Of a stretch of DNA of 64,000 nt, positions 1 to 64,000 are shown in pieces (the first letter of the stretch is position 1; every line of letters begins with the position of its first letter). The translations under genes were made by a program, and so were the position numbers. The DNA lies in contig JAWHQI010000614.1 of assembly GCA_033032865.1 (NCBI GenBank), positions 186,001 through 250,000 of the forward strand, written 5' to 3'. The stretch is from Dactylorhiza incarnata. Lineage: Eukaryota; Streptophyta; Magnoliopsida; Asparagales; Orchidaceae. The notes under the pieces were generated by a model. That model did no database searches. It was not told the DNA's origin and saw only the letters and a list, made by a program, of their open reading frames with translations.

Positions 1-106
1 ATTTAAGCCTCTCGGTCCCTCCTCCAGGCTACCCATTGCAACGCAGCATCCATCCACTTCTCGATCCATGGACCAATTGCACTAAGAAAAGGGTGATCTC
101 AGGAGG

Positions 107-905
107 TTGATGCAACAAATGCTTGCCGATTTCGCCACTATCAAACACAAAATCCGAGAGACCAACGCCCCCACCTTAATTATCAACACTTCGCTTAGTT
201 CATGCCTAGATAACCTTGCAGGGAGCCGCAAAAATGCCCTTGTCTCGACTATGCCATCAATGGGAAACAACTCAAAATTCTTTGAGGTGGCGCAATCCAC
301 AACAACGGAGCACCTCCTTCCCAACCCGGGAGGATCCCACGGATTAGTGGGCCCCTCACCCACATGCAACAAGGCCGACAACCCACCAACCCCAATTGAC
401 AACCCGACAGTTCATCAGTCCCACCCCAGGTCTTGGGTGGGCCATCAACCACAGACGAGCATTACCACAACACGTTCAACCAAACAAGGAAGTGTTCAAA
501 AAATGGGCCCATGATATGTGAGGTCATCTGGACAATGACGATGCCCCTCGTGACATGAAATTGGATTTTCTATTTTACAAAGACAAAGGGAATTCATTGG
601 AATGACTCATATATTGTGAGCAATTCTCTGTCAATCAACAAACACAATAACAGTAGTGGCCCAGCCTCACTTTATTCCACTTGGTGGGTGGGTCCGTCTT
701 TGGTTTTTGCCGAGTTAGAACAAAACCACACAAACATGAGTTGGAACAAATTTAAGCAAGGGTGCAACATTTTTTTGGGTCTCCACTTCGAAGTAACTCC
801 TTTGGCGAGTTGATTTCATCAAAAACGGGCTCTGTAGAGTGTAGATGAGCATTTTGAGAAATTTCAAGCCTTGCTACCATGTGCTCAATGTACTTTTAAG
901 TATGA
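107..905 (+). pseudogene. Ty3/gypsy gag remnant
   Basis: The clearest block is at 841-876, which reads VDEHFEKFQALL and matches the conserved gag motif around 'eY.ekFe.Ll'. The preceding frame (616-813) has a tryptophan-rich stretch like the 'W..F...l...F' part of plant gypsy gag proteins, and 107-514 is an open but unrecognised N-terminal part. Frames change several times and stops interrupt the reading, so no protein can be made. Gag would form the virus-like particle of the retrotransposon. The assignment rests on one good motif plus the order with the downstream protease and RT blocks. Confidence 0.5.
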
Positions 906-1223
906 AAATCAATATTCACGGTAGGGTTGCATGAATAGTTATGCCTCAGTGTCGAGTTTGAGCACCCCAAGGATCTCAATACGACTATGAGTCTTGCTAA
1001 TTTTTGTGACAAGTGATTACAGCTAGATTGCGTCTCCAAAGTACGACAAATGAGGCAACACAATCGTGGCTCGAGAGGTACACAATCTATGAACCATACC
1101 AGTCGGTAAACACAAGATCATGGCCTTAGTTGCTAAAAGCTGAATGCGCAACAGGATCTTGAAGTCTAGGCGAAAAGGATCTTGGAGTCTAAGCGAAAAA
1201 GGATCTTGGAGTCTAGGAGAAAG

Positions 1224-1512
1224 TAGGGGTGCAAACGAGTCAAGATCGAGCTCATTTTGCTTGGCTCGAGCTCGAGCTCAAGACCTATTTATTGAGATAA
1301 GGCTCGTCAAGCCAGTGAGCTCGAGTCGAGCTTATAGAGCTGCTCAGGAGCATTTTTTTAAAGTACAAATGAAAGCTCATAAGCGGGTCACGAGCTAATG
1401 AACAATAGTATGCGAGTACAAGCTTAAGCTCCACAGACTCGAGCTCAGGTCGAGCTTTTTTCGAGCTGGCTCATCGAGCTTACGAGCCGGCTCAACTCAA
1501 CTTGCACCTCTA
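1224..1512. mobile_element. hAT-like MITE rich in GAGCTCGAG motifs
   Basis: It begins TAGGGGTGCAAACGAGTC and its right end, reverse-complemented, begins TAGAGGTGCAAGTTGAGT, an imperfect terminal inverted repeat of hAT type (TAGGGGTG start). The interior is dense in GAGCTCGAG-type palindromes and has no coding capacity. The flanking 8-mers (GGAGAAAG and GACGCAAG) agree at only 5 of 8 positions, so an 8-bp TSD is suggested but decayed. Confidence 0.55.
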
Positions 1513-2084
1513 GACGCAAGTGCGCGCCTAGCAAAGGCAAGGCACAACCCCATCCCAGTTTAAATGATCATCATCAAACATCAAGTCATATTCTCGATTA
1601 AATAATTCATCCAATCTACCCATCAACCATTTATTACTATCATCTATATCACCTGGGAAATGGGAAATGAGATCAATGTGGCCACTTGCATAATACTGAA
1701 GCTTCAATGCTCAGTTATATCACAAACACTCAATCATTCAAACATTGTTAAGCTATTGATTTTTACATTCTTTCTTTTGAAAAAGTAGTTATACAACATA
1801 AATCTCACATATGCGCACTTTTATGCTCCAAAGGCGCAAAAAAGGCATGCTTCAAGGCTATAAGATGCAGACCCCTGAGCCTGGCGAGCTTTGAGTCTAT
1901 GCATGCCTTTAACAACATAGATTTATCCTTACAACGTCGTCTTGTGTTGATATGGTGAAGCGACGAGTGAAGGAATTATGATTCAATTGCGACGAGCCCT
2001 ACACTCGGGAAAACCATTTCTATAAGCTATTTTGGTTCGAGGTAGAGCATCTGGGAGGGTAGAAGATGATTAGCCCACGAGTGG

Positions 2085-2225
2085 GCAAGATCCAAAGATA
2101 ACCATCCATGCCATGACCAAAATTTGAAACTCCCACGCCATGCAAGTGTGAGTTATGATTTTTGGTCAAAATGTCCTAGCCTTGGTCGACTCTGAAAGAA
2201 AACATAACTTTATCAATCAGTAAGT
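2085..2225 (+). pseudogene. Ty3/gypsy protease remnant with a mutated active site
   Basis: Positions 2173-2220 read VLALVDSERKHNFINQ. Plant gypsy proteases have 'vLvLvDSGsTHNFI' here, so the catalytic D-S-G triad has become D-S-E. Upstream, ITIHAM (about 2098-2115) matches the conserved 'isiHAltG' lead-in. In-frame stops lie between the two blocks. The protease would normally process Gag-Pol; this copy is dead. Confidence 0.65.
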
Positions 2226-2264
2226 CGAAGCATGACTAGATAGTCCATTCTGTCCATGGGTGGG

Positions 2265-2685
2265 TATGCAAGTGGTAATGGCCAACAACTAGAAGGAAGG
2301 GAGCCCATGAATTTGCAAGACTGTAAAACTTCAAGTGCGGCAGAAGTGTTTCTCATTGAATCTTTATGTGATACCCTTTGATGGGTTAGGCATCGTGTTG
2401 GGCGTCAAGTGACTAATGGCACTAGGACTAACCGGCCTTTTTTCCTAGGCAGAAAGGAGGTCACATGGCATGGAGAAACACAACCACAACAAAATGAGCT
2501 ATAAATTGATGTTGGGTGACTTCCACAAGTTTGTTGAAAAACTTGCAAATGTCTTCCAAGAGTGGAATGGTCTACCTCTTCAACGCAGTCACGACCATAG
2601 AATCTTCCTAGACAAGCCTCATGATAAAAGGAAACCAAACAAAGATAAATATCCTATTAAGGAATTCCTCGCAGCCCATATGTAA
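2265..2685 (+). pseudogene. Ty3/gypsy protease-RT linker and RT N-terminus remnant
   Basis: Around 2323-2409 the frame reads like the conserved linker (NLYVIPFDGLGIVLGVK compared with the usual 'DlyvLpl.g.d.vLGv.WL'). The open frame 2470-2685 then gives GLPLQRSHDHRIFL, matching the 'GLPP.R.hDHrI.L' motif just before the RT fingers. The reading ends shortly after, before any RT catalytic motif (no YVDD/F-DD box is present). The rest of pol is missing, so the element is truncated here. Confidence 0.65.
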
Positions 2686-2690
2686 AACAT

Positions 2691-3090
2691 AGATAAATGT
2701 TTGACATGCACAAAAGCTTACATCCCAAAGCTACAAAAAATATCCTAGTCAGGGATATCATTATAGGATGGTTTACAACTTTCTATGGGATTGTTTTTCT
2801 CCATATAGGTTCATATGGAGCAAATTTACAAAGCCCTTTGCTTAGCCAAGAGTAATATCCAGTAAATTAAAGGTTACAAACATGACTAACAAGGTAGCAA
2901 AACATATAGAATACGAAGAATAAATGCTAGAGTTCTGGTCTACGTAATCATACACTCCAAAAAAATTCCCACACGCTGAGTAGATGGTGTACTTATTTTC
3001 CTTGGAAAGAATAAATAAACAATATTGTGATGAAACTAAATCACACACAATAAAGGAAGAATAAGAAACCATAAACTATTTATTACTTAC
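2691..3090. other. Intron or intergenic sequence, no gene seen
   Basis: This A/T-rich stretch lies between the gypsy fossil and the last visible Rab5 exon. On the minus strand it starts with GTAAGT directly after that exon, so at least part of it is Rab5 intron 3. No fourth Rab5 exon (the NKxD or SAK motifs) was found here or anywhere further left. Confidence 0.5.
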
Positions 3091-3932
3091 CGGATTTGTT
3101 ATATCATACACAATTATAGCTGCGGCGGCTCCTCTATAATACATCGGAGCCAAACTATGATATCTCTCCTGACCAGCAGTATCCCAAATCTCAAATTTCA
3201 CACTTTCATCATTAACCGCTAGAGTCTGTGAAAAAAACGCTGCCCCAATTGTTGATTCCTACAACCACACCAAGAAAATGTAAACAACTCGGACAAAGTA
3301 CCAAAAAGCTTGAAATCCTCATGAGAGCAACAGGGTGGGACAAACCTGAAATTCCACAAATTGACCTTTAACAAAACGCAAGACTATGCTTGATTTGCCT
3401 GTTGCAACATCTCCTAAAAGAACCTGGTATACCCAATCATAGTATAGTTAGACATTCGTGCATGATGAATGAATAAAAACAGTTATCTTCGTTGTATAAT
3501 ACAAATTTTTTTGGTTAGATGAGCAAATAACAGTCGAATAGAGATCAACAGCATCAACACAATAAAAAGAAATTATAATCATCGCAATAAATCAAGCCTA
3601 ATTTATTTTTTTACCGAAGACATTTACAAGCTAGGAAATCATTGACAATCCCATCAACGACGGACATCAACATGATCAAATTCTCCAACAAAGACGAAAT
3701 TTGGGGGGAAAGTTTCTTAAATCTATCTCAGGCCGCAGAAATAATAAGTACAAGCAGAAGTCAATTCATCTACGATAAAATCCAGTAATTCGGATGCAGA
3801 AGACGAATCAAAATCGATAAACAAGGTTGGGAGGAAAAGCTGCAATAAATAGCAATACCAAATTTTAATTTTAATTTTTGAAGTACTCACCAATTTGGCA
3901 TTTTTCACCTTGTTTTCATGCGCTGCGGCCAT
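3091..3932 (-). CDS. Rab5/RABF2-type small GTPase, exons 1-3 (3' part missing)
   Basis: Rab5-family GTPases of plants (RHA1/ARA7, RABF2) act in endosome and prevacuolar trafficking. Three phase-0 exons on the minus strand are bounded by GT-AG sites. Exon 1, 3932-3891, gives [14 protein letters not shown]. Exon 2, 3423-3346, carries the P-loop GDVATGKS and the switch-I lead. Exon 3, 3258-3091, carries ESTIGAAFF (effector threonine), the WDTAGQE switch-II box and the Rab5-typical [12 protein letters not shown]. That is 96 codons of a family length near 200. The NKxD and SAK nucleotide-binding motifs and the C-terminal prenylated cysteines are absent from the window. Either intron 3 runs beyond the left edge through the gypsy fossil, or the gene is truncated. 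VATGKSSIV in place of the common VGAGKSSLV suggests a divergent paralogue. The start codon fits the family N-terminus. Confidence 0.85.
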
Positions 3933-4051
3933 TATATCGGCAATCTAGAACAAGCTGGAGAAGAAAAAGAAGGGGGAGCAATGGAATTCGTCGGAGAATT
4001 TCCAAAATTGTTAGGAAGAGAGGGAGTCGTATCAATGTTAGGTCTGGTCGG

Positions 4052-4062
4052 ATTTATATAAA
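4052..4062 (-). promoter_or_regulatory. Likely TATA box of the Rab5 gene
   Basis: The minus strand reads TTTATATAAAT here, about 120 bp upstream of the Rab5 start codon. That is a plausible spacing for a plant TATA box followed by a short 5' UTR. No expression evidence is available. Confidence 0.45.
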
Positions 4063-4426
4063 CTTGAGGCCGTGTTCCAATATTCCTGCGGAGCATCTTA
4101 AGAAGTGAAAGCGAAGTGCAAATTGCCTCGCCCGAGCTGGTCTCGACGTCAAGTAAACGCCGATTGAGATTTCCAGAAGAGTACACCTGGAATTTGGTTA
4201 ACTTGAACCGTCCAGCTGGAAGTTGATTAATCTGAGCCGTCCAGCTGGAATACGATGGCTGCGAGAAGGCGCCGTCACGGTTCTGCACCGATTAGTCACA
4301 TTATATTTTATATTTAAAATATTTTAGATAAAATGAGATTTTAGACAAATTAAATAGAAGTTAAAAAAACCGATGAATCCAAAAAAATAAAATGTTAAAA
4401 AGCCTAAAATCATACAAAATCTCTTA

Positions 4427-5208
4427 CCCGTTCGGATCCCTGGAATTGGAAATTGGAATTGGGACGGTGAAATTTCAATTTCAGTGTTCGTATGTACATA
4501 ATTCTCGTCGTATTGAAATTGAACCAATTCTATGGAATTCAGTTTTATATTATGACCAATTCTTAGGTGTAAAAATAGATATTCCGTGGAATTCAGTTTT
4601 GTACTGTGGCTAATTCTTTGGAGATCCCGTCGTCGTTGCCCGATCTCGCTGTCGTCGCCTGATCTCGTTGTCGCCGCCTGATCTCGCCGCCGTCGCCAGA
4701 TCTCGCGGTCGTCGCCTGATCGCGCGGTCGTCGTCTGATCTCGCCGTCGTCGCCCGATCGCGCGGTCGTCGCCCGATCTCGTCTTCACTCGGACAAGTCA
4801 AGGTGGTCGATCAAAGGGATTATTGGGCTTATGAGCATGCGGTGAGCGGATTACATGAGACTTCATCATCACTACATGCTAGTCCAGCATCATCAAAGGA
4901 CTAGCCTTAGGAACAATTTTAGTAGGTCCGATCCTAACACAACACTCCAGATTGCTCTATTATCAGAATCATGACACTGAACGATTTCTTAAGGCCTTCC
5001 AGCTGCCAAAAAGGAGATGAACATGAGGATTAAACTTTATTTTGTAATTAATATAATATAATTACCTTAATGAACATAAAACATTCTCAACCAAACACAT
5101 AATTAAGGAAACAGTATAATCCTGCAGCCAAACAACTGCATTGGAATTCAGACAAATTACAATACCGACAGGAATTGGATGAATTCCAATTCCTGTGATC
5201 AGAACGGG
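4427..5208. mobile_element. Small TIR transposon (PIF/Harbinger-like) with GGAATTGGAATT ends
   Basis: The left end CCCGTTCGGATCCCTGGAAT and the reverse complement of the right end CCCGTTCTGATCACAGGAAT match at 22 of 25 positions over a slightly longer span, giving a clear terminal inverted repeat. The left flank is TTA, the usual Harbinger target, but the right flank does not repeat it cleanly. There is no transposase. The interior holds a 19-bp minisatellite at 4623-4783, and both sub-terminal regions are rich in AATTGGAATT motifs. Confidence 0.6.
4623..4783. repeat. 19-bp minisatellite, about 8.5 copies
   Basis: The unit GATCTCGCCGTCGTCGCCT repeats with exact 19-bp spacing (GATC starts at 4623, 4642, 4661, 4680, 4699 and onward) with scattered substitutions. 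Because 19 is not a multiple of 3, the open frames it creates on both strands are repeat artefacts, not proteins. Confidence 0.85.
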
Positions 5209-5215
5209 GCCTACG

Positions 5216-5439
5216 ACTCGTTCGTTTAGACGGAATTGGAATTTGATATTGGAATTCGATATTGGGATTCGATATTCAGAATTGGAATTGGTTTAATTCC
5301 AATTTCAGCGTTCGCCTAATAAACAATATTGTTGAATATTGTAGAATTGATAAATTTTTTTGTAAGTTTTTTAAACAAAATTGAATCTAAGAATTGAAAA
5401 ATATTATTAATAAACTAATATTTTTTTACATATACAATA
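5216..5439. other. AATTGGAATT-rich flank of the GC-rich array
   Basis: The stretch consists of repeated GGAATTGGAATTTGATATTGG-like words. Similar but weaker words recur on the far side of the array (about 6690-6780), so the two flanks may be the ends of one TIR element carrying the array. The match is too loose to call a terminus. Confidence 0.35.
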
Positions 5440-6690
5440 AAAAATGCACGTCTTGGCAAAAAATGCGCACTCGGGAACAAAACGCATGCCCAGACAAAAA
5501 ACACGTGCTCAGGCACAAAAAGCGCGCCCGGGCGCATAACGCACACCCTGGCGTAAATTGCCCCCCGGGCAAAAACGTTCGCGCGTCGGGCAAAAAAATG
5601 CACGCTCCCGGGCGAAAAATCACACGCACTAGAGGAAAAGTGCTAGTCTTGGCGAACAAAGTGCGTATGAGCGATAAAACACGCGCTCGGACGAAAAATG
5701 GACTCCCGAGCGAAAAATGGGCGCCTGAGCGAAAAATGGACGTCCGATAAAAAATGGGCACCCTGGCGACCAAACTCGCGCCCGGGAGAAAAATGGTCGC
5801 GCAGGCGGAAAACGGGCGCGCGGGCGGGAAATGGGCGCCCGGGAGAAAAAAAAAACACGCGCACGGGTGACAAAACACACGGCTGGGCGAAAAAAGCGTG
5901 CCCTGGCGAAAAACGTGCTCCCTGGCGAAAAAAACACGCTTGGGCAAAATACACGCGCTCGGCCGACGTAACGCGCGCCTGGGCGAAAAAACCGGGCCCG
6001 GGTAAAAAACTTGCCCCTGGCAAAAATGTGCTACATGGCGAAAATAACACAATCGGGCGAAATACGTGCACCAAGGCAACAATACGAGCGTCCGGGCGAA
6101 AAACGGGCGCCCGTGAAGAATACTCGCGCTCAGGCGGCAAAACACGCGTCCGGGCAAAAAACGTGTGGTCGGGCGAAAAACGCACGCACCGGCGAAAAAC
6201 ACGCGCCCGGACGAAAAACGCGCGCACGGGTGAAAAACACGCGCCCGGGCGAAAAACTCGCATCAAGGCAAAAAATGCACGCCATGGCGAAAAGCGTGCG
6301 CCGGGGCGAAAAACACGCTCCCCTGCGAAATACGCATGTCCGGGCGACAATACGCGCGTCCGGGCAAAAAATGGGCTCCCTGGCGAAAAATGCACGCACA
6401 GCGAAATACGCGCGCTCGGGCGAAATATACATGCCTGGGCGAAAACGCGCCTTCGGGCGAAATACGCGCACCTGGGCAACAAAACGCGTGCCCTGGCGAA
6501 AAACGCGCGCCCGGGCGAGAAACATGCGCCCATGCAAAAAAAAACGTGCACGAGGGAAAAAATGCGCCCCCGGGCGAAAAAATGCTCTTGGGCGAAAAGA
6601 GCGCGCATATTCCAAAAATGTTCAATCAGGGAAAAAAATGCGCCCCGGCGAAAAAATGTGATCCTGGGTAAAAAACGCGTCCCGACCAGA
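5440..6690. repeat. Degenerate GC/A-run tandem array, unit about 19 bp
   Basis: About 1.25 kb is built from variants of a unit such as GGGCGAAAAACACGCGCCC: an A-run between CG-rich arms that are often self-complementary (GGGCG...CGCCC). Spacing is mostly 19-21 bp with frequent indels, giving roughly 60 units. The surrounding DNA is A/T-rich, so base composition changes abruptly at both edges. Long overlapping open frames on both strands (up to about 347 codons) are composed only of repeating R/A/K/F residues and are artefacts. Confidence 0.8.
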
Positions 6691-6809
6691 ATTTTCCAAT
6701 TCTTTTATAGATTGAAAAGAATTATCTTTAGTTCAAAATGAATTACACGGAATTCATTAAAATTTCAATTCTAACGTCAAGCGCGTAATTTCAAGAGCTT
6801 AATTCAAGT

Positions 6810-7951
6810 CAGCCTATCATCTGATGCGCAAAGCAAGCTTGTACAAGAAGACCCTGACTGGCTCCTAGCAAGGTGTGTGATGGAAGATGAAGTTCCAAAG
6901 GTCTTGGAGGAAATCCACTCAGGGGAGTGCGAAATCCATTCCGCGAGTCGGACCTTATAGAATAGGGTGTTGAGGCAGGGATACTTCAGGCCGACTCTTC
7001 GAAAGGACACCATGGAGTTTGCGAAGAAGTGTCAGTTCTTCGCGCCACTCTAACTTCAGCTCGCGTGGAGGCTCGGGACAATCATGACACCCTGGCCCTT
7101 TGACATCTGGGGAATGGACTTGGTCGGTCCGTTCCCTCAAGCCAGCGGTCAAAGAAGGTTTATGTTAGTCATGATAGACTACTTCTCCAAGTGGGCGGAG
7201 GTTAAGGCTTTGGCGAAAACGACCCCGCAGGTAATAAAAAAATTTATTTGGGGAGAAATAATTTGTAGGTACGTGCTCCCCCTCGCCATAGTGATAGACA
7301 ATGGATCACAGTTCATTGGCAGAGAACTCATTAACTTTTGTGGTCAGTTGGGCATTGACCTCCGCTTTGCTTTCGTCCATCATCCTCGGAGCAACGGGCA
7401 GGTGGAGGCGGCAAACAAAGTCATAGTCAACCTGATGAAAAAAGGTGGAGAACTTGAATGGGAACTGGGTGGAGTAGCTTCCCTCAGTCTTGTGGGCCTT
7501 GAGAACGACACCCAACACGACGACAGGAGAAACACCGGTCAAGCTCTCCCATGAATTTGAGGTCGTACTCCCGGTGGAATTCGAGGTCAGGCCCCCCTGG
7601 GTCATGGCCGTCGAGGAAGTGGACGAAGACTGGAGAATGGACAATGAGGAGGAACAACAGCTCTCACTGGATATGGTTGAGGAGCTCCGGGACCTCACAG
7701 CGATTCAACAAGAGGAAATGAAGCGCCGAATGGCCAGGTACTTTTATAAAAACAATAGAATCAAGCAATTCGTCCCGGGAGATCTAGTCCTCAAAAAGGT
7801 CGACGCCACAGGAAGGTTGGCAAATGTAGGAAAGCTCCAGCCCAATTGGGAGGGGGCCAATGTAATCCTGGAAGCCCTAAAGTCAGAGGGTATCACCTTC
7901 AAAATGTTGAGGGGATCCCCCTTCGTAATGCTTGGAGTGACGACGATCTGA
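6810..7951 (+). pseudogene. Ty3/gypsy (Tat-lineage) integrase remnant
   Basis: The frame starting near 6810 contains RVLRQGYFRPTLRKDTMEF (about 6960-7020), the usual end of the integrase zinc-finger region. The core at 7084-7480 has WGMDLVGPF (first D), IVIDNGSQF (second D) and NGQVEAANK (catalytic E), all present. A frameshift near 7475 moves the reading to the frame 7490-7951. That frame carries the C-terminal VPGDLVLKKVDATGR and KLQPNWEGANVI motifs and ends at a stop at 7951. RT and RNase H are not present upstream. Integrase would insert the element's cDNA; this copy is broken. It is followed by tandem repeats, the layout known for Tat/Ogre/Retand-type elements. Confidence 0.85.
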
Positions 7952-8571
7952 AACGTTTTTATCTTTAATGAATATTGAAATTCTTCTCGAGAAAACTTCC
8001 TACTTCAACTTAAAATAGTTATTCTAACCTCTGAGAACTGGGATTGGTTAAGACCCCGACTACAGACCGCCTCGCGGAACTGTCGAGTTCTTCCGCCTCC
8101 AGGTGAGCTAAGCTCCTAGGAAATGTCGAAGTCCTCCACTCCAGTTGGTCCAAGATCTTAGGCAGTGTCGAGTTCCTCCACCTCCGGGTGAGCTAAGCTC
8201 CCAGGAAGTGTCGAAGTCCTCCACTCCAGTTGGTCCAAGCTCTTAGGAGTGTCGAGTTCCTCCGCCTCCGGGTGAGCTAAGCTCCCAGAAGGTGTCGAAG
8301 TCCTCCACTCTAGTTGGTCCTAGCTCTTAGGCAGTGTCGAGTTCCTCTGCCTCCGAGTGAGCTAAGCTCCCAGGAAGTGTCGAAGTCCTCCAATACAGTT
8401 GGTCCAAGCTCTTAGGCAGTGTCGGGTTCATCCGCCTCCGGGTGAGCTAAGATCCCAGGAAGTGTCGAAGTCCTCCACTCCAGTTGGTCCAAGCTCTTAG
8501 GCAGTGTTGAGTTCATCCGCCTTCAGGTGAGCTAAGCTCCTAGGAAGTGTTGAAGTCCTCCACTCCAATCG
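7952..8571 (+). repeat. 85-bp tandem repeats in the Tat 3' region (first block)
   Basis: From about 8075 the unit GTCGAGTTCCTCCGCCTCCG... repeats at 85-bp spacing (starts near 8082, 8167, 8251, 8336, 8421, 8506). Each unit contains CTCCACTCCAGTTGGTCCAAGC. The array is interrupted at 8571 by copia element A and resumes at 22967 in the same phase, which fixes the insertion. Tandem repeats between pol and the 3' LTR are a known feature of Tat-lineage retrotransposons. Confidence 0.85.
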
Positions 8572-9841
8572 TGTTGGATCGTGTGACGCCCTTAGAGGGG
8601 GGGGGGGGGGGGGTGAATAAGGGTGTGTTTAGAATATAATTTTTTTCTTAAGAATTTTTAAACAAATTTTACTTTTCTAAAATTACTTATAAACAATTTC
8701 AAACCAATGTAATTTTTGAATTAATTCAAACACAAATTTCTAAGTTAAAGATTAAGCAACCAAATTTGCAATTAAAGAAAAAAACATAATTATATTAATC
8801 ATGAAATTCACATACAATAAAAATGATCTTAACAATGCTTAAGATCAAGGCACAAATATGATAATATAAATTTCAATATTTTTGAGTTTACCAATCCTTC
8901 TCCCAAGGATCGGAAGGCTATCACTTGTCTCTCCCTAGACCAAGCCCAAGCCTACCCTCTAGATCTTCCCAAGATCTAGACGTAGCACACAAGGCCACGA
9001 TTTCCTACCAAGCCACGCAAGAACTTGGACGCTCCGCACAAGGAAGCGATTTTCCCCTAAGCCACAAAAGGACTTAGACGTCGCACGCAAGACGATGATT
9101 TCCCTACCAATACAAAGAGAAATGTAAATAAATGAAAATACAAAGTCAAAAGAAGAACTCCCTAGAAATTCAGATCTCTGAAAGGAAAGTTGAAGCCTCG
9201 AGATCATCGATGTAGAAGCGCGTCCGATCTCGTCTTCAATCTCAATCCTTCTAAGCACAAATGAGAGTTTATGGGGTTCTCGAGCTCTCTGGTTCGTATG
9301 CACTCAGGAAAGGACTCAGAATCTTCAAAAGCATCAATTCCACGAAGTTTTGAGTTCTCTTAAGAAAAGAGAGCCGTCGCCGTCCGTTAGCTAGGTATCG
9401 CCAAAATCCGATATCTCCAGAGTCTGCCACGTGTCCCACTAATTCAAAGTTTCTGCGCGAAGTGGAGGTCGTGGTTGAGACGTGGGCTGTCGGATATCCG
9501 ATAGCACTATCGGATATCCGTTAGCTTGCATAACTGATGCACGTCTTGGAGTTACGGGAAGATCGTGCACTGTCGGAAATCCGTTACTGCTGTCGGAAAT
9601 CCGATAGCTCTAAACCGTCGAGTAGAGATCGAAAAACGGAAGAAATCGTGCTCTGTCGGAAATCCGATACTGCTATCGGAAATCCGATAGCTCCAATTTC
9701 TGGAAAATCATTATTTTGCTCCAATTGAAAACATGTTATTCTTGCACCTGTTATCTGCACACCATTAATCAAAAATAGGATCAAATACATTCGGGATTTG
9801 TTATTCTCAAACCGGACGAGTGCGGAATGCATGCTCCAACA
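8572..9841 (-). repeat. 3' LTR of copia A
   Basis: The 1270-bp LTR begins TGTTGGATCGTG and ends GCATGCTCCAACA on the plus strand. It contains a G-run (about 8597-8617) and three palindrome doublets of the CTATCGG/CCGATAG type at 9488-9530, 9574-9611 and 9652-9691. Its partner is 18520-19778 plus 22960-22966. Confidence 0.92.
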
Positions 9842-9856
9842 ATCTCCCCCTTTTGA
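9842..9856 (-). promoter_or_regulatory. Polypurine tract of copia A
   Basis: The minus strand reads AAAAGGGGGAGAT immediately before the 3' LTR, the plus-strand priming site. The same sequence precedes the 3' LTR of copia B. Several further PPT-like C-runs (9955-10015, 10079) lie nearby, as is usual in SIRE elements. Confidence 0.85.
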
Positions 9857-11798
9857 TAATAACAAATCCTTATAAAAAGAAATCGAATAAATCCTATAGA
9901 GATATTGAAAAGTATATCATGTGTGTACAAGTGTGAACTTTTGATCTCCATGATCTCTCCCTTAATATGATATGATCTCCCCAAAATATTCTCCCCCGAC
10001 ATATAAACTCCCCCTACATGAATGCCCACTTAATTAATTAAGTATTTTAAGTGATTTAAGTGATTTCTTAGTATCTTTTCCCCTTTTGATATTATCAAAA
10101 GTAATGAATAGAGACGAGGAAAGAGTATTATAGAGATATGGTAGAAAATAAAAAGGAATATAGGGAAAGTTGGAGTACACTAGCGGAAGCTTTGTAAGTG
10201 ATATGATATTGAGATAGGAAACCTTAGAGATTAGGCTAAGCATTCTAGTAATGTGTTATAATGTATATAAGCAAATATACTTAACCATTATGAGTTCAAT
10301 TTCAATTATCAGAGAAAGACACATGAGAATATAGAATATTGAATTATTTCGGTCCAATTCTCATAAGAAGAAATTTTATAAATAACAATGAAGTGTAGCA
10401 GTGATACTTTGAGAAAGAATACATATGAATATATTTAAAATATACATAATAATGGAATTGTTAAACATAACATAAATATACATAAAGCTCAAACTTATGA
10501 ACTTATAGAAACTTTGCAAGTATACATAAAAGGACCATTTGTTTTTGCAAGACACTTTACAATTCTTTCCAAGGTGCTTAACCTCACAATGCTCATTAAG
10601 ACTTATCAGGAGGCTAAGTAGTGCTTGGTGGAGGATCCTTTTCAAATTTTTATTTATTTCTTGCAAATTTTTTTGGCAAAATGTATGTTTTGCATTTGAA
10701 TTTGCCTCCTTTTTTTTTTGAATATTCATATATGTTAAGGATCTCCGAATTCATTTGCATGCAAAATGGTATAATTTTAATAAGTGCAAAGTAGCAAAAT
10801 TGAAGGTGGCATTTATGAAATGTATTTTGTTATGTTCGATCAATCATGATGTATGTATAAAATAAATTTTATTAACATGTATTACTAACGTTAGTGTTTG
10901 TGATTGCTCATTGTCATAGATAAAAGATTTCTTATACTTAGAGGCATGCGAAAACAATTCTTAATTACTGTATGAAAGAGTCATTTTTTGATAACTGAAG
11001 ATTGAACATCATAAGCATGTGTTAAGCTATTTTTATGAAAAATAACACATGAAGAATCATTTATGCAAGATTAAAAAGAAATTTCCATATGACATTTATA
11101 GAAACAGGTAATGAAAAAGTTAGTGAAGAATAGAAATTTAATTTTTGGGAGCTGTCGGAAATCCGACAGCTGGATGTTGCCATCCGATACCTCGAAACAG
11201 ATAAAAAGACGCGTTTCATCTTTCCACCGACACCTCACTTCAGTTTTAGGAAAATTTCCGAGATCTAGAGCTCCACGTCGTCGAAAAACTTCAGATCTAA
11301 TGTGAGAAATTTTGATTTTTTAAGTTTTGTTTAGAATTTCTCAAATAGTTTTGTGATTTTGATATTCCTCTTGGTTTTCATGGAGTTTTGTGAAGAAAAA
11401 AATGTAGAAGTTTTAGGAGATCTAGACATTTTAGATCTTGGTGTTTAAAAGAAGGTTTAGATCTTGTGATTTTGAGATAGAGAATAAAAATTAGAACTTT
11501 TTGTTTTTGAAACATGATTTTCCTATTTTTTTTTTGTAGATCTAGAAGTTTATAGGAAGAAGGTTTATAGGAAGAAGATGATGAATAGTGTTTTTCACAA
11601 AAGTTTTGATTTTTCAAAAATTATATAGATGTTGAAGAACATTTTCTGTGTGAAAAATTTATGAATTTGTGAGAGTAAGAATGTTTGTGAAATAATTTTT
11701 CGGAAGCATAATTTTTAGCTATCGGATATCCGACAGAGGGGTATCGGATATCTGACAGGTTCCTTTTTTTTTTAAATTTTCTTATCTCTCATGCAGAT
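9857..11798. other. Copia A 3' non-coding region
   Basis: A/T-rich sequence between the antisense ORF and the polypurine tract. Two short blocks are conserved with copia B. One is about 90 bp at 10545-10635 (B: 43136-43240). The other is a short GCATGCCTCTAAGTAT word near 10940 (B: about 42850). Palindrome doublets lie at about 11153-11192 and 11718-11760. There is no convincing sense coding frame. Confidence 0.6.
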
Positions 11799-12964
11799 AT
11801 GTCATCCAGTTGGAGATCGCGAAGGAGTGAGTCAGGAGACGCTCACTCGTCTTATCAAAGTTATCCGGGCATAGAGAAAGCCCAAATCGGAATTTCAAAA
11901 GTTGTGGAATTTGATCTCCCCCGACATGAACGTGTTTATTATATGCTTGCTGAGGCAGGTATACTTTCGGTCATTATCCAAGATATCTTCTCCTCCTTTT
12001 TAGTACGAGAATTTTATAATCATCTTGAGGACCCTTCATATACTGATTTGAATGGAGGAGTTAGATCCAAAATTCAAGGCCAATATGTGGAGATCACTCC
12101 CATTGATTTAAGAAGTAAATTTGGAATAATGGAAAGTGAGAATGTTTTGGACATAGTGGAGAATTATAGACTAGAGAGAGATTGGACCTTAATGAACATG
12201 TCTTTGCATGGAAATTCTACAAAGAACCTTATAACCACTATGACGACATTGACAGACGATGCTCGTCTTGTTCAAGATATACTAAGGCACACGATTATGT
12301 TGAAGTCCGGTGATACTCATAGTATTACGGCTCAACTTAGTCTTGTGACTTATTATATAGTGGAGAACGAATTATTTGATGTGGCCGATCTTCTTTTGTC
12401 TATGATTCGTTATACATTCCGCCTCAAAAATCCTGAGTGGAAAAAGGCACACACCCTCCCGTTGGGTGCGATTATCCAGCATATTCTATTCAAGAAATAC
12501 ACATGGATAGATCAAAGCTTTTATGTTGGAGATTGTGTCCCGGATATATATCAAACGACGTGTATAAATAGTAAGAAAATCAACGGAAGCCGCCTACTAC
12601 GGAAATGAGAGAGCCTCCTATTTCACGTGGAGGGTCTATGCGGGAGGCACTCGACTCTTTCCAAACAAAGTTGGATAGAAATATAGATGATTTTCAAGAG
12701 CATAGAAGGTCTTTTGAGGAACACAAAGTGGAGGTGAAGAAGGATCGGACACGGATGCAGAAGTTCATGAAGTTCCTTGTTAAGGGACTAAAATTAAAAT
12801 CTACGTCTGCTGAAGCCGCGGAATGGGAAGTGCCTACGGAGGAGGAGCCGCGTCGCCAATCAGTTAGTCAGGCTCGACGGAAGAAGACAGTGGTAAGGAG
12901 ATCAGATTATGATCTTCCAGAAAGCAGTGGAGCGGGCAGTCGAAATGAGGAGGATTCGGATTGA
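11799..12964 (+). pseudogene. Antisense ORF of copia A, plant-transposon-protein-like
   Basis: This plus-strand frame is antisense to gag-pol. The first part (11799-12608, 269 residues) includes FLVREFYNHLED, VEITPIDLRSKFG and a run of helices ending LPLGAIIQHILFKKYTW. This resembles the family Pfam calls 'putative plant transposon protein', which often begins with a 'reFYanl' motif and tests for a short linear IHRFLG-like segment. The second part (12605-12964, 119 residues) is charged and coiled-coil-like with a basic tail (RRKKTVVRR). The two overlap by an ATGA, and a frame change near 12570 suggests one indel in a former protein of about 390 residues. Antisense extra ORFs are known in plant LTR retrotransposons; their role is unknown. 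Copia B lacks it. The start ATG lies about 40 bp after a palindrome doublet. Confidence 0.65.
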
Positions 12965-13225
12965 AAAAGACTTCTGGGAGCTATCGCCATCCAACATCCT
13001 ACTGTCGCCATCCGACAGCTGCCCAGCCCAGATCTCTCTCTAATTTTGTGAATTTCTTTTATGAGACATTTTAAGTACCCTTTTATTAAAGTTCTGTAAT
13101 AATTTTTAATATTTGGACATGTTATATGTTGGTGAATGTCTATGTTAAGATTTAGTTTTTTTTTCTTTTAAAATGTAAAGCTATTGTGATGTTTTTAATT
13201 TTATAGATAATGAGTAGTGATATAA
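12965..13225. other. Spacer between antisense ORF and pol of copia A
   Basis: A palindrome doublet at about 12976-13020 (CTATCGCC.. and CTGTCGCCATCCGACAG) follows the antisense ORF stop directly. The remainder is T-rich with no coding frame. It would act as the 3' flank for both converging reading frames. Confidence 0.6.
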
Positions 13226-16200
13226 TCAGTGTGAAATGTCTAGGATTCCCAATTCTAGCCTAAGCATAGAAAAACGGGAATCCGGTAACGGTTTAGTGAA
13301 TATATCCGCTAGTTGATTATCCGTGCCTATAAATGAAATTTTAATGTGGTTATTCTTAATATGATCTCTAATAAAATGATGTCTCACATCAATGTGTTTA
13401 GATCTTGAATGAAATACGAGATTATTAGTTAAGTCTATAACACTTTTATTATCACACTTTAATTCTACACTACTTTGTTGCATGCCAAAGTCTTGTAATG
13501 TTTGTGACATCCAAAGAGCTTGGGCACAACAACTACCTAGTGCAATATATTCGGCCTCGGTAGTAGAGAGGGAAACAGAATTCTGTTTCCTACTCGACCA
13601 TGAAATAAGTGAAGGGCCGATAAAATGACAAGGGCCACTAGTGCTTTTTCTATCTAAAGAACATCCCGCATAATCTGAATCCGAAAAGCCATGTAAAATA
13701 AAGGAATCATTATGAGGATACCATAATCCTAATTTAGATGTTCCTATAAGATATCGAAAGATGCGTTTCACCGCTTTTAAATGTGACTCTTTAGGATTAG
13801 CCTGAAATCTAGCACATAAACAAACGGCAAACATAATGTCAGGTCTAGATGCTGTTAAATATAATAAAGATCCTATCATGCTTCTATAAAGGGTTTGGTC
13901 AATTGAAACTCCACTTTCATCTTTTCCTAATTTTAGTGAAGCACTCATAGGAGTGTTTGCATGCTTAAGATTTTCAAATCCAAATCTTTTTAACATATCA
14001 TGAATATATTTGGATTGACATATAAAAATACCATCATATTTTTGTGTAATTTGAAAACCTAGAAAATATGAAAGTTCTCCTACCATGCTCATTTCAAATT
14101 CATTTTTCATAATTTGAACTACTTCATTACACAACTCTTCATTAGTGGCTCCAAAAATAATATCATCAACATAAATTTGCAAAATAACTAAATCATGATC
14201 AATTTGCTTAATGAAGAGTGTAGAATCGACACTTTCTATTTTATAATCGTGCTTTAACAAATATTGAGTTAATCGATCATACCAAGTACAAGGCGCTTGT
14301 TTTAATCCATAAAGCACTTTATCTAATTTATAAACATAATTTGGATATTTCTCATTTATAAAGTCAGGGGGTTGTTCTACATAAACCTCTTCTTTTATAT
14401 ACCCGTTTAAAAATGCGGTTTTGACATCCATTTGATATAATTTAAAGCTTTTAAAAGAAGCAAATGCAAGAAATATCCTCACCGCTTCTAATCTTGCTAC
14501 GGGTGCAAACGTTTCATCAAAATCTACCCCTTCAATTTGTGCATAACCTTTTGCAACTAATCTGACTTTATTTCTAACAATTCTAGACTCACTATCCAGT
14601 TTATTTTTAAAAATCCACTTAACTCTAACTACAGGATGATTTTTGGGTCGTTCTACAAGATTCCAAACCTTATTACGTTCAAATTGATTAAGTTCTTCAT
14701 TCATAGCTAAAAACCAAAATTCATCATTTAAAGCAGTGGAAACATCATTTGGTTCTATTTTAGAGACAAAGCAAATGTTTGAAAATAAAACATGTAACGA
14801 TGAACGAGTACTAATCCCTTTTTGCGGATCTCCAATGATAAACTCCTTTGGATGATCCTTTGAAAATCTCAATTCACTTGGAGGCACATATTCTTCTTTT
14901 TCTTCTTCTTCTCTATCTTCTTCTCTTTCTCCTTCTCTCTCTTCTTCTTTTTCTTCTTCATTTTCTCCAAGTTCTTCATCATCATTCTCCACCGAAGGAA
15001 GGGGTTCATCTTCTTTTCCTGTGATTTTCTTTTCTACACATGAAACAAACTCATCAAACCTAACATGAATAGATTCTTCAACTATTTTAGTTCTTTTATT
15101 AAAAATCCTATAAGATTTACTACTTGAAGAATAGCCAATAAAAATACCTTCATCACATTTTTCATCAAATTTTCCTAAGAAATCTTTAGAATTCAAAATT
15201 AAACATTTACAACCAAAAACTTTGAAATAAGAAATATTTGGTTTTTTACTAAAAATTAATTCATAAGGAGTTAATTTTAAAATAGGACTAAGCATTACTC
15301 TATTAATTACATAACATGTCGTACTAACCGCTTCAGCCCAAAAGGATTTTGGTAATTTAAACTCAGATGACATCGTACGGGCTAACTCTTGAAGAGTTCT
15401 ATATTTCCTCTCCACTACACCATTTTGCTGTGGTGTGCGTGGAGCGGAAAATTCGTGTTTAATTCATAACTCCGTACAAAAAGAAATAAACTTTTCATTT
15501 TCAAATTCTCCTCCATGATCCGATCGTATGCGTTTAATTTTTAACTCAAATTCATTTTGAATACGCAAACATAATTTTGAAAATTCTGAAAATGCATCGG
15601 ATTTGGAGGTTAGAAATAAAGTCCAACAAAAACGAGAATAATCATCAACCAATACAAATGTATATTTTCTACCTCCTAAGCTAGAAATTCCAATTGGCCC
15701 AAATAAATCCATATGTATTAATTGAAGTGGCCTAGTGGTAGAAATAATATTTTTACTTTTAAAAGATGATTTTGAAAATTTTCCTTTTTGGCAAGGCACA
15801 CATAATGAATAAGATAAATTTCCATTTAACAATGGTAAACCTTTAATTAATTTATCTTTTGAAAGTTTTGTAATTAACTTGGCACTAGTATGTCCAAGTC
15901 GCCTATGTCATAATTCTAATTCATCATTTTTTGATAAAAAAATATTTTAAAGTAGAATTTGAAAAATCAAGAAATTTAATCATATATACATTATGACATT
16001 TAGGTGCGGTAAAAACAATTTCATTTGTTTTAGAATTAATAATTTTGCACAAATTTGTAGAAGATTCAAATAAAACATCTAAACCCTTATCACATAATTG
16101 ACTAATAGAAATCAAATTATGCTTTAATCCTTCTACAAATAAAACATTTGAAATTGAAAATTTTTTGTTACCCACAACTCCGATGCCGATGATTTTTCCT

Positions 16201-16339
16201 TTTCCATTATCTCTGAATGTAACAACTCCTCCTTTTTTATCTCCAGGCTAAGGAACTTCTCTTTATTGCCCGTTATGTGCTTTGAACAACCCGAGTCCAA
16301 GTACCACACGTCTTCTTTGTCCTTAGCCTGCCAACACAC
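13226..16339 (-). pseudogene. Copia A pol: protease, integrase, RT and RNase H
   Basis: Reading right to left, protease has DSGCSKHITGN (near 16280). Integrase has the HRRLGH zinc region, HMDLFGP (first D), IRSDHGGEFEN (second D) and a catalytic E in VVERKYRTL. The RT has [24 protein letters not shown] and the catalytic YVDDIIFG. RNase H has DRKSTSG and [10 protein letters not shown]. The stretch 13226-15415 is one 729-codon open frame with no lesion. Upstream of it are a TGA replacing a glycine codon (15464-15466), a TGA replacing the tryptophan of the LWHRRLGH motif (15908-15910) and a frame change near 16240, so full-length Pol cannot be made. The acidic E/D-rich linker near 14880-14990 is typical of this lineage between integrase and RT. 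Confidence 0.92.
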
Positions 16340-16867
16340 CTAGAAAGAAGAGATGAGTAAAGATCGGGTTACCCAAGTGGTTCCACCCATAGTATAGATA
16401 GAAGCCTTAGGCACCCAGATTTGTTTAATCTCACTTTTTCCTTTCCTCCAGCAAGAGTCCATAGTGTGACCAAATCTATTGCATTTGGCACATGTAATGT
16501 ATTGAGAAGAGTATAACTTTTCTGGACTTTTACTGGATGAGGATGCAGTATTAGACAATTTATTAACTTCAGAATTTTTGAAAATAGATTTTCTGGACTT
16601 TTCGCTGTCGCCGGCGACAGTGGTTATCGCCGGGCGATAGCTTCCTGATGTGTATCCGAGTCCAAACCTTCCAGATCCATGGCATTGGTATCCTAAGATC
16701 ATATCCAGTGATCTTCGGCCCATTCCAAATTTTTTCATGGCTAGCGTTAAGTCATGAATCTTGTTTCTCATTTCTGTATTCTCGGATACTAGATTTACAC
16801 ATCTACGTTCAAAAGATTTCTTTCCCTCATGGACTTTGGAAATTGAAGATTTCAGATCTCTCTCTAA
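16340..16867 (-). pseudogene. Copia A gag-pol linker with second zinc knuckle
   Basis: The open frame 16340-16771 contains CAKCNRFGHTMDSC (C-x2-C-x4-H-x4-C) and the SIRE-typical IWVPKAS shortly before protease. A doublet of palindromes (about 16604-16645) encodes the YRPAITTVAGDS segment. The homologous segment of copia B (38905-38955) has a different doublet at the same place. The region is cut on its 5' side by a Tourist-like MITE. Confidence 0.8.
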
Positions 16868-17062
16868 GGGTTTGTTTGGCTCGGCTTATTTGCTCCGGCG
16901 AGTTTGGACAAAATCGTCATTGTCATAGAATGTATGTTTGGTATGACAAATGTTACTATCATTACCAAGAAAAGAAACTAGTTATAAACATAAAATGTTT
17001 GGTATGACAATGACGTTTTTGTCCAAACTCACCGGAGCAAATAAGCCGAACCAAACGAAGCC
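16868..17062. mobile_element. Tourist-like (PIF/Harbinger) MITE, 195 bp
   Basis: The element has near-perfect terminal inverted repeats of about 55 bp (left GGGTTTGTTTGGCTCGGCTT, right end ...GCCGAACCAAACGAAGCC). It is flanked by a 3-bp TAA duplication (16865-16867 and 17063-17065). There is no coding capacity. It lies in the coiled-coil part of copia A gag, a recent nested insertion. Confidence 0.92.
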
Positions 17063-18465
17063 TAAAATCTCATTCTTTTTAGTAAGAATTTTTATTGTAG
17101 AATGAGATTTGGAAAGAGATTCTTCAAGTTCTTTAATTCTTCCCAAAAAGTGATCACGCTCTTGGCAAGAAATTTCTCCTTTTCCAATAGTCTTAATTTC
17201 ATTTAACAATTTTTTGTTTTCTTTAAGTAAAATTTTATTTTCAGATTTAAGAAGATCATTATCTAATAAACTTTTTTCAAAAAATTTGCAAGTCTTTAAA
17301 AATTCAGAAAATAATTCATCATAGGTTGGAGGAGTTACCTCAGTGTCGGTTTAGACACTGCATTCATCATCAGATATGACGCTCTTTCCCATTAAGCACA
17401 TGTTGGCCTCCTCTTGTTTACTTGAGCTTGAACTACTTGCATCCTCAGAAGTAGTATCATCCCATGTTTCTGCCTTCAGCACCTTCTTCTTCCCTTTGTG
17501 CTTCTTTTCTTTAAGTTCTTTTAAGTACTTTGGACACTTGCTTCGGATGTGTCCTAACTTCTTGCAGTGATAGCACTCCGGTGGCGGTCTCTCTTCCTCC
17601 TCGTCGTCTTCCTTTTCTTTTTTCTTCCTAAACGTCTCCTTCTTAAAATACTTCTTAAATGAATTCCTCCTCTCTGGATTTTTCATAAATTTTCTAAACT
17701 TTCTAACAAATAAACTTTCCTCATCTTCTTCTTCCTCCTCAGAATCACTACTTTCCTCCTTCTTAGATCTTAGAGTCAATCCCTTCTTCTTTGGCTCCAT
17801 ATACTCTTGTTGTTGAATTTTCAATTCAACTTCATGAGTTTTCAAGTTCCCAATCAGACTTTCAATATTAAGAGCTTTAAGATCATGAGATTCAGAAATA
17901 GCCGTCACTTTGGGATTGAATTTAGGGGGGAGAGATCTAAGAAGTTTTCTTACCAAATCACCATTTGAGAAATTTTTCCTAAAACTTTTGAGTCATTTAC
18001 TATCTTAGTGAATCTTGTGTACATGGTATCCACATCCTCATCTACCTTCATCCTGAACTTTTCAAATTCTGACTCCAATTGGAAAAGCTTTGAGTCCTTC
18101 ACCTGCGAGGTACCTTCATGAGTAATTTCCAATAAATTCCAAATTTCATATGCAGTTTGACATGCACAGGTTCTATTAAATTCAGTTTTATCAAGAGCAC
18201 AAAATAATACGTTCATTGCTTTTGCATTATTTTTGCATTTTAATTTGTCCTGGTCATCCCATTTATCTTTGGGTTTCTCCATGACAATATCACCAATTGT
18301 AAAAGTAGGATGAGTATAATTTATTTCAACCATATTCCATACTTCAATATCTAATGATATTAAAAAACACCTCATCCTAGTTTTCCAATAATTATAATCG
18401 GAACCCGTAAATAATGGTGGTCTAGTTATTCCTTGCCCCTCGGAAAATGCATGATCATGGTGCGC
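17063..18465 (-). pseudogene. Copia A gag
   Basis: The N-terminal part (about 18465-17950) reads like SIRE gag, with LFTGSDYNYW, RMRCFLISLDIEVW and EIWNLLEITHEGTSQVKDSK. A frame change near 17953 leads into 17351-17956, which has the zinc knuckle CYHCKKLGHIRSKC (C-x2-C-x4-H-x4-C), a long acidic E/D run and a lysine-rich tail. The end (to 17063) is coiled-coil. The expected ATG is not preserved: copia B has MMSYDLAFSE where A reads HHDHAFSE without a start. Gag would build the particle and bind RNA. This copy is probably non-functional. Confidence 0.85.
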
Positions 18466-18505
18466 TATAATTCTAGGTGGTTAAACCTTATAAGGAATTA
18501 ACCTC

Positions 18506-18517
18506 GCTCTGATACCA
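18506..18517 (-). promoter_or_regulatory. Primer-binding site of copia A (initiator Met tRNA)
   Basis: The minus strand reads TGGTATCAGAGC two bases inside the 5' LTR, the standard plant retrotransposon complement of the initiator-methionine tRNA 3' end. Confidence 0.92.
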
Positions 18518-18519
18518 CG

Positions 18520-19778
18520 TGTTGGATCGTGTGAAGCCCTTAGAGGGGGGGGGGGTGAATAAGGGTGTGTTTAGAATATAATTTTTTTCTTAAGAATTTT
18601 TAAACAAATTTTACTTTTCTAAAATTACTTATAAACAATTTCAAACCAATGTAATTTTTGAATTAATTCAAACACAAATTTCTAAGTTAAAGATTAAGCA
18701 ACCAAATTTGCAATTAAAGAAAAAAACATAATTATATTAATCATGAAATTCACATACAATAAAAATGATCTTAACAATGCTTAAGATCAAGGCACAAATA
18801 TGATAATATAAATTTCAATAATTTTGAGTTTACCAATCCTTCTCCCAAGGATCAGAAGGCTATCACTTGTCTCTCCCTAGACCAAGCCCAAGCCTACCCT
18901 CTAGATCTTCCCAAGATCTAGACGTAGCACACAAGACCACGATTTCCTACCAAGCCACGCAAGGACTTGGACGCTCCGCACAAGGAAGCGATTTCCCCTA
19001 AGCCACACAAGGACTTAGACGTCGCACGCAAGACGACGATTTCCCTACCAATACAAAGAGAAATGAAAATAAATGAAAATACAAAGTCAAAAGAAGAACT
19101 CCCTAGAAATTCAGATCTCTGAAAGGAAAGTTGAAGCCTCGAGATGATCGTTGATGTAGAAGCGCATCCGATCTCGTCTTCAATCTCAATCATTCTAAGC
19201 ACAAATGGGAGTTGATGGGGTTCTCGAGCTCTCTGGTTCGTATGCACTCAGGAAAGGACTCAGAATCTTCAAAAGCATCAATTCCACGAAGTTTTGAGCT
19301 CTCTTAAGAAAAGAGAGCTGTCGCCGTCCGTTAGCTAGGTATCGCCAAAATCCGATATCTCTAGAGGCTGCCACGTGTCCCACTAATTCGAAGTTTCTGC
19401 GCGAAGTGGAGGGCGTGGTTGAGATGTGGGCTGTCGGATATCCGATAGCACTATCGGATATCCGTTAGCTTGCATAACTGTTGCACGTCTTAGAGTTACG
19501 GGAAGATCGTGCACTGTCGGAAATCCGTTACTGCTGTCGGAAATCCGATAGCTCTAAACCGTCGAGTAGAGATCGGAAAACGGAAGAAATCGTGCGCTGT
19601 CGGAAATCCGATACTGCTATCGGAAATCCGATAGCTCCAATTTCTGGAAAATCATTATTTTGCTCCAATTGAAAACATGTTATTTTTGCACCTGTTATCT
19701 GCACACCATTAATCAAAAATAGGATCAAATACATTCGGGATTTGTTATTCTCAAACCGGACGAGTGCGGAATGCATGC
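18520..19778 (-). repeat. 5' LTR of copia A (interrupted; last bases at 22960-22966)
   Basis: Matches 8572-9841 almost throughout, including the palindrome doublets (about 19432-19640). It is cut 7 bp before its end by the Tekay-like solo LTR, whose CATGC duplication is 19774-19778 and 22955-22959. Confidence 0.92.
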
Positions 19779-21477
19779 TGTCACAACCCGCATTTTCTCA
19801 GGAATTAAGAATATCAGAGGAAGAGAAAATACGCGTCATGATGCCACGTCATGCAGGAGACAACTGCAGACGCTCAGGCGGGATCCTATTACTTGATAAT
19901 TGAAAACATGATTGCATGATAATCATTATTTGAAATCATTTATTAGGGTTTAGAGTAAGAACTGTGTCTCTCAGTTCATGAATCAACTAGTCCACAGAGA
20001 AGATTATATATGTAACTGCAGCGGAAAACACTTGATTTAGTTCATTTAAGGTCCTATATGCACGTGAAGGCAGGACATAAAGTAGATGATATGCACTTAT
20101 CTAGGCGTAGTATAAGTATAGAAAATATCCTTAGGTGACTTTAAGACTAAGGGTTTTAGTTAAAAATGATGAGATGAAGATGAATGAAAAGCCATTTTAT
20201 CACTATAATGCACCTAGTCATAAATCATTCCCAGAGCGTAAGGTATCAGATCTAAAAGCAGTGGCATAAACTGGTAAGTAAACTATAAAGTATTAAAGAG
20301 GCACAATGGGCGTCAACAAGCTGACACTAACCCATTGGCCCAAACTAGCATGTCTGAACACAAGGAGAAGCAAACAACAACAACTACTACTACCTCGCAG
20401 CAGCGGGGTAAACAGCAGCTAAAAACTCCCGAAGACTTCGGGCTACTCCACTAACCGCTACGGCTCTGAAACCTGAGGCATTCAATAAATAAGAACGCCT
20501 CAGCAAGGGAATTGCAAGTGGCAAGAAATAAGGAAAAGACAAGCAATAAAGGCATACGGGGTACCAACCCAAGCCTGATTCACTGAAAAAGAAGCTCTGA
20601 AACAAGGAGCTAAGCAAAGCACCAAGTACAACCAAATATCATAAGTAGAAGCAAGTATAAATTAATTATCTTGTAAATTTTTCATACATGAGACTGATCA
20701 GCTCAAATAAACGGGTGTGGTTTCTTACCTCCGCAACCCAAGCCCAAACTGGTGGGGGTTTCTATTACCCTATCACCCAAACACGGCCCACAGGAACACA
20801 GGCAACGCCTGCTGATCACGTCCTTGAAATGGCCACCGTGCAAAGCTAAAAGCATATATTCATTTTAATTAAATCATTAAGACACGGGACGAAGCTCGAG
20901 AAACAATCAACAGGGATACCCTAAGAGATAGGGTCAAAGCAAGGCACACACCGATCAAGATGAATCACAAGCGAAACCAAGGATTTGCAAGATCACAGCA
21001 AGTTTAGAATTTTGATAGGAGGTAAACATGATCAAAGACGCAATGCAGTTATTAGCAACATCACCGCATACTGCTAACATCACAAATACTAAGAAGAAAC
21101 ACCCTAAGGATAGGGTCACCATGAGATAACTGCTGATCAAACGATTCATAAGGGGAAACTCGGAGTCATTGAACCAAAAAGGCAAAGGGGTTCAAGCTCG
21201 AGGGATTCACGATCAAGGACACCCAAGAGACTTGGGCAAAACTCCTTGTACCCTTGTAAGAGGCACAAGGTTTCAAGAAGGAGGAGAAGTAATCAGAGGC
21301 ATAACTCATGACGAATCATAAGAGTAAACTCAAACATTATCAGACCACCACGAGTAAAAGAATTCAAGCAAAAGGGATTCAAGATCAGGAGCACCGAAGG
21401 GTCACTGACAATCATCCAAGTACACCCGAGGGGTCACGAGCTCCTAACACAAAAACTCAACGAAAACACAAGCGTTC

Positions 21478-21586
21478 CGGGCGGGGTTCCAAGGGGCCGC
21501 GCCCCTGGCGGGGTCTTAGGGGCAGAGCCCCTAACGGGGTCCAAGGGGCAGCGCCCCTGGCGGTGGTCAAGGGGCAGAGCCCCGTC
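21478..21586. repeat. GC-rich hairpin repeats
   Basis: Four tandem near-palindromes of the form GGGGCAGAGCCCC or GGGGCAGCGCCCC are separated by short linkers. They lie upstream of the TCTCGAGA array within the solo LTR. Confidence 0.8.
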
Positions 21587-21724
21587 CAAATTTTTGAAAT
21601 CCCACCACCGGGAACCATACAAAAATCACATCAAATTGAGGACTTCCCGAGAACTACAAAGGACTTCTCGGGAGATAGAAGGTTGAATTTTCGAGTAATA
21701 GGCAAACTCTCGAGACATGAAAGG

Positions 21725-22045
21725 GATCTCTCGAGATATGAAGGGGAAATCTCGAGACATCAGAAGGGATCTCTCGAGACATGAAGGGGAAATCTCGAGA
21801 CATCAGAAGGGATCTCTCGAGACATGAAGGGGAAATCTCGAGACATCAGAAGGGATCTCTCGAGACATGAAAGGGGAAATCTCGAGACATCAGAAGGGAT
21901 CTCTCGAGACATAAGGAATTTCTCGAGACCAGGACAGGGCTCAGGCTTATTTCTCGAGATTTGAAGGCAAGGTTCAAGTTGATATCTCGAGACATAGGAG
22001 GTTAATTTCTCGAGACAAGGGAAATCTCTCGAGAAATCAGAAGAA
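21725..22045. repeat. 43-bp tandem repeat built on TCTCGAGA palindromes
   Basis: Starts at 21725, 21768, 21811, 21854 and 21898 give 43- to 44-bp spacing. Each unit holds two copies of the 8-bp palindrome TCTCGAGA followed by CAT. Further degenerate copies run to about 22045. Confidence 0.85.
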
Positions 22046-22971
22046 AACTCTAGATTCAGTAAGGGAACGAGGATTTTATCTATTCCGGTTTTCTCCAGGG
22101 AACAACTACCCGATTCATAGCAAAGGAAGAACAATCAAGGAAGCTTATATCAACACTCCAAAACTTAAGTTAAACCGAGCGACATGAAATCGACACGAGC
22201 GAAACAATGCTTCAAGAAAAGAAAGAGAAGGAGGAGGAAGCCACTTGCCTTAACCTTGCAGAACTCCACTAACTTCACTCTGAAAGCTAAGGAAACTCCT
22301 GAGCACGGAAACCTGGAACGATTCGGACCAAAAGGAGGAGTTAGGCCACTACCAAAACTTCAAAAGCTCCACGAAGAGAGACAAGCTTACCACTAAGACG
22401 AAGATCTCGCCGAGAGCTTTCCAAATCTTCAAACCAATCCCGATTCCGACCACTACAGCCCTAGCAATCACCGGCCGGAAGCTCTCTGAAGCTCCGCTCT
22501 CGCCCTAACCCTCGGCGGCTGATTTTGATCGAGGAAAAGGAAGATGAATAGGAGGAGGGGATTTTTGGCTTATATAAAACCTAAATTTATTATTTAAATA
22601 ATTAATTAATCCTCCAAATTACTTAAAACTGCGAGGGTGACCAAAACACCTCGGATTTCTACGAAATTCGCACCCTAACTAAAACACGGCGCTACGAATC
22701 CAACGGCGAAGTCAGAATTCAATTCCGACAAGCCAAACTCCGGATAAAGCCTCCTGAAGCTAAAATCTTGATAATTACTCCAAACCTTCACTTTAACTCG
22801 AAACGACGCGAAATCTCGCACGCTCGATCTGAATCACGAGCTCCAACTAAGCTAAGGCTCGAAACACTACCAAAAGAGCTGACGTAACGCCCTTACGTCA
22901 AAATTACGTCACAACGGGTACGTAAAATAATTGACGAAAATCAGGGGCGTTACACATGCTCCAACAAATTG

Positions 22972-23157
22972 GTCCAAGCTCTTAGGCAGTGTTGAGTTCC
23001 TCCGCCTCCGGAAGAGCTAAGCTCCCAGGAAGTGTCAAAGTCATCCACTCCAGTTGGTCCAAGATCTTAGGCAGTGTCGAGTTCCCCCACCTCCGGGTGA
23101 GCTAAGCTCCCAGGAAGTGTCGAAGTCCTCCACTCCAGTTGGTCCAATCCCTTAAGA
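22972..23157 (+). repeat. 85-bp tandem repeats, continuation after copia A
   Basis: The array resumes exactly in register (AATTGGTCCAAGCTCTTAGG) with about two more 85-bp units before changing to the 45-bp repeat. Confidence 0.85.
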
Positions 23158-23450
23158 GGTGTTGGGCTCCCTCCATCTCAGGTTGAGTTTAGCTCGACTA
23201 GAGGTGTTGAGCTCCCTCCACCGAAGGTTAAATTCAACTCGACTAGAGGTGTCGGGCTCCCTCCATCTCAGGTTGAGTTCAACTCGACTAGAGGTATTGA
23301 GCTCCCTCCATCTCAGGTTAAGTTCAGCTCGACTAGAGGTGTTGAACTTCCTACACCTAAAGTTGAGCTCGGCTCGACTAGAGGTGTCAGTTCCCTCCAC
23401 CTCAAGTTGAGTTCAGCTCGACTAGAGGTGTTGAACTTTCTCCACCTCCA
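23158..23450 (+). repeat. 45-bp tandem repeats, first block
   Basis: The unit GGTGTTGAGCTCCCTCCACC...AGCTCGACTAGA repeats at 45-bp spacing (23158, 23203 and onward), about six to seven copies. Because 45 is a multiple of 3 it gives open frames in several phases; these are artefacts. Confidence 0.85.
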
Positions 23451-23880
23451 GTTGAGCTCGATTCACGGGTGGGTTGTTAAGTGAAGAAAGGTTTGTTATT
23501 CTTGCGCTTAGTTCGGATTGAACCATCTTTAAGGAGTTCAACCACCGCGTTCTCACCCGTCTCTCTGAACCACATGTGATCCATTATTTTTTCGGGCTCG
23601 TATCGAATCCGAAAAAGCAGGGATTGTGTATAACCCGTAATTCGTCGAGACTAGGGTGGATAGTGAAAGTGACTATGATAAGTGGAATGACCGATTGGAG
23701 GAAACCGAAATCGACCAAAATAATGAGACAAGGCTCGGAGGAAGAGGAAGTGGATAGGTCCACTTCCCCACTTGGGCGAGTGAACCCAGTGGTCCACTAC
23801 CCCAAGGCAGGGGCGAGTGGACCACTGGTCCACTCGCCCAGCCCCGAGCGAGTGGACCTATGGTCCACTCGCCCAAGGAT
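23451..23880 (+). other. Unique spacer of the Tat 3' region, first copy
   Basis: Non-repetitive sequence including GGATTGTGTATAACCCG (about 23623) and then GAGTGGACC...GGTCCACTC hairpins (about 23770-23880). The whole block recurs about 1.12 kb further on (24575-24980). Confidence 0.6.
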
Positions 23881-24574
23881 GTGTCGAAGTCCTCCACTCC
23901 AGTTGGTCCAAGCTCTTAGGCAGTGTTGAGTTCCTCCGCCTCCGGGTGAGCTAAGCTCCCAGGAAGTGTTGAAGTCCTCCACTCCAGTTGGTCCAAGCTC
24001 TTAGACAGTTTCGAGTTCCTCCTCCTCCGGGTGAGTTAAGCTCCCAGTAAGTGTCAGAGTCCTCCACTCCAGTTGGTCCAAGCTCTTAGGCAGTGTCGAG
24101 TTCCTCCGCCTCCGGGAGAGCTAAGATCCCAGGAAGTGTCGAAGTCCTCAACTCTAGTTGGTCGAAGATCTTAGGCAATGTCGAGTTCCTCCACCTCAGG
24201 GTGAGCTAAGCTCCCAGGACGTGTCGAAGTCCTCCACTCCAGTTGATCCAAGCCCTTAAGAGGTGTTGAGCTCCCTCTATCCCAGGTTGAGTTCAGCTCG
24301 ACTAGAGGTGTTAAGCTCCCTCCACCTAGTGTTGAGCTCCCTCCACCTCAGGTTAAGTTCAACTCGACTAGAGGTGTTGGGCTCCCTCCATCTCAGGTTA
24401 AGTTCAGCTCGACTAGAGGTGTTGAGCTTCCTCCACCTAAAGTTGAGCTCGACTCGACTAGAGGTGTCGAGTTCCCTCCACCTTAATTTGAGTTCAGCTC
24501 GACTAGAGTTGTTGAGCTTCTCCCACCTCAAGTTGAGTTCAGCTTGACTAGAGGTGTTGAACTTTCTCCACCTC
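23881..24574 (+). repeat. 85-bp then 45-bp repeats, second block
   Basis: About four and a half 85-bp units (23881-24262) are followed by about six 45-bp units (24262-24574), the same order as at 22972-23450. With the spacers either side this is a larger tandem duplication with an offset near 1124 bp. Confidence 0.8.
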
Positions 24575-25163
24575 CAGTTGATCTCGATTCACGGGAGGGT
24601 TTTAAGTGAAGAAAGGTTTGTCATTCTTGCACTTAGTTTGGATTGAACTGTCTTTAAAGAGTTCAACCACCGCGTTCTCACCCGTCTCTCTAAACCACAG
24701 GTGATCCATTGTTTTTTAGGGCTCATATCGAACCTGAAAAAGCAGGGATTGTGTATAACCCGTAATTCGTCGAGACTAAGGTGGATAGTGAAAGTGACCG
24801 TGACAAGTGGAACAATCGATTGGAGGAAATCGAAACCGACCGGAATAATGAGACAAGGCCCGGGAGAAGAGGAAGTGGAGCATACCCGCTTGGGCGAGTT
24901 GACCTAGTGGTCCACTCCCCCAAGGCAGGGGCGAGTGGACCACTGGTCCACTCGCCCAGCCCCGAGCGAGTGGACCTATGGTCCACTCACCCAAGGTAGG
25001 GTCGAGTGGACCACTGGTCCACTCGGGGTGGACCTATGGTCCACTCGCGGCGAGTGGACCACCACTCGCCTGGGGTAAGGGCGAGTGGACCTGTGGTCCA
25101 CTTGCCCCCGACATTTGGGCGAGTGGACCACGAGTCCACTCCCCCAATGAGGAGTGGACCGAG
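24575..25163 (+). repeat. Second spacer copy and hairpin array (GAGTGGACC/GGTCCACTC)
   Basis: After a copy of the spacer, 24895-25163 is a run of palindromes such as GCGAGTGGACC-ACT-GGTCCACTCGC with 11-bp arms and 2-5 bp loops, about eight copies. Element C inserted inside this run; it continues at 47663 (GTCCACTCGCCC...). Confidence 0.8.
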
Positions 25164-28100
25164 TGTAACATCCCACAAACAACTAGACCCCTAGAGTGAT
25201 TTTGTCATAACTAGGTCATGACAAAACCCTAGGAAGCACAAAGACCATGTGAACTTAGGCTTGAAGGAGAAGAGCACCCTTGTCAGCAAATAGCAATTTC
25301 CAGTTACCAAGCTTAGGGTTGGACTTTAGGGCCTCACCTTAACCCTTTGACCCCACCATGGCACACCTAACCCTTTGGAGGGTCCCTTAGAGCATTTAGG
25401 GCCCATTGAGGTCAACCAAAGAGGCCAAATTGACCAAAGTCAACCATAACCTTAAATTGGTCAAGGTAGCCTAATTAGGGTCAATTGGCCTCCACCATGC
25501 CAAATTTACCTTGCCCCTAACCTTATAGGGATATTAGGGACCCAATGGACTAAAAAGCCCCATCATGGGGCCACCAATTTGGTCAATTTGACTTAAGTCA
25601 ACTCTAGCCCTATTTTGGTCAAATTGCCCTATTGTGGGTCAATTGACCTCCACTTTGCCAAATTGACCCTACCTAGACCTTCCTAACCCTTAGGGGAGGC
25701 CAATGGGTCACTATCCACCCATTGGGGCCAACCCAAATGATCAATTTGACCAAAGTCAACCCTAGCCCCAAATAAGTCAAACCACCCTATTTAGGGTCAA
25801 TTAGGGCTCAAATGGACCAATTGACTTTCCCCAAGTTCCATTGATCACTAAGAGAGGCCAATGGGTCAACATTGACCCATTGGTCCTAATTAATTTCACC
25901 AATTTGACCAAAGTCAACACTTGGTCAATATTGCCCAACTTGGGTTAATTAAGCCCAAAGCTCAATCCCTTTGGGCTAAGCCCAATTTCAATGGCCCAAA
26001 TGACCAGTAACCATTGAAATTACATGAAATGCCATCCAATTTCTGGAGGGGGTGACTAGGAGAGAGAAATTAGGAGTTTCCCCCAACTTGAAGAGAGAGA
26101 AAGTGTCCATTCAAGGTGAATTCATGGCATTCAAGGCAAATTGACCCCCCATTCATCTCCCCACAGCATCCATTCATCTCCTCATTGAATTCTAAGATGT
26201 TTTCCAGCCTTTCCCATGCCATCCGGTGGAGAATTCAAGAATTTTCAAGTGAAACCGAAATGGCCATTAATGTCACTCCACCATTAAGCCTTCCCCTCCT
26301 CAAATTGACCCTTCCATCACCTTCAGAAGGGGATATCAGTTGAAATCGAGTCATAGATCATTGCATTTGGTGGAGAATTGAGAGATTGGCAAGGAGCTCA
26401 AGGAGGGTGGTCGGCCATGGCAAATCCGGGAAACAACCACCATCAAGCCCGATTGGAGGTCTAGTTCTCCTCCTCTTTCTCTATGGGTATATCTTAGATC
26501 AAAATAGGTGAGAAATCAGGCTCAATTGAGCCCGATCCAAGGGATAAAAATCTGAAATTTTCCATGAAAAAGACTTGGTCGGGTTCGCCGGAAACCACCC
26601 CTCCGGCGGCCGTGCCGCCGCCCGGCGATAGCCACCACCTCAACGGAGGTGGTGGTGGTGGCCGACCAGGGAGGTGGTCGGATGGCCGGTAAATGAAGGA
26701 GGAAGTGCTACAGGTCGGTGCGATCCTGGCCCTTGGCTGGAGGAAGAAGATGAAGGGATGCCCTCGAAATTGCTTCAAGATCTGTGTTGAATCATATGAC
26801 ATAAATGTTTATTTAATGTATTTTCTGTCACATATTTTGCTGTACATAGATTAATTTATTAAAAATACTTAGGGCCCTCTACAAAAAAAGTGGTCAACAC
26901 CAAAGTTGTATCCCTTAGAGTCTACTTTATTTTAAAAAAAAAATTCAGCCCAAAAGGAGTAATGTAGCTCCCTGTAGGTCCATTTTGGTGGGACTGGTCC
27001 CTAGTGTAGGACAACCACCATTTCTTGAATAACTTTTGATTGGAAATGATATGGGCATGAAAATTGAAACCTAGACTATTTGTATCAACCCCCTTAACAT
27101 ATCCAAAGATGAGAATTTTAGGAGAACATTTTTCTAAGGTTTTTGTAATAATTTCATAATTCATATGTTAATTAATTTTAGGGTCTAATGACCTCCAACT
27201 CCCTCCAAATTTTGGTGGGTGCTTCCTAGGGTTATTATATGACCCTGGTAAAAATTTCAGCCCAATTGGAACTGATTTAGTTGGTAATTTGTTAACCCAA
27301 GTTTGGTCAAACTAGGTCAAATTAGGGTATGATGCTCATTTTGGGGTATTGTGGTCAAAGCTCATCAACATGATGTGGAACCTTGGCCACTGGTTTAGGA
27401 CCACCTAAAACACCTCCATGAGTGATTTGGGATGATGTGGGTTGGATATGCCCTATAGCCCTAGCTTTACCCTTAGGGTTGCACTTGGAGCTTTGTGAAG
27501 GACACGAGGTCAAATGTTATGGAATGGTCATGGAATTTGGTGTACAAGTTCAAAGGGTGTAATACTACCCTAGGAAATTTTAGAAGGATTTTAAGAACCC
27601 TTATTCCCCCTAAATTAGGTTATAACCCCTTTAGGTCTTTTCATTATTAAAGAGATTTACATATTCAAATGGTCTTGGATGGTGATGAAACTTTGGCAGT
27701 GCCTTTATAATCATATGATGGACCCATGGTAATTTTTGTGCAATTAATTAAATGATTTAACCAGCACTTCATTCACAAGACACTTATTCTATCTTAGTCT
27801 TAAGAAAAATAATTAAGGATCCAATACTCTCTGGAAAAATTTGCAACTTGGTGATAGGACATTTAAGAGCACTAGGAAGCTCTGTAAATTTTTCGATAAT
27901 TTTTGGAGATTGTTATCAGTGGGCTACTTCACAACATGTTCATATTAGGATTTATTTGGAATATTTATATGGGTGAGAAAATGATTTCCATAAATTGTGA
28001 AACTCAGTCAGTAAGCCTTTATGATCATATTAGAGATCTGATATTTCTTTCATAATTTTTGGAATTATTTAACAGTAGGCTCCTTCACAATTTTCCCTAG

Positions 28101-28754
28101 AAAGGGTTTCTTTAGAATATTCATTTATGTGATTTATTTGCCTTTATAAAATTTGAAATTTGACCAGTAGACTTTTCTGACTAAGATGAAGGTCTAGTAA
28201 TTTTTCCATAATTTTTGGATAAGTATTTTTGATGGTTCCTTCATTAACCTCCAAATTGGGGTAGATGTTAAATATTATAATTAGAGGAGAATTCCTGATT
28301 GTAAAACTGTGACATTATGTACCTACTGTTATTTTGGCATGATAGATTTATTTTAATTTTATGGAGTTATATCATAAGAATACCTTACACTTCATGTTCA
28401 TATTCATACTTGGCAAATGTTGAAGAAATTAAAATAAATGCTATAATGTTAAGGAAAAATATGAATCTCTGGATTTAGTCTTATAATGTTATGATAGTCC
28501 TCCAGTAATAATTTTATGTCAGGTGGATGAGTATTTGGAGTACCTCTACTTATGTGGTTCATATAGTTCGTTTGGTCTGCGTATAGTAAAAAGGTAAAAC
28601 TATGGTGATTAATGGTCTACTAAAAGGAAATGAGGTTTACTTAGAGTACATGGTCAGGTTGAAGAGGTTGAGGTCACTAAAAGAAGTTCATGTGATGAGA
28701 GTGTACTTGGTGGGTTAAGAGTAAGTTGTGTTCGGGATCGACGAAAGATCGACT
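25164..28754. other. Left part of element C, no gene; TTGAC/GTCAA-rich
   Basis: About 25380-25960 is packed with TTGACC and GTCAA words, the W-box core, often as AATTTGACCAAAGTCAAC. The rest is low in structure; the open frame at 26116-26343 and others are short and unrecognised. A copia B TSD (CGACT) closes it at 28750-28754. Confidence 0.6.
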
Positions 28755-30040
28755 TGTTGGACATGTGTGTCACATCCCTTTGTTTGAGAATAACAAATCC
28801 CAAATTGTATTTAATCTTGCTTGTCATGTGTTTAAAGTGTGCAGGAACTATAGGTGCAATACTCCACAGGTAGAAAGCAGCTGAATTCAAAAATCTGGAA
28901 GAATGCACTACCACCAGCGTTAGAGCTACCGCCAGGCGCTAGCTCAGGTTCCGTTCGACGAATTTGCCTGCGTTCGACAAAAACTCCGTTCGACGAAAAT
29001 TTTCGTTCGACGAACTTGAAGCTCCGTTCGACGAAAAATTCGTTCGACGAAAATTTCCGTTCGACAAACTTGAAGCTCCGTTCGACGAAAATTCCGTTCG
29101 ACGAATTTCGTTCGACGAAAGTTTGTTCTTCCACGCCGCCGACGGTTTCGCAACCGCTCCACGTGAACGCTACCGCCAGCGCTAGCGCTACCGCCTGGCG
29201 CTATCTCAAGTTCGTGCACAACGCCACGCCACCGACGATTTCGCAACCGCTTCACACGAACGCTACCGCAGGCGCTAGGAGCTACCGCAGACGTTATCCA
29301 AGATCTATAAATTGATGGGCTCTCTCTTGTTTTGAGCTAGTGCTTCCAGAGAGATTACTTGTGCCAAATTTCCAGAGCTGCTACTCTGCCGAAAGTTCAT
29401 CTCTCACTCAAAGCCAAAGAGGATTTCTGGAGAAGGAAGCCACCACGGTGCATCCGAAGAACGATCGCTTCAACCTCGCTTATGCTACAGTGATCCTTCA
29501 TCCTCATCTTCAGAGATCTCATATAGGGAGTTACATTATTGTTATATTTATTTTCATTCCATATACTTTTTGTAATCGTTTAGTTAATTCGCCTTGTGTT
29601 GGCGACTAGGTCTGGGTAGGACTTAGGGAGTAATTCGCCTTGTGTTGGCGACTAGTTCTAGGTGATTAGATCTAAGGGTGCTTGAGTCCATATCCGGGGA
29701 AGGATTGGCTAGAGCGGCTTGAGGCCTTATCCGGGGAAGGATAGGCTAAAGCCAACCGTTTTGTGGGGATACAAGTCGGTATAGAAAAGGAAAAATTGTA
29801 TTACTTTATACGCCTCCGATTTCAAGCGATATTGAAATCAATTTGTGTAAACACATTTTCTATATAATATAATCATGTCTCTTTCTGTGTTTACTTGATT
29901 TCTATCATTTGACATAATTTATAAACTTGCAAATTACAATTGTTTCCTCCTTTAAGTCAAATTGTTATTTCATTCTAAATTACTCAAAACAATTTAGTAA
30001 ATTGTCTAAAATTATAAAGAAGAATTTTATTCCCTTATTC
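28755..30040 (+). repeat. 5' LTR of copia B, left part
   Basis: Matches 44103-45398 up to the CCCTTATTC near its end, where the 5S array is inserted (TSD TATTC, 30036-30040). The remaining LTR end is 36197-36233. It contains a TTCGTTCGACGAA-type array (28955-29130) and GCTACCGCCAGGCGCTAGC-type palindromes (28915-28945, 29168-29212, 29262-29297). Confidence 0.9.
28955..29130. repeat. TTCGTTCGACGAA direct and inverted repeat array in LTR B
   Basis: About ten copies of CGTTCGACGAA are interleaved with AAATTT and AACTTGAAGCTC linkers, and some form perfect inverted repeats. A shorter version (about 44299-44452) is in the 3' LTR, so copy number has changed since insertion. Confidence 0.85.
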
Positions 30041-30379
30041 TGTAAAAGTACTGGCTAGCCTGACCCGGGCCCCTAGCCCAGTACTGCCGGCACCGACGGT
30101 CCAGCCTGACCCGGGCCCCTGGCACCGTCGGTTAAGCCCATCAACTACAAGCCTGCAGGCCGTGCACCCCAACCCCTCTCTGGCCCACCACAGGGCCCAG
30201 CGGGTTGTTGGAGACATACAGTCTCCCTTCGGTGAGAAGTGAGCCAGTTAAGCGGCGGCACGTGGACTTCCCAGGAGGTCACCCATCCCGTGACTACTCC
30301 AGCCCGAGCACGCTTAACTACAGAATACTTTCACTTCTCATCACCAACTGAGCTGCAGCTCAGTTGGTGATGAGAAGTG

Positions 30380-30452
30380 AAAGAACTCCATAGTTAAGCG
30401 TGTTCGGGTTGGAGTAGTACTGGGATGGGTGACCTCCTGGGAAGTCCACGTG
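30380..30452 (+). ncRNA. 5S rRNA-derived domain (representative; 15 copies in the array, 17 with the duplication)
   Basis: AGAACTCCATAGTTAAGCGT, then GAGTAGTACTGGGATGGGTG and ACCTCCTGGGAAGTCC, match plant 5S rRNA from about nucleotide 37 to 105, covering the A box, intermediate element and C box of the internal promoter. The first ~36 nt of 5S are replaced by unrelated sequence, so this is not a functional 5S gene. Plus-sense copies lie near 30393, 30899, 31770, 32777, 33678, 34325, 35222, 35881 and 36858. Minus-sense copies lie near 30310, 31470, 32700, 33375, 34245, 34920, 35795 and 36775. Confidence 0.85.
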
Positions 30453-32438
30453 CCGCCGCTTAACTGGCTCACTTCTCACCAAAGGGAGACTGTATGTCTC
30501 CAACAACCCGCTGGGCCCTGTGGTGGGCCAGAGAGGGGTTGGGGTGCACGGCCTACAGGCTTGTGGTTAACACTTCGGGGTGAGGCTGAACCGGCGGTGC
30601 CAGCTGGGTCCCAGTCGGTCCCTGTTAGGGGGCTGGGCGTGGGCCGTCGGTGCCGGCAGTACTGGGCTAGGGGACCGGATCAGGCTAGCCAGTACTGTTA
30701 CAAAAAGTGCACTTTTTGTAACAGTACTGGCTAGCCTGACCCGGGCCCCTAGCCCAGTACTGCCGGCACCGACGGTCCAGCCTGACCCGGGCCCCTGACA
30801 CCGTCGGTTAAGCCCATCAACTACAAGCCTGCAGGCTGTGCACCCCAACCCTTCTCATCACCAGCTCAGTTGGTGATGAGAAGTGAAAGTATTCCGTAGT
30901 TAAGCGTGCTCGGGCTGGAGTAGTCACGGGATGGGTGACCTCCTGGGAAGTCCATGTGCCGCCGCTTAACTGGCTCACTTCTCACCGAAGGGAGACTGTA
31001 TGTCTCCAACAACCCGCTGGGCCCTGTGGTGGGCCAGAGAGGGGTTGGGGTGCACAGCCTGCAGGCTTGTAGTTGATGGGCTTAACCGACGGTGCCAAGG
31101 GCCCGGGTCAGGCTGGACCGTCGGTGCCGACAGTACTGGGCTAGGGGCCCGGGTCAGGCTAGTCAGTACTGTTACAAAAAGTGCACTTTTTGTAACAGTA
31201 CTGGCTAGCCTGACCCGGGCCCCTAGCCCAGTACTGCCGGCACCGACGGCCCACGACCGTCAACAGACCTACTGGCACCGCCGGTTAAGCCTCACCTAAA
31301 CGGGTTAACCACAAGCCTGCAGGTCGTGCACCCCAACCCCTCTCTGGCCCACCACAGGGCCCAGCGGGTTGTTGGAGACATACAGTCTCCCTTCGGTGAG
31401 AAGTGAGCCAGTTAAGCGGCGGCACGTGGAATTCCCAGGAGGTCACCCATCCCGTGACTACTCCAGCCCGAGCACGCTTAACTACGGAGTTCTTTCAATT
31501 CTCATCACCAACTGAGCTGTTTGTAACGGTACTGGCCAGGACCGTCAACACATGACCTACAAGCCCAGTACCGCCGGCACCGATGGCCCAGGCCCAGCCC
31601 CCTAACAGGGACCGACTGGGACCCAGCTGGCACCGCCGGTTCAGCCTCACCCCGAAGGGTTAACCACAAGCCTGCAGGCCGTGCACCCCAACCCCTCTCT
31701 GGCCCACCACAGGGCCCAGCGGGTTGTTGGAGACTCACAATCTCCCTTCTCACCGAAGTGAAAGTACTCCATAGTTAAGCGTGCTCGGGCTGGAGTAGTC
31801 ACGGGATGGGTGACCTCCTGGTAAGTCCACGTGCCGCCGCTTAACTGGCTCACTTCTCACCGAAGGGAGATTGTAAGTCTCCAACAACCCGCTGGGCCCT
31901 GTGGTGGGCCAGAGAGGGGTTGGGGTGCACGGCCTGCAGGCTTGTGGTTGACCCTTCGGGGTGAGGCTGAACCGGCGGTGCCAGCTGGTCCCAGTCGGTC
32001 CCTGTTAGGGGGCTGGGCCTGGGCCGTTGGTGCCGGTGGTACTGGGCTTGTAGGTCATGTGTTGACGGTCCTGGCCAGTACCGTTACAAAAAGTGCACTT
32101 TTTGTAACAGTACTGGCTAGCCTGACCCGGGCCCCTAGCCCAGTACTGCCGGCACCGACGGTCCAGCCTGACCCGGGCCCCTGGCACCGTCGGTTAAGCC
32201 CATCAACTACAAGCCTGCAGGCCGTGCACCCCAACCCCTCTCTGGCCCACCACAGGGCCCAGTGGGTTGTTGGAGACATACAGTCTCCCTTCGGTGAGAA
32301 GTGAGCCAGTTAAGCGGCGGCACGTGGGCTTAACCGACGGTGCCATGGGCCCGGGTCAGGCTGGACCGTCGGTGCCGGCAGTACTGGGCTAGGGGCCCGG
32401 GTCAGGCTAGTCAGTACTGTTACAAAAAGTGCCCTTTT

Positions 32439-33063
32439 TGTAACGGTACTGGCTAGCCTGACCCGGGCCCCTAGCCCAGTACTGCCGGCACCGACGGTCC
32501 AGCCTGACCCGGGCCCCTGGCACCGTCGGTTAAGCCCATCAACTACAAGCCTGCAGGCCGTGCACCCCAACCCCTCTCTGGCCCACCACAGGGCCCAGCG
32601 GGTTGTTGGAGACATACAGTCTCCCTTCGGTGAGAAGTGAGCCAGTTAAGCGGCGGCACGTGGACTTCCCAGGAGGTCACCCATCCCGTGACTACTCCAG
32701 CCCGAGCACGCTTAACTACGGAATACTTTCACTTCTCATCGCCAGCTCAGTTGGTGATGAGAAGTGAAAGTATTCCGTAGTTAAGCGTGCTCGGGCTGGA
32801 GTAGTCACGGGATGGGTGACCTCCTGGGAAGTCCACGTGCCGCCGCTTAACTGGCTCACTTCTCACCGAAGGGAGACTGTATGTCTCCAACAACCCGCTG
32901 GGCCCTGTGGTGGGCCAGAGAGGGGTTGGGGTGCACGACCTGCAGGCTTGTAGTTGATGGGCTTAACCGACGGTGCCAGGGGCCCGGGTCAGGCTGGACC
33001 GTCGGTGCCGGCAGTACTGGGCTAGGGGCCCGGGTCAGGCTAGCCAGTACTGTTACAAAAAGT
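32439..33063. repeat. Representative dyad of the 5S array (about 620 bp)
   Basis: From one tail (TGTAACGGTACTGG at 32439) inward to a head-to-head centre near 32746, then out to the next tail centre at 33062-33067. The two arms are near-perfect reverse complements over about 300 bp, so a single transcript or single strand could fold into one long hairpin. Confidence 0.85.
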
Positions 33064-36000
33064 GCACTTTTTGTAACGGTACTGGCCAGGACCATCAACA
33101 CATGACCTACAAGCTCAGTACCGCCGGCACCGACGGCCCAGGCCCAGCCCCCTAACAGGGACCGACTGGGACCCAGCTGGCACCGCCGGTTCAGCCTCAC
33201 CCCGAAGGGTTAACCACAAGCCTGCAGGCCGTGCACCCCAACCCCTCTCTGGCCCACCACAGGGCCCAGCGGGTTGTTGGAGACTTACAATCTCCCTTCG
33301 GTGAGAAGTGAGCCAGTTAAGCGGCGGCACGTGGACTTCCCAGGAGGTCACCCATCCCGTGACTACTCCAGCCCGAGCACGCTTAACTATGGAGTACTTT
33401 CACTTCGGTGAGAAGGGAGATTGTAAGTCTCCAACAACCCGCTGGGCCCTGTGGTGGGCCAGAGAGGGGTTGGGGTGCACGGCCTGCAGGCTTGTGGTTA
33501 ACCCTTCGGGGTGAGGCTGAACCGGCGGTGCCAGCTGGGTCCCAGTCGGTCCCTGTTAGGGGGCTGGGCCTGGGCCATCGGTGCCGGCGGTACTGGGCTT
33601 GTAGGTCATGTGTTGACGGTCCTGGCCAATACCGTTACAAATAGCTCAGTTGGTGATGAGAATTGAAAGAACTCCGTAGTTAAGCGTGCTCGGGCTGGAG
33701 TAGTCACGGGATGGGTGACCTCCTGGGAAGTCCATGTGCCGCCGCTGAACTGGCTCACTTCTCACCGAAGGGATACTGTATGTCTCCAACAACCCGTTGG
33801 GCCCTGTGGTGGGCCAGAGAGGGGTTGGGGTGCACGGCCTGCAGGCTTGTGGTTAACCCGTTTGGGTGAGGCTTAACCGGCGGTGCCAGTAGGTCTGTTG
33901 ACGGTCGTGGGCCGTCGGTGCCGGCAGTACTGGGCTAGGGGCCCGGGTCAGGCTAGCCAGTACTGTTACAAAAAGTGCACTTTTTGTAACAGTACTGACT
34001 AGCCTGACCCGGGCCCCTAGACCAGTACTGCCGGCACCGACGGTCCAGCCTGACCCGGGCCCCTGGCACCGTCGGTTAAGCCCATCAACTACAAGCCTGC
34101 AGGCCGTGCACTCCAACCCCTCTCTGGCCCACCACAGGGTCCAGCGGGTTGTTGGAGACATACAGTCTCCCTTCGGTGAGAAGTGAGCCAGTTAAGCGAC
34201 GGCACGTGGACTTCCCAGGAGGTCACCCATCCCGTGACTACTCCAGCCCGAGCACGCTTAACTACGGAATACTTTCACTTCTCATCGCCAGCTCAGTTGG
34301 TGATGAGAAGTGAAAGTATTCCGTAGTTAAGCGTGCTCGGGCTAGAGTAGTCACGGGATGGGTGACCTCCTGGGAAGTCCACGTGCCGCCGCTTAACTGG
34401 CTCACTTCTCACCGAAGGGAGACTGTATGTCTCCAACAACCCGCTGGGCCCTGTGGTGGGCCAGAGAGGGGTTGGGGTGCACGGCCTGCAGGCTTGTAGT
34501 TGATGGGCTTAACCGACGGTGCCAGGGGCCCGGGTCAGGCTGGACCGTCGGTGCCGGCAGTACTGGGCTAGGGGCCCGGGTCAGGCTAGCCAGTACTGTT
34601 ACAAAAAGTGCACTTTTTGTAACGGTACTGGCCAGGACAGTCAACACATGACCTACAAGCCCAGTACCGTCGGCACCGACGGCCCAGGCCCAGCCCCCTA
34701 ACAGGGACCGACTGGGACCCAACTGGCACCGCCGGTTCAGCCTCACCCCGAAGGGTTAACCACAAGCCTGCAGGTCGTGCACCCCAACCCCTCTCTGGCC
34801 CACCACAGGGCCCAGCGGGTTGTTGGAGACTTACAATCTCCCTTCGGTGAGAAGTGAGCCAGTTAAGCGGCGACACATGGACTTCCCAGGAGGTCACCCA
34901 TCCCGTGACTACTCCAGCCCGAGCACGCTTAACTATGGAGTACTTTCACTTCGGTGAGAAGGGAGATTGTAAGTCTCCAACAACCCGTTGGGCCCTGTGG
35001 TGGGCCAGAGAGGGGTTGCGGTGCACGGCCTGCAGGCTTGTGGTTAACCCTTCGGGGTGAGGCTGAACCGGCGGTGCCAGCTGGGTCCCAGTCGGTCCCT
35101 GTTAGGGGGCTGGGCCTGGGCCATCGGTGCCGGCGGTACTGGGCTTGTAGGTCATGTGTTGACGGTCCTGGCCAGTACCGTTACAAACAGCTCAGTTGGT
35201 GATGAGAATTGAAAGAACTCCGTAGTTAAGCGTGCTCGGGCTGGAGTAGTCACGGGATGGGTGACCTCCTGGGAAGTCCACGTGCCGCCGCTTAACTGGC
35301 TCACTTCTCACCGAAGGGAGACTGTATGTCTCCAACAACCCGCTGGGCCCTATGGTGGGCCAGAGAGGGGTTGGGGTGCACGGCCTGCAGGCTTGTGGTT
35401 AACCCGTTTGGGTGAGGCTTAACCGGCGGTGCCAGTAGGTCTGTTGACGGTCGTGGGCCGTCGGTGCCGGCAGTACTGGGCTAGGGGCCCGGGTCAGGCT
35501 AGCCAGTACTGTTACAAAAAGTGCACTTTTTGTAACAGTACTGACTAGCCTGACCCGGGCCCCTAGCCCAGTACTGCCGGCACCGACGGTCCAGCCTGAC
35601 CCGGGCCCCTGGCACCGTCGGTTAAGCCCATCAACTACAAGCCTGCAGGCCGTGCACCCCAACCCCTCTCTGGCCCACCACAGGGCCCAACGGGTTGTTG
35701 GAGACATACAGTCTCCCTTCGGTGAGAAGTGAGCCAGTTAAGCGGCGGCACGTGGACTTCCCAGGAGGTCACCCATCCCGTGACTACTCCAGCCCGAGCA
35801 CGCTTAACTACGGAATACTTTCACTTCTCATCACCAACTGAGCTTCAGCTCAGTTGGTGATGAGAAGTGAAAGAACTCCATAGTTAAGCGTGCTCGGGTT
35901 GGAGTAGTACTGGGATGGGTGACCTCCTGGGAAGTCCACGTGCCGTCGCTTAACTGGCTCACTTCTCACCGAAGGGAGACTGTATGTCTCCAACAACCCG

Positions 36001-36235
36001 CTGGGCCCTGTGGTGGGCCAGAGTGGGGTTGGGGTGCCCGTCTGCAGGCTTGTGGTTAACCCTTCGGGGTGAGGCTGAACCGGCGGTGCCAGCTGGGTCC
36101 CAGTCGGTCCCTGTTAGGGGGCTGGGCGTGGGCCGTCGGTGCCGGCAGTACTGGGCTAGGGGCCCGGGTCAGGCTAGCCAGTACTGTTACATATTCACCT
36201 CCCCCTCCTCTAAGGGCGCCAATCGATCCAACAAG

Positions 36236-36247
36236 TGGTATCAGAGG
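36236..36247 (+). promoter_or_regulatory. Primer-binding site of copia B, first copy
   Basis: TGGTATCAGAGG lies two bases after the LTR end and is complementary to the initiator-Met tRNA except for the last base. Confidence 0.85.
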
Positions 36248-36281
36248 TAGGCTATTCCAAACGGTTTAAAAACCAGGAATA

Positions 36282-36709
36282 ATGATGTCTTATGATCTCG
36301 CTTTTTCCGAGGGTCAGGGAATTAGTAGACCTCCACTCTTTACCGGGTCAGATTATAATTACTGGAAAAATAGGATGAGATGTTTTCTTATGACCCTAGA
36401 TATTGAGGTATGGAATATGGTAGAAGAGGAATACTCTCCTCCTACATTTGTAGTTGGAGAGATAACTTAGATAAACCAAAAGATAAATGAGATGATAAGG
36501 ATAAGCTAAAATGCAAAAATAACGCCAAGGCTATGAATGATTTATTTTGTGCGTTAGATAGAACTGAATTTAATAGAATTTCTGCATATACTACTGCATA
36601 TGAAATTTGGAATCATTTGGAAGTTACTCATGAAGGTACATCGCAGGTTAAAGATTCAAAGCTTTTCCAACTTGAGTCGGAATATGAAAAATTCCGGATG
36701 GACGAAAGT
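36282..36709 (+). pseudogene. Truncated first copy of copia B gag
   Basis: It starts MMSYDLAFSEGQGI and runs into a stop after GEIT (36470). It then continues in another frame to RMDESE, where the duplicated 5S block takes over. It represents the amino-terminal part of SIRE gag only. Confidence 0.85.
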
Positions 36710-37212
36710 GAGCCAGTTAAGCGGCGGCACGTGGACTTCCCAGGAGGTCACCCATCCCGTGACTACTCCAGCCCGAGCACGTTAACTACGGAATACTTTC
36801 ACTTCTCATCACCAACTGAGCTGCAGCTCAGTTGGTGATGAGAAATGAAAGAACTCCATAGTTAAGCGTGCTCGGGTTGGAGTAGTACTGGGATGGGTGA
36901 CCTCCTGGGAAGTCCACGTGCCGTCGCTTAACTGGCTCACTTCTCACCGAAGGGAGACTGTATGTCTCCAACAACCCGCTGGGCCCTGTGGTGGGCCAGA
37001 GTGGGGTTGGGGTGCCCGTCTGCAGGCTTGTGGTTAACCCTTCGGGGTGAGGCTGAACCGGCGGTGCCAGCTGGGTCCCAGTCGGTCCCTGTTAGGGGGC
37101 TGGGCGTGGGCCGTCGGTGCCGGCAGTACTGGGCTAGGGGCCCGGGTCAGGCTAGCCAGTACTGTTACATATTCACCTCCCCCCCTCTAAGGGCGCCAAT
37201 CGATCCAACAAG

Positions 37213-37224
37213 TGGTATCAGAGG
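37213..37224 (+). promoter_or_regulatory. Primer-binding site of copia B, duplicated copy
   Basis: A second TGGTATCAGAGG, 977 bp after the first, created by the tandem duplication; both are preceded by the same LTR end. Confidence 0.85.
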
Positions 37225-37258
37225 TAGGCTATTCCAAACGGTTTAAAAACCAGGAATA

Positions 37259-38750
37259 ATGATGTCTTATGATCTCGCTTTTTCCGAGGGTCAGGGAATT
37301 AGTAGACCTCCACTCTTTACCGGGTCAGATTATAATTACTGGAAAAATAGGATGAGATGTTTTCTTATGACCCTAGATATTGAGGTATGGAATATGGTAG
37401 AAGAGGAATACTCTCCTCCTACATTTGTAGTTTGAGAGATAACTTAGATAAACCAAAAGATAAATGAGATGATAAGGATAAGCTAAAATGCAAAAATAAC
37501 GCCAAGGCTATGAATGATTTATTTTGTGCGTTAGATAGAACTGAATTTAATAGAATTTCTGCATGTACTACTGCATATGAAATTTGGAATCATTTGGAAG
37601 TTACTCATGAAGGTACATCGCAGGTTAAAGATTCAAAGCTTTTCCAACTTGAGTCGGAATATGAAAAATTCCGGATGGACGAAAGTGAAGATGTTGATGG
37701 CATGTACACGCGCTTCACCAAGATCGTCAATGCCTCCAAAGCACTTGGAAAGTCCTTCTTCAATGTCGACTTGGTCCGAAAGATCCTTCGTTCCCTTCCA
37801 CCAAAATTCAACTCGAAGGTGACGGCCATTTCAGAATCACACAATCTAAGGACGCTCCAAGTTGAGAGCCTCATTGGGAATCTCAAAACCCATGAGGTAG
37901 AACTCAAAATCCAATATGATGAATACAACAAGGAGCCATAGAAGAAGGCATTGGCACTAACATCAAAGAAGGAGTGCCAAGAGGATGAGGATGAAGATGA
38001 AGAAAGCCTTTGGTTGAAGAATTTCCGAAAATTCATGCGAATTCCGAAAAGGAGAAACACTTTCCGGAAATTTATCAAAAAGGATGCAATATGGAAAAAG
38101 TCATCCTCAAAGAAGGAAAAGGAGGAAAAGGAGAGCGACGATGAAGAAGAAAGACCTCCACCGGAGTGCTTTCATTGTAGGAAGACCAGGCACATTCAGA
38201 GCCAGTGCCCAAAGTTCTTGAAGGAGAAGAAGGAAAAACGGCACAAAGGAAAGGAGAAGAAGAAGGTGCTAAAAGCTAGAACATGAGATGACTCCTCCTC
38301 CTCCTCCGAAGAATCAAGCCGATCTTCATCAAGCGAAGATGAGGAAGCAAACATGTGCCTCATGGGACATGGAAACGACGGCGACGACACCAGTGTTCTT
38401 AGTGACACTGAGGTAACTCCTCCCACTTATGATGAACTCTATAATGAATTCCTTGAAACTTGCAAAGCTTTTGATAAAAATATGAAAGATAGTATTTTAT
38501 TGAATCATGAAAATGAATCTCTTATTAAAGAAAATCAAAAGCTTTCCAAAAAGGTAATTGTTTTAGAAAAGAGAAAGGTTTCTTGCCAAGAGTGTGATCA
38601 CTCGACTAAATTGGCAAAAGATATTGAAGAGTCACTTTCTAAAGCCATCTCTCATGCCAAAACTCTTACAAAAGAGAAGGGAAAATTAGAAAGGAAATTA
38701 GAAGCCTCTCTTTTGCAAATCAAAAATAATAAAAAAAGGTTTTGAAAATA
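37259..38750 (+). pseudogene. Copia B gag
   Basis: From the ATG at 37259, an internal TGA (in the stretch VV*EIT) and a frame change near 37440 interrupt the start. From 37510 the frame reads NDLFCALDRTEFNRIS, EIWNHLEVTHEGTSQVKDSK, then YTRFTKIVNASKALG and SLPPKFNSKVTAIS (to 37941). Frame 37951-38286 carries the acidic run and zinc knuckle CFHCRKTRHIQSQC (C-x2-C-x4-H-x4-C). Frame 38353-38745 is a coiled coil (LLNHENESLIKENQKLSKKV) ending at a stop. Four or more lesions separate these parts. The organisation is the same as in copia A. Confidence 0.85.
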
Positions 38751-38758
38751 GGTGTGTC

Positions 38759-39360
38759 ATGCTTGTGAAAGAAAATTCTTCACTTAAAGCACAAGTTCAT
38801 GATCTCACCATGACCATTAAAAAATTTGGAATTGGCCAAAAATCACTGGAAATGATTTTAGGGAACCAGTGTCATGGCTCTGGAAAATTTGGGCTCGGAT
38901 ATCGAGGTGAGGGCTACCGCCCGGCGCTAGCCACTAACGCCGGCGCTAGCACCTCATACCAGAAACCTGAATTCTCTTTTTCAAAATGTGTTTCTTCTGT
39001 AAATCCAATTTCTTCCAGCAAGAAAATTTTCCTGAAAAGGGTCTCAACCCCCTTTATTTCGTGTGCAAACTGTTATAGGTTAAGTCACACATCTAGTTCT
39101 TGCAGGAAAATAAAACAAAATACTTTAAAACAAATCTGGGTACCTAAGGCTTCCACTTATTCTATGGGTGGTACCACTTGGGTATCCGGATCTTTACTCT
39201 CATCTTCTTTCTAGATGTGCAGGCAGGCTAAGGACAATGAAGACGTGTGGTACTTGGATTCAGGATGCTCCAAGCACATGACGGGCAATAAAGCTAAGTT
39301 CCTTAGCCTAGAAAAGAAGAAGGGAGGGATCGTGACGTTTGGTGATAGCGGAAAATGAAG
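38759..39360 (+). pseudogene. Copia B gag-pol linker, second zinc knuckle and protease
   Basis: Frame 38759-39214 has CANCYRLSHTSSSC (C-x2-C-x4-H-x4-C) and IWVPKASTYSMGG. After a stop, the next frame has WYLDSGCSKHMTGNKAKF (about 39250-39305), the protease active site D-S-G intact. The palindrome doublet at about 38913-38950 encodes GYRPALATNAGAS, the exact counterpart of the doublet in copia A. Confidence 0.8.
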
Positions 39361-40756
39361 GATCATGGGAATTGGTACAGTTGGTAACAAATCCTTTACT
39401 ATATCTAATGTTCTTTATGTGAAAGGATTAAAACACAATTTAATTTCTATTGGTCAATTATGTGATAAAGGATTAGATGTGTTATTTGAATCTTCCACTA
39501 ACTTATGCAAAATATCTAATCCTACTACAAAAGATATTTTACTAACTGCACCAAGAATACATAATGTTTATATAGTTTCTTTTCACGATCTTTCTAAATC
39601 ATCTATAAAATGTTTTATCACTAAAAATGATGAGTTAGAACTTTGGCATAGAAGACTAGGGCATGCTAGCACAAAGCTCATTGTAAAACTTGCCAAAAGT
39701 AATTTAATTAGAGGATTGCCTAGGTTAAATGGAACTTTACCTTCACTTTGTTCACCACATCAAAAAGGTAAATTTTCTAGATCCTCTTTCAAAAGTTAAA
39801 ATTTCATTTCAACTACAAGACCCTTGCAAATAATTCAAATGAATCTTTTTGGTCCCGTTAGCACTCCAAGTCTTGGTGGTAGATTATATACATATGTCTT
39901 AATAGATGATTTTTCAAGATATTGTTGGACATTATTTCTCTCTTCCAAATCCGATGCGTTTTGTGAATTTGCAAAATTATGTACTCTTATTCAAAATGAA
40001 AGTGATTTAAAAATTAAATGCATTCGCTCGGATCATGGAGGAGAATTTGAAAATGAAAAATTTACATCCTTTTGTGATATGTTAGGCATTAAACATGAGT
40101 TCTCTGCACCACGCACACCACAACAGAATGATGTTGTAGAAAGAAAGAATAGGACACTTCAAGAACTAGCGTGCACTATGTTATGTGAATATAAATTACC
40201 TAAGTCGTTTTGGGTCGAAGCCGTAAGTACATCGTGTTATGTTTTGAATAGAATCATGCTTCGCCCATCTCTTAATCTCACACCATATGAACTCTATTTT
40301 CAAAAGAAGCCTAATGTATCTTATTTTAAAGTTTTTGGTTTTAAATGTTTTATTTTGAATACAAAAGATAGCTTAGGAAAGTTTGATGAAAAATATGATG
40401 AAAGAACTTTTCTTGGGTACTCTTCAACTAGTAAAGCTTATAAAATTTTTAATAAAAGAACACGTAGAGTTGAAGACTCAATAAATGTAAAATTTCATGA
40501 GTTTGTTCCTTGTGTAGAAAAACTTTCCGCAGACAACGAGGATGATCTATTACCACCTTTGGAGCATGGTGACAAAGAACCTTCCAAAGAAGAAGAAGAG
40601 GAGGCCAAGAAAGATGAATATGTACCTCCAAGTGCCTTGAAATTCATAAAGGATCATCCACGGGAATTAATAATTGGTGAACCATCCATCGGGGTAAGAA
40701 CTCGCTCTTCTCTTCATGATTTTTTTTTCAAATATTTATTTTGTTTCCAAAATTGA
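39361..40756 (+). pseudogene. Copia B integrase
   Basis: The zinc region ELWHRRLGHAS is intact (39636-39670). A stop at about 39797 interrupts before the core. In the core, the first catalytic aspartate is lost (QMNLFGP where A has HMDLFGP). The second (IRSDHGGEFEN) and the glutamate (VVERKNRTL) remain. The C-terminal part runs to 40756, where a frame shift at a run of T bases (about 40722-40731) ends the frame. Integrase would insert cDNA; the D-to-N change alone should inactivate it. Confidence 0.88.
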
Positions 40757-42283
40757 ACCAAAAACCGTTTCTATCGCTTTGAATGATGAATTTTGGTTTT
40801 TGGCTATGAATGAAGAGTTAAAACAATTTGAGCGATATAATGTTTGGAAATTAGTTGAAAGACCATCTAATCACTCGGTTGTAGGTGTAAAATGGATTTT
40901 TAAAAATAAATTAGATGGTGAGTCTAGAATTACTAGGAATAAGGCACGCTTAGTAGCACAAGGATATTCACAAATCGAGGGGATAGATTTTGATGAATCT
41001 TTTGCACCCGTTGCTAGATTAGAGTCTATAAGAATTTTTCTAGAATTTGCAAGCTTTAAAAGAATAAAACTATTTCAAATGGATGTGAAAATGCTTTTCT
41101 AAACGGGTTTGTAAAAGAAGAAGTTTATGTTGAACAACTCCCCAATTTTATTAGTGAAAAATTTCCAAATCATGTTTATAAACTAGAGAAAGCGCTTTAT
41201 GGTTTAAAACAAGCACCCCGTGCATGGTATGAAAGACTTACATCATTTTTATTAAAGCACGGTTATATTATGGGAAGTGCGGATAATACTCTCTTCATTA
41301 AGCACAACAATGATGATATAATTATTTTACAAATATATGTTGATGATATTATTTTTGGATCTACTAATGAAGAGATGTGTAAAGAAGTTATTTTAATGAT
41401 GAAAAATGAATTTGAAATGAGTCTTGTAGGAGAACTTTCTTATTTCTTTGGTTTTCAAATATCACAAAGAAATGATGGTATCTTTGTATGTCAAACTAAA
41501 TATATCCATGATATGCTAAAATGTTTTGGATTTGAAAACCTTAAACATGCTTCTACACCAATGAGTGCATCACTAAAATTAGGAAAAGATGAATCAGGAA
41601 TCTCTATAGATCAAACTTTATATAGAGGTATGATAGGATCTCTACTTTATCTAAGTGCAACTAGACCCGATATTATGTTTGTCGTATGCTTATGTGCTCG
41701 ATTTCAAGCCAATCCAAAAGAATCTCATTTAAAAGCGGTAAAACGAATTTTTAGATATCTCATTGGGTCATCTAGATTAGGATTATGGTACCCGCACAAT
41801 AATTCATTTACACTTCACGGCTACTCCGATTCGGACTACACCGGTTGTTCACTTGATAGAAAAAGCACTAGTGGTACTTGTCATTTTCTAGGACCTTCAT
41901 TAGTTGCATGGTCTAGTAGGAAACAAAATTCGGTTGCACTCTCCACCACGGAGGCCGAATACATTGCATTAGAGAGTTGTTGTGCACAAGCACTATGGAT
42001 GAGCCAAACTTTAAAGGACTTTGATTTTCATCTAAAACTTATTGAATTAAAATGTGACAACAAAAGTGCCATTGATCTCACAAATAATCCGGTACACCAC
42101 TCTAGATCCAAACATATAGATGTGCGTCATCATTTCATAAGGGATCACATTAAAAAGGAAAATGTAAGGATTAGTTTTATTGACACGGACTCTCAACTTG
42201 CTGATATATTTACTAAACCTCTTCCTGATGCAAGGTTTCAAATGTTAAGGTTGGAATTAGGAGTCTTAGACATCTTAGGATGA
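40716..42283 (+). pseudogene. Copia B reverse transcriptase and RNase H
   Basis: RT starts in frame 40716-41102 ([30 protein letters not shown]). It shifts frame at 41090, where copia A has VKTAFLNG and B has lost a base or two, and resumes. The catalytic YVDDIIFG is at about 41336-41360. RNase H follows with [32 protein letters not shown] and [12 protein letters not shown], ending at 42283. The second part (41270-42283) is one intact 337-codon frame. Confidence 0.9.
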
Positions 42284-44088
42284 ATAACATGTAAAACACT
42301 AATGTTTTATGCAATTTGAGCAATCAAGACATCTCTGAATATTACACAATTTCTGCATAAGACTACTCTTAAGACCCCTAATCAATATCAAAAATCAGAT
42401 TTTTAAAATTCTTAAAAAATCGTGTACTGTTTCCAGCACTAACGCTAACGCCGGCGCTAGCGTGGGTTTGTGATTTTTCTATTTTTTAAAATTTCTAAAA
42501 ATCAACAAAAATATGTTAGTTTATATGTACAAATTTATTTTTGTGTTTTTGTCTATTTTATTTTTGTTTTATGTGTATTATGAAAAATCAACTACAAAAA
42601 TTCAAAATACAAAAATATGTTTGTGTGATTTTTCTATTTTTATTTCATTAAAAATTTTCAAAAAAAAAAAAACTGTATGATCTTTATTGCTAATATCAAG
42701 CATGAATGAATTCTATTATTTAGACTTATTTACAATGTTAAAATTTATTCCTTCAAATTACTATGAACATTGTTTTGTTTATCATGCTTTGATATATCTA
42801 ATTAAAGTGCATCAATTGTATTGAAAAATATATGTAGAACCAAGCTTAGCATGCCTCTAAGTATGAATAAATGTATTATGATTGATAATGATGACTTTCA
42901 CTCACTTACTTTGGTAATCAACATGTGTGTTTAAATCTAAAAATGCTTGCTTGTGTATTGTATTTGTACAATGAATTAAAACTTGCATAAGTTTATTGTC
43001 TACACTATATTTGAATTGCACTTATGAAATTTAGAAAAGTGGTTAAGTTAAAAATTTGGGTTTGCAAAATAAGTGTATTCGGAGAATGTTGTCTCACAAA
43101 TGTGAACAGAGAATTATATATGTAGACAAATATAACTCCACCAAGCACTACTTGAACCTCCTGATAAGTCTTCATAAGCATTATGAGGTTGAGCACCTTG
43201 AAAAGAATAGTAAAGTGTCTTGTGCAAACCTTGGTTATTACACCACTTTGTTAAAAATTATGTGCATTAAAAGTGTGTGAAAGTAATTTACTTGTGTTTT
43301 ATTGTGCACTTTACTTTACATATGTCTTGTATTTTGTTGATTTAAATCAATAGTTAACATTACCCAAAATACACTTATGTGCACATCATTCTCTTTCACA
43401 ATACTTCTTCTCATGAGTATTGGATTCTAATGCTTTATCTATACTACTCTTTATATAAAAAATGCACTAGATAACCTAACATGATCTCTACAATATTTTG
43501 GTATCTCTTGAACTTAAAATTAAGTAACATTGCAGTATAATCTTTCTTTGATATGTTTATTTCATGCTTGGTATCTTTATGAAAAACTTTGAGATTTCAA
43601 AGGTTAAAACATCTTTCAATTTTGAACTAAAACTCATATTTTTACTTATGTTTTTCATGCTTAGGAAAAGATGTTTATTATAATCTTCCGCTTGCTTACA
43701 ACTCTTATCTTTTTATTTGAAATCTCTTATATACTATGCTTAAAATCTTTATCATTATCTATATTGCAAAAGCTCGATCATGCTTTATCATTTATAAGAA
43801 ATGCTTCCTTACTACCCTCACCCCACCTTCTTTTGATAATACCAAAAGGGGGAGATTAATTGAAGAAATCTATATAGGAGAAATATAGAAGATTAATGGG
43901 AGAATAATTCATGTAATCTATCATTTAGGGGGAGTAAAACATAAATTGCACTTATGTAGGGGGGGCATTAAGATAAGGGGAGTATGCACATTATCATGTT
44001 TATTATATACTATAGTTGCACTATCATCTTGCTTATCCTATACTATAAACACTATTGTTGATTTCTTGCTAAGTGGATTTGTTATTAT
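42284..44088. other. Copia B 3' non-coding region
   Basis: No antisense ORF is present here, unlike copia A. A single palindrome remnant (CTAACGCCGGCGCTAGCG, about 42441-42465) lies shortly after pol. The 43136-43240 block is conserved with copia A. Extra polypurine-tract-like words (AAAGGGGGAGA near 43848, TAGGGGGAG near 43925) precede the true tract. Confidence 0.65.
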
Positions 44089-44102
44089 CAAAAGGGGGAG
44101 AT
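44089..44102 (+). promoter_or_regulatory. Polypurine tract of copia B
   Basis: AAAAGGGGGAGAT directly precedes the 3' LTR start TGTTAGAC and is identical to that of copia A. Confidence 0.88.
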
Positions 44103-45398
44103 TGTTAGACATGTGTATCACATCCCTTTGTTTGAGAATAACAAATCCCAAATTGTATTTGATCTTGCTTGTCATGTGTTTATAGTGTGCAGGAACTATA
44201 GGTGCAATACTCCACAGGTAGAAAGCAGCTGAATTCAAAAATCTAGAAGAATGCACTACCGCGAGCGTCAGAGCTACTGCCAGGCGCTAGCTCAGGTTCC
44301 GTTCGACGAATTTTCCTGCGCTCGATGAAACTTCGTTTGAAGAAAATTTCTGTTCGACGAACTTGAAGCTCCGTTCGACGAAAATTTCGTTCGACGAACT
44401 TGAAGCTCCGTTCGACGAAAATTTCGTTCGACGAATTCCGTTCGACGAAAGTTTGTTCTTCCACGCCGCCGACGGTTTTGCAACCACTCCACACGAACGC
44501 TACCGCCAGCACTACCACCTGACGCTATCTCAAGTTCGTGCACAACGCCACGCCACCGATGGTTTCGCAACCGCTTCACACGAACGCTACCGCAAGCACT
44601 AGGAGCTACCGCAGGCACTATCTTCAAGATCTATAAATTGATGAGCTCTCTCTCGTTTTGAGCTAGTGCTTCCAGAGAGATTACTTGTGCCAAATTTCTA
44701 GAGCTGCTACTCTGCCGAAAGTTCATCTCCCACTCAAAGCCAAAGAGGATTTCTGGAGAAGAATGCCACCACGGTGCATCCGAAGAACGATCGCTTCAAC
44801 CTCGCTTATGCTACAACGATCCTTCATCCTCATCTTCAGAGATCTCATATAGGGAGTTACATTATTGTTATATTTATTTTCATTCCATATACTTTTTGTA
44901 ATCGTTTAGTTAATTCGCCTTGTGTTGGCGACTAGGTCTGGGTAGGACTTAGGGAGTAATTCGTCTTGTGTTGGCGACTAGTTCTAGGTGATTAGATCTA
45001 GGGGTGCTCGAGGCCATATCCAGGGAAGGATTGGCTAGAGTGGCTTGAGGCCTTATCCGGGGAAGAATATGCTAAAGCCAACTGGTTTGTGGGGATACAA
45101 GTCGGTATAGAAAAGGAAAAATTGTATTACTTTATACGCCTCCGATTTCAAGCGATATTGAAATCAATTTGTGTAAACACATTTTCTATATAATATAATC
45201 ACGTCTCTTTCTGTGTTTACTTGATTTCTATCATTTGACATAATTTATAAAATTGCAAATTACAATTGTTTCCTCCTTTAAGTCAAATTGTTATTTCATT
45301 CTAAATTACTCAAAACAATTTAGTAAATTTTCTAAAATTATAAAGAAGAATTTTATTCCCTTATTCACCCCCCTCTAAGGGCGCCAATCGATCCAACA
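44103..45398 (+). repeat. 3' LTR of copia B
   Basis: The 1296-bp LTR is complete, ending CCCCCTCTAAGGGCGCCAATCGATCCAACA in two short words with no insertion. Its TTCGACGAA array is shorter than that of the 5' LTR. Otherwise it matches the 5' LTR with scattered changes. Confidence 0.92.
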
Positions 45399-46626
45399 CG
45401 TCTTTCCCCTTAGAGTGTCATAAATCACCTAGGATTAATTCAAGTGAAATGGTAAGGGGGCTTTGGGGTGTCATCCCATTATAATTCCTAGTACCGTAGC
45501 GAGCCCCTTACAGGGTAATCCTCGGAAAGTCCAAGATAAACTATAAATTGTAGGGATAAGTTGATGTACAAGATTAACTTAATAATACACTCACCCACAC
45601 CCCGTTGTTACGGGTATATAGTCGGTTTGGTCTTACAAGCGGTAGGCTCGGTGGTTGTAGCAGCAGACTAATTAGTCTGGTGAGCTTGTGACTCGGTAAT
45701 GTTTATTGGTGCGGAAAGGTTGGTCCGGTGAGCCGGTGGCTCGGAAGGTTATGGTGACAGGCGAGTTAGCCCGGGGAGCTTATGGCTCGGATATAGATGG
45801 TAAACATGTTTGCATGTGCATAAAAGTGGTGGGTCTTCAGTATTGGATGGTCGTTCACATCGACGTCAATACGTTGACTCGGCAAGTGCGGAATTTGCAC
45901 TTAGCCATAAAAGTCTGGTGGTCCAGCCAGTAAGAGTACGCAGATGCTCCGCGGTTTTGCGTTGAGGCGTACGATAGGTCTAGATTAGGTAGTGTGAATA
46001 CCAACCTAGAGGTGGAGGCCCAACCCACCGCTTTCGTTTGCCACTACGGGAGTATCCTGGGAGTCTTGCTAGCTCCAAAAAGGGGGAACTAAAGGTCTGT
46101 GCGCATAGAGTCGAAGTGTGTGAGTTGCACTTGTATGAACATATCATAAACTGCATAACTCTATATGTCATGACATAAACATTGCATTTCAACCCCTACC
46201 CATATCGTACAAATTGATTATGAGACTCTTTATACGATAGGCCTTGCTAAACGACCCCTTGGTCTATAAGTTTGTATGGGCATTCCTATACATCAATGGT
46301 TACAATTTTTTTATATTATATACTTGTCATTACTTACTGTTCTTTACTTACTCTTTACCATGCTCTATTACTACTTCAATTAACTATATACACATGTGTA
46401 GTGGTAGAACTTTCTGTAGTTAGATTCACCGTCATCTGCTCTTTGTTTATACCCCTTGCTGTCCTCCGCTTCATTCCTTCCGCTCGGTGCCTAGGAGCCA
46501 TTGGGGGTGGGGTGGGGAACATAAGGCTTAGTCTTTTTGACTAACGGTCGGTGGACCATATCATTTTAGGGGATCGAGGAGACGCAGCAGCACCAGAGGC
46601 GGTGCAAACGGAGGCGGGCCAGTCTA
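45399..46626. other. Right part of element C before the MITE, no gene
   Basis: About 45610-45790 has repeated 'GGTGAGCTTGTGACTCGG / GGTGAGCCGGTGGCTCGG' words, as in long plant gypsy LTRs. Short open frames (45706-45933, 46272-46544) have no recognisable motif. Confidence 0.5.
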
Positions 46627-47306
46627 TAAGGGTGTGCACAGAAAACCGAAACCGACCAAACCGACCCGAACCGACCCAAACCGAACCGAATTTGGAGCGA
46701 ACCGATCAGTTCGATTCGGTTTCGGTTTGGGGGGCTGGAAACCGAGCCTATTCGGTTCGGTTTCGGTTTATAGGGTCGATAAACCGAAAAAACCGAACCG
46801 ATTATAAGTTTGGACTTGGAGTTTGTCCTGTCATATTAAAACATGAGGTTGTGAGCATTGAGTTTGAAGTTGAACCAGAAATAACGAGACCAAGTAATAT
46901 CACTTATCTTATCATAAGTTTGTAAAAATTACCCGAGCGTGAACGAGTAAATTAAATGTGTTGTACTTATTGATTTTTATTTTAAACTAATACTTGAACT
47001 TATTGTATTAATTGTACAAGTTAATCTAAATGTTAATGTGTTTTTCAATTTTCCTTCAATGTTGATGAACTGCTTTCTAGATTTACTATTAGAAAATCAC
47101 TTGGACAAACATTAAAATTTATTTGGGGGGATAATAAGTTTTAGGTTTACCGAAAAACCGAACCGATGTTAAAAAACCGAACCAAACAGAACCGAACCGA
47201 TCCATTTCGGTTCGGTTTCAGTTTTGGGTGTGTAAAAACCGAGCCTCTTTTGGTTCGGTTTCGGTTTTATCTAAAACTGAACCGAATCGAACCGCTTGCA
47301 GGCCTA
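46627..47306. mobile_element. hAT-type MITE made of CCGAAC/GTTCGG motifs, 680 bp
   Basis: It begins TAAGGGTGTGCAC and ends (reverse complement) TAGGCCTGCAAGC. It is flanked by a perfect 8-bp duplication CCAGTCTA (46619-46626 and 47307-47314), the hAT target length. Both ends are dense in AACCGAACCGA and TCGGTTTCGGTT words that pair with each other. There is no transposase. Confidence 0.88.
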
Positions 47307-47662
47307 CCAGTCTAGTACAGGAGCACCAGTTCAAGATCAGTGAGTGATTAGTAGTTAACTTTCACGAGTGATCTTGTAGTGAGAACATGATGTATATGGC
47401 ATGAGCCCTTTTATTAATGCAACCCCTTTATTATTGTAACTTTGTTATTTTCAGTTATACCATGTGGACATTTATTATATATAGCATGTGATCGTGTACT
47501 TGAACTTCTTTTTGTTCGTTTATACTTTTCTTCTTCTGTGATCGATATGGCCGGCAGGATCAGCGTTTTGTGGTGGCGACCTTCCCGAGTGAAGGTGTCA
47601 CCGCAAAGCGGCGGTTCTGGGCATAAGACCCCGGTTTTGAAAGGAAAAAAAGGGGTCTTACA

Positions 47663-48200
47663 CCGAGTTGTCCACTCGCCCAGCCCAGGCAGTGGACCTC
47701 TCGGTCCACTCCCCCGACCCCCGGCAAGGGGGGAGTGGACGTCTTGAGTCCCACTTGCCCCCTCCTGTCTCGGTCGTGACCTTTGAGTTGAGCTGCGGAT
47801 AGTGGAATTTGGCTATCCGCAGCCCAAATTTAGGAAGTCTATAAATAGACCCCATGGGCACCTTGGGAGGGACTTCTCTTATTCTCTCCCTCGCGTGTTA
47901 CTTATGAGCAAACACTCCAGCCCCTGTCAGCTAAGGTCGACAGTCAGGTGCTCCTTAGTGCTCTCCATGGTGCTCAGACTCAACATTGGCTTTGGGGAGG
48001 GGGAAGCTCTCTTTGAACTTCCGGGTTTGTGGTGGGACCTCCTCGCTGCAGCTCAAGTGGTCTGTTTTGGGTTTCAAGTCTTCTTCGGTTCAAGGTCCTT
48101 CGACTCTCAGCGACCGATCACACGTTCTAGCTCAGGTAAAGTAAAGGCTAGCTGCATACCCGTTGCGAACGTCGAATCCAGTTTTCTTGTTTCAACAGAC
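47663..48200 (+). repeat. Tat-element LTR part with promoter
   Basis: The hairpin array continues (GTCCACTCGCCCAGCCC...GGTCCACTCCCC) and leads to a promoter-like stretch. The frame 47802-48209 is not recognised as a protein. The LTR end was not fixed; a weak inverted repeat (GCATACCCGTTGCGAAC near 48153 and GTTTGCGCACGGGTATGC near 48239) lies at its right edge. Confidence 0.55.
47838..47851 (+). promoter_or_regulatory. TATA box of the Tat LTR
   Basis: TCTATAAATAGACC is a textbook plant TATA box. It is followed about 30 bp later by the start of a pyrimidine-rich TCTCTTATTCTCTCCCTC stretch, consistent with an LTR transcription start. Confidence 0.7.
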
Positions 48201-48487
48201 ACATTTTGAGTCCTAGAGCGCGCAAGGGCAACAAATAGTTTGCGCACGGGTATGCGTGAATGAAACGCACGCCCAACAACATAACACAATTTCTGCCCAG
48301 GATGTCGACCAAAAGAAAAGAATATGCACGCACGTGCACAAAGAGGCGCACGAGCGTGCGTGAGGAAATTGAACATAACCTTCCCAAAACCAAAATAATG
48401 ATCACACATATAATTCATAAACAGATCCCAGATTTCCATAGATACTAAGACTAGAATAAATATGCATGGAATTCTACTAAAAACATA
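48201..48487. other. Spacer between Tat LTR and Harbinger 1
   Basis: No gene is seen. GC-rich GCACGCACGTGCAC words occur at about 48325-48365. Confidence 0.5.
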
Positions 48488-48763
48488 GGGTCTGTTTGGG
48501 ACAGCTCTGGCGGATTGAAAAGCTGCTGTCCGGATAGAGCTGTTTTAAAAGAGCTCTCTGGGGAGCAGTTTTGAAAAGCTGCAGAGTGTTTGGGTGTTCT
48601 ATGCAGAAGTGCGCTTTGAAGAGCGATTTTCTAATTTAGCTGTTTGGAGAAACAGCTTTTAGAAGCTGTTTTTTTTAGAACTTAAAAATACACCAGTTTT
48701 TAACGTGAAAAATAATAAAAGATAACCGATAACAATAGTCTTTTACATAATTCTTTGGTAATG

Positions 48764-49703
48764 CTATCCACGCGCCCCGTATATTTCTTCGGCAATGCTA
48801 TCTCGTACTGTAGACATCTGTTCAGCTCCAGCAGCATCACCCATATCGCTTCCAATATCATCCTCCGCCGCAAGGTCTTCATCCTCTGAGGGAGCGAAAG
48901 AAGACTCATCAGCATCACAAACATTAAACTCAGGGTCCCAGCGAGAAGGATGTCTACGAATGAAGTTATGTAAGGTCATTGTGGCCAACACTATGGACCT
49001 CTGTTTCTTGAAGCTATATTGTGGCATTTTGCTCAGAATGTGCCACTTCTTCTTCCACACTCCAAACGTTCGCTCAATAACACCGCGAAGAGATGAATGC
49101 GCTCTATTGAAATGTTCTTGCCTTCCTTGAACAGGCCGACTCCCACGGGCAAAGTCTGCCAAGTGATATCTTGTATCCGGATACGGCTTCAAATAACCCA
49201 TCTTTAACGGGTAGCCAGCATCCACTAAATAATATTTACCTGCATTAATTTGGTATGTTAAACAAGCAAACATTGGTGGATATTTGAAGGATTTGAATGA
49301 ATGTAAAAATATTGATTACTATACCTTGCGGGGGATGCGGAAAATGCAATCTATCGTCTGTCAATGCGCGTGCGAAGATGCGACTATCATGAGCAGATCT
49401 CTCCCATCCAGCCAGGGCAAATGTAAAACACATGTTAAAATCACAGGCTGCCATTACATTTTGCGTCGTAGTGCCATGACGTCCTATGTATCTGACTTGA
49501 TCTTCTACTGGTATCCTCGCATCTACATGTGTACCGTCAATTGCACCAACGCAATCCTTGAAGAATGACATGTAACGAGCATCATACCTTATCTCAGCCG
49601 GAATATCTCTGAACTGACGGTCTTTTATGCAGAGATCACAAAATAACATCACCTCGCTAGACTCCCAACTCGCTACGATTCCTCCTTCTTTTGGTTTATC
49701 CAT
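48764..49703 (-). CDS. Chimeric Harbinger transposase with intact DDE residues
   Basis: Two exons (49703-49325 and 49239-48764) join at GT-AG sites into an open frame of about 284 residues. The catalytic residues of the HARBI1/DDE_Tnp_4 fold are present: D in VGAIDGTHV, D in YYLVDAGYPL and E in VIERTFGVWK. The C-terminal ATMTLHNFIRRH motif is also present. The first ~30 residues (MDKPKEGG..WES.....LFCDLCIKD) belong to the Myb/SANT-like accessory protein of Harbinger elements, as seen in element 2 (MGKPKDG..WES...IFCDLCIQE). An internal deletion has therefore fused the start of ORF1 to the middle of the transposase and removed the transposase N-terminus. Harbinger transposition normally needs both proteins. 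The start ATG is that of the former ORF1. Confidence 0.85.
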
Positions 49704-49756
49704 TACACTATTAATAAAAGTAATGAAATTTTATAAGCTATTTCTACTAAAAAAAT

Positions 49757-49809
49757 ACACATACATCACACATACCCCTCCTAAATACATACATACACAC
49801 ACACAAATA

Positions 49810-49849
<40 letters not shown>

Positions 49850-50050
49850 TACACAAACATACATACACACCCTAACATACACACATACACACACACATAC
49901 AAACATACACAAACATACATACACACCCAAACACACAAACACACACACAAACACTCACACACATACATTCAAACACACATACAAACACACACACACACAC
50001 ACACAAACATACATACACACCCAAACATACACACCTACACACATACATAA

Positions 50051-50081
<31 letters not shown>

Positions 50082-50535
50082 AACATACACACACATATAT
50101 ACACACACACACACACATATACATCCACACACACAGACACATATATACATCCACACACACATACACATATATACATCCACACACACACACACATATATAC
50201 ATCCACACACATACACATATATACATCCACACACACACATTCAAAAAAACAAACACACACACACACATTCAAAAAAACAAACACAACACACACACATATA
50301 TACATACACACACATTCAAAAAACAAACACAACACACACACATATATACATACACCACTTGCACCACACACACACACACACACAAACACAAAAACACAAC
50401 ATCACATTCACACACACATAGATCTGTACACACACATAAATCTGTACACACACACACACACATAAATTTGTACACACACACATAAATCTGTACACACACA
50501 CACACACATAAATCTGTACACACACACATAAATCT
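49757..50535. repeat. (CA)n-rich compound microsatellite
   Basis: Almost 780 bp of ACACAC/ACATAC with TATATACATCCACACAC and ACACATAAATCTGTAC sub-repeats. The cysteine/valine-rich open frames on the minus strand across it are translations of GT repeats and not proteins. Confidence 0.92.
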
Positions 50536-51004
50536 GTACAGAAATGCAGTCGGGGGAGGAAGAAACGAGAGGAGAAAGACCAATACCTGCAGTCGGTGGC
50601 GTAAAAGGGAGCGGCGAGGGGCACGGGAGCGAGATCGGGAGCGTCGGAATGCTAGGGCACGGCTGGATCTGGGAGGAAGAGGATCGGCGGCTGGATCTAG
50701 GAGGAAGAAGACCGGCGAAGGTCGTCGGCGGCGTAGGAGGGAGCGGCGAGGGGCATGGGAGCGCTGGGAGCGAGATCGGGGGTCGCGGGATGCAGAGCGG
50801 AAAGAGGGGTATCGAACAAAAAATGCGCTGGGAGCGATTCCTGCAGAGCGGAACGGGGGGGGGGGGGGCTTCCGGATAAGAGCGCTGGGAGCGCTCTTTG
50901 AAAAGCGCTTCTTTTAGGGAGCTATCCCAAACGCGCTTAATAACAGCTCTGGCGGCTGGGAAAGAGCTTCTCCAGCCGCCAGAGCTGTCCCAAACAGACC
51001 CATA

Positions 51005-52301
51005 ATACAAAAGCATGAAAATCACATGAATTACAGAAAAAGCGCTATATAAAATAGAGGTATCTGTGGAATGGTTCATATTATCTAGTTTTGGATTCTT
51101 GTTTTGAGATATCACCATGTTTTTAATTTCATGCTTATGAAAAGAATGCTTTTATTTTTATATAAAACATTTGCTTTATATCGAATAGCTTTACAAATAT
51201 CACTATGTTTGTTGCGGGTCGCTCGGGTGCTTTGGTAGACCAAGGTCGAATTGAACCACCTTAGCTCGGAAGCAAACCGAGCGCGCAAACAGTCAATTTG
51301 AGATTCGTTGAGTACACTGAGACTTTTTAACGTGGAAAACCCGGAAAGGGTAAAAACCACGCGGCAGGAGCTGTACCGACCAAACTTCACTATCTTCTGA
51401 GAGTTTATAGTTAGGTACTTAGGAATCGAGCGCGACAGACCGCCGCTCGTTACAATAATGTTTGTAAATTATTCATCTGTTCGTAATGTTTGTAAATTAT
51501 TCATCTGTTATGTTACTATTATTTGTTTGTTCCGAACTTGTACTATAAATGTTTACATAGTTGGTACTTCTGTAGCTTTTACATTAATCATCTGTTCCGT
51601 TCATTGATATTATATGTATTTGCAATTCTTGTTATTGAAATCTTTCTTACAATTGAACAACAAAATTGCTCAATTCAAATTCCTGTTCTCCAATTCTATC
51701 ATGTCATTTCAATTCCCGTAGAAATTTGAATTATTGATTTTCAATTCCTCAATTCTAATTTCATCGAACCAAACAAACCTTAAAGAGGTCAAAAGTATAT
51801 TTAAAATAATTATAAATTATTTATTTATCTATTACTATTAATAAAACAAGTGAGCATTATATCATTTACTTCGTCGTTATCGAATAAATATTATTTTTAA
51901 TTATTTTATCATCTTTAAAATGTCAATAAATTTAAATTAAGTAAAAAATAGTATAATATATAGTAAACTAAATTAAATTAAAATCAAGTTATTAAAAAAT
52001 ATATATATAAGAGAGAAAAATAAAATAAAGTAAATAGATTAAAGGCCTGAATCGCAAGAATGACGGGTCAAGGGGACGGCAACGAGAATTGTGAAGTCCG
52101 ACCTCCTGAGGTCTGAATTGGCAGTGAGAATTGGCGGAGGAAAAAAGTAGAAAATGAATTTTGAGAGAATTGAGTTGAATTCCATTTCCTACCCAACAAA
52201 TGGCTGCTGAAGATCAAAATTAAAATTGACAATTAAATTCCAATTCCATTCTTCAATTCTGCTGAGAGGAACTGGGCCTAAATGAACTTACTACCTGTTT
52301 T
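51005..52301. other. Intergenic A/T-rich stretch, no gene seen
   Basis: A 28-bp direct duplication occurs at 51456-51511 (AATGTTTGTAAATTATTCAT...). Near 51740-51780 and 52140-52275, AATTCCAATTCC-type words and CCAAACAAACC look like ends of a decayed Harbinger-type MITE. The stretch near 51310-51360 (TTTTTAACGTGGAAAACCCG) resembles a dispersed plant repeat but was not identified. Confidence 0.5.
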
Positions 52302-53699
52302 GGGAATTTGGCACTTTACACCCTCCAATTAGGCCTCATTGGCACTTTGCACCCTCTTATTCAAATTTTGGCACTTTGCACCCTTGAAAGTCATTAATTG
52401 AGCACATTGCACCCTCTGGTTATTTTATTATATCATCTTTATTTATTAAATCATGAAAATAGTATATGGAGGGGCATTTTGGTCCTTCACTAGCTTTTTT
52501 CATTATCCATTTTATTTAATTCCTATTGTCTTCTTATAGTTCTCTGCAGACCAAACATATTTTGACAGAATTTGAAAAATTCTGTTATTGAATGCGATGC
52601 GATGCGATACGCAGACCAACTGTATTTCTGGGCGGAATTTTGATCATTTTTTGAATGTTTTTATCAACTGTAACAATGCTGTCCATCGAGAGAATTTGAT
52701 AGGATCTGTAACTGTAAAATGCTGTTAACAATTTTACAGTTGCTGTTATTGAAAAATGCTGTGTTTTTCTGCTTTGATAGGATCAAATGTTTTAGCTGTA
52801 GACGAGGGAATCGAAAGAACTTCTTCAGAAGTAAACAAATGTACAGAGCGATGAGCAGATGATAAAGACCAAAAAAGTAATCAATTTTATTTTGAATAAC
52901 ATCCAATAACCTCAGAATACGATCTACTTTTTACATCATTTTTCCAAACGATTAACTGTATATATCATACAGTTAATACTAACAGTCATATATACAGTTA
53001 ATATAAATGTATAATTATAAATATAAATACATTGAGCTGCAGTAAAAATAGGAGAGCAGCAACTGTAACAATTGATCGTATGTGTCCCCGTGACAATAAT
53101 ATGGTTGCCGCATGCAGTTGAAGCTTGATCATATTGCAGAGAATTGCTCATGAAGAACCAGAAGTTGAAATGCCATCACCGTATTGCACTTTGTAATTCA
53201 CACGGGATATCAGTAGAACATCCAGGAACATCTCCAAAACAAAGTAAATCAGTAATAGAAAAAACATTGTCAGAAATTTAAGAAAACATTTCAATGAGAT
53301 TTTCAACCAGTCAACTAAGAATTAAGAAGCATTTTAACACCTCTTTGCCTCCAGTAGGCTTCCAAACATACATATTCAAGTGGTGCAACATACCAAAACA
53401 ACTAAATACTAATAAAAGTTATACATTGCATATAAGAAGATAACAAAGACCCACCAACCCGTCTACGATTATCAAGTGACTATGATCATCAATATCCGGT
53501 ATAATCTTCATAATCGGCTCACCTGCAAATAACACAAGAGTATGTTTAGAAGTTAAGCAACAAATGGATAGGTTGGAATATTTTTAGCAAATGATTGAGT
53601 ACCAACAAATGTGGAATGTGATGACCCACTTAATCCTTCTTGCTTAGCAACAGTTTCTGCCTCTACAGTGGAACGTGCAACCTTCTTCTTCACCTAATT

Positions 53700-55945
53700 T
53701 TACATAGCATTTGTATGAATGAAATCTACTCTTCAGTCAAAGGTTATCAACAAAAACATGAAATAATTTAATTTTAACTCACTGATAGCTTTAATCTGGA
53801 AGTTGATGTTGTTGGCAATGGTGATCCGGTTTTCTTGGACGCCTCTCTACAACTTTTTTTATTATGTCTGATTGCTCCACACTTTGAACAAGCATACTTT
53901 GATCCACGTCTATTTATACCATATTGCATGTTAACTCTTCTTCATCTTGTCTTCTTGCATGTTTTGATGGCCTACCGGGCAATTTTGGTTTTACCTTCCA
54001 TGGCACCACAAGGTTTAAATTACATTGAGGCCACTCACCTTGTCCTTTAATGGGATTCAACATAAAGTCATAAGCTTTCAAGAAAGTAGTTTTCTTATAC
54101 CAATAATCTACGTAGTCCTCAACCTTCTCCCTTTTAAAGAAGATGCAAGCTATAGCATGTACGCATGGTATTCCACTTAAGTCCCACTTCTTGCAAGTAC
54201 AACTATTGGATGTTAAATCAACGAGCCACGTATCGCCCGCCCAACCTTTCACCTCAAAGTTTTCTTTTCCATTCCACTCTAAAATATAGTCTTGAACACA
54301 CATTTTGTTATTTTCTAGGATCTTCTGAATGGTTGGACATATATCTCCACTAGATTACATATTTTATCCCTTTGGGTATGCATCCTTCTCATCACAATAA
54401 TTCTAATAATCTCAAGCATCGTGATTATTGGTTTGTCTCTTGCTTTCAATATTACATTATTGAAGCATTCACATAAATTATTAAGTAGCATGTCACATTT
54501 TGTCCACGCACTAAAATGCGATCTTGCCCAATTTTTGGGATCTCTTGCCCTTACCCATTCATAAGCCCCAATATTGCATTCTTTCAACTTCTTCATCTCC
54601 ATGTTGAAATCAACTAATCGTGCAGATGATGCAGCCTTCCACAACAAGGATTTGAGGTGTAAGCCTTTGTGTAACTGCTTGAAATTACTATACATGTGTC
54701 TTAAACAAAACCTGTGTTCTGCGTTTGATAGTAATTCTTCAACTGCCCGTATGAGTCCCTTCTGTTTATCAGAAATTATAGTCCATGCATAGTTATTTAC
54801 GATGTTTAAATCTTGCATCATAGTAGAACTCCTCCAGTAGACGTTTTTAGGTGAGTTCCATCAAGTCCTATAATTTGTCGGCACCCAGCTATAAAACCCA
54901 ACTTTAAAGCACCCCAACAAATATAGAGTCTTTTAAATACACATCCTTGATTTTCAGATACATGTTTACACTACAGTTTAACTGTTGTGTTAGGATTACT
55001 TTGACGCAACTCTTCACAATAGTCCCAAAGTCTAGCGTATTGCTCTAATTCTGTACCTTGGGTTATCATGTTGGCATGCTTCTTTGCTCGATACATCTTC
55101 CAAATAGAAAGAGATGTTCTATTTTCCATTTGCATAGTCTCTTGCATTGAACTGACGGGCCATTCAGGATTACTTTTAAGGTGGTGTTGATATTTCTTTG
55201 CAAGAAAATCTGAGGTACAGTGTTTAGAACTCGAGGCTCTATAGCATGCATGTTCACCTTTGATAGTCTTCACTTGAAAGGTGTGATCATTCTTAGAGAT
55301 GAATGCAACGTACATTACCCAACCACATTCGCAAGTAACCTGCACTTTATCACTACAATTTTTGCTAAATTTAATTGGCCTACCTTGCATATTTGCATAT
55401 GTCCGCATTGCATCTCTAAAATCTTGGGCAGTATTAAAGCATTGTCCTACTTGAAATTCAAAATTTGAGTTACCTGCATCGCCGTCATAAATCTGATAAT
55501 GTGTTGATTTAGTTTTCTTTGGATTGGAAGTGGTAATAGAACAACTCTGTGCAATCATTTGAGTTGGCTCTTTCACTCCGACCCATTCTACCGATTCATC
55601 AACATTTTCGTCAAACTGCAAATCATCACTATCATAATCACCATCTTGAAAGCCATCAGTAAATGTAGAATCAGTTCCATCAGTGTCATCTTCATTACTA
55701 ATCGAGTCGCTGCAATTTTGAAGTTCAATTATTGGTGTAGTATCATCACTCACTGAAACTACTTGATCTATCACCGTGTCAATGTAAACATCAACTTCCC
55801 TATTCATGTTGATATACTGCTTCAAATTTTTAACATCCACATCATTATCTAAAAGTATCAAATTACTGCAGTCACCACGCCCAGATAAACAAGCAAAAAA
55901 TCTGACCCATCCACTGTGATCAAGGTGCATTGCCGTCATTTTTGA
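53700..55945 (-). pseudogene. MuDR-type transposase remnant
   Basis: Reading right to left: an N-terminal acidic region; then the MuDR DNA-binding type domain (FQVGQCFNTAQDFRDAMRTY, IKFSKNCSDKVQVTCECGW, near 55480-55290); then the catalytic fold with GLDGTHLK (first D, about 54875), ISDKQKGL (second D, about 54770) and the NNLCECFN glutamate region. Next comes the SWIM zinc finger CTCKKWDLSGIPCVHA (about 54190) and, after a frame change, a C-terminal CCHC knuckle CSKCGAIRHNKKSC (about 53875). Between GGVLL and DLNI (about 54825) some 35-45 residues of the catalytic domain are missing, and a stop separates the frames. The fold's normal job is cut-and-paste transposition; this copy cannot do it. 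The ATG at 55939 (MTAMHLDHSG) is a plausible start; sequence above 56047 belongs to Harbinger 2. Confidence 0.88.
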
Positions 55946-56423
55946 GAATGACAGACCTTTAAGACCTAGCGCGGACTTGGAGAGAAGTTCGCCGCCGGTG
56001 TAGGATTTGAGAGGAGCCGCGCGACTTGCTGGAGAGGAGAGGAGGGTTAGGGCCTGTTTGGCTAAGCTGCATCGCTGAGAGAAGCAGTGGTGGGAAACAG
56101 TGGTGCAGGAATCTGCTGTTTTGCAGTGGTGGAAAAATTCATGAAACTGTTTGGAAAACTGTATTTGCAGTGCTGTGTGAAACAATGGTGCAGAATTAAA
56201 CAGTAATGAAACTTAAACAGTAATGAAAATTAAACAGTACGCATAATTTACGAAGTCCAACTAAGAATTAAACAATTTGCTCGACACAAATATTTGCGAT
56301 AAATATAATTCAACTAGATGACGTTCTCTTTTCTCCAACGCAAGTAAATATCATCTGCAAAAGAGAATTACGCTAGATTAGATAAATTTAATATAAAATA
56401 AGTAGTTTATCTGCAAAAGAGAA

Positions 56424-57004
56424 TTACCCGTGAGCATTTTCTAATTGGTCTGCAATGAATTCTCTTAAAGCAGACATCTCAGGTGCACCTGTCCCCTCAT
56501 GTGTAGTTGACTCTACGCTCGGAGTTGTGACTCTGTCGGTTCGTCGACGTTGTGCCCTATGTTCGTATGCCTCTGGATGCACGAAGGTCTCATCAAGATC
56601 ACATGCTCTAAACTCTGGATCAACCCTAGACGGATGCCTTCTTATGTAATTATGGAGGGCCATTGTAGCCACCACAATTATGCATTGCTTTGAAAATGAG
56701 TATTGTGGCATCTTTCTAAGGATGCGCCATTTATTTTTCCATACGCCAAAGCTTCGTTCGATAACAGTACGCAGAGATGAGTGCGCTTGATTAAATATTT
56801 CCCGGCGACCTTCAATAGGACGGTCACCTCGAGCAAAGTCCGACAAGTGATATCTTGTTTCTGTGAATGACCATATGATTGTTGTAATAAGTTCAGTAGG
56901 TCCAAAAAGATTTGTTTCGACATGCGAAAATTATCGAAAAATCTTCCTGGATGCCCTTCTAATAACTCTGCGACCCATTTGTCCCCAGTTTGCTTTGAGG
57001 TCAT
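56424..57004 (-). pseudogene. Harbinger 2 transposase with the catalytic centre deleted
   Basis: The N-terminal part (57004-56870: GHPGRFFDNFRMSKQIFLDLLNLL) is typical of Harbinger transposases. It is followed almost at once by the C-terminal part (56846-56424: SDFARGDRPIEG, TVIERSFGVWK with the catalytic E, ATMALHNYIRRH). The middle of about 150 residues holding both catalytic aspartates is missing. This is the complement of the deletion in Harbinger 1. Confidence 0.85.
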
Positions 57005-57198
57005 GCAAGGTATCTTATTAGGAGACGGGAAGATGTATTCACCTACTACAGAAGCTGTCGTTGCAACGAGATTCTGGTAAATAATATGACACTACAGTAA
57101 TATTACAATGAAGTACATGATCCCACAAAATGTCACTACAATAATAACAAAAGGAAGCACATCATCCCAAAATATCATTCTACAAAACTATAAAGGTT

Positions 57199-58215
57199 TT
57201 ACTTCAGCGATTCCATGTAGCGTTTCTTCAACCACGACACCTTCCTATCATCTGGGAGATTCATGAAAATTATCCTATTGTTGAGATTAATGAAGAACAA
57301 CGTGGCAAAATCGTACAAGTCCTCGTCATCGAATAGGCATGGAAACTTCTCTAGCTCGTGTACTGCTTCACTCAACATATATATACTGGGAGGAACAATC
57401 GGTGCTGCAACTGTAAGGCCCACAGATCGTGTTACGTCCAGTAACCCATCAACTCGTGCCATAATGGCATCTTTTGTGTCTACTTCTTTTATGTTACCTT
57501 TACGGAATCTTTTTACGCCTGCCGTCATTTTTGAAGTCGAGCCACTCTCATTTCTTTTACTTCCACTCATGCCACCATCACAGTGTGTGTGCCCACTATC
57601 AGTCATATTACCAGCTGGGGTAGCAATACTCTCGACTACATGATCATCATCGGAAATCGGCTCAGGTTCAGAAAATAAAGGGTGCATTTCCCCCATGGAT
57701 GGGATCCATGATCTTTCTCCCGTAGCAACTATCAAGCTAAACATCTTATCCATTTTGTCTTCAAGCTCAGGTGCTATGTCGCCATATCGAAATTTCTTGG
57801 CGGCTGGTAACATCTAAAATGAGGAAAAATGTTAACACGAATATATATAATTGTATATAAGTTAAATAATCAAAAATGTACACTTCCTAACCTTAATGCG
57901 CTCTTCCCACCATTCATCTGATGCATCAATTGTTCTTTTTGTTGGGTTCCAACCCAAACCAGTCTCCCCTCTTTTGAGCTCCCGCCAGAGCTTCCACTCA
58001 CGCTTCAACTGATCTCATTTGTTGTTCAATTGTGCGCGAGTGTAATTAAATGTCGTACGCTCTTTGAAGTTCTTAATCAAATTTAGCCAACCATCTCTGC
58101 TGAAATGAGTGTTTGGTCTATTGCCTAATTCAATCTCTTGTATACATAGGTCGCAAAATATGTGTACGTGCGCAGACTCCCATTGTGCCGAAATAACACC
58201 ATCCTTTGGTTTACC
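57199..58215 (-). pseudogene. Harbinger 2 Myb/SANT-like accessory protein (ORF1)
   Basis: The first exon (about 58215-57890) begins MGKPKDGVISAQWES and contains the SANT/Myb-type tryptophan pattern: FSRDGWLNLIKNF, then LNNK followed by a TGA in place of the usual W, then DQLKREWKLWRELKRGETGLGW. The second exon (57813-57199) has a basic KRFRKGN segment and ends YDFATLFFINLNNRIIFMNL..RKVSWLKKRYMESLK. Such proteins bind the element's ends and help nuclear import of the transposase. One premature stop (near 58015) breaks an otherwise complete frame. Confidence 0.8.
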
Positions 58216-58616
58216 CATCACTAGCCTAAAAAAATGAGTTAGAGATTTTCTAATTATTTTCAAACATTGCATTTCTACTCAAAACAGGTGAGTTTTTGAA
58301 ATATTGCATTATCAGGTGAAAAATTTTGACACATCACATTGCATTATTTTCAAACATTGCATATTTTCAAACATTGCATATCAAAATAATTTTGAGATTC
58401 ATAGCATAACAAATGGATGAAAATTTTTGGATGCCAAAAATATAGTAAAATCCAGAACTGTGTTTAGACCCATTCGGATGAGATTCATAGCATAGCAAAA
58501 AAATTCTGGAGATGGCAGAAATTACAGGGGGATGAAAATTTTTTGATGCCACAAATGTGTTCAGACCCATTCAGAGAAGATATCTGGGGGAGAAGAGACG
58601 GCATTTACCCGTCGGA

Positions 58617-58835
58617 GAAGGTCTGCGTGCGAGAAGGCCTGCGTGCGTGCGCGAGGGAGAACGCCGACGGAGATGGTCTGCGTGCGAGAGGGAGATCGTC
58701 GGCGGATCTACATCATCGTCGTTGGAGAAGATTACCGGAGGAGAGGGTCTGCGTGCGAGAGGGAGAAGGTCTGCGTGCGAGAAGGTCTGCGTGCGAGAGG
58801 AGAGGTCGTGCGAGAAGATTACCGGAGGAGAGGTC
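58617..58835. repeat. GTCTGCGTGCGAGA repeats in the Harbinger 2 5' region
   Basis: About seven irregular copies of GTCTGCGTGCGAGA(AG)G occur with ATTACCGGAGGAGAGG linkers. They lie upstream of ORF1 on the minus strand. The open frames across them in all three plus-strand phases are artefacts. Confidence 0.7.
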
Positions 58836-59487
58836 GGGCGGGATCGATACAGGCGCTAGGGCAAGAAGAACGCCGAACCATTCCTTTGCAGCGCTTTATC
58901 GCAGATTCAGCTTCCCACTGTACCACCGCGATATTTGTTTTTCTTGTTTGGCGCTGATTTGGCCACAGCAGCAGCGTGCAGCTGATGTGCCGCTTTACCA
59001 AACAGGGCCTTAATGACATCGAGGAGGTGTAATGTCGCGGAGAGGCGTTGAACTAGGGTTTAAGATTCAATATTCCTGAAATACCCTTTCATAGTTTCAT
59101 ATTATTTAGAATATTACAATTTACTCGAATTATAGGATGAGGGGTGCAAAGTGCTACCATAATGAGTTTAGAGGGTGCAAAGTGACAACAACTGAAAAGT
59201 AGAATGCAATGTGCCAAAAGAGCCTAATTGTAGAGTGCAAAATGCCAAATTTCCACTTGTTTCAGGAGCGAAAAAAAAACAGAAGCAGTCCACCATCATG
59301 TACTTTGCCCGCACGAGCTAATCAGTCCTTCGTGTGATGCCAACCTAACAGCCAAAAACGCTCAGTTCTCATCTCTCGCCATCTACAAACACAATTAGTC
59401 GCCTTCCACCTCCGAATTCCTGAAGGCTCTGTCCATACCCTAAATTTTCCATCTCTCAACCTCTCCGTCTACACCGCTTTCCGGCTC

Positions 59488-62400
59488 ATGGCCTCGAATG
59501 GAAGCTCAGCGGTGAGTTCGATCGATGCTTCGGCTCACCCATGAATCGAGATCAAAGACGGGTATTATTATTATTATTGTATAACTTCGAATTTGTTTCC
59601 GATTTCAGAATGTGTCGGACACGGAGAGCAGCTTGGAGAAGATCAAGCGACAGCTCACGTCAGGATCGGGGAGGCAGCTACTGCAGGGTCCGCTCCTCAA
59701 GCGATCAGAAACTGTAAGGCGATCGTACGAGAAATTTTCATTCTGTAATTGGGTTATGGTTCCATCTTGATGCAATTTAGGCTTACTTTCCCTTTTAATT
59801 TTGGAACTCAAACGGTAAATCCACGTTGGTTAAATTTTTTCTTTTACGAATTGCATGCAATAGATATTCTGCTTGCATTCCAACTAAAATTTTTAGGGGA
59901 GATTTATTATGTATTACCAACTCTCATTTGCACACACATAAATCCGCGTGGCACTAGCTCAGGCATGAGCTCAAATACTCAATAGGACTTCTACCACTTG
60001 AAAGCCTTGAGTTAGCTCAACAGATGAGAATCGCCTCAACAAGAATGTCTCATTTCAATTTGTTCAGAAGCCATCAGCCGGCTCAGAGAATATGGGTCTT
60101 GCAAAAGAGATGTTCACTCATAAGTTAGCCAACACGGATGGATCCGACCAGTGGAAATATAAAAATCATCATACATTCACCTCTAAACTATGAATGAATG
60201 TGATTGACATCCAGTTTGCAGGCAGTAGCCCGGAAATAAAAAATTTAATCTTAAATTAATTTCGCGATCAATATATGCTATGCGGTCGCGCAATGATTCA
60301 CGAACAATTAAAAGAGAGAATTAACCTAAGGCTTTTGTATGACACACACAAAGGATAATAATCACATGCATTGCACACCGTAAGAAGCTTCATCCACATG
60401 AGAGATAATGAAACAAGTAGTAGTTTAATAAATTGACGACAGCCTGGTAAGCTGTAATTGTGGCAAGCTTTGGAATTTTATGGACCATTTAAAACTAGCA
60501 TAAGCTTAGACTATAAAAAAAATCAAAATAGGAACAATCGAAAGGTGAGAATGAATACCATAGGCTCATACGCGAGACAACGAGTCCGTAATCAAGGTTG
60601 GAATATCTGGATTATGCTAGGTGGAGGTGACTGGGAGAGGATAAATCACTGCATGGAGGTGAGGGAATTGCGGAACGGGGATGAGATGGCTTGAGAAGGT
60701 GTAGGAAGGCTTGGGTAGGCCCCAAAGTGGGTAAACAGTGACTATGATGGTAGTTTTGAAGGCGGGAGAGACTTGTTTTCGGGGATAAGTGGAGGTGGGT
60801 GGCTTGAAGTTGTTAGTTGATCTTTTTGGTTGTTTATTGTCATTGGAAATTGCATCAACTTGATAATAAAAAACTAAAAAGCATTCCTTAATGACAATTT
60901 AACTGAAATTGCTTGCATGCAGCAACCTCCTACATATGAGGCTATGTGGGGTCACTTGTGTGCCTCCTCCACAAATCAATTTATGAACTCAAGCAGTCTC
61001 ATCGTGCTTGGTTCGACAAATTCAGTCAGGTGGGTCAAGTCTTTGGTTTCACTCACGGCCAAGATTTTGGACCTTGTGCATCAGTTTTTAGTTTTTTATA
61101 TCATTTTCATACCATTGTTTTGCTAGACAGCATTCCTTAATGTGTAAGTAGAGATCTTTAAATGTTCCATTCATTGCTCAATGCTTACATCTGTATGATT
61201 TATGGACGTCTCTTTTCAGTTTGCATTTTGCAGCTATTATGGCATACTTGCTAGCCTGCTCAATTGATGTAGAAATATATTATTCACCCTTTCGTGGGCT
61301 TGCCAAATTCTATGGCAATAATTTTGATTTTTTTTTTGCCGACAATCATTTCTAAAGAAATATTTTCTATTATTATTTTCATTTTCTTTTGCATCACCGA
61401 CATAACTGCTATTTGTATGCACGTAGTGATTTGGATTATCTATATGTTATCTGCTTTATTTTTCTTCCTTCTTATCATGCAGCTCAGGAAATGGAATGAG
61501 AGATGGGTGATTCTTGATCCTACCACTGGGAAAATGGAGTACAAGTATTGTTACTATTTTCTGAAAGCTTCAAATTTGATATACTAGTGCTTGTGATTTA
61601 ATCAACCAGCTGATTGACAGGATACGGAGGAATGAACCTATTGTTAAGGGAACAATTATTTTTGATTCAAGCAGTACCATTACTCTCTCTCCTGTGAACT
61701 TCCAGTTAATCTCTTATTCACTATTTCATGGCTGATTAGTTTTGTGTTTCCTTTTAAGATAAATAGTAGATGCTCACTAGATTATATTTCCTCATTACTG
61801 CAGTGGGCTGCCAAAATATGATGGCTGCTGTTTCTGTATCCTAAAATGCAATCTTGATTTAATGATCATGAATTATTTTTTGAAGTTTATCTATTGCTCT
61901 ATACCCTTGTCTTAGATGAGCTCACCGGACATATCCACTAAGCAATACCTTGGTGTTTATTGTTTGCAGATGATATTGTTTTGGTCGATGAGATGCGCGA
62001 GGGTGTAAACGCGAAACTTGAATCTTGACGGGACACTTTAAAAAAGAAGAGTTTTAGGTTGGGCAGGACAAAAAACAGAGTATATGGAGCTTAAATTTAG
62101 TATGCAAGAAGTACGGATGACTCCTTCATTAAGTTGTGTGACCAATATATTTCCCGCAGTGAGTGCTTTAAATATCTGGGATCGATAGTTAAAAAAGATG
62201 GAGGTGTAGATAAAGATGTGATACATAGAATCCAAGCAGGTTGGTTGAAATGGAGAAGCGCGTTTGCGATCTTATGTGATCGTAAAGTACCATTAAAACT
62301 TAAAGGCGAGTTTTACCGTACTGCAATTAGACCAACGATGCTCTACGTTTCTGAGTGTTGGGCAGTGAATTATGTATATGAGCAAAAAATGGGAGTTGCG

Positions 62401-62913
62401 GAGATGAGAATGCTTAGGTGGATGTATGGACACGGAAGACTTGATAAAATTAGGAATGAATGTATCAGGGATAAGACAGGAGTGACACCAATTGTAGAGT
62501 AGATGCGAGAAGCTTGATTAAGATGGTTTGGACACGTACAAAGGATACCGTTAGAGGCACCTGTTAGTTGTTGTGAGAGTTTAACTACTAGGCATGCTAG
62601 ATGGGGGAGGGGTAGACCAAAAAGACTTGGAATGAAACTATAAGGAAAGACATGATGTACTTAGACATTAGCGGGATTATGACTAAAGATAGGGCGCAAT
62701 GGCGACAAATGATCTATATAGCCGACCCCACTATGGTGGGATAAAGGCTTGAGTGTTGTTGTTGTTTATCTATTGCTCTATAAGTCATGTTTCTACAAAC
62801 ATTATTTCCTATTCCTTAATTGATTCTTAAGATATCGGTACTCCACAGAAAAAGGAAAACTTCCTTTGTGCAGAAACTCCTGCTGCTGCGAGAGCCTGGG
62901 TAACCACTTTACA
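59488..62913 (+). CDS. PH-domain protein, exons 1-6 (3' part beyond the window)
   Basis: Six exons in matching phase with GT-AG borders: 59488-59511, 59609-59713, 61483-61544, 61621-61704, 61804-61835 and 62832-62913, giving 129 codons plus two bases. The product starts MASNGSSANVSDTESSLEKI and then forms a PH domain: LLQGPLLKRSE and LRKWNERWVILD (strands 1-2), NEPIVKGTIIFD, LPKYDGCCFYIGTP, ENFLCAETPAAARAWVTTL (with the invariant PH C-terminal-helix tryptophan). PH domains bind phosphoinositides or partner proteins at membranes. Plant proteins with this exact start usually continue into a long coiled coil; that part is not in the window. The next exon was not found before 64000. The start codon fits the family N-terminus, and the MULE ends 233 bp upstream. 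Confidence 0.85.
59714..61482 (+). other. Intron 2 of the PH gene
   Basis: 1769 bp with GTAAGG start and CAG end. It holds one recognisable item, a copia RT scrap at 60940-61100; the remainder shows nothing. Confidence 0.75.
60940..61100 (+). pseudogene. Isolated Ty1/copia reverse transcriptase fragment
   Basis: The frame reads VCLLHKSIYELKQSHRAWFD, matching the copia RT motif 'vcrL.kslYGLKQspRaWf.k'. It is about 50 residues, without LTRs or neighbouring domains, and lies in an intron. A different lineage from the SIRE elements is likely. Confidence 0.8.
61904..62763 (+). mobile_element. 5'-truncated RTE-type LINE in intron 5
   Basis: It starts within the reverse transcriptase at the FADDIVLVDEMREGVNAKLE motif. 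It continues with CFKYLGSIVKKDGGVDKDV and RIQAGWLKWRSA, then ends with the RTE-type 3' sequence CCGACCCCACTATGGTGGGA and a GTTGTTGTT tail. It is flanked by a perfect 19-bp duplication GTTTATCTATTGCTCTATA (61885-61903 and 62764-62782), the mark of target-primed reverse transcription. Several stops make it inactive. Confidence 0.92.
62134..62502 (+). pseudogene. RTE reverse transcriptase C-terminal part
   Basis: A 122-codon open piece of the LINE RT: SRSECFKYLGSIV, then KVPLKLKGEFYRTAIRPTML, YVSECWAV, MRMLRWMYGH, the conserved thumb/connection region of plant RTE elements. It is broken upstream (stop after KLE near 62027) and downstream (stop at 62502). Confidence 0.85.
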
Positions 62914-64000
62914 GTAAGCTTGGGCTCCATAACTTTCTTCAGCTTGCAATTGTTAATTTCTTGTTAACTTTTGAAGTTTTTGAAGTTACCTGAACTGGTG
63001 CAAAATAAGCTTCAATTAAATAACAATAGCCATGCCTACTTCTGTGTAGTCAGACTTGATTTGTGAAATTTGAGATCTTCTCTGTAACTTACTGTTTAGA
63101 ATAGTATGCCAAAGATCCATATCTTTATTCATCGTCATCATCATCAGACTTATCATCATTATCATTACCATTATGCATGAATCTTTAAATAGAAATTTTT
63201 GGTAATGCTTTAAAGAAGTTAGCACATTCATTAAGCAGTACTCTATCTTCAAGGAAAATAGCAAATTGTGACAGGCTGCATTAGCTTACTCAATTTCACA
63301 TAGACGATGAGGTATCGTGAATTAAAAAAAAAGGATAATAATGTCAAAATTATTAATGGTTTTACATTAACTGGGATTTCTATTTAGCTTACCTTGTTAT
63401 TTCTTTCTTCCCAGATCATTCTCTTATGTAAAGAGAAGCTGCAGTGCAGGGTAGGATTGTGGACGAGAATGTGATTAATCCCTTTTTATTGAAATTCTTT
63501 TCTTCTTTGGCGCATTAAAGTACTGTCTGGGTTGAGATAAGCACAGTTTAGATGGGTGGATTAGTCTTGCATAATTGCTAGTCATTTTAGTTGACCTGAG
63601 CAGCAAATTTTAAGCCTCTTTAATCGGTTCATAATAGTTTCTTTTTTCTTTTCTTTTCTTTTGAGGGTATAATGAAGTGTCTTCAATGTCTTCAAGGTTC
63701 ATGTTGCAATTGTGTTATGTGCCCTGAACACGGATCTCGTCTCTGGTTGATGGAGGTTGGGATCGAAGAAGAATCATAGGCTTATCCCTTATGCCCTTGA
63801 ATTACTTGCGATTACCTATGTTGATGGAAGGAAGGAGAAGAGCTAGTTGGTTAGAAGAGAGAGGGGGGCCTATAGTTAGAGCAGAGGGCGATGCATGACT
63901 TTCGTCTGCTTGACCTACAAATGTCAGCTGCGGAGAGGAGAAATAAATGAAGTTAAAACTTTCATGCCTTTCATTGCTGTTTTTAGAATAAGTACAAGCG
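62914..64000. other. PH gene intron 6 or beyond; no exon identified
   Basis: GTAAGC opens an intron at 62914. A possible CAG acceptor at about 63413 leads into a 38-bp stretch with a donor-like GTAGGA, but its translation does not resemble the expected continuation. T-rich runs (about 63640-63665) and nothing else of note. Confidence 0.5.

Follow-up and report, generated by a model that had tools for sequence, protein, structure and literature searches.

How does a 6151-bp block of mainly mirror-image units with 5S-rRNA-like domains come to lie inside the LTR of a copia retrotransposon, and by which kind of mobile element was it brought there? The window analysed here is a 64,000-nt stretch of Dactylorhiza incarnata DNA (contig JAWHQI010000614.1, positions 186,001 to 250,000, forward strand), and all coordinates below are positions in this window.

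Insertion site of the array

The array occupies 30041-36191 (6151 bp) and is composed of nine fold-back segments, S1 to S9, each running from TGTAA to TTACA, with eight 14-bp palindromic linkers between them. A target-site duplication (TSD) TATTC is located on the left (30036-30040) and matched by a second copy on the right (36192-36196), i.e., both the block limits and the 5-bp TSD are as the original prediction had given them. The portion of the first copia LTR to the left of the array is 28754-30040 (+ strand), and the second LTR of the same element (44102-45398, + strand) holds the empty target site, with a single TATTC at 45362-45366. The empty site is known because the flanks, joined with the insert left out, align to this second LTR at 45067-45398 (337 columns, 96.7% identity, 5 gap bases); insertion into an LTR of this copia, as had been proposed, is thus confirmed by the sister LTR. 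TG...CA ends and a TSD of 4-6 bp, the pattern of LTR elements and TRIMs, are both found, with TATTC on both sides and the empty site in the second LTR. The outer ends had been described as inverted, which holds for TG...CA; the left end, however, is TGTAAAAG, which differs by one base from TGTAACAG. The array exceeds the TRIM length limit (under about 1 kb) with its total of 6151 bp, as arrays of TRIMs also do.

Segments, linkers and dyads

The two terminal segments, S1 (30041-30702, 662 bp) and S9 (35531-36191, 661 bp), are fold-backs that combine half-unit types B' and A, a composition confined to them among the nine segments. Aligned directly over their full length they are identical at 646 of 661 positions (97.7%), so that the array has the direct terminal repeats of an LTR retrotransposon or TRIM; the inverted alignment gives 93.9% over 94%. 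Four segments are of the B'B type: S5 (32439-33057) and S7 (33985-34603) are 619-bp fold-backs, 98.7% identical to each other, S2 (30717-31176, 460 bp) has a 159-bp deletion in its left arm with 1-bp microhomology, and S4 (32103-32424, 322 bp), in which the 5S pattern is unmatched, has a central 297-bp deletion with 3-bp microhomology. S6 (33072-33970, 899 bp) is a composite of a D-type fold-back (33072-33639) and a C-type half-unit (33643-33970); S8 (34618-35516, 899 bp) is a copy of it (98.1%), and S3 (31191-32088, 898 bp) is the same type inverted (98.2% and 98.1% to S6 and S8, respectively). At a higher order, linker-S5-linker-S6 and linker-S7-linker-S8 form two copies of a 1546-bp unit (32425-35516) with 26 differences and no gap.

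The first linker, AAAAGTGCACTTTT, is located at 30703-30716, and the others start at 31177, 32089, 32425, 33058, 33971, 34604, and 35517; seven of the eight are perfect dyads and the one at 32425 has one mismatch. Together with the next T, each linker has a TTTTT run whichever way it is read. The inner dyads at the 5S side take several forms: AGCT-GC-AGCT in S1, AGCT-TC-AGCT in S9, looped centers in S5 and S7, and deleted or shifted centers in S2, S4, S3, S6, and S8. The two kinds of dyad that had been noticed therefore exist, the outer one centered on AAAAGTGCACTTTT. Two other features called from the sequence needed correction. The orientation is mainly inverted and the array multimeric, but the alternation is not strict, with an adjacent same-orientation half-unit pair in S6 and S8 and the inverse in S3. 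The units of about 310 bp are real, but they fall into four types of 306-346 bp (15 half-units with a 5S domain, eight on the + strand and seven on the - strand), plus six truncated ones.

Inverted arms in the array reach 1138 nt at 98% identity (30851-31988 versus 33173-34310), far above chance, and 30161-30568 matches 35633-36040 in inverted orientation at 94%, i.e., the array also has the long terminal inverted repeats of fold-back or MITE transposons. It is conceivable that a fold-back (MITE-like) DNA transposon with long TIRs captured a 5S fragment and was mobilized by some transposase that generates duplications of 5 bp. The long inverted arms (S1 folded as RNA has z = -45.6), the same end sequence on both sides, the GGCACCG- and GTACTGG-type motifs repeated near segment ends (by eye) and the absence of a PBS (Met type in the array, other types at the linkers) all agree with it. 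We nevertheless consider such an origin unlikely: TG...CA together with a 5-bp duplication is what LTR elements show, such a transposon would have no clear use for a Pol III promoter/terminator layout, and the linkers are one common sequence rather than separate TSDs. TSDs of 5 bp are not known from any superfamily of plant DNA transposons. A series of independent nested insertions was ruled out by the common linker sequence and by the D-type fold-back in S6, whose flanks (CTTTT and AATAG, left and right, respectively) form no TSD. Many microRNA-model matches below threshold were found in the array, which we read as an effect of its palindromes.

The 5S-type promoter and its terminators

A 5S-type internal promoter, from the A box to the end of the C box, is located at 30392-30445 (+ strand) in the right half of S1, with further copies on this strand whose A boxes start at 30898, 31773, 32779, 33678, 34325, 35224, and 35882. 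On the - strand it is found at 30266-30319 in the left half of S1, with further A boxes at 31457, 32691, 33362, 34237, 34908, and 35783. A and C boxes are intact or nearly so in the 15 promoter regions, and the 5S part of the published Cassandra pattern (RGTTAAGYRHGY, 15-25 bases, RRRATRGGTRACY) has 15 matches in the array and one in the adjacent duplicate (see below). The Rfam 5S model gave 15 array-wide matches of 24.8-33.4 bits against a gathering score of 38, and no match at the gathering score in the whole window; a single half-unit presented alone reached 42.8 bits, as a truncated match. The 5S-derived domain that had been proposed is thus a real resemblance but a partial one, and a 5S rDNA spacer array was rejected on the partial match.

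Half-unit alignment and statistics cover the 15 half-units that have a 5S domain; the six truncated ones (S2 left arm, S4 on both sides, short D arms in S3, S6, and S8) and the copy in the adjacent duplicate were left out. Variable gapless columns number 8 of 53 in the promoter region and 62 of 242 in the rest (p = 0.11), an excess of conservation that is not significant. The first run of four or more T is the linker TTTTT in all 13 linker-facing half-units among the 15. 5S similarity begins at about nt 27 of 345 in the half-unit. Cassandra is expected to have its 5S region at 25-75% of the LTR (PMC10853983); this is the case in the array if the LTR is S1 or S9 (661-662 bp), and the region lies outside these limits if the LTR is the half-unit.

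Priming sites

The prediction that there is no internal PBS was upheld for the Met type: no TGGTATCAGAGC with up to two mismatches was found in 30041-36191, and none of the 16 5S matches extends to the full published Cassandra pattern, in which the 5S part is followed within 5-200 bases by the Met PBS TGGTATCAGAGC. No PBS adjoins the 5' LTR, the sequence after S1 being the linker AAAAGTGCACTTTT, and TGG is present in none of the eight linkers, to which the search for PBSs of other tRNAs was confined. The same palindromic linker precedes S9, with no adjoining purine tract that could be a PPT (linkers read by eye). Canonical reverse transcription would thus be without a visible primer site, as there is neither TGG in a linker nor a Met PBS in the array. 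ARAGORN found no tRNA gene in the whole window. Two mechanically called open frames of the array, which stood in for a DNA query, gave three and six candidates in a protein-level search, none at E <= 0.01.

Divergence and order of events

Mean divergence is 7.3-12.4% between half-unit types and 1.6-2.9% within them. Types C and D are 6-12% apart from A and B, and D also differs in its end sequence. Because divergence between types exceeds that within types, the types are older than the array and not derivable from one inserted unit. An exact recent snap-back of a single unit is likewise ruled out as the sole origin, since S1 and S9 combine types about 8.7% apart.

The divergences at the locus form a series, with 4.43% for the copia LTRs, 2.27% for S1/S9 and 0.41% for the neighboring duplication, which fits an order of events in which the copia LTRs came first, then the array and then the tandem duplication. 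Please note that the likeness of S1 and S9 could come from recombination. The 1546-bp copies are no more divergent than S1 and S9 (26/1546 versus 15/661, Fisher p = 0.39), so part of the expansion could postdate insertion. Carried further, one small element, either a single fold-back or S1-linker-S9, would have been inserted, and unequal exchange, breakage of palindromes and tandem duplication would have enlarged it at the site. The tandem duplication of the 1546-bp unit, whose copies are no further apart than S1 and S9, the second tandem duplication in the same neighborhood and the microhomology deletions of S2 and S4 are what such growth may leave. It is rather improbable, however, for the 6-12% between C/D and A/B and the D end sequence are beyond the reach of one unit at 1-3% divergence, and other subfamilies would have to be imported later without TSDs.

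Comparison with known elements

Several features are Cassandra-like: a 5S-derived Pol III promoter that fits the published pattern, base variation from IE to the C box, a small repeated unit, and multimeric arrays (PMC7215508, PMC10853983). In published Cassandra arrays, as described there, LTR and internal domain follow head to tail, whereas the Dactylorhiza array is mainly inverted, with a 14-bp linker without PBS, and its putative 662-bp LTR is itself folded back and carries two 5S domains in opposite orientation. The Cassandras of a 2024 data set are all said to carry Met PBS and PPT (PMC10853983). We would not file the array as Cassandra, since the published PBS test gave no match (0/16); of the Cassandra-like derivative originally proposed, the 5S-derived promoter stands, and the array may descend from Cassandra, with which it was compared over the 5S part. 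A plain directly repeated Cassandra array was ruled out by the absent PBS and the inverted units.

TG...CA ends and a 5-bp TSD are shared with LTR elements in general, and with tandemly arrayed TRIMs (TA-TRIMs) the array shares more than one TRIM unit within a single 5-bp TSD (PMC4717578). TA-TRIMs have at least three LTRs and at least two internal regions in one TSD; here there are nine LTR-like segments and eight linkers, but the fold-back segments are unequal and no linker is an internal domain with a PBS. Among the PCR-validated maize arrays of Gao et al. 2016, the Fig. 2 legend gives Zma-SMART as "two inverted TRIMs" with a 5-bp TSD (PMC4717578). That pair consists of two TRIMs, in contrast to nine segments with 5S domains in both directions, and no PBS or internal domain is recognizable in the Dactylorhiza array. 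TRIMp3 elements (Helenus, Ajax) are also nonautonomous, their Pol III promoter likewise comes from the gene of a small RNA, and TSDs of 5 bp are present in Ajax and in the Helenus elements of fungi and plants; Helenus, however, has two direct LTRs flanking PBS and PPT, and Ajax a tRNA-Leu PBS, and the main text of that paper has no word starting with "invert" (PMC10886601). The form had been called one not known to be described, which holds in part only, given the long directly repeated Cassandra arrays of Kalendar et al. 2020 (PMC7215508) and the inverted TRIM pair, although the mirror-image nine-segment form differs from both. In appearance the array is related to known arrays of 5S-bearing elements, among which it would be unusual in being inverted.

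SINE3, the 5S-headed SINEs, resemble the half-unit in the 5S-derived head near its start and an A-rich stretch past its end. SINEs, however, are not known for TG...CA ends or for fold-back ends flanked by a 5-bp TSD. Half-unit and linker-dyad patterns had no match in viral contigs, nor the half-unit pattern in genome contigs, as expected of collections without plants.

Proposed origin

We consider, with a probability of about 0.5, that a nonautonomous, Cassandra-like element with a 5S-type Pol III promoter entered the copia LTR ready-made, as a mirror-image multimer, via an LTR-type integrase. In favor of it are the TG...CA ends with TSD and empty site, the 15 promoter matches, the T5 runs of the linkers, the terminal repeats S1/S9, the divergence between half-unit types and the series of ages at the locus; the lack of a visible primer site, the 1546-bp copies, the promoter conservation and the low Rfam scores speak against it. 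Starting in each 5S domain, Pol III would transcribe outward as far as the T5 of the next linker, yielding RNAs of about 340-375 nt, and the enzymes of an autonomous LTR retrotransposon may act on these half-unit RNAs or on read-through RNAs of greater length. Fold-back or pairing of cDNA/RNA ends could produce the inverted joins, as the 14-nt palindromic linker would allow tail-to-tail pairing of two transcripts. An integrase of the retroviral type that makes 5-bp duplications would then insert the linear DNA, which has an identical TG...CA end on each side, into the chromosome, and internal deletions and some duplications may have accompanied or followed insertion. Polymorphic TRIM insertions of rice have 5-bp TSDs as well (PMC4717578). 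A bolder and quite improbable version is a 5S-promoter element free of tRNA priming, with mirror-image LTRs, whose transcripts stop at the 14-nt linker palindrome, where they pair or fold and serve as their own primers for reverse transcription, so that inverted multimers are its normal product, integrated whole by a borrowed LTR-type integrase.

If other copies exist, 5S-promoter retroelements would be able to do without a PBS, in a mirror-image form, and yet be integrated as multimers that leave a clean TSD, and one small element would combine opposed Pol III promoters with the source of a double-stranded RNA stem of about 300 bp, which bears on element silencing and on the origin of inverted TRIM arrays. 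If it is a one-off, we have a mixed multimer, most likely a single-piece insertion, dated between two other events at the locus. New here are the full-length direct repeats S1/S9, the linker-sited first T4+ runs, the divergence of the types and the 979-bp tandem duplication.

The adjacent tandem duplication

An assembly error in part of the internal order, i.e., mis-joined repeats or merged haplotypes, seems very unlikely to us. Near-identical inverted repeats are difficult to assemble, and the tandem duplication next to the array (979/985, gap in a C run) resembles an assembler product; yet the outer junctions fit the empty site, the repeated blocks are 1.3-2.3% apart and are thus not one stretch assembled twice, and the inverted copy S3 (98%) has differences of its own. 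The duplication itself, which the earlier description of this DNA did not include, repeats 35727-36705 at 36706-37682 (+ strand), comprising the right end of the array, the TSD and adjoining copia DNA. Its copies of 979 and 977 bp differ by four substitutions and two one-base gaps (979 of 985 columns identical), and the breakpoint shares AAGTGA.

Anatomy of the array and its insertion site

The array (30041-36191, 6151 bp) has a GC content of about 60%, against 27-52% in the remaining kilobases of the window, and lies inside the first LTR of a host copia element (28754-30040 plus a part to the right of the array; second LTR, 44102-45398). TATTC is present on either side of the array as a target-site duplication (TSD). 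The array flanks, joined by script, align without an insert to 45067-45398 of the second LTR (337 columns, 96.7%, 5 gap bases), and the pre-insertion site is therefore known. The ends of the array, together with the TSD, point to insertion by a retroviral-type integrase. The termini of the host copia at 28754 and 45398 read TGTTGG...CCAACA, and its flanks, CGACT and CGTCT, form a possible TSD with one mismatch. A second copia, related to the host copia, occupies 8570-19779 on the minus strand, with LTRs (8570-9835 and 18518-19779) 1.99% apart and a Met primer-binding site (PBS) at 18506-18517. Reverse-transcriptase and SH3 domains are encoded by a copia pol open frame at 13229-15415, which marks the window as plant DNA. 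Among the 120 matches listed of at least 7978, the top whole-region identity was 73%, to the orchid Platanthera zijinensis, and the next full-coverage match among these 120 was 67%; this is a hint of an orchid source, short of proof.

Nine segments, S1 to S9 (662, 460, 898, 322, 619, 899, 619, 899, and 661 bp), make up the array, every one running from TGTAA to TTACA, and between them stand eight 14-bp palindromic linkers, AAAAGTGCACTTTT, seven of which are perfect and one of which has a single mismatch. All nine segments are fold-backs, either simple or composite. We aligned the 15 half-units (the building blocks of the segments) that carry the 5S domain, excluding six truncated ones that lack it, and used the resulting tree to group them into four types: A (the right halves of S1 and S9), B (seven half-units), C (three), and D (three). 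Substitution differences average 1.6-2.9% inside types versus 7.3-12.4% across them. S5 and S7 are B'B, where the prime denotes the inverted orientation; S2 and S4 share this composition and have lost 159 bp (1-bp microhomology) and 297 bp (3-bp microhomology), respectively. S1 and S9, the only B'A segments, are located at the two array ends in direct orientation and are 97.7% identical over their full length. Contrary to the original prediction of units alternating in orientation, the alternation is not strict: in S6 and S8, a C half-unit comes after a D fold-back, and S3 is this same composite inverted (98.2% and 98.1%). The inner dyad centers also vary from segment to segment. A 1546-bp tandem pair, linker-S5-linker-S6 and linker-S7-linker-S8, shows 26 differences and no gaps. 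TAGCTCAGTTGG (33642-33653), located where the C half-unit of S6 starts, resembles the consensus of a tRNA-type Pol III A box; in S8, the base preceding AGCTCAG at the C half-unit is C, not T.

5S domain, promoter, and terminator

In the array, the 5S portion of the Cassandra pattern from the literature has eight matches on the plus strand and seven on the minus strand; one more falls in the adjacent duplicate (36706-37682), and the rest of the window has none. The Rfam 5S model gave nothing at the gathering score on the window; searched array-wide, it gave 15 matches of 24.8-33.4 bits, all below that score, and a single half-unit queried alone reached 42.8 bits with model positions 1-31 missing. 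Among all 15 copies, only one aligned position of the A box and two of the C box are variable, each variant occurring in a single copy. Variable gapless columns are fewer in the promoter (8/53) than elsewhere (62/242), a difference that is not significant (p = 0.11). Between the intermediate element and the C box, type A is unlike the other types, and these differences fall where variable motifs are reported for Cassandra (PMC10853983).

For each of the 13 half-units facing a linker, the 5S-sense strand first reaches four or more consecutive T in that linker, as TTTTT. Each inner half-unit therefore has the layout of a Pol III unit, with a promoter leading to a terminator, and we infer that these half-units may be transcribed by Pol III. 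Of the two outer half-units abutting the TSD, that of S1 has TTTT inside its own mutated end, and that of S9 has no such run up to 20 bases past its end.

Origin and relative ages

Since the types are 6-12% apart, one inserted unit at 1-3% divergence is insufficient to account for them, i.e., the mixture predates the insertion or came from elsewhere; entry of the array as a ready-made multimer is therefore favored. The substitution differences (copia LTRs, 56/1263; S1 versus S9, 15/661) differ at p = 0.016. The neighboring tandem duplication (35727-37682) spans the right end of the array, the TSD, and adjoining copia DNA, with copies of 979 and 977 bp, 4 substitutions (4/977; p = 0.0007 against S1/S9), two one-base gaps, and a 6-bp breakpoint microhomology, AAGTGA; it is either a very recent event or an assembly join. 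Assuming that S1 and S9 were identical at insertion and that rates are similar, the order copia, array, duplication fits these values. Divergence of the 1546-bp pair is not different from that of S1/S9 (p = 0.39), so part of the internal copying may date from the time of insertion or from after it.

Two 14-nt linker tails are self-complementary and form a perfect duplex (-16.5 kcal/mol), and the optimal structure predicted for one 34-nt tail does not use the AAAAG/CUUUU hairpin, which makes tail-to-tail pairing more plausible than self-folding. The mirror joins could have arisen by tail-to-tail pairing of transcripts at the self-complementary linker; the linker palindrome may equally be the product of an inverted join. 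Long palindromes are prone to central deletions, and the differing inner centers would reflect either such deletions or repeated fold-back events. S1 RNA is predicted to form a single extended hairpin (-641.7 kcal/mol, z = -45.6, 20 shuffles), a putative source of small RNA.

Comparison with known elements

The array shares promoter, TSD, and multimeric state with published 5S and TRIM elements. Cassandra arrays described by Kalendar et al. 2020 (PMC7215508) have at least 12 copies, and their LTRs and internal domains are directly repeated; in turn, a Met PBS and a polypurine tract are stated for the Cassandras of a 2024 set, 563-968 bp long (PMC10853983). No Met PBS was found in our array, in contrast to Cassandra, and we therefore do not assign it there. 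TRIM arrays are known from 129 subfamilies, and a figure legend (Fig. 2) of the same paper gives a maize example of two inverted TRIMs with a 5-bp TSD (Gao et al. 2016, PMC4717578); TRIMs with Pol III promoters have been grouped as TRIMp3 (Kojima 2024, PMC10886601). Among the titles and abstract openings listed by our searches of open-licence literature, there was no description of an inverted or fold-back 5S array.

Elsewhere in the window, minisatellite-like repeats are common to 8081-8567 and 22969-24996 (self-matches of about 78-92%), and a further repetitive tract lies at 49748-50540. An open frame on the minus strand (54974-56185) weakly matches the MuDR transposase DNA-binding domain (24.8 bits; cut-off, 25).
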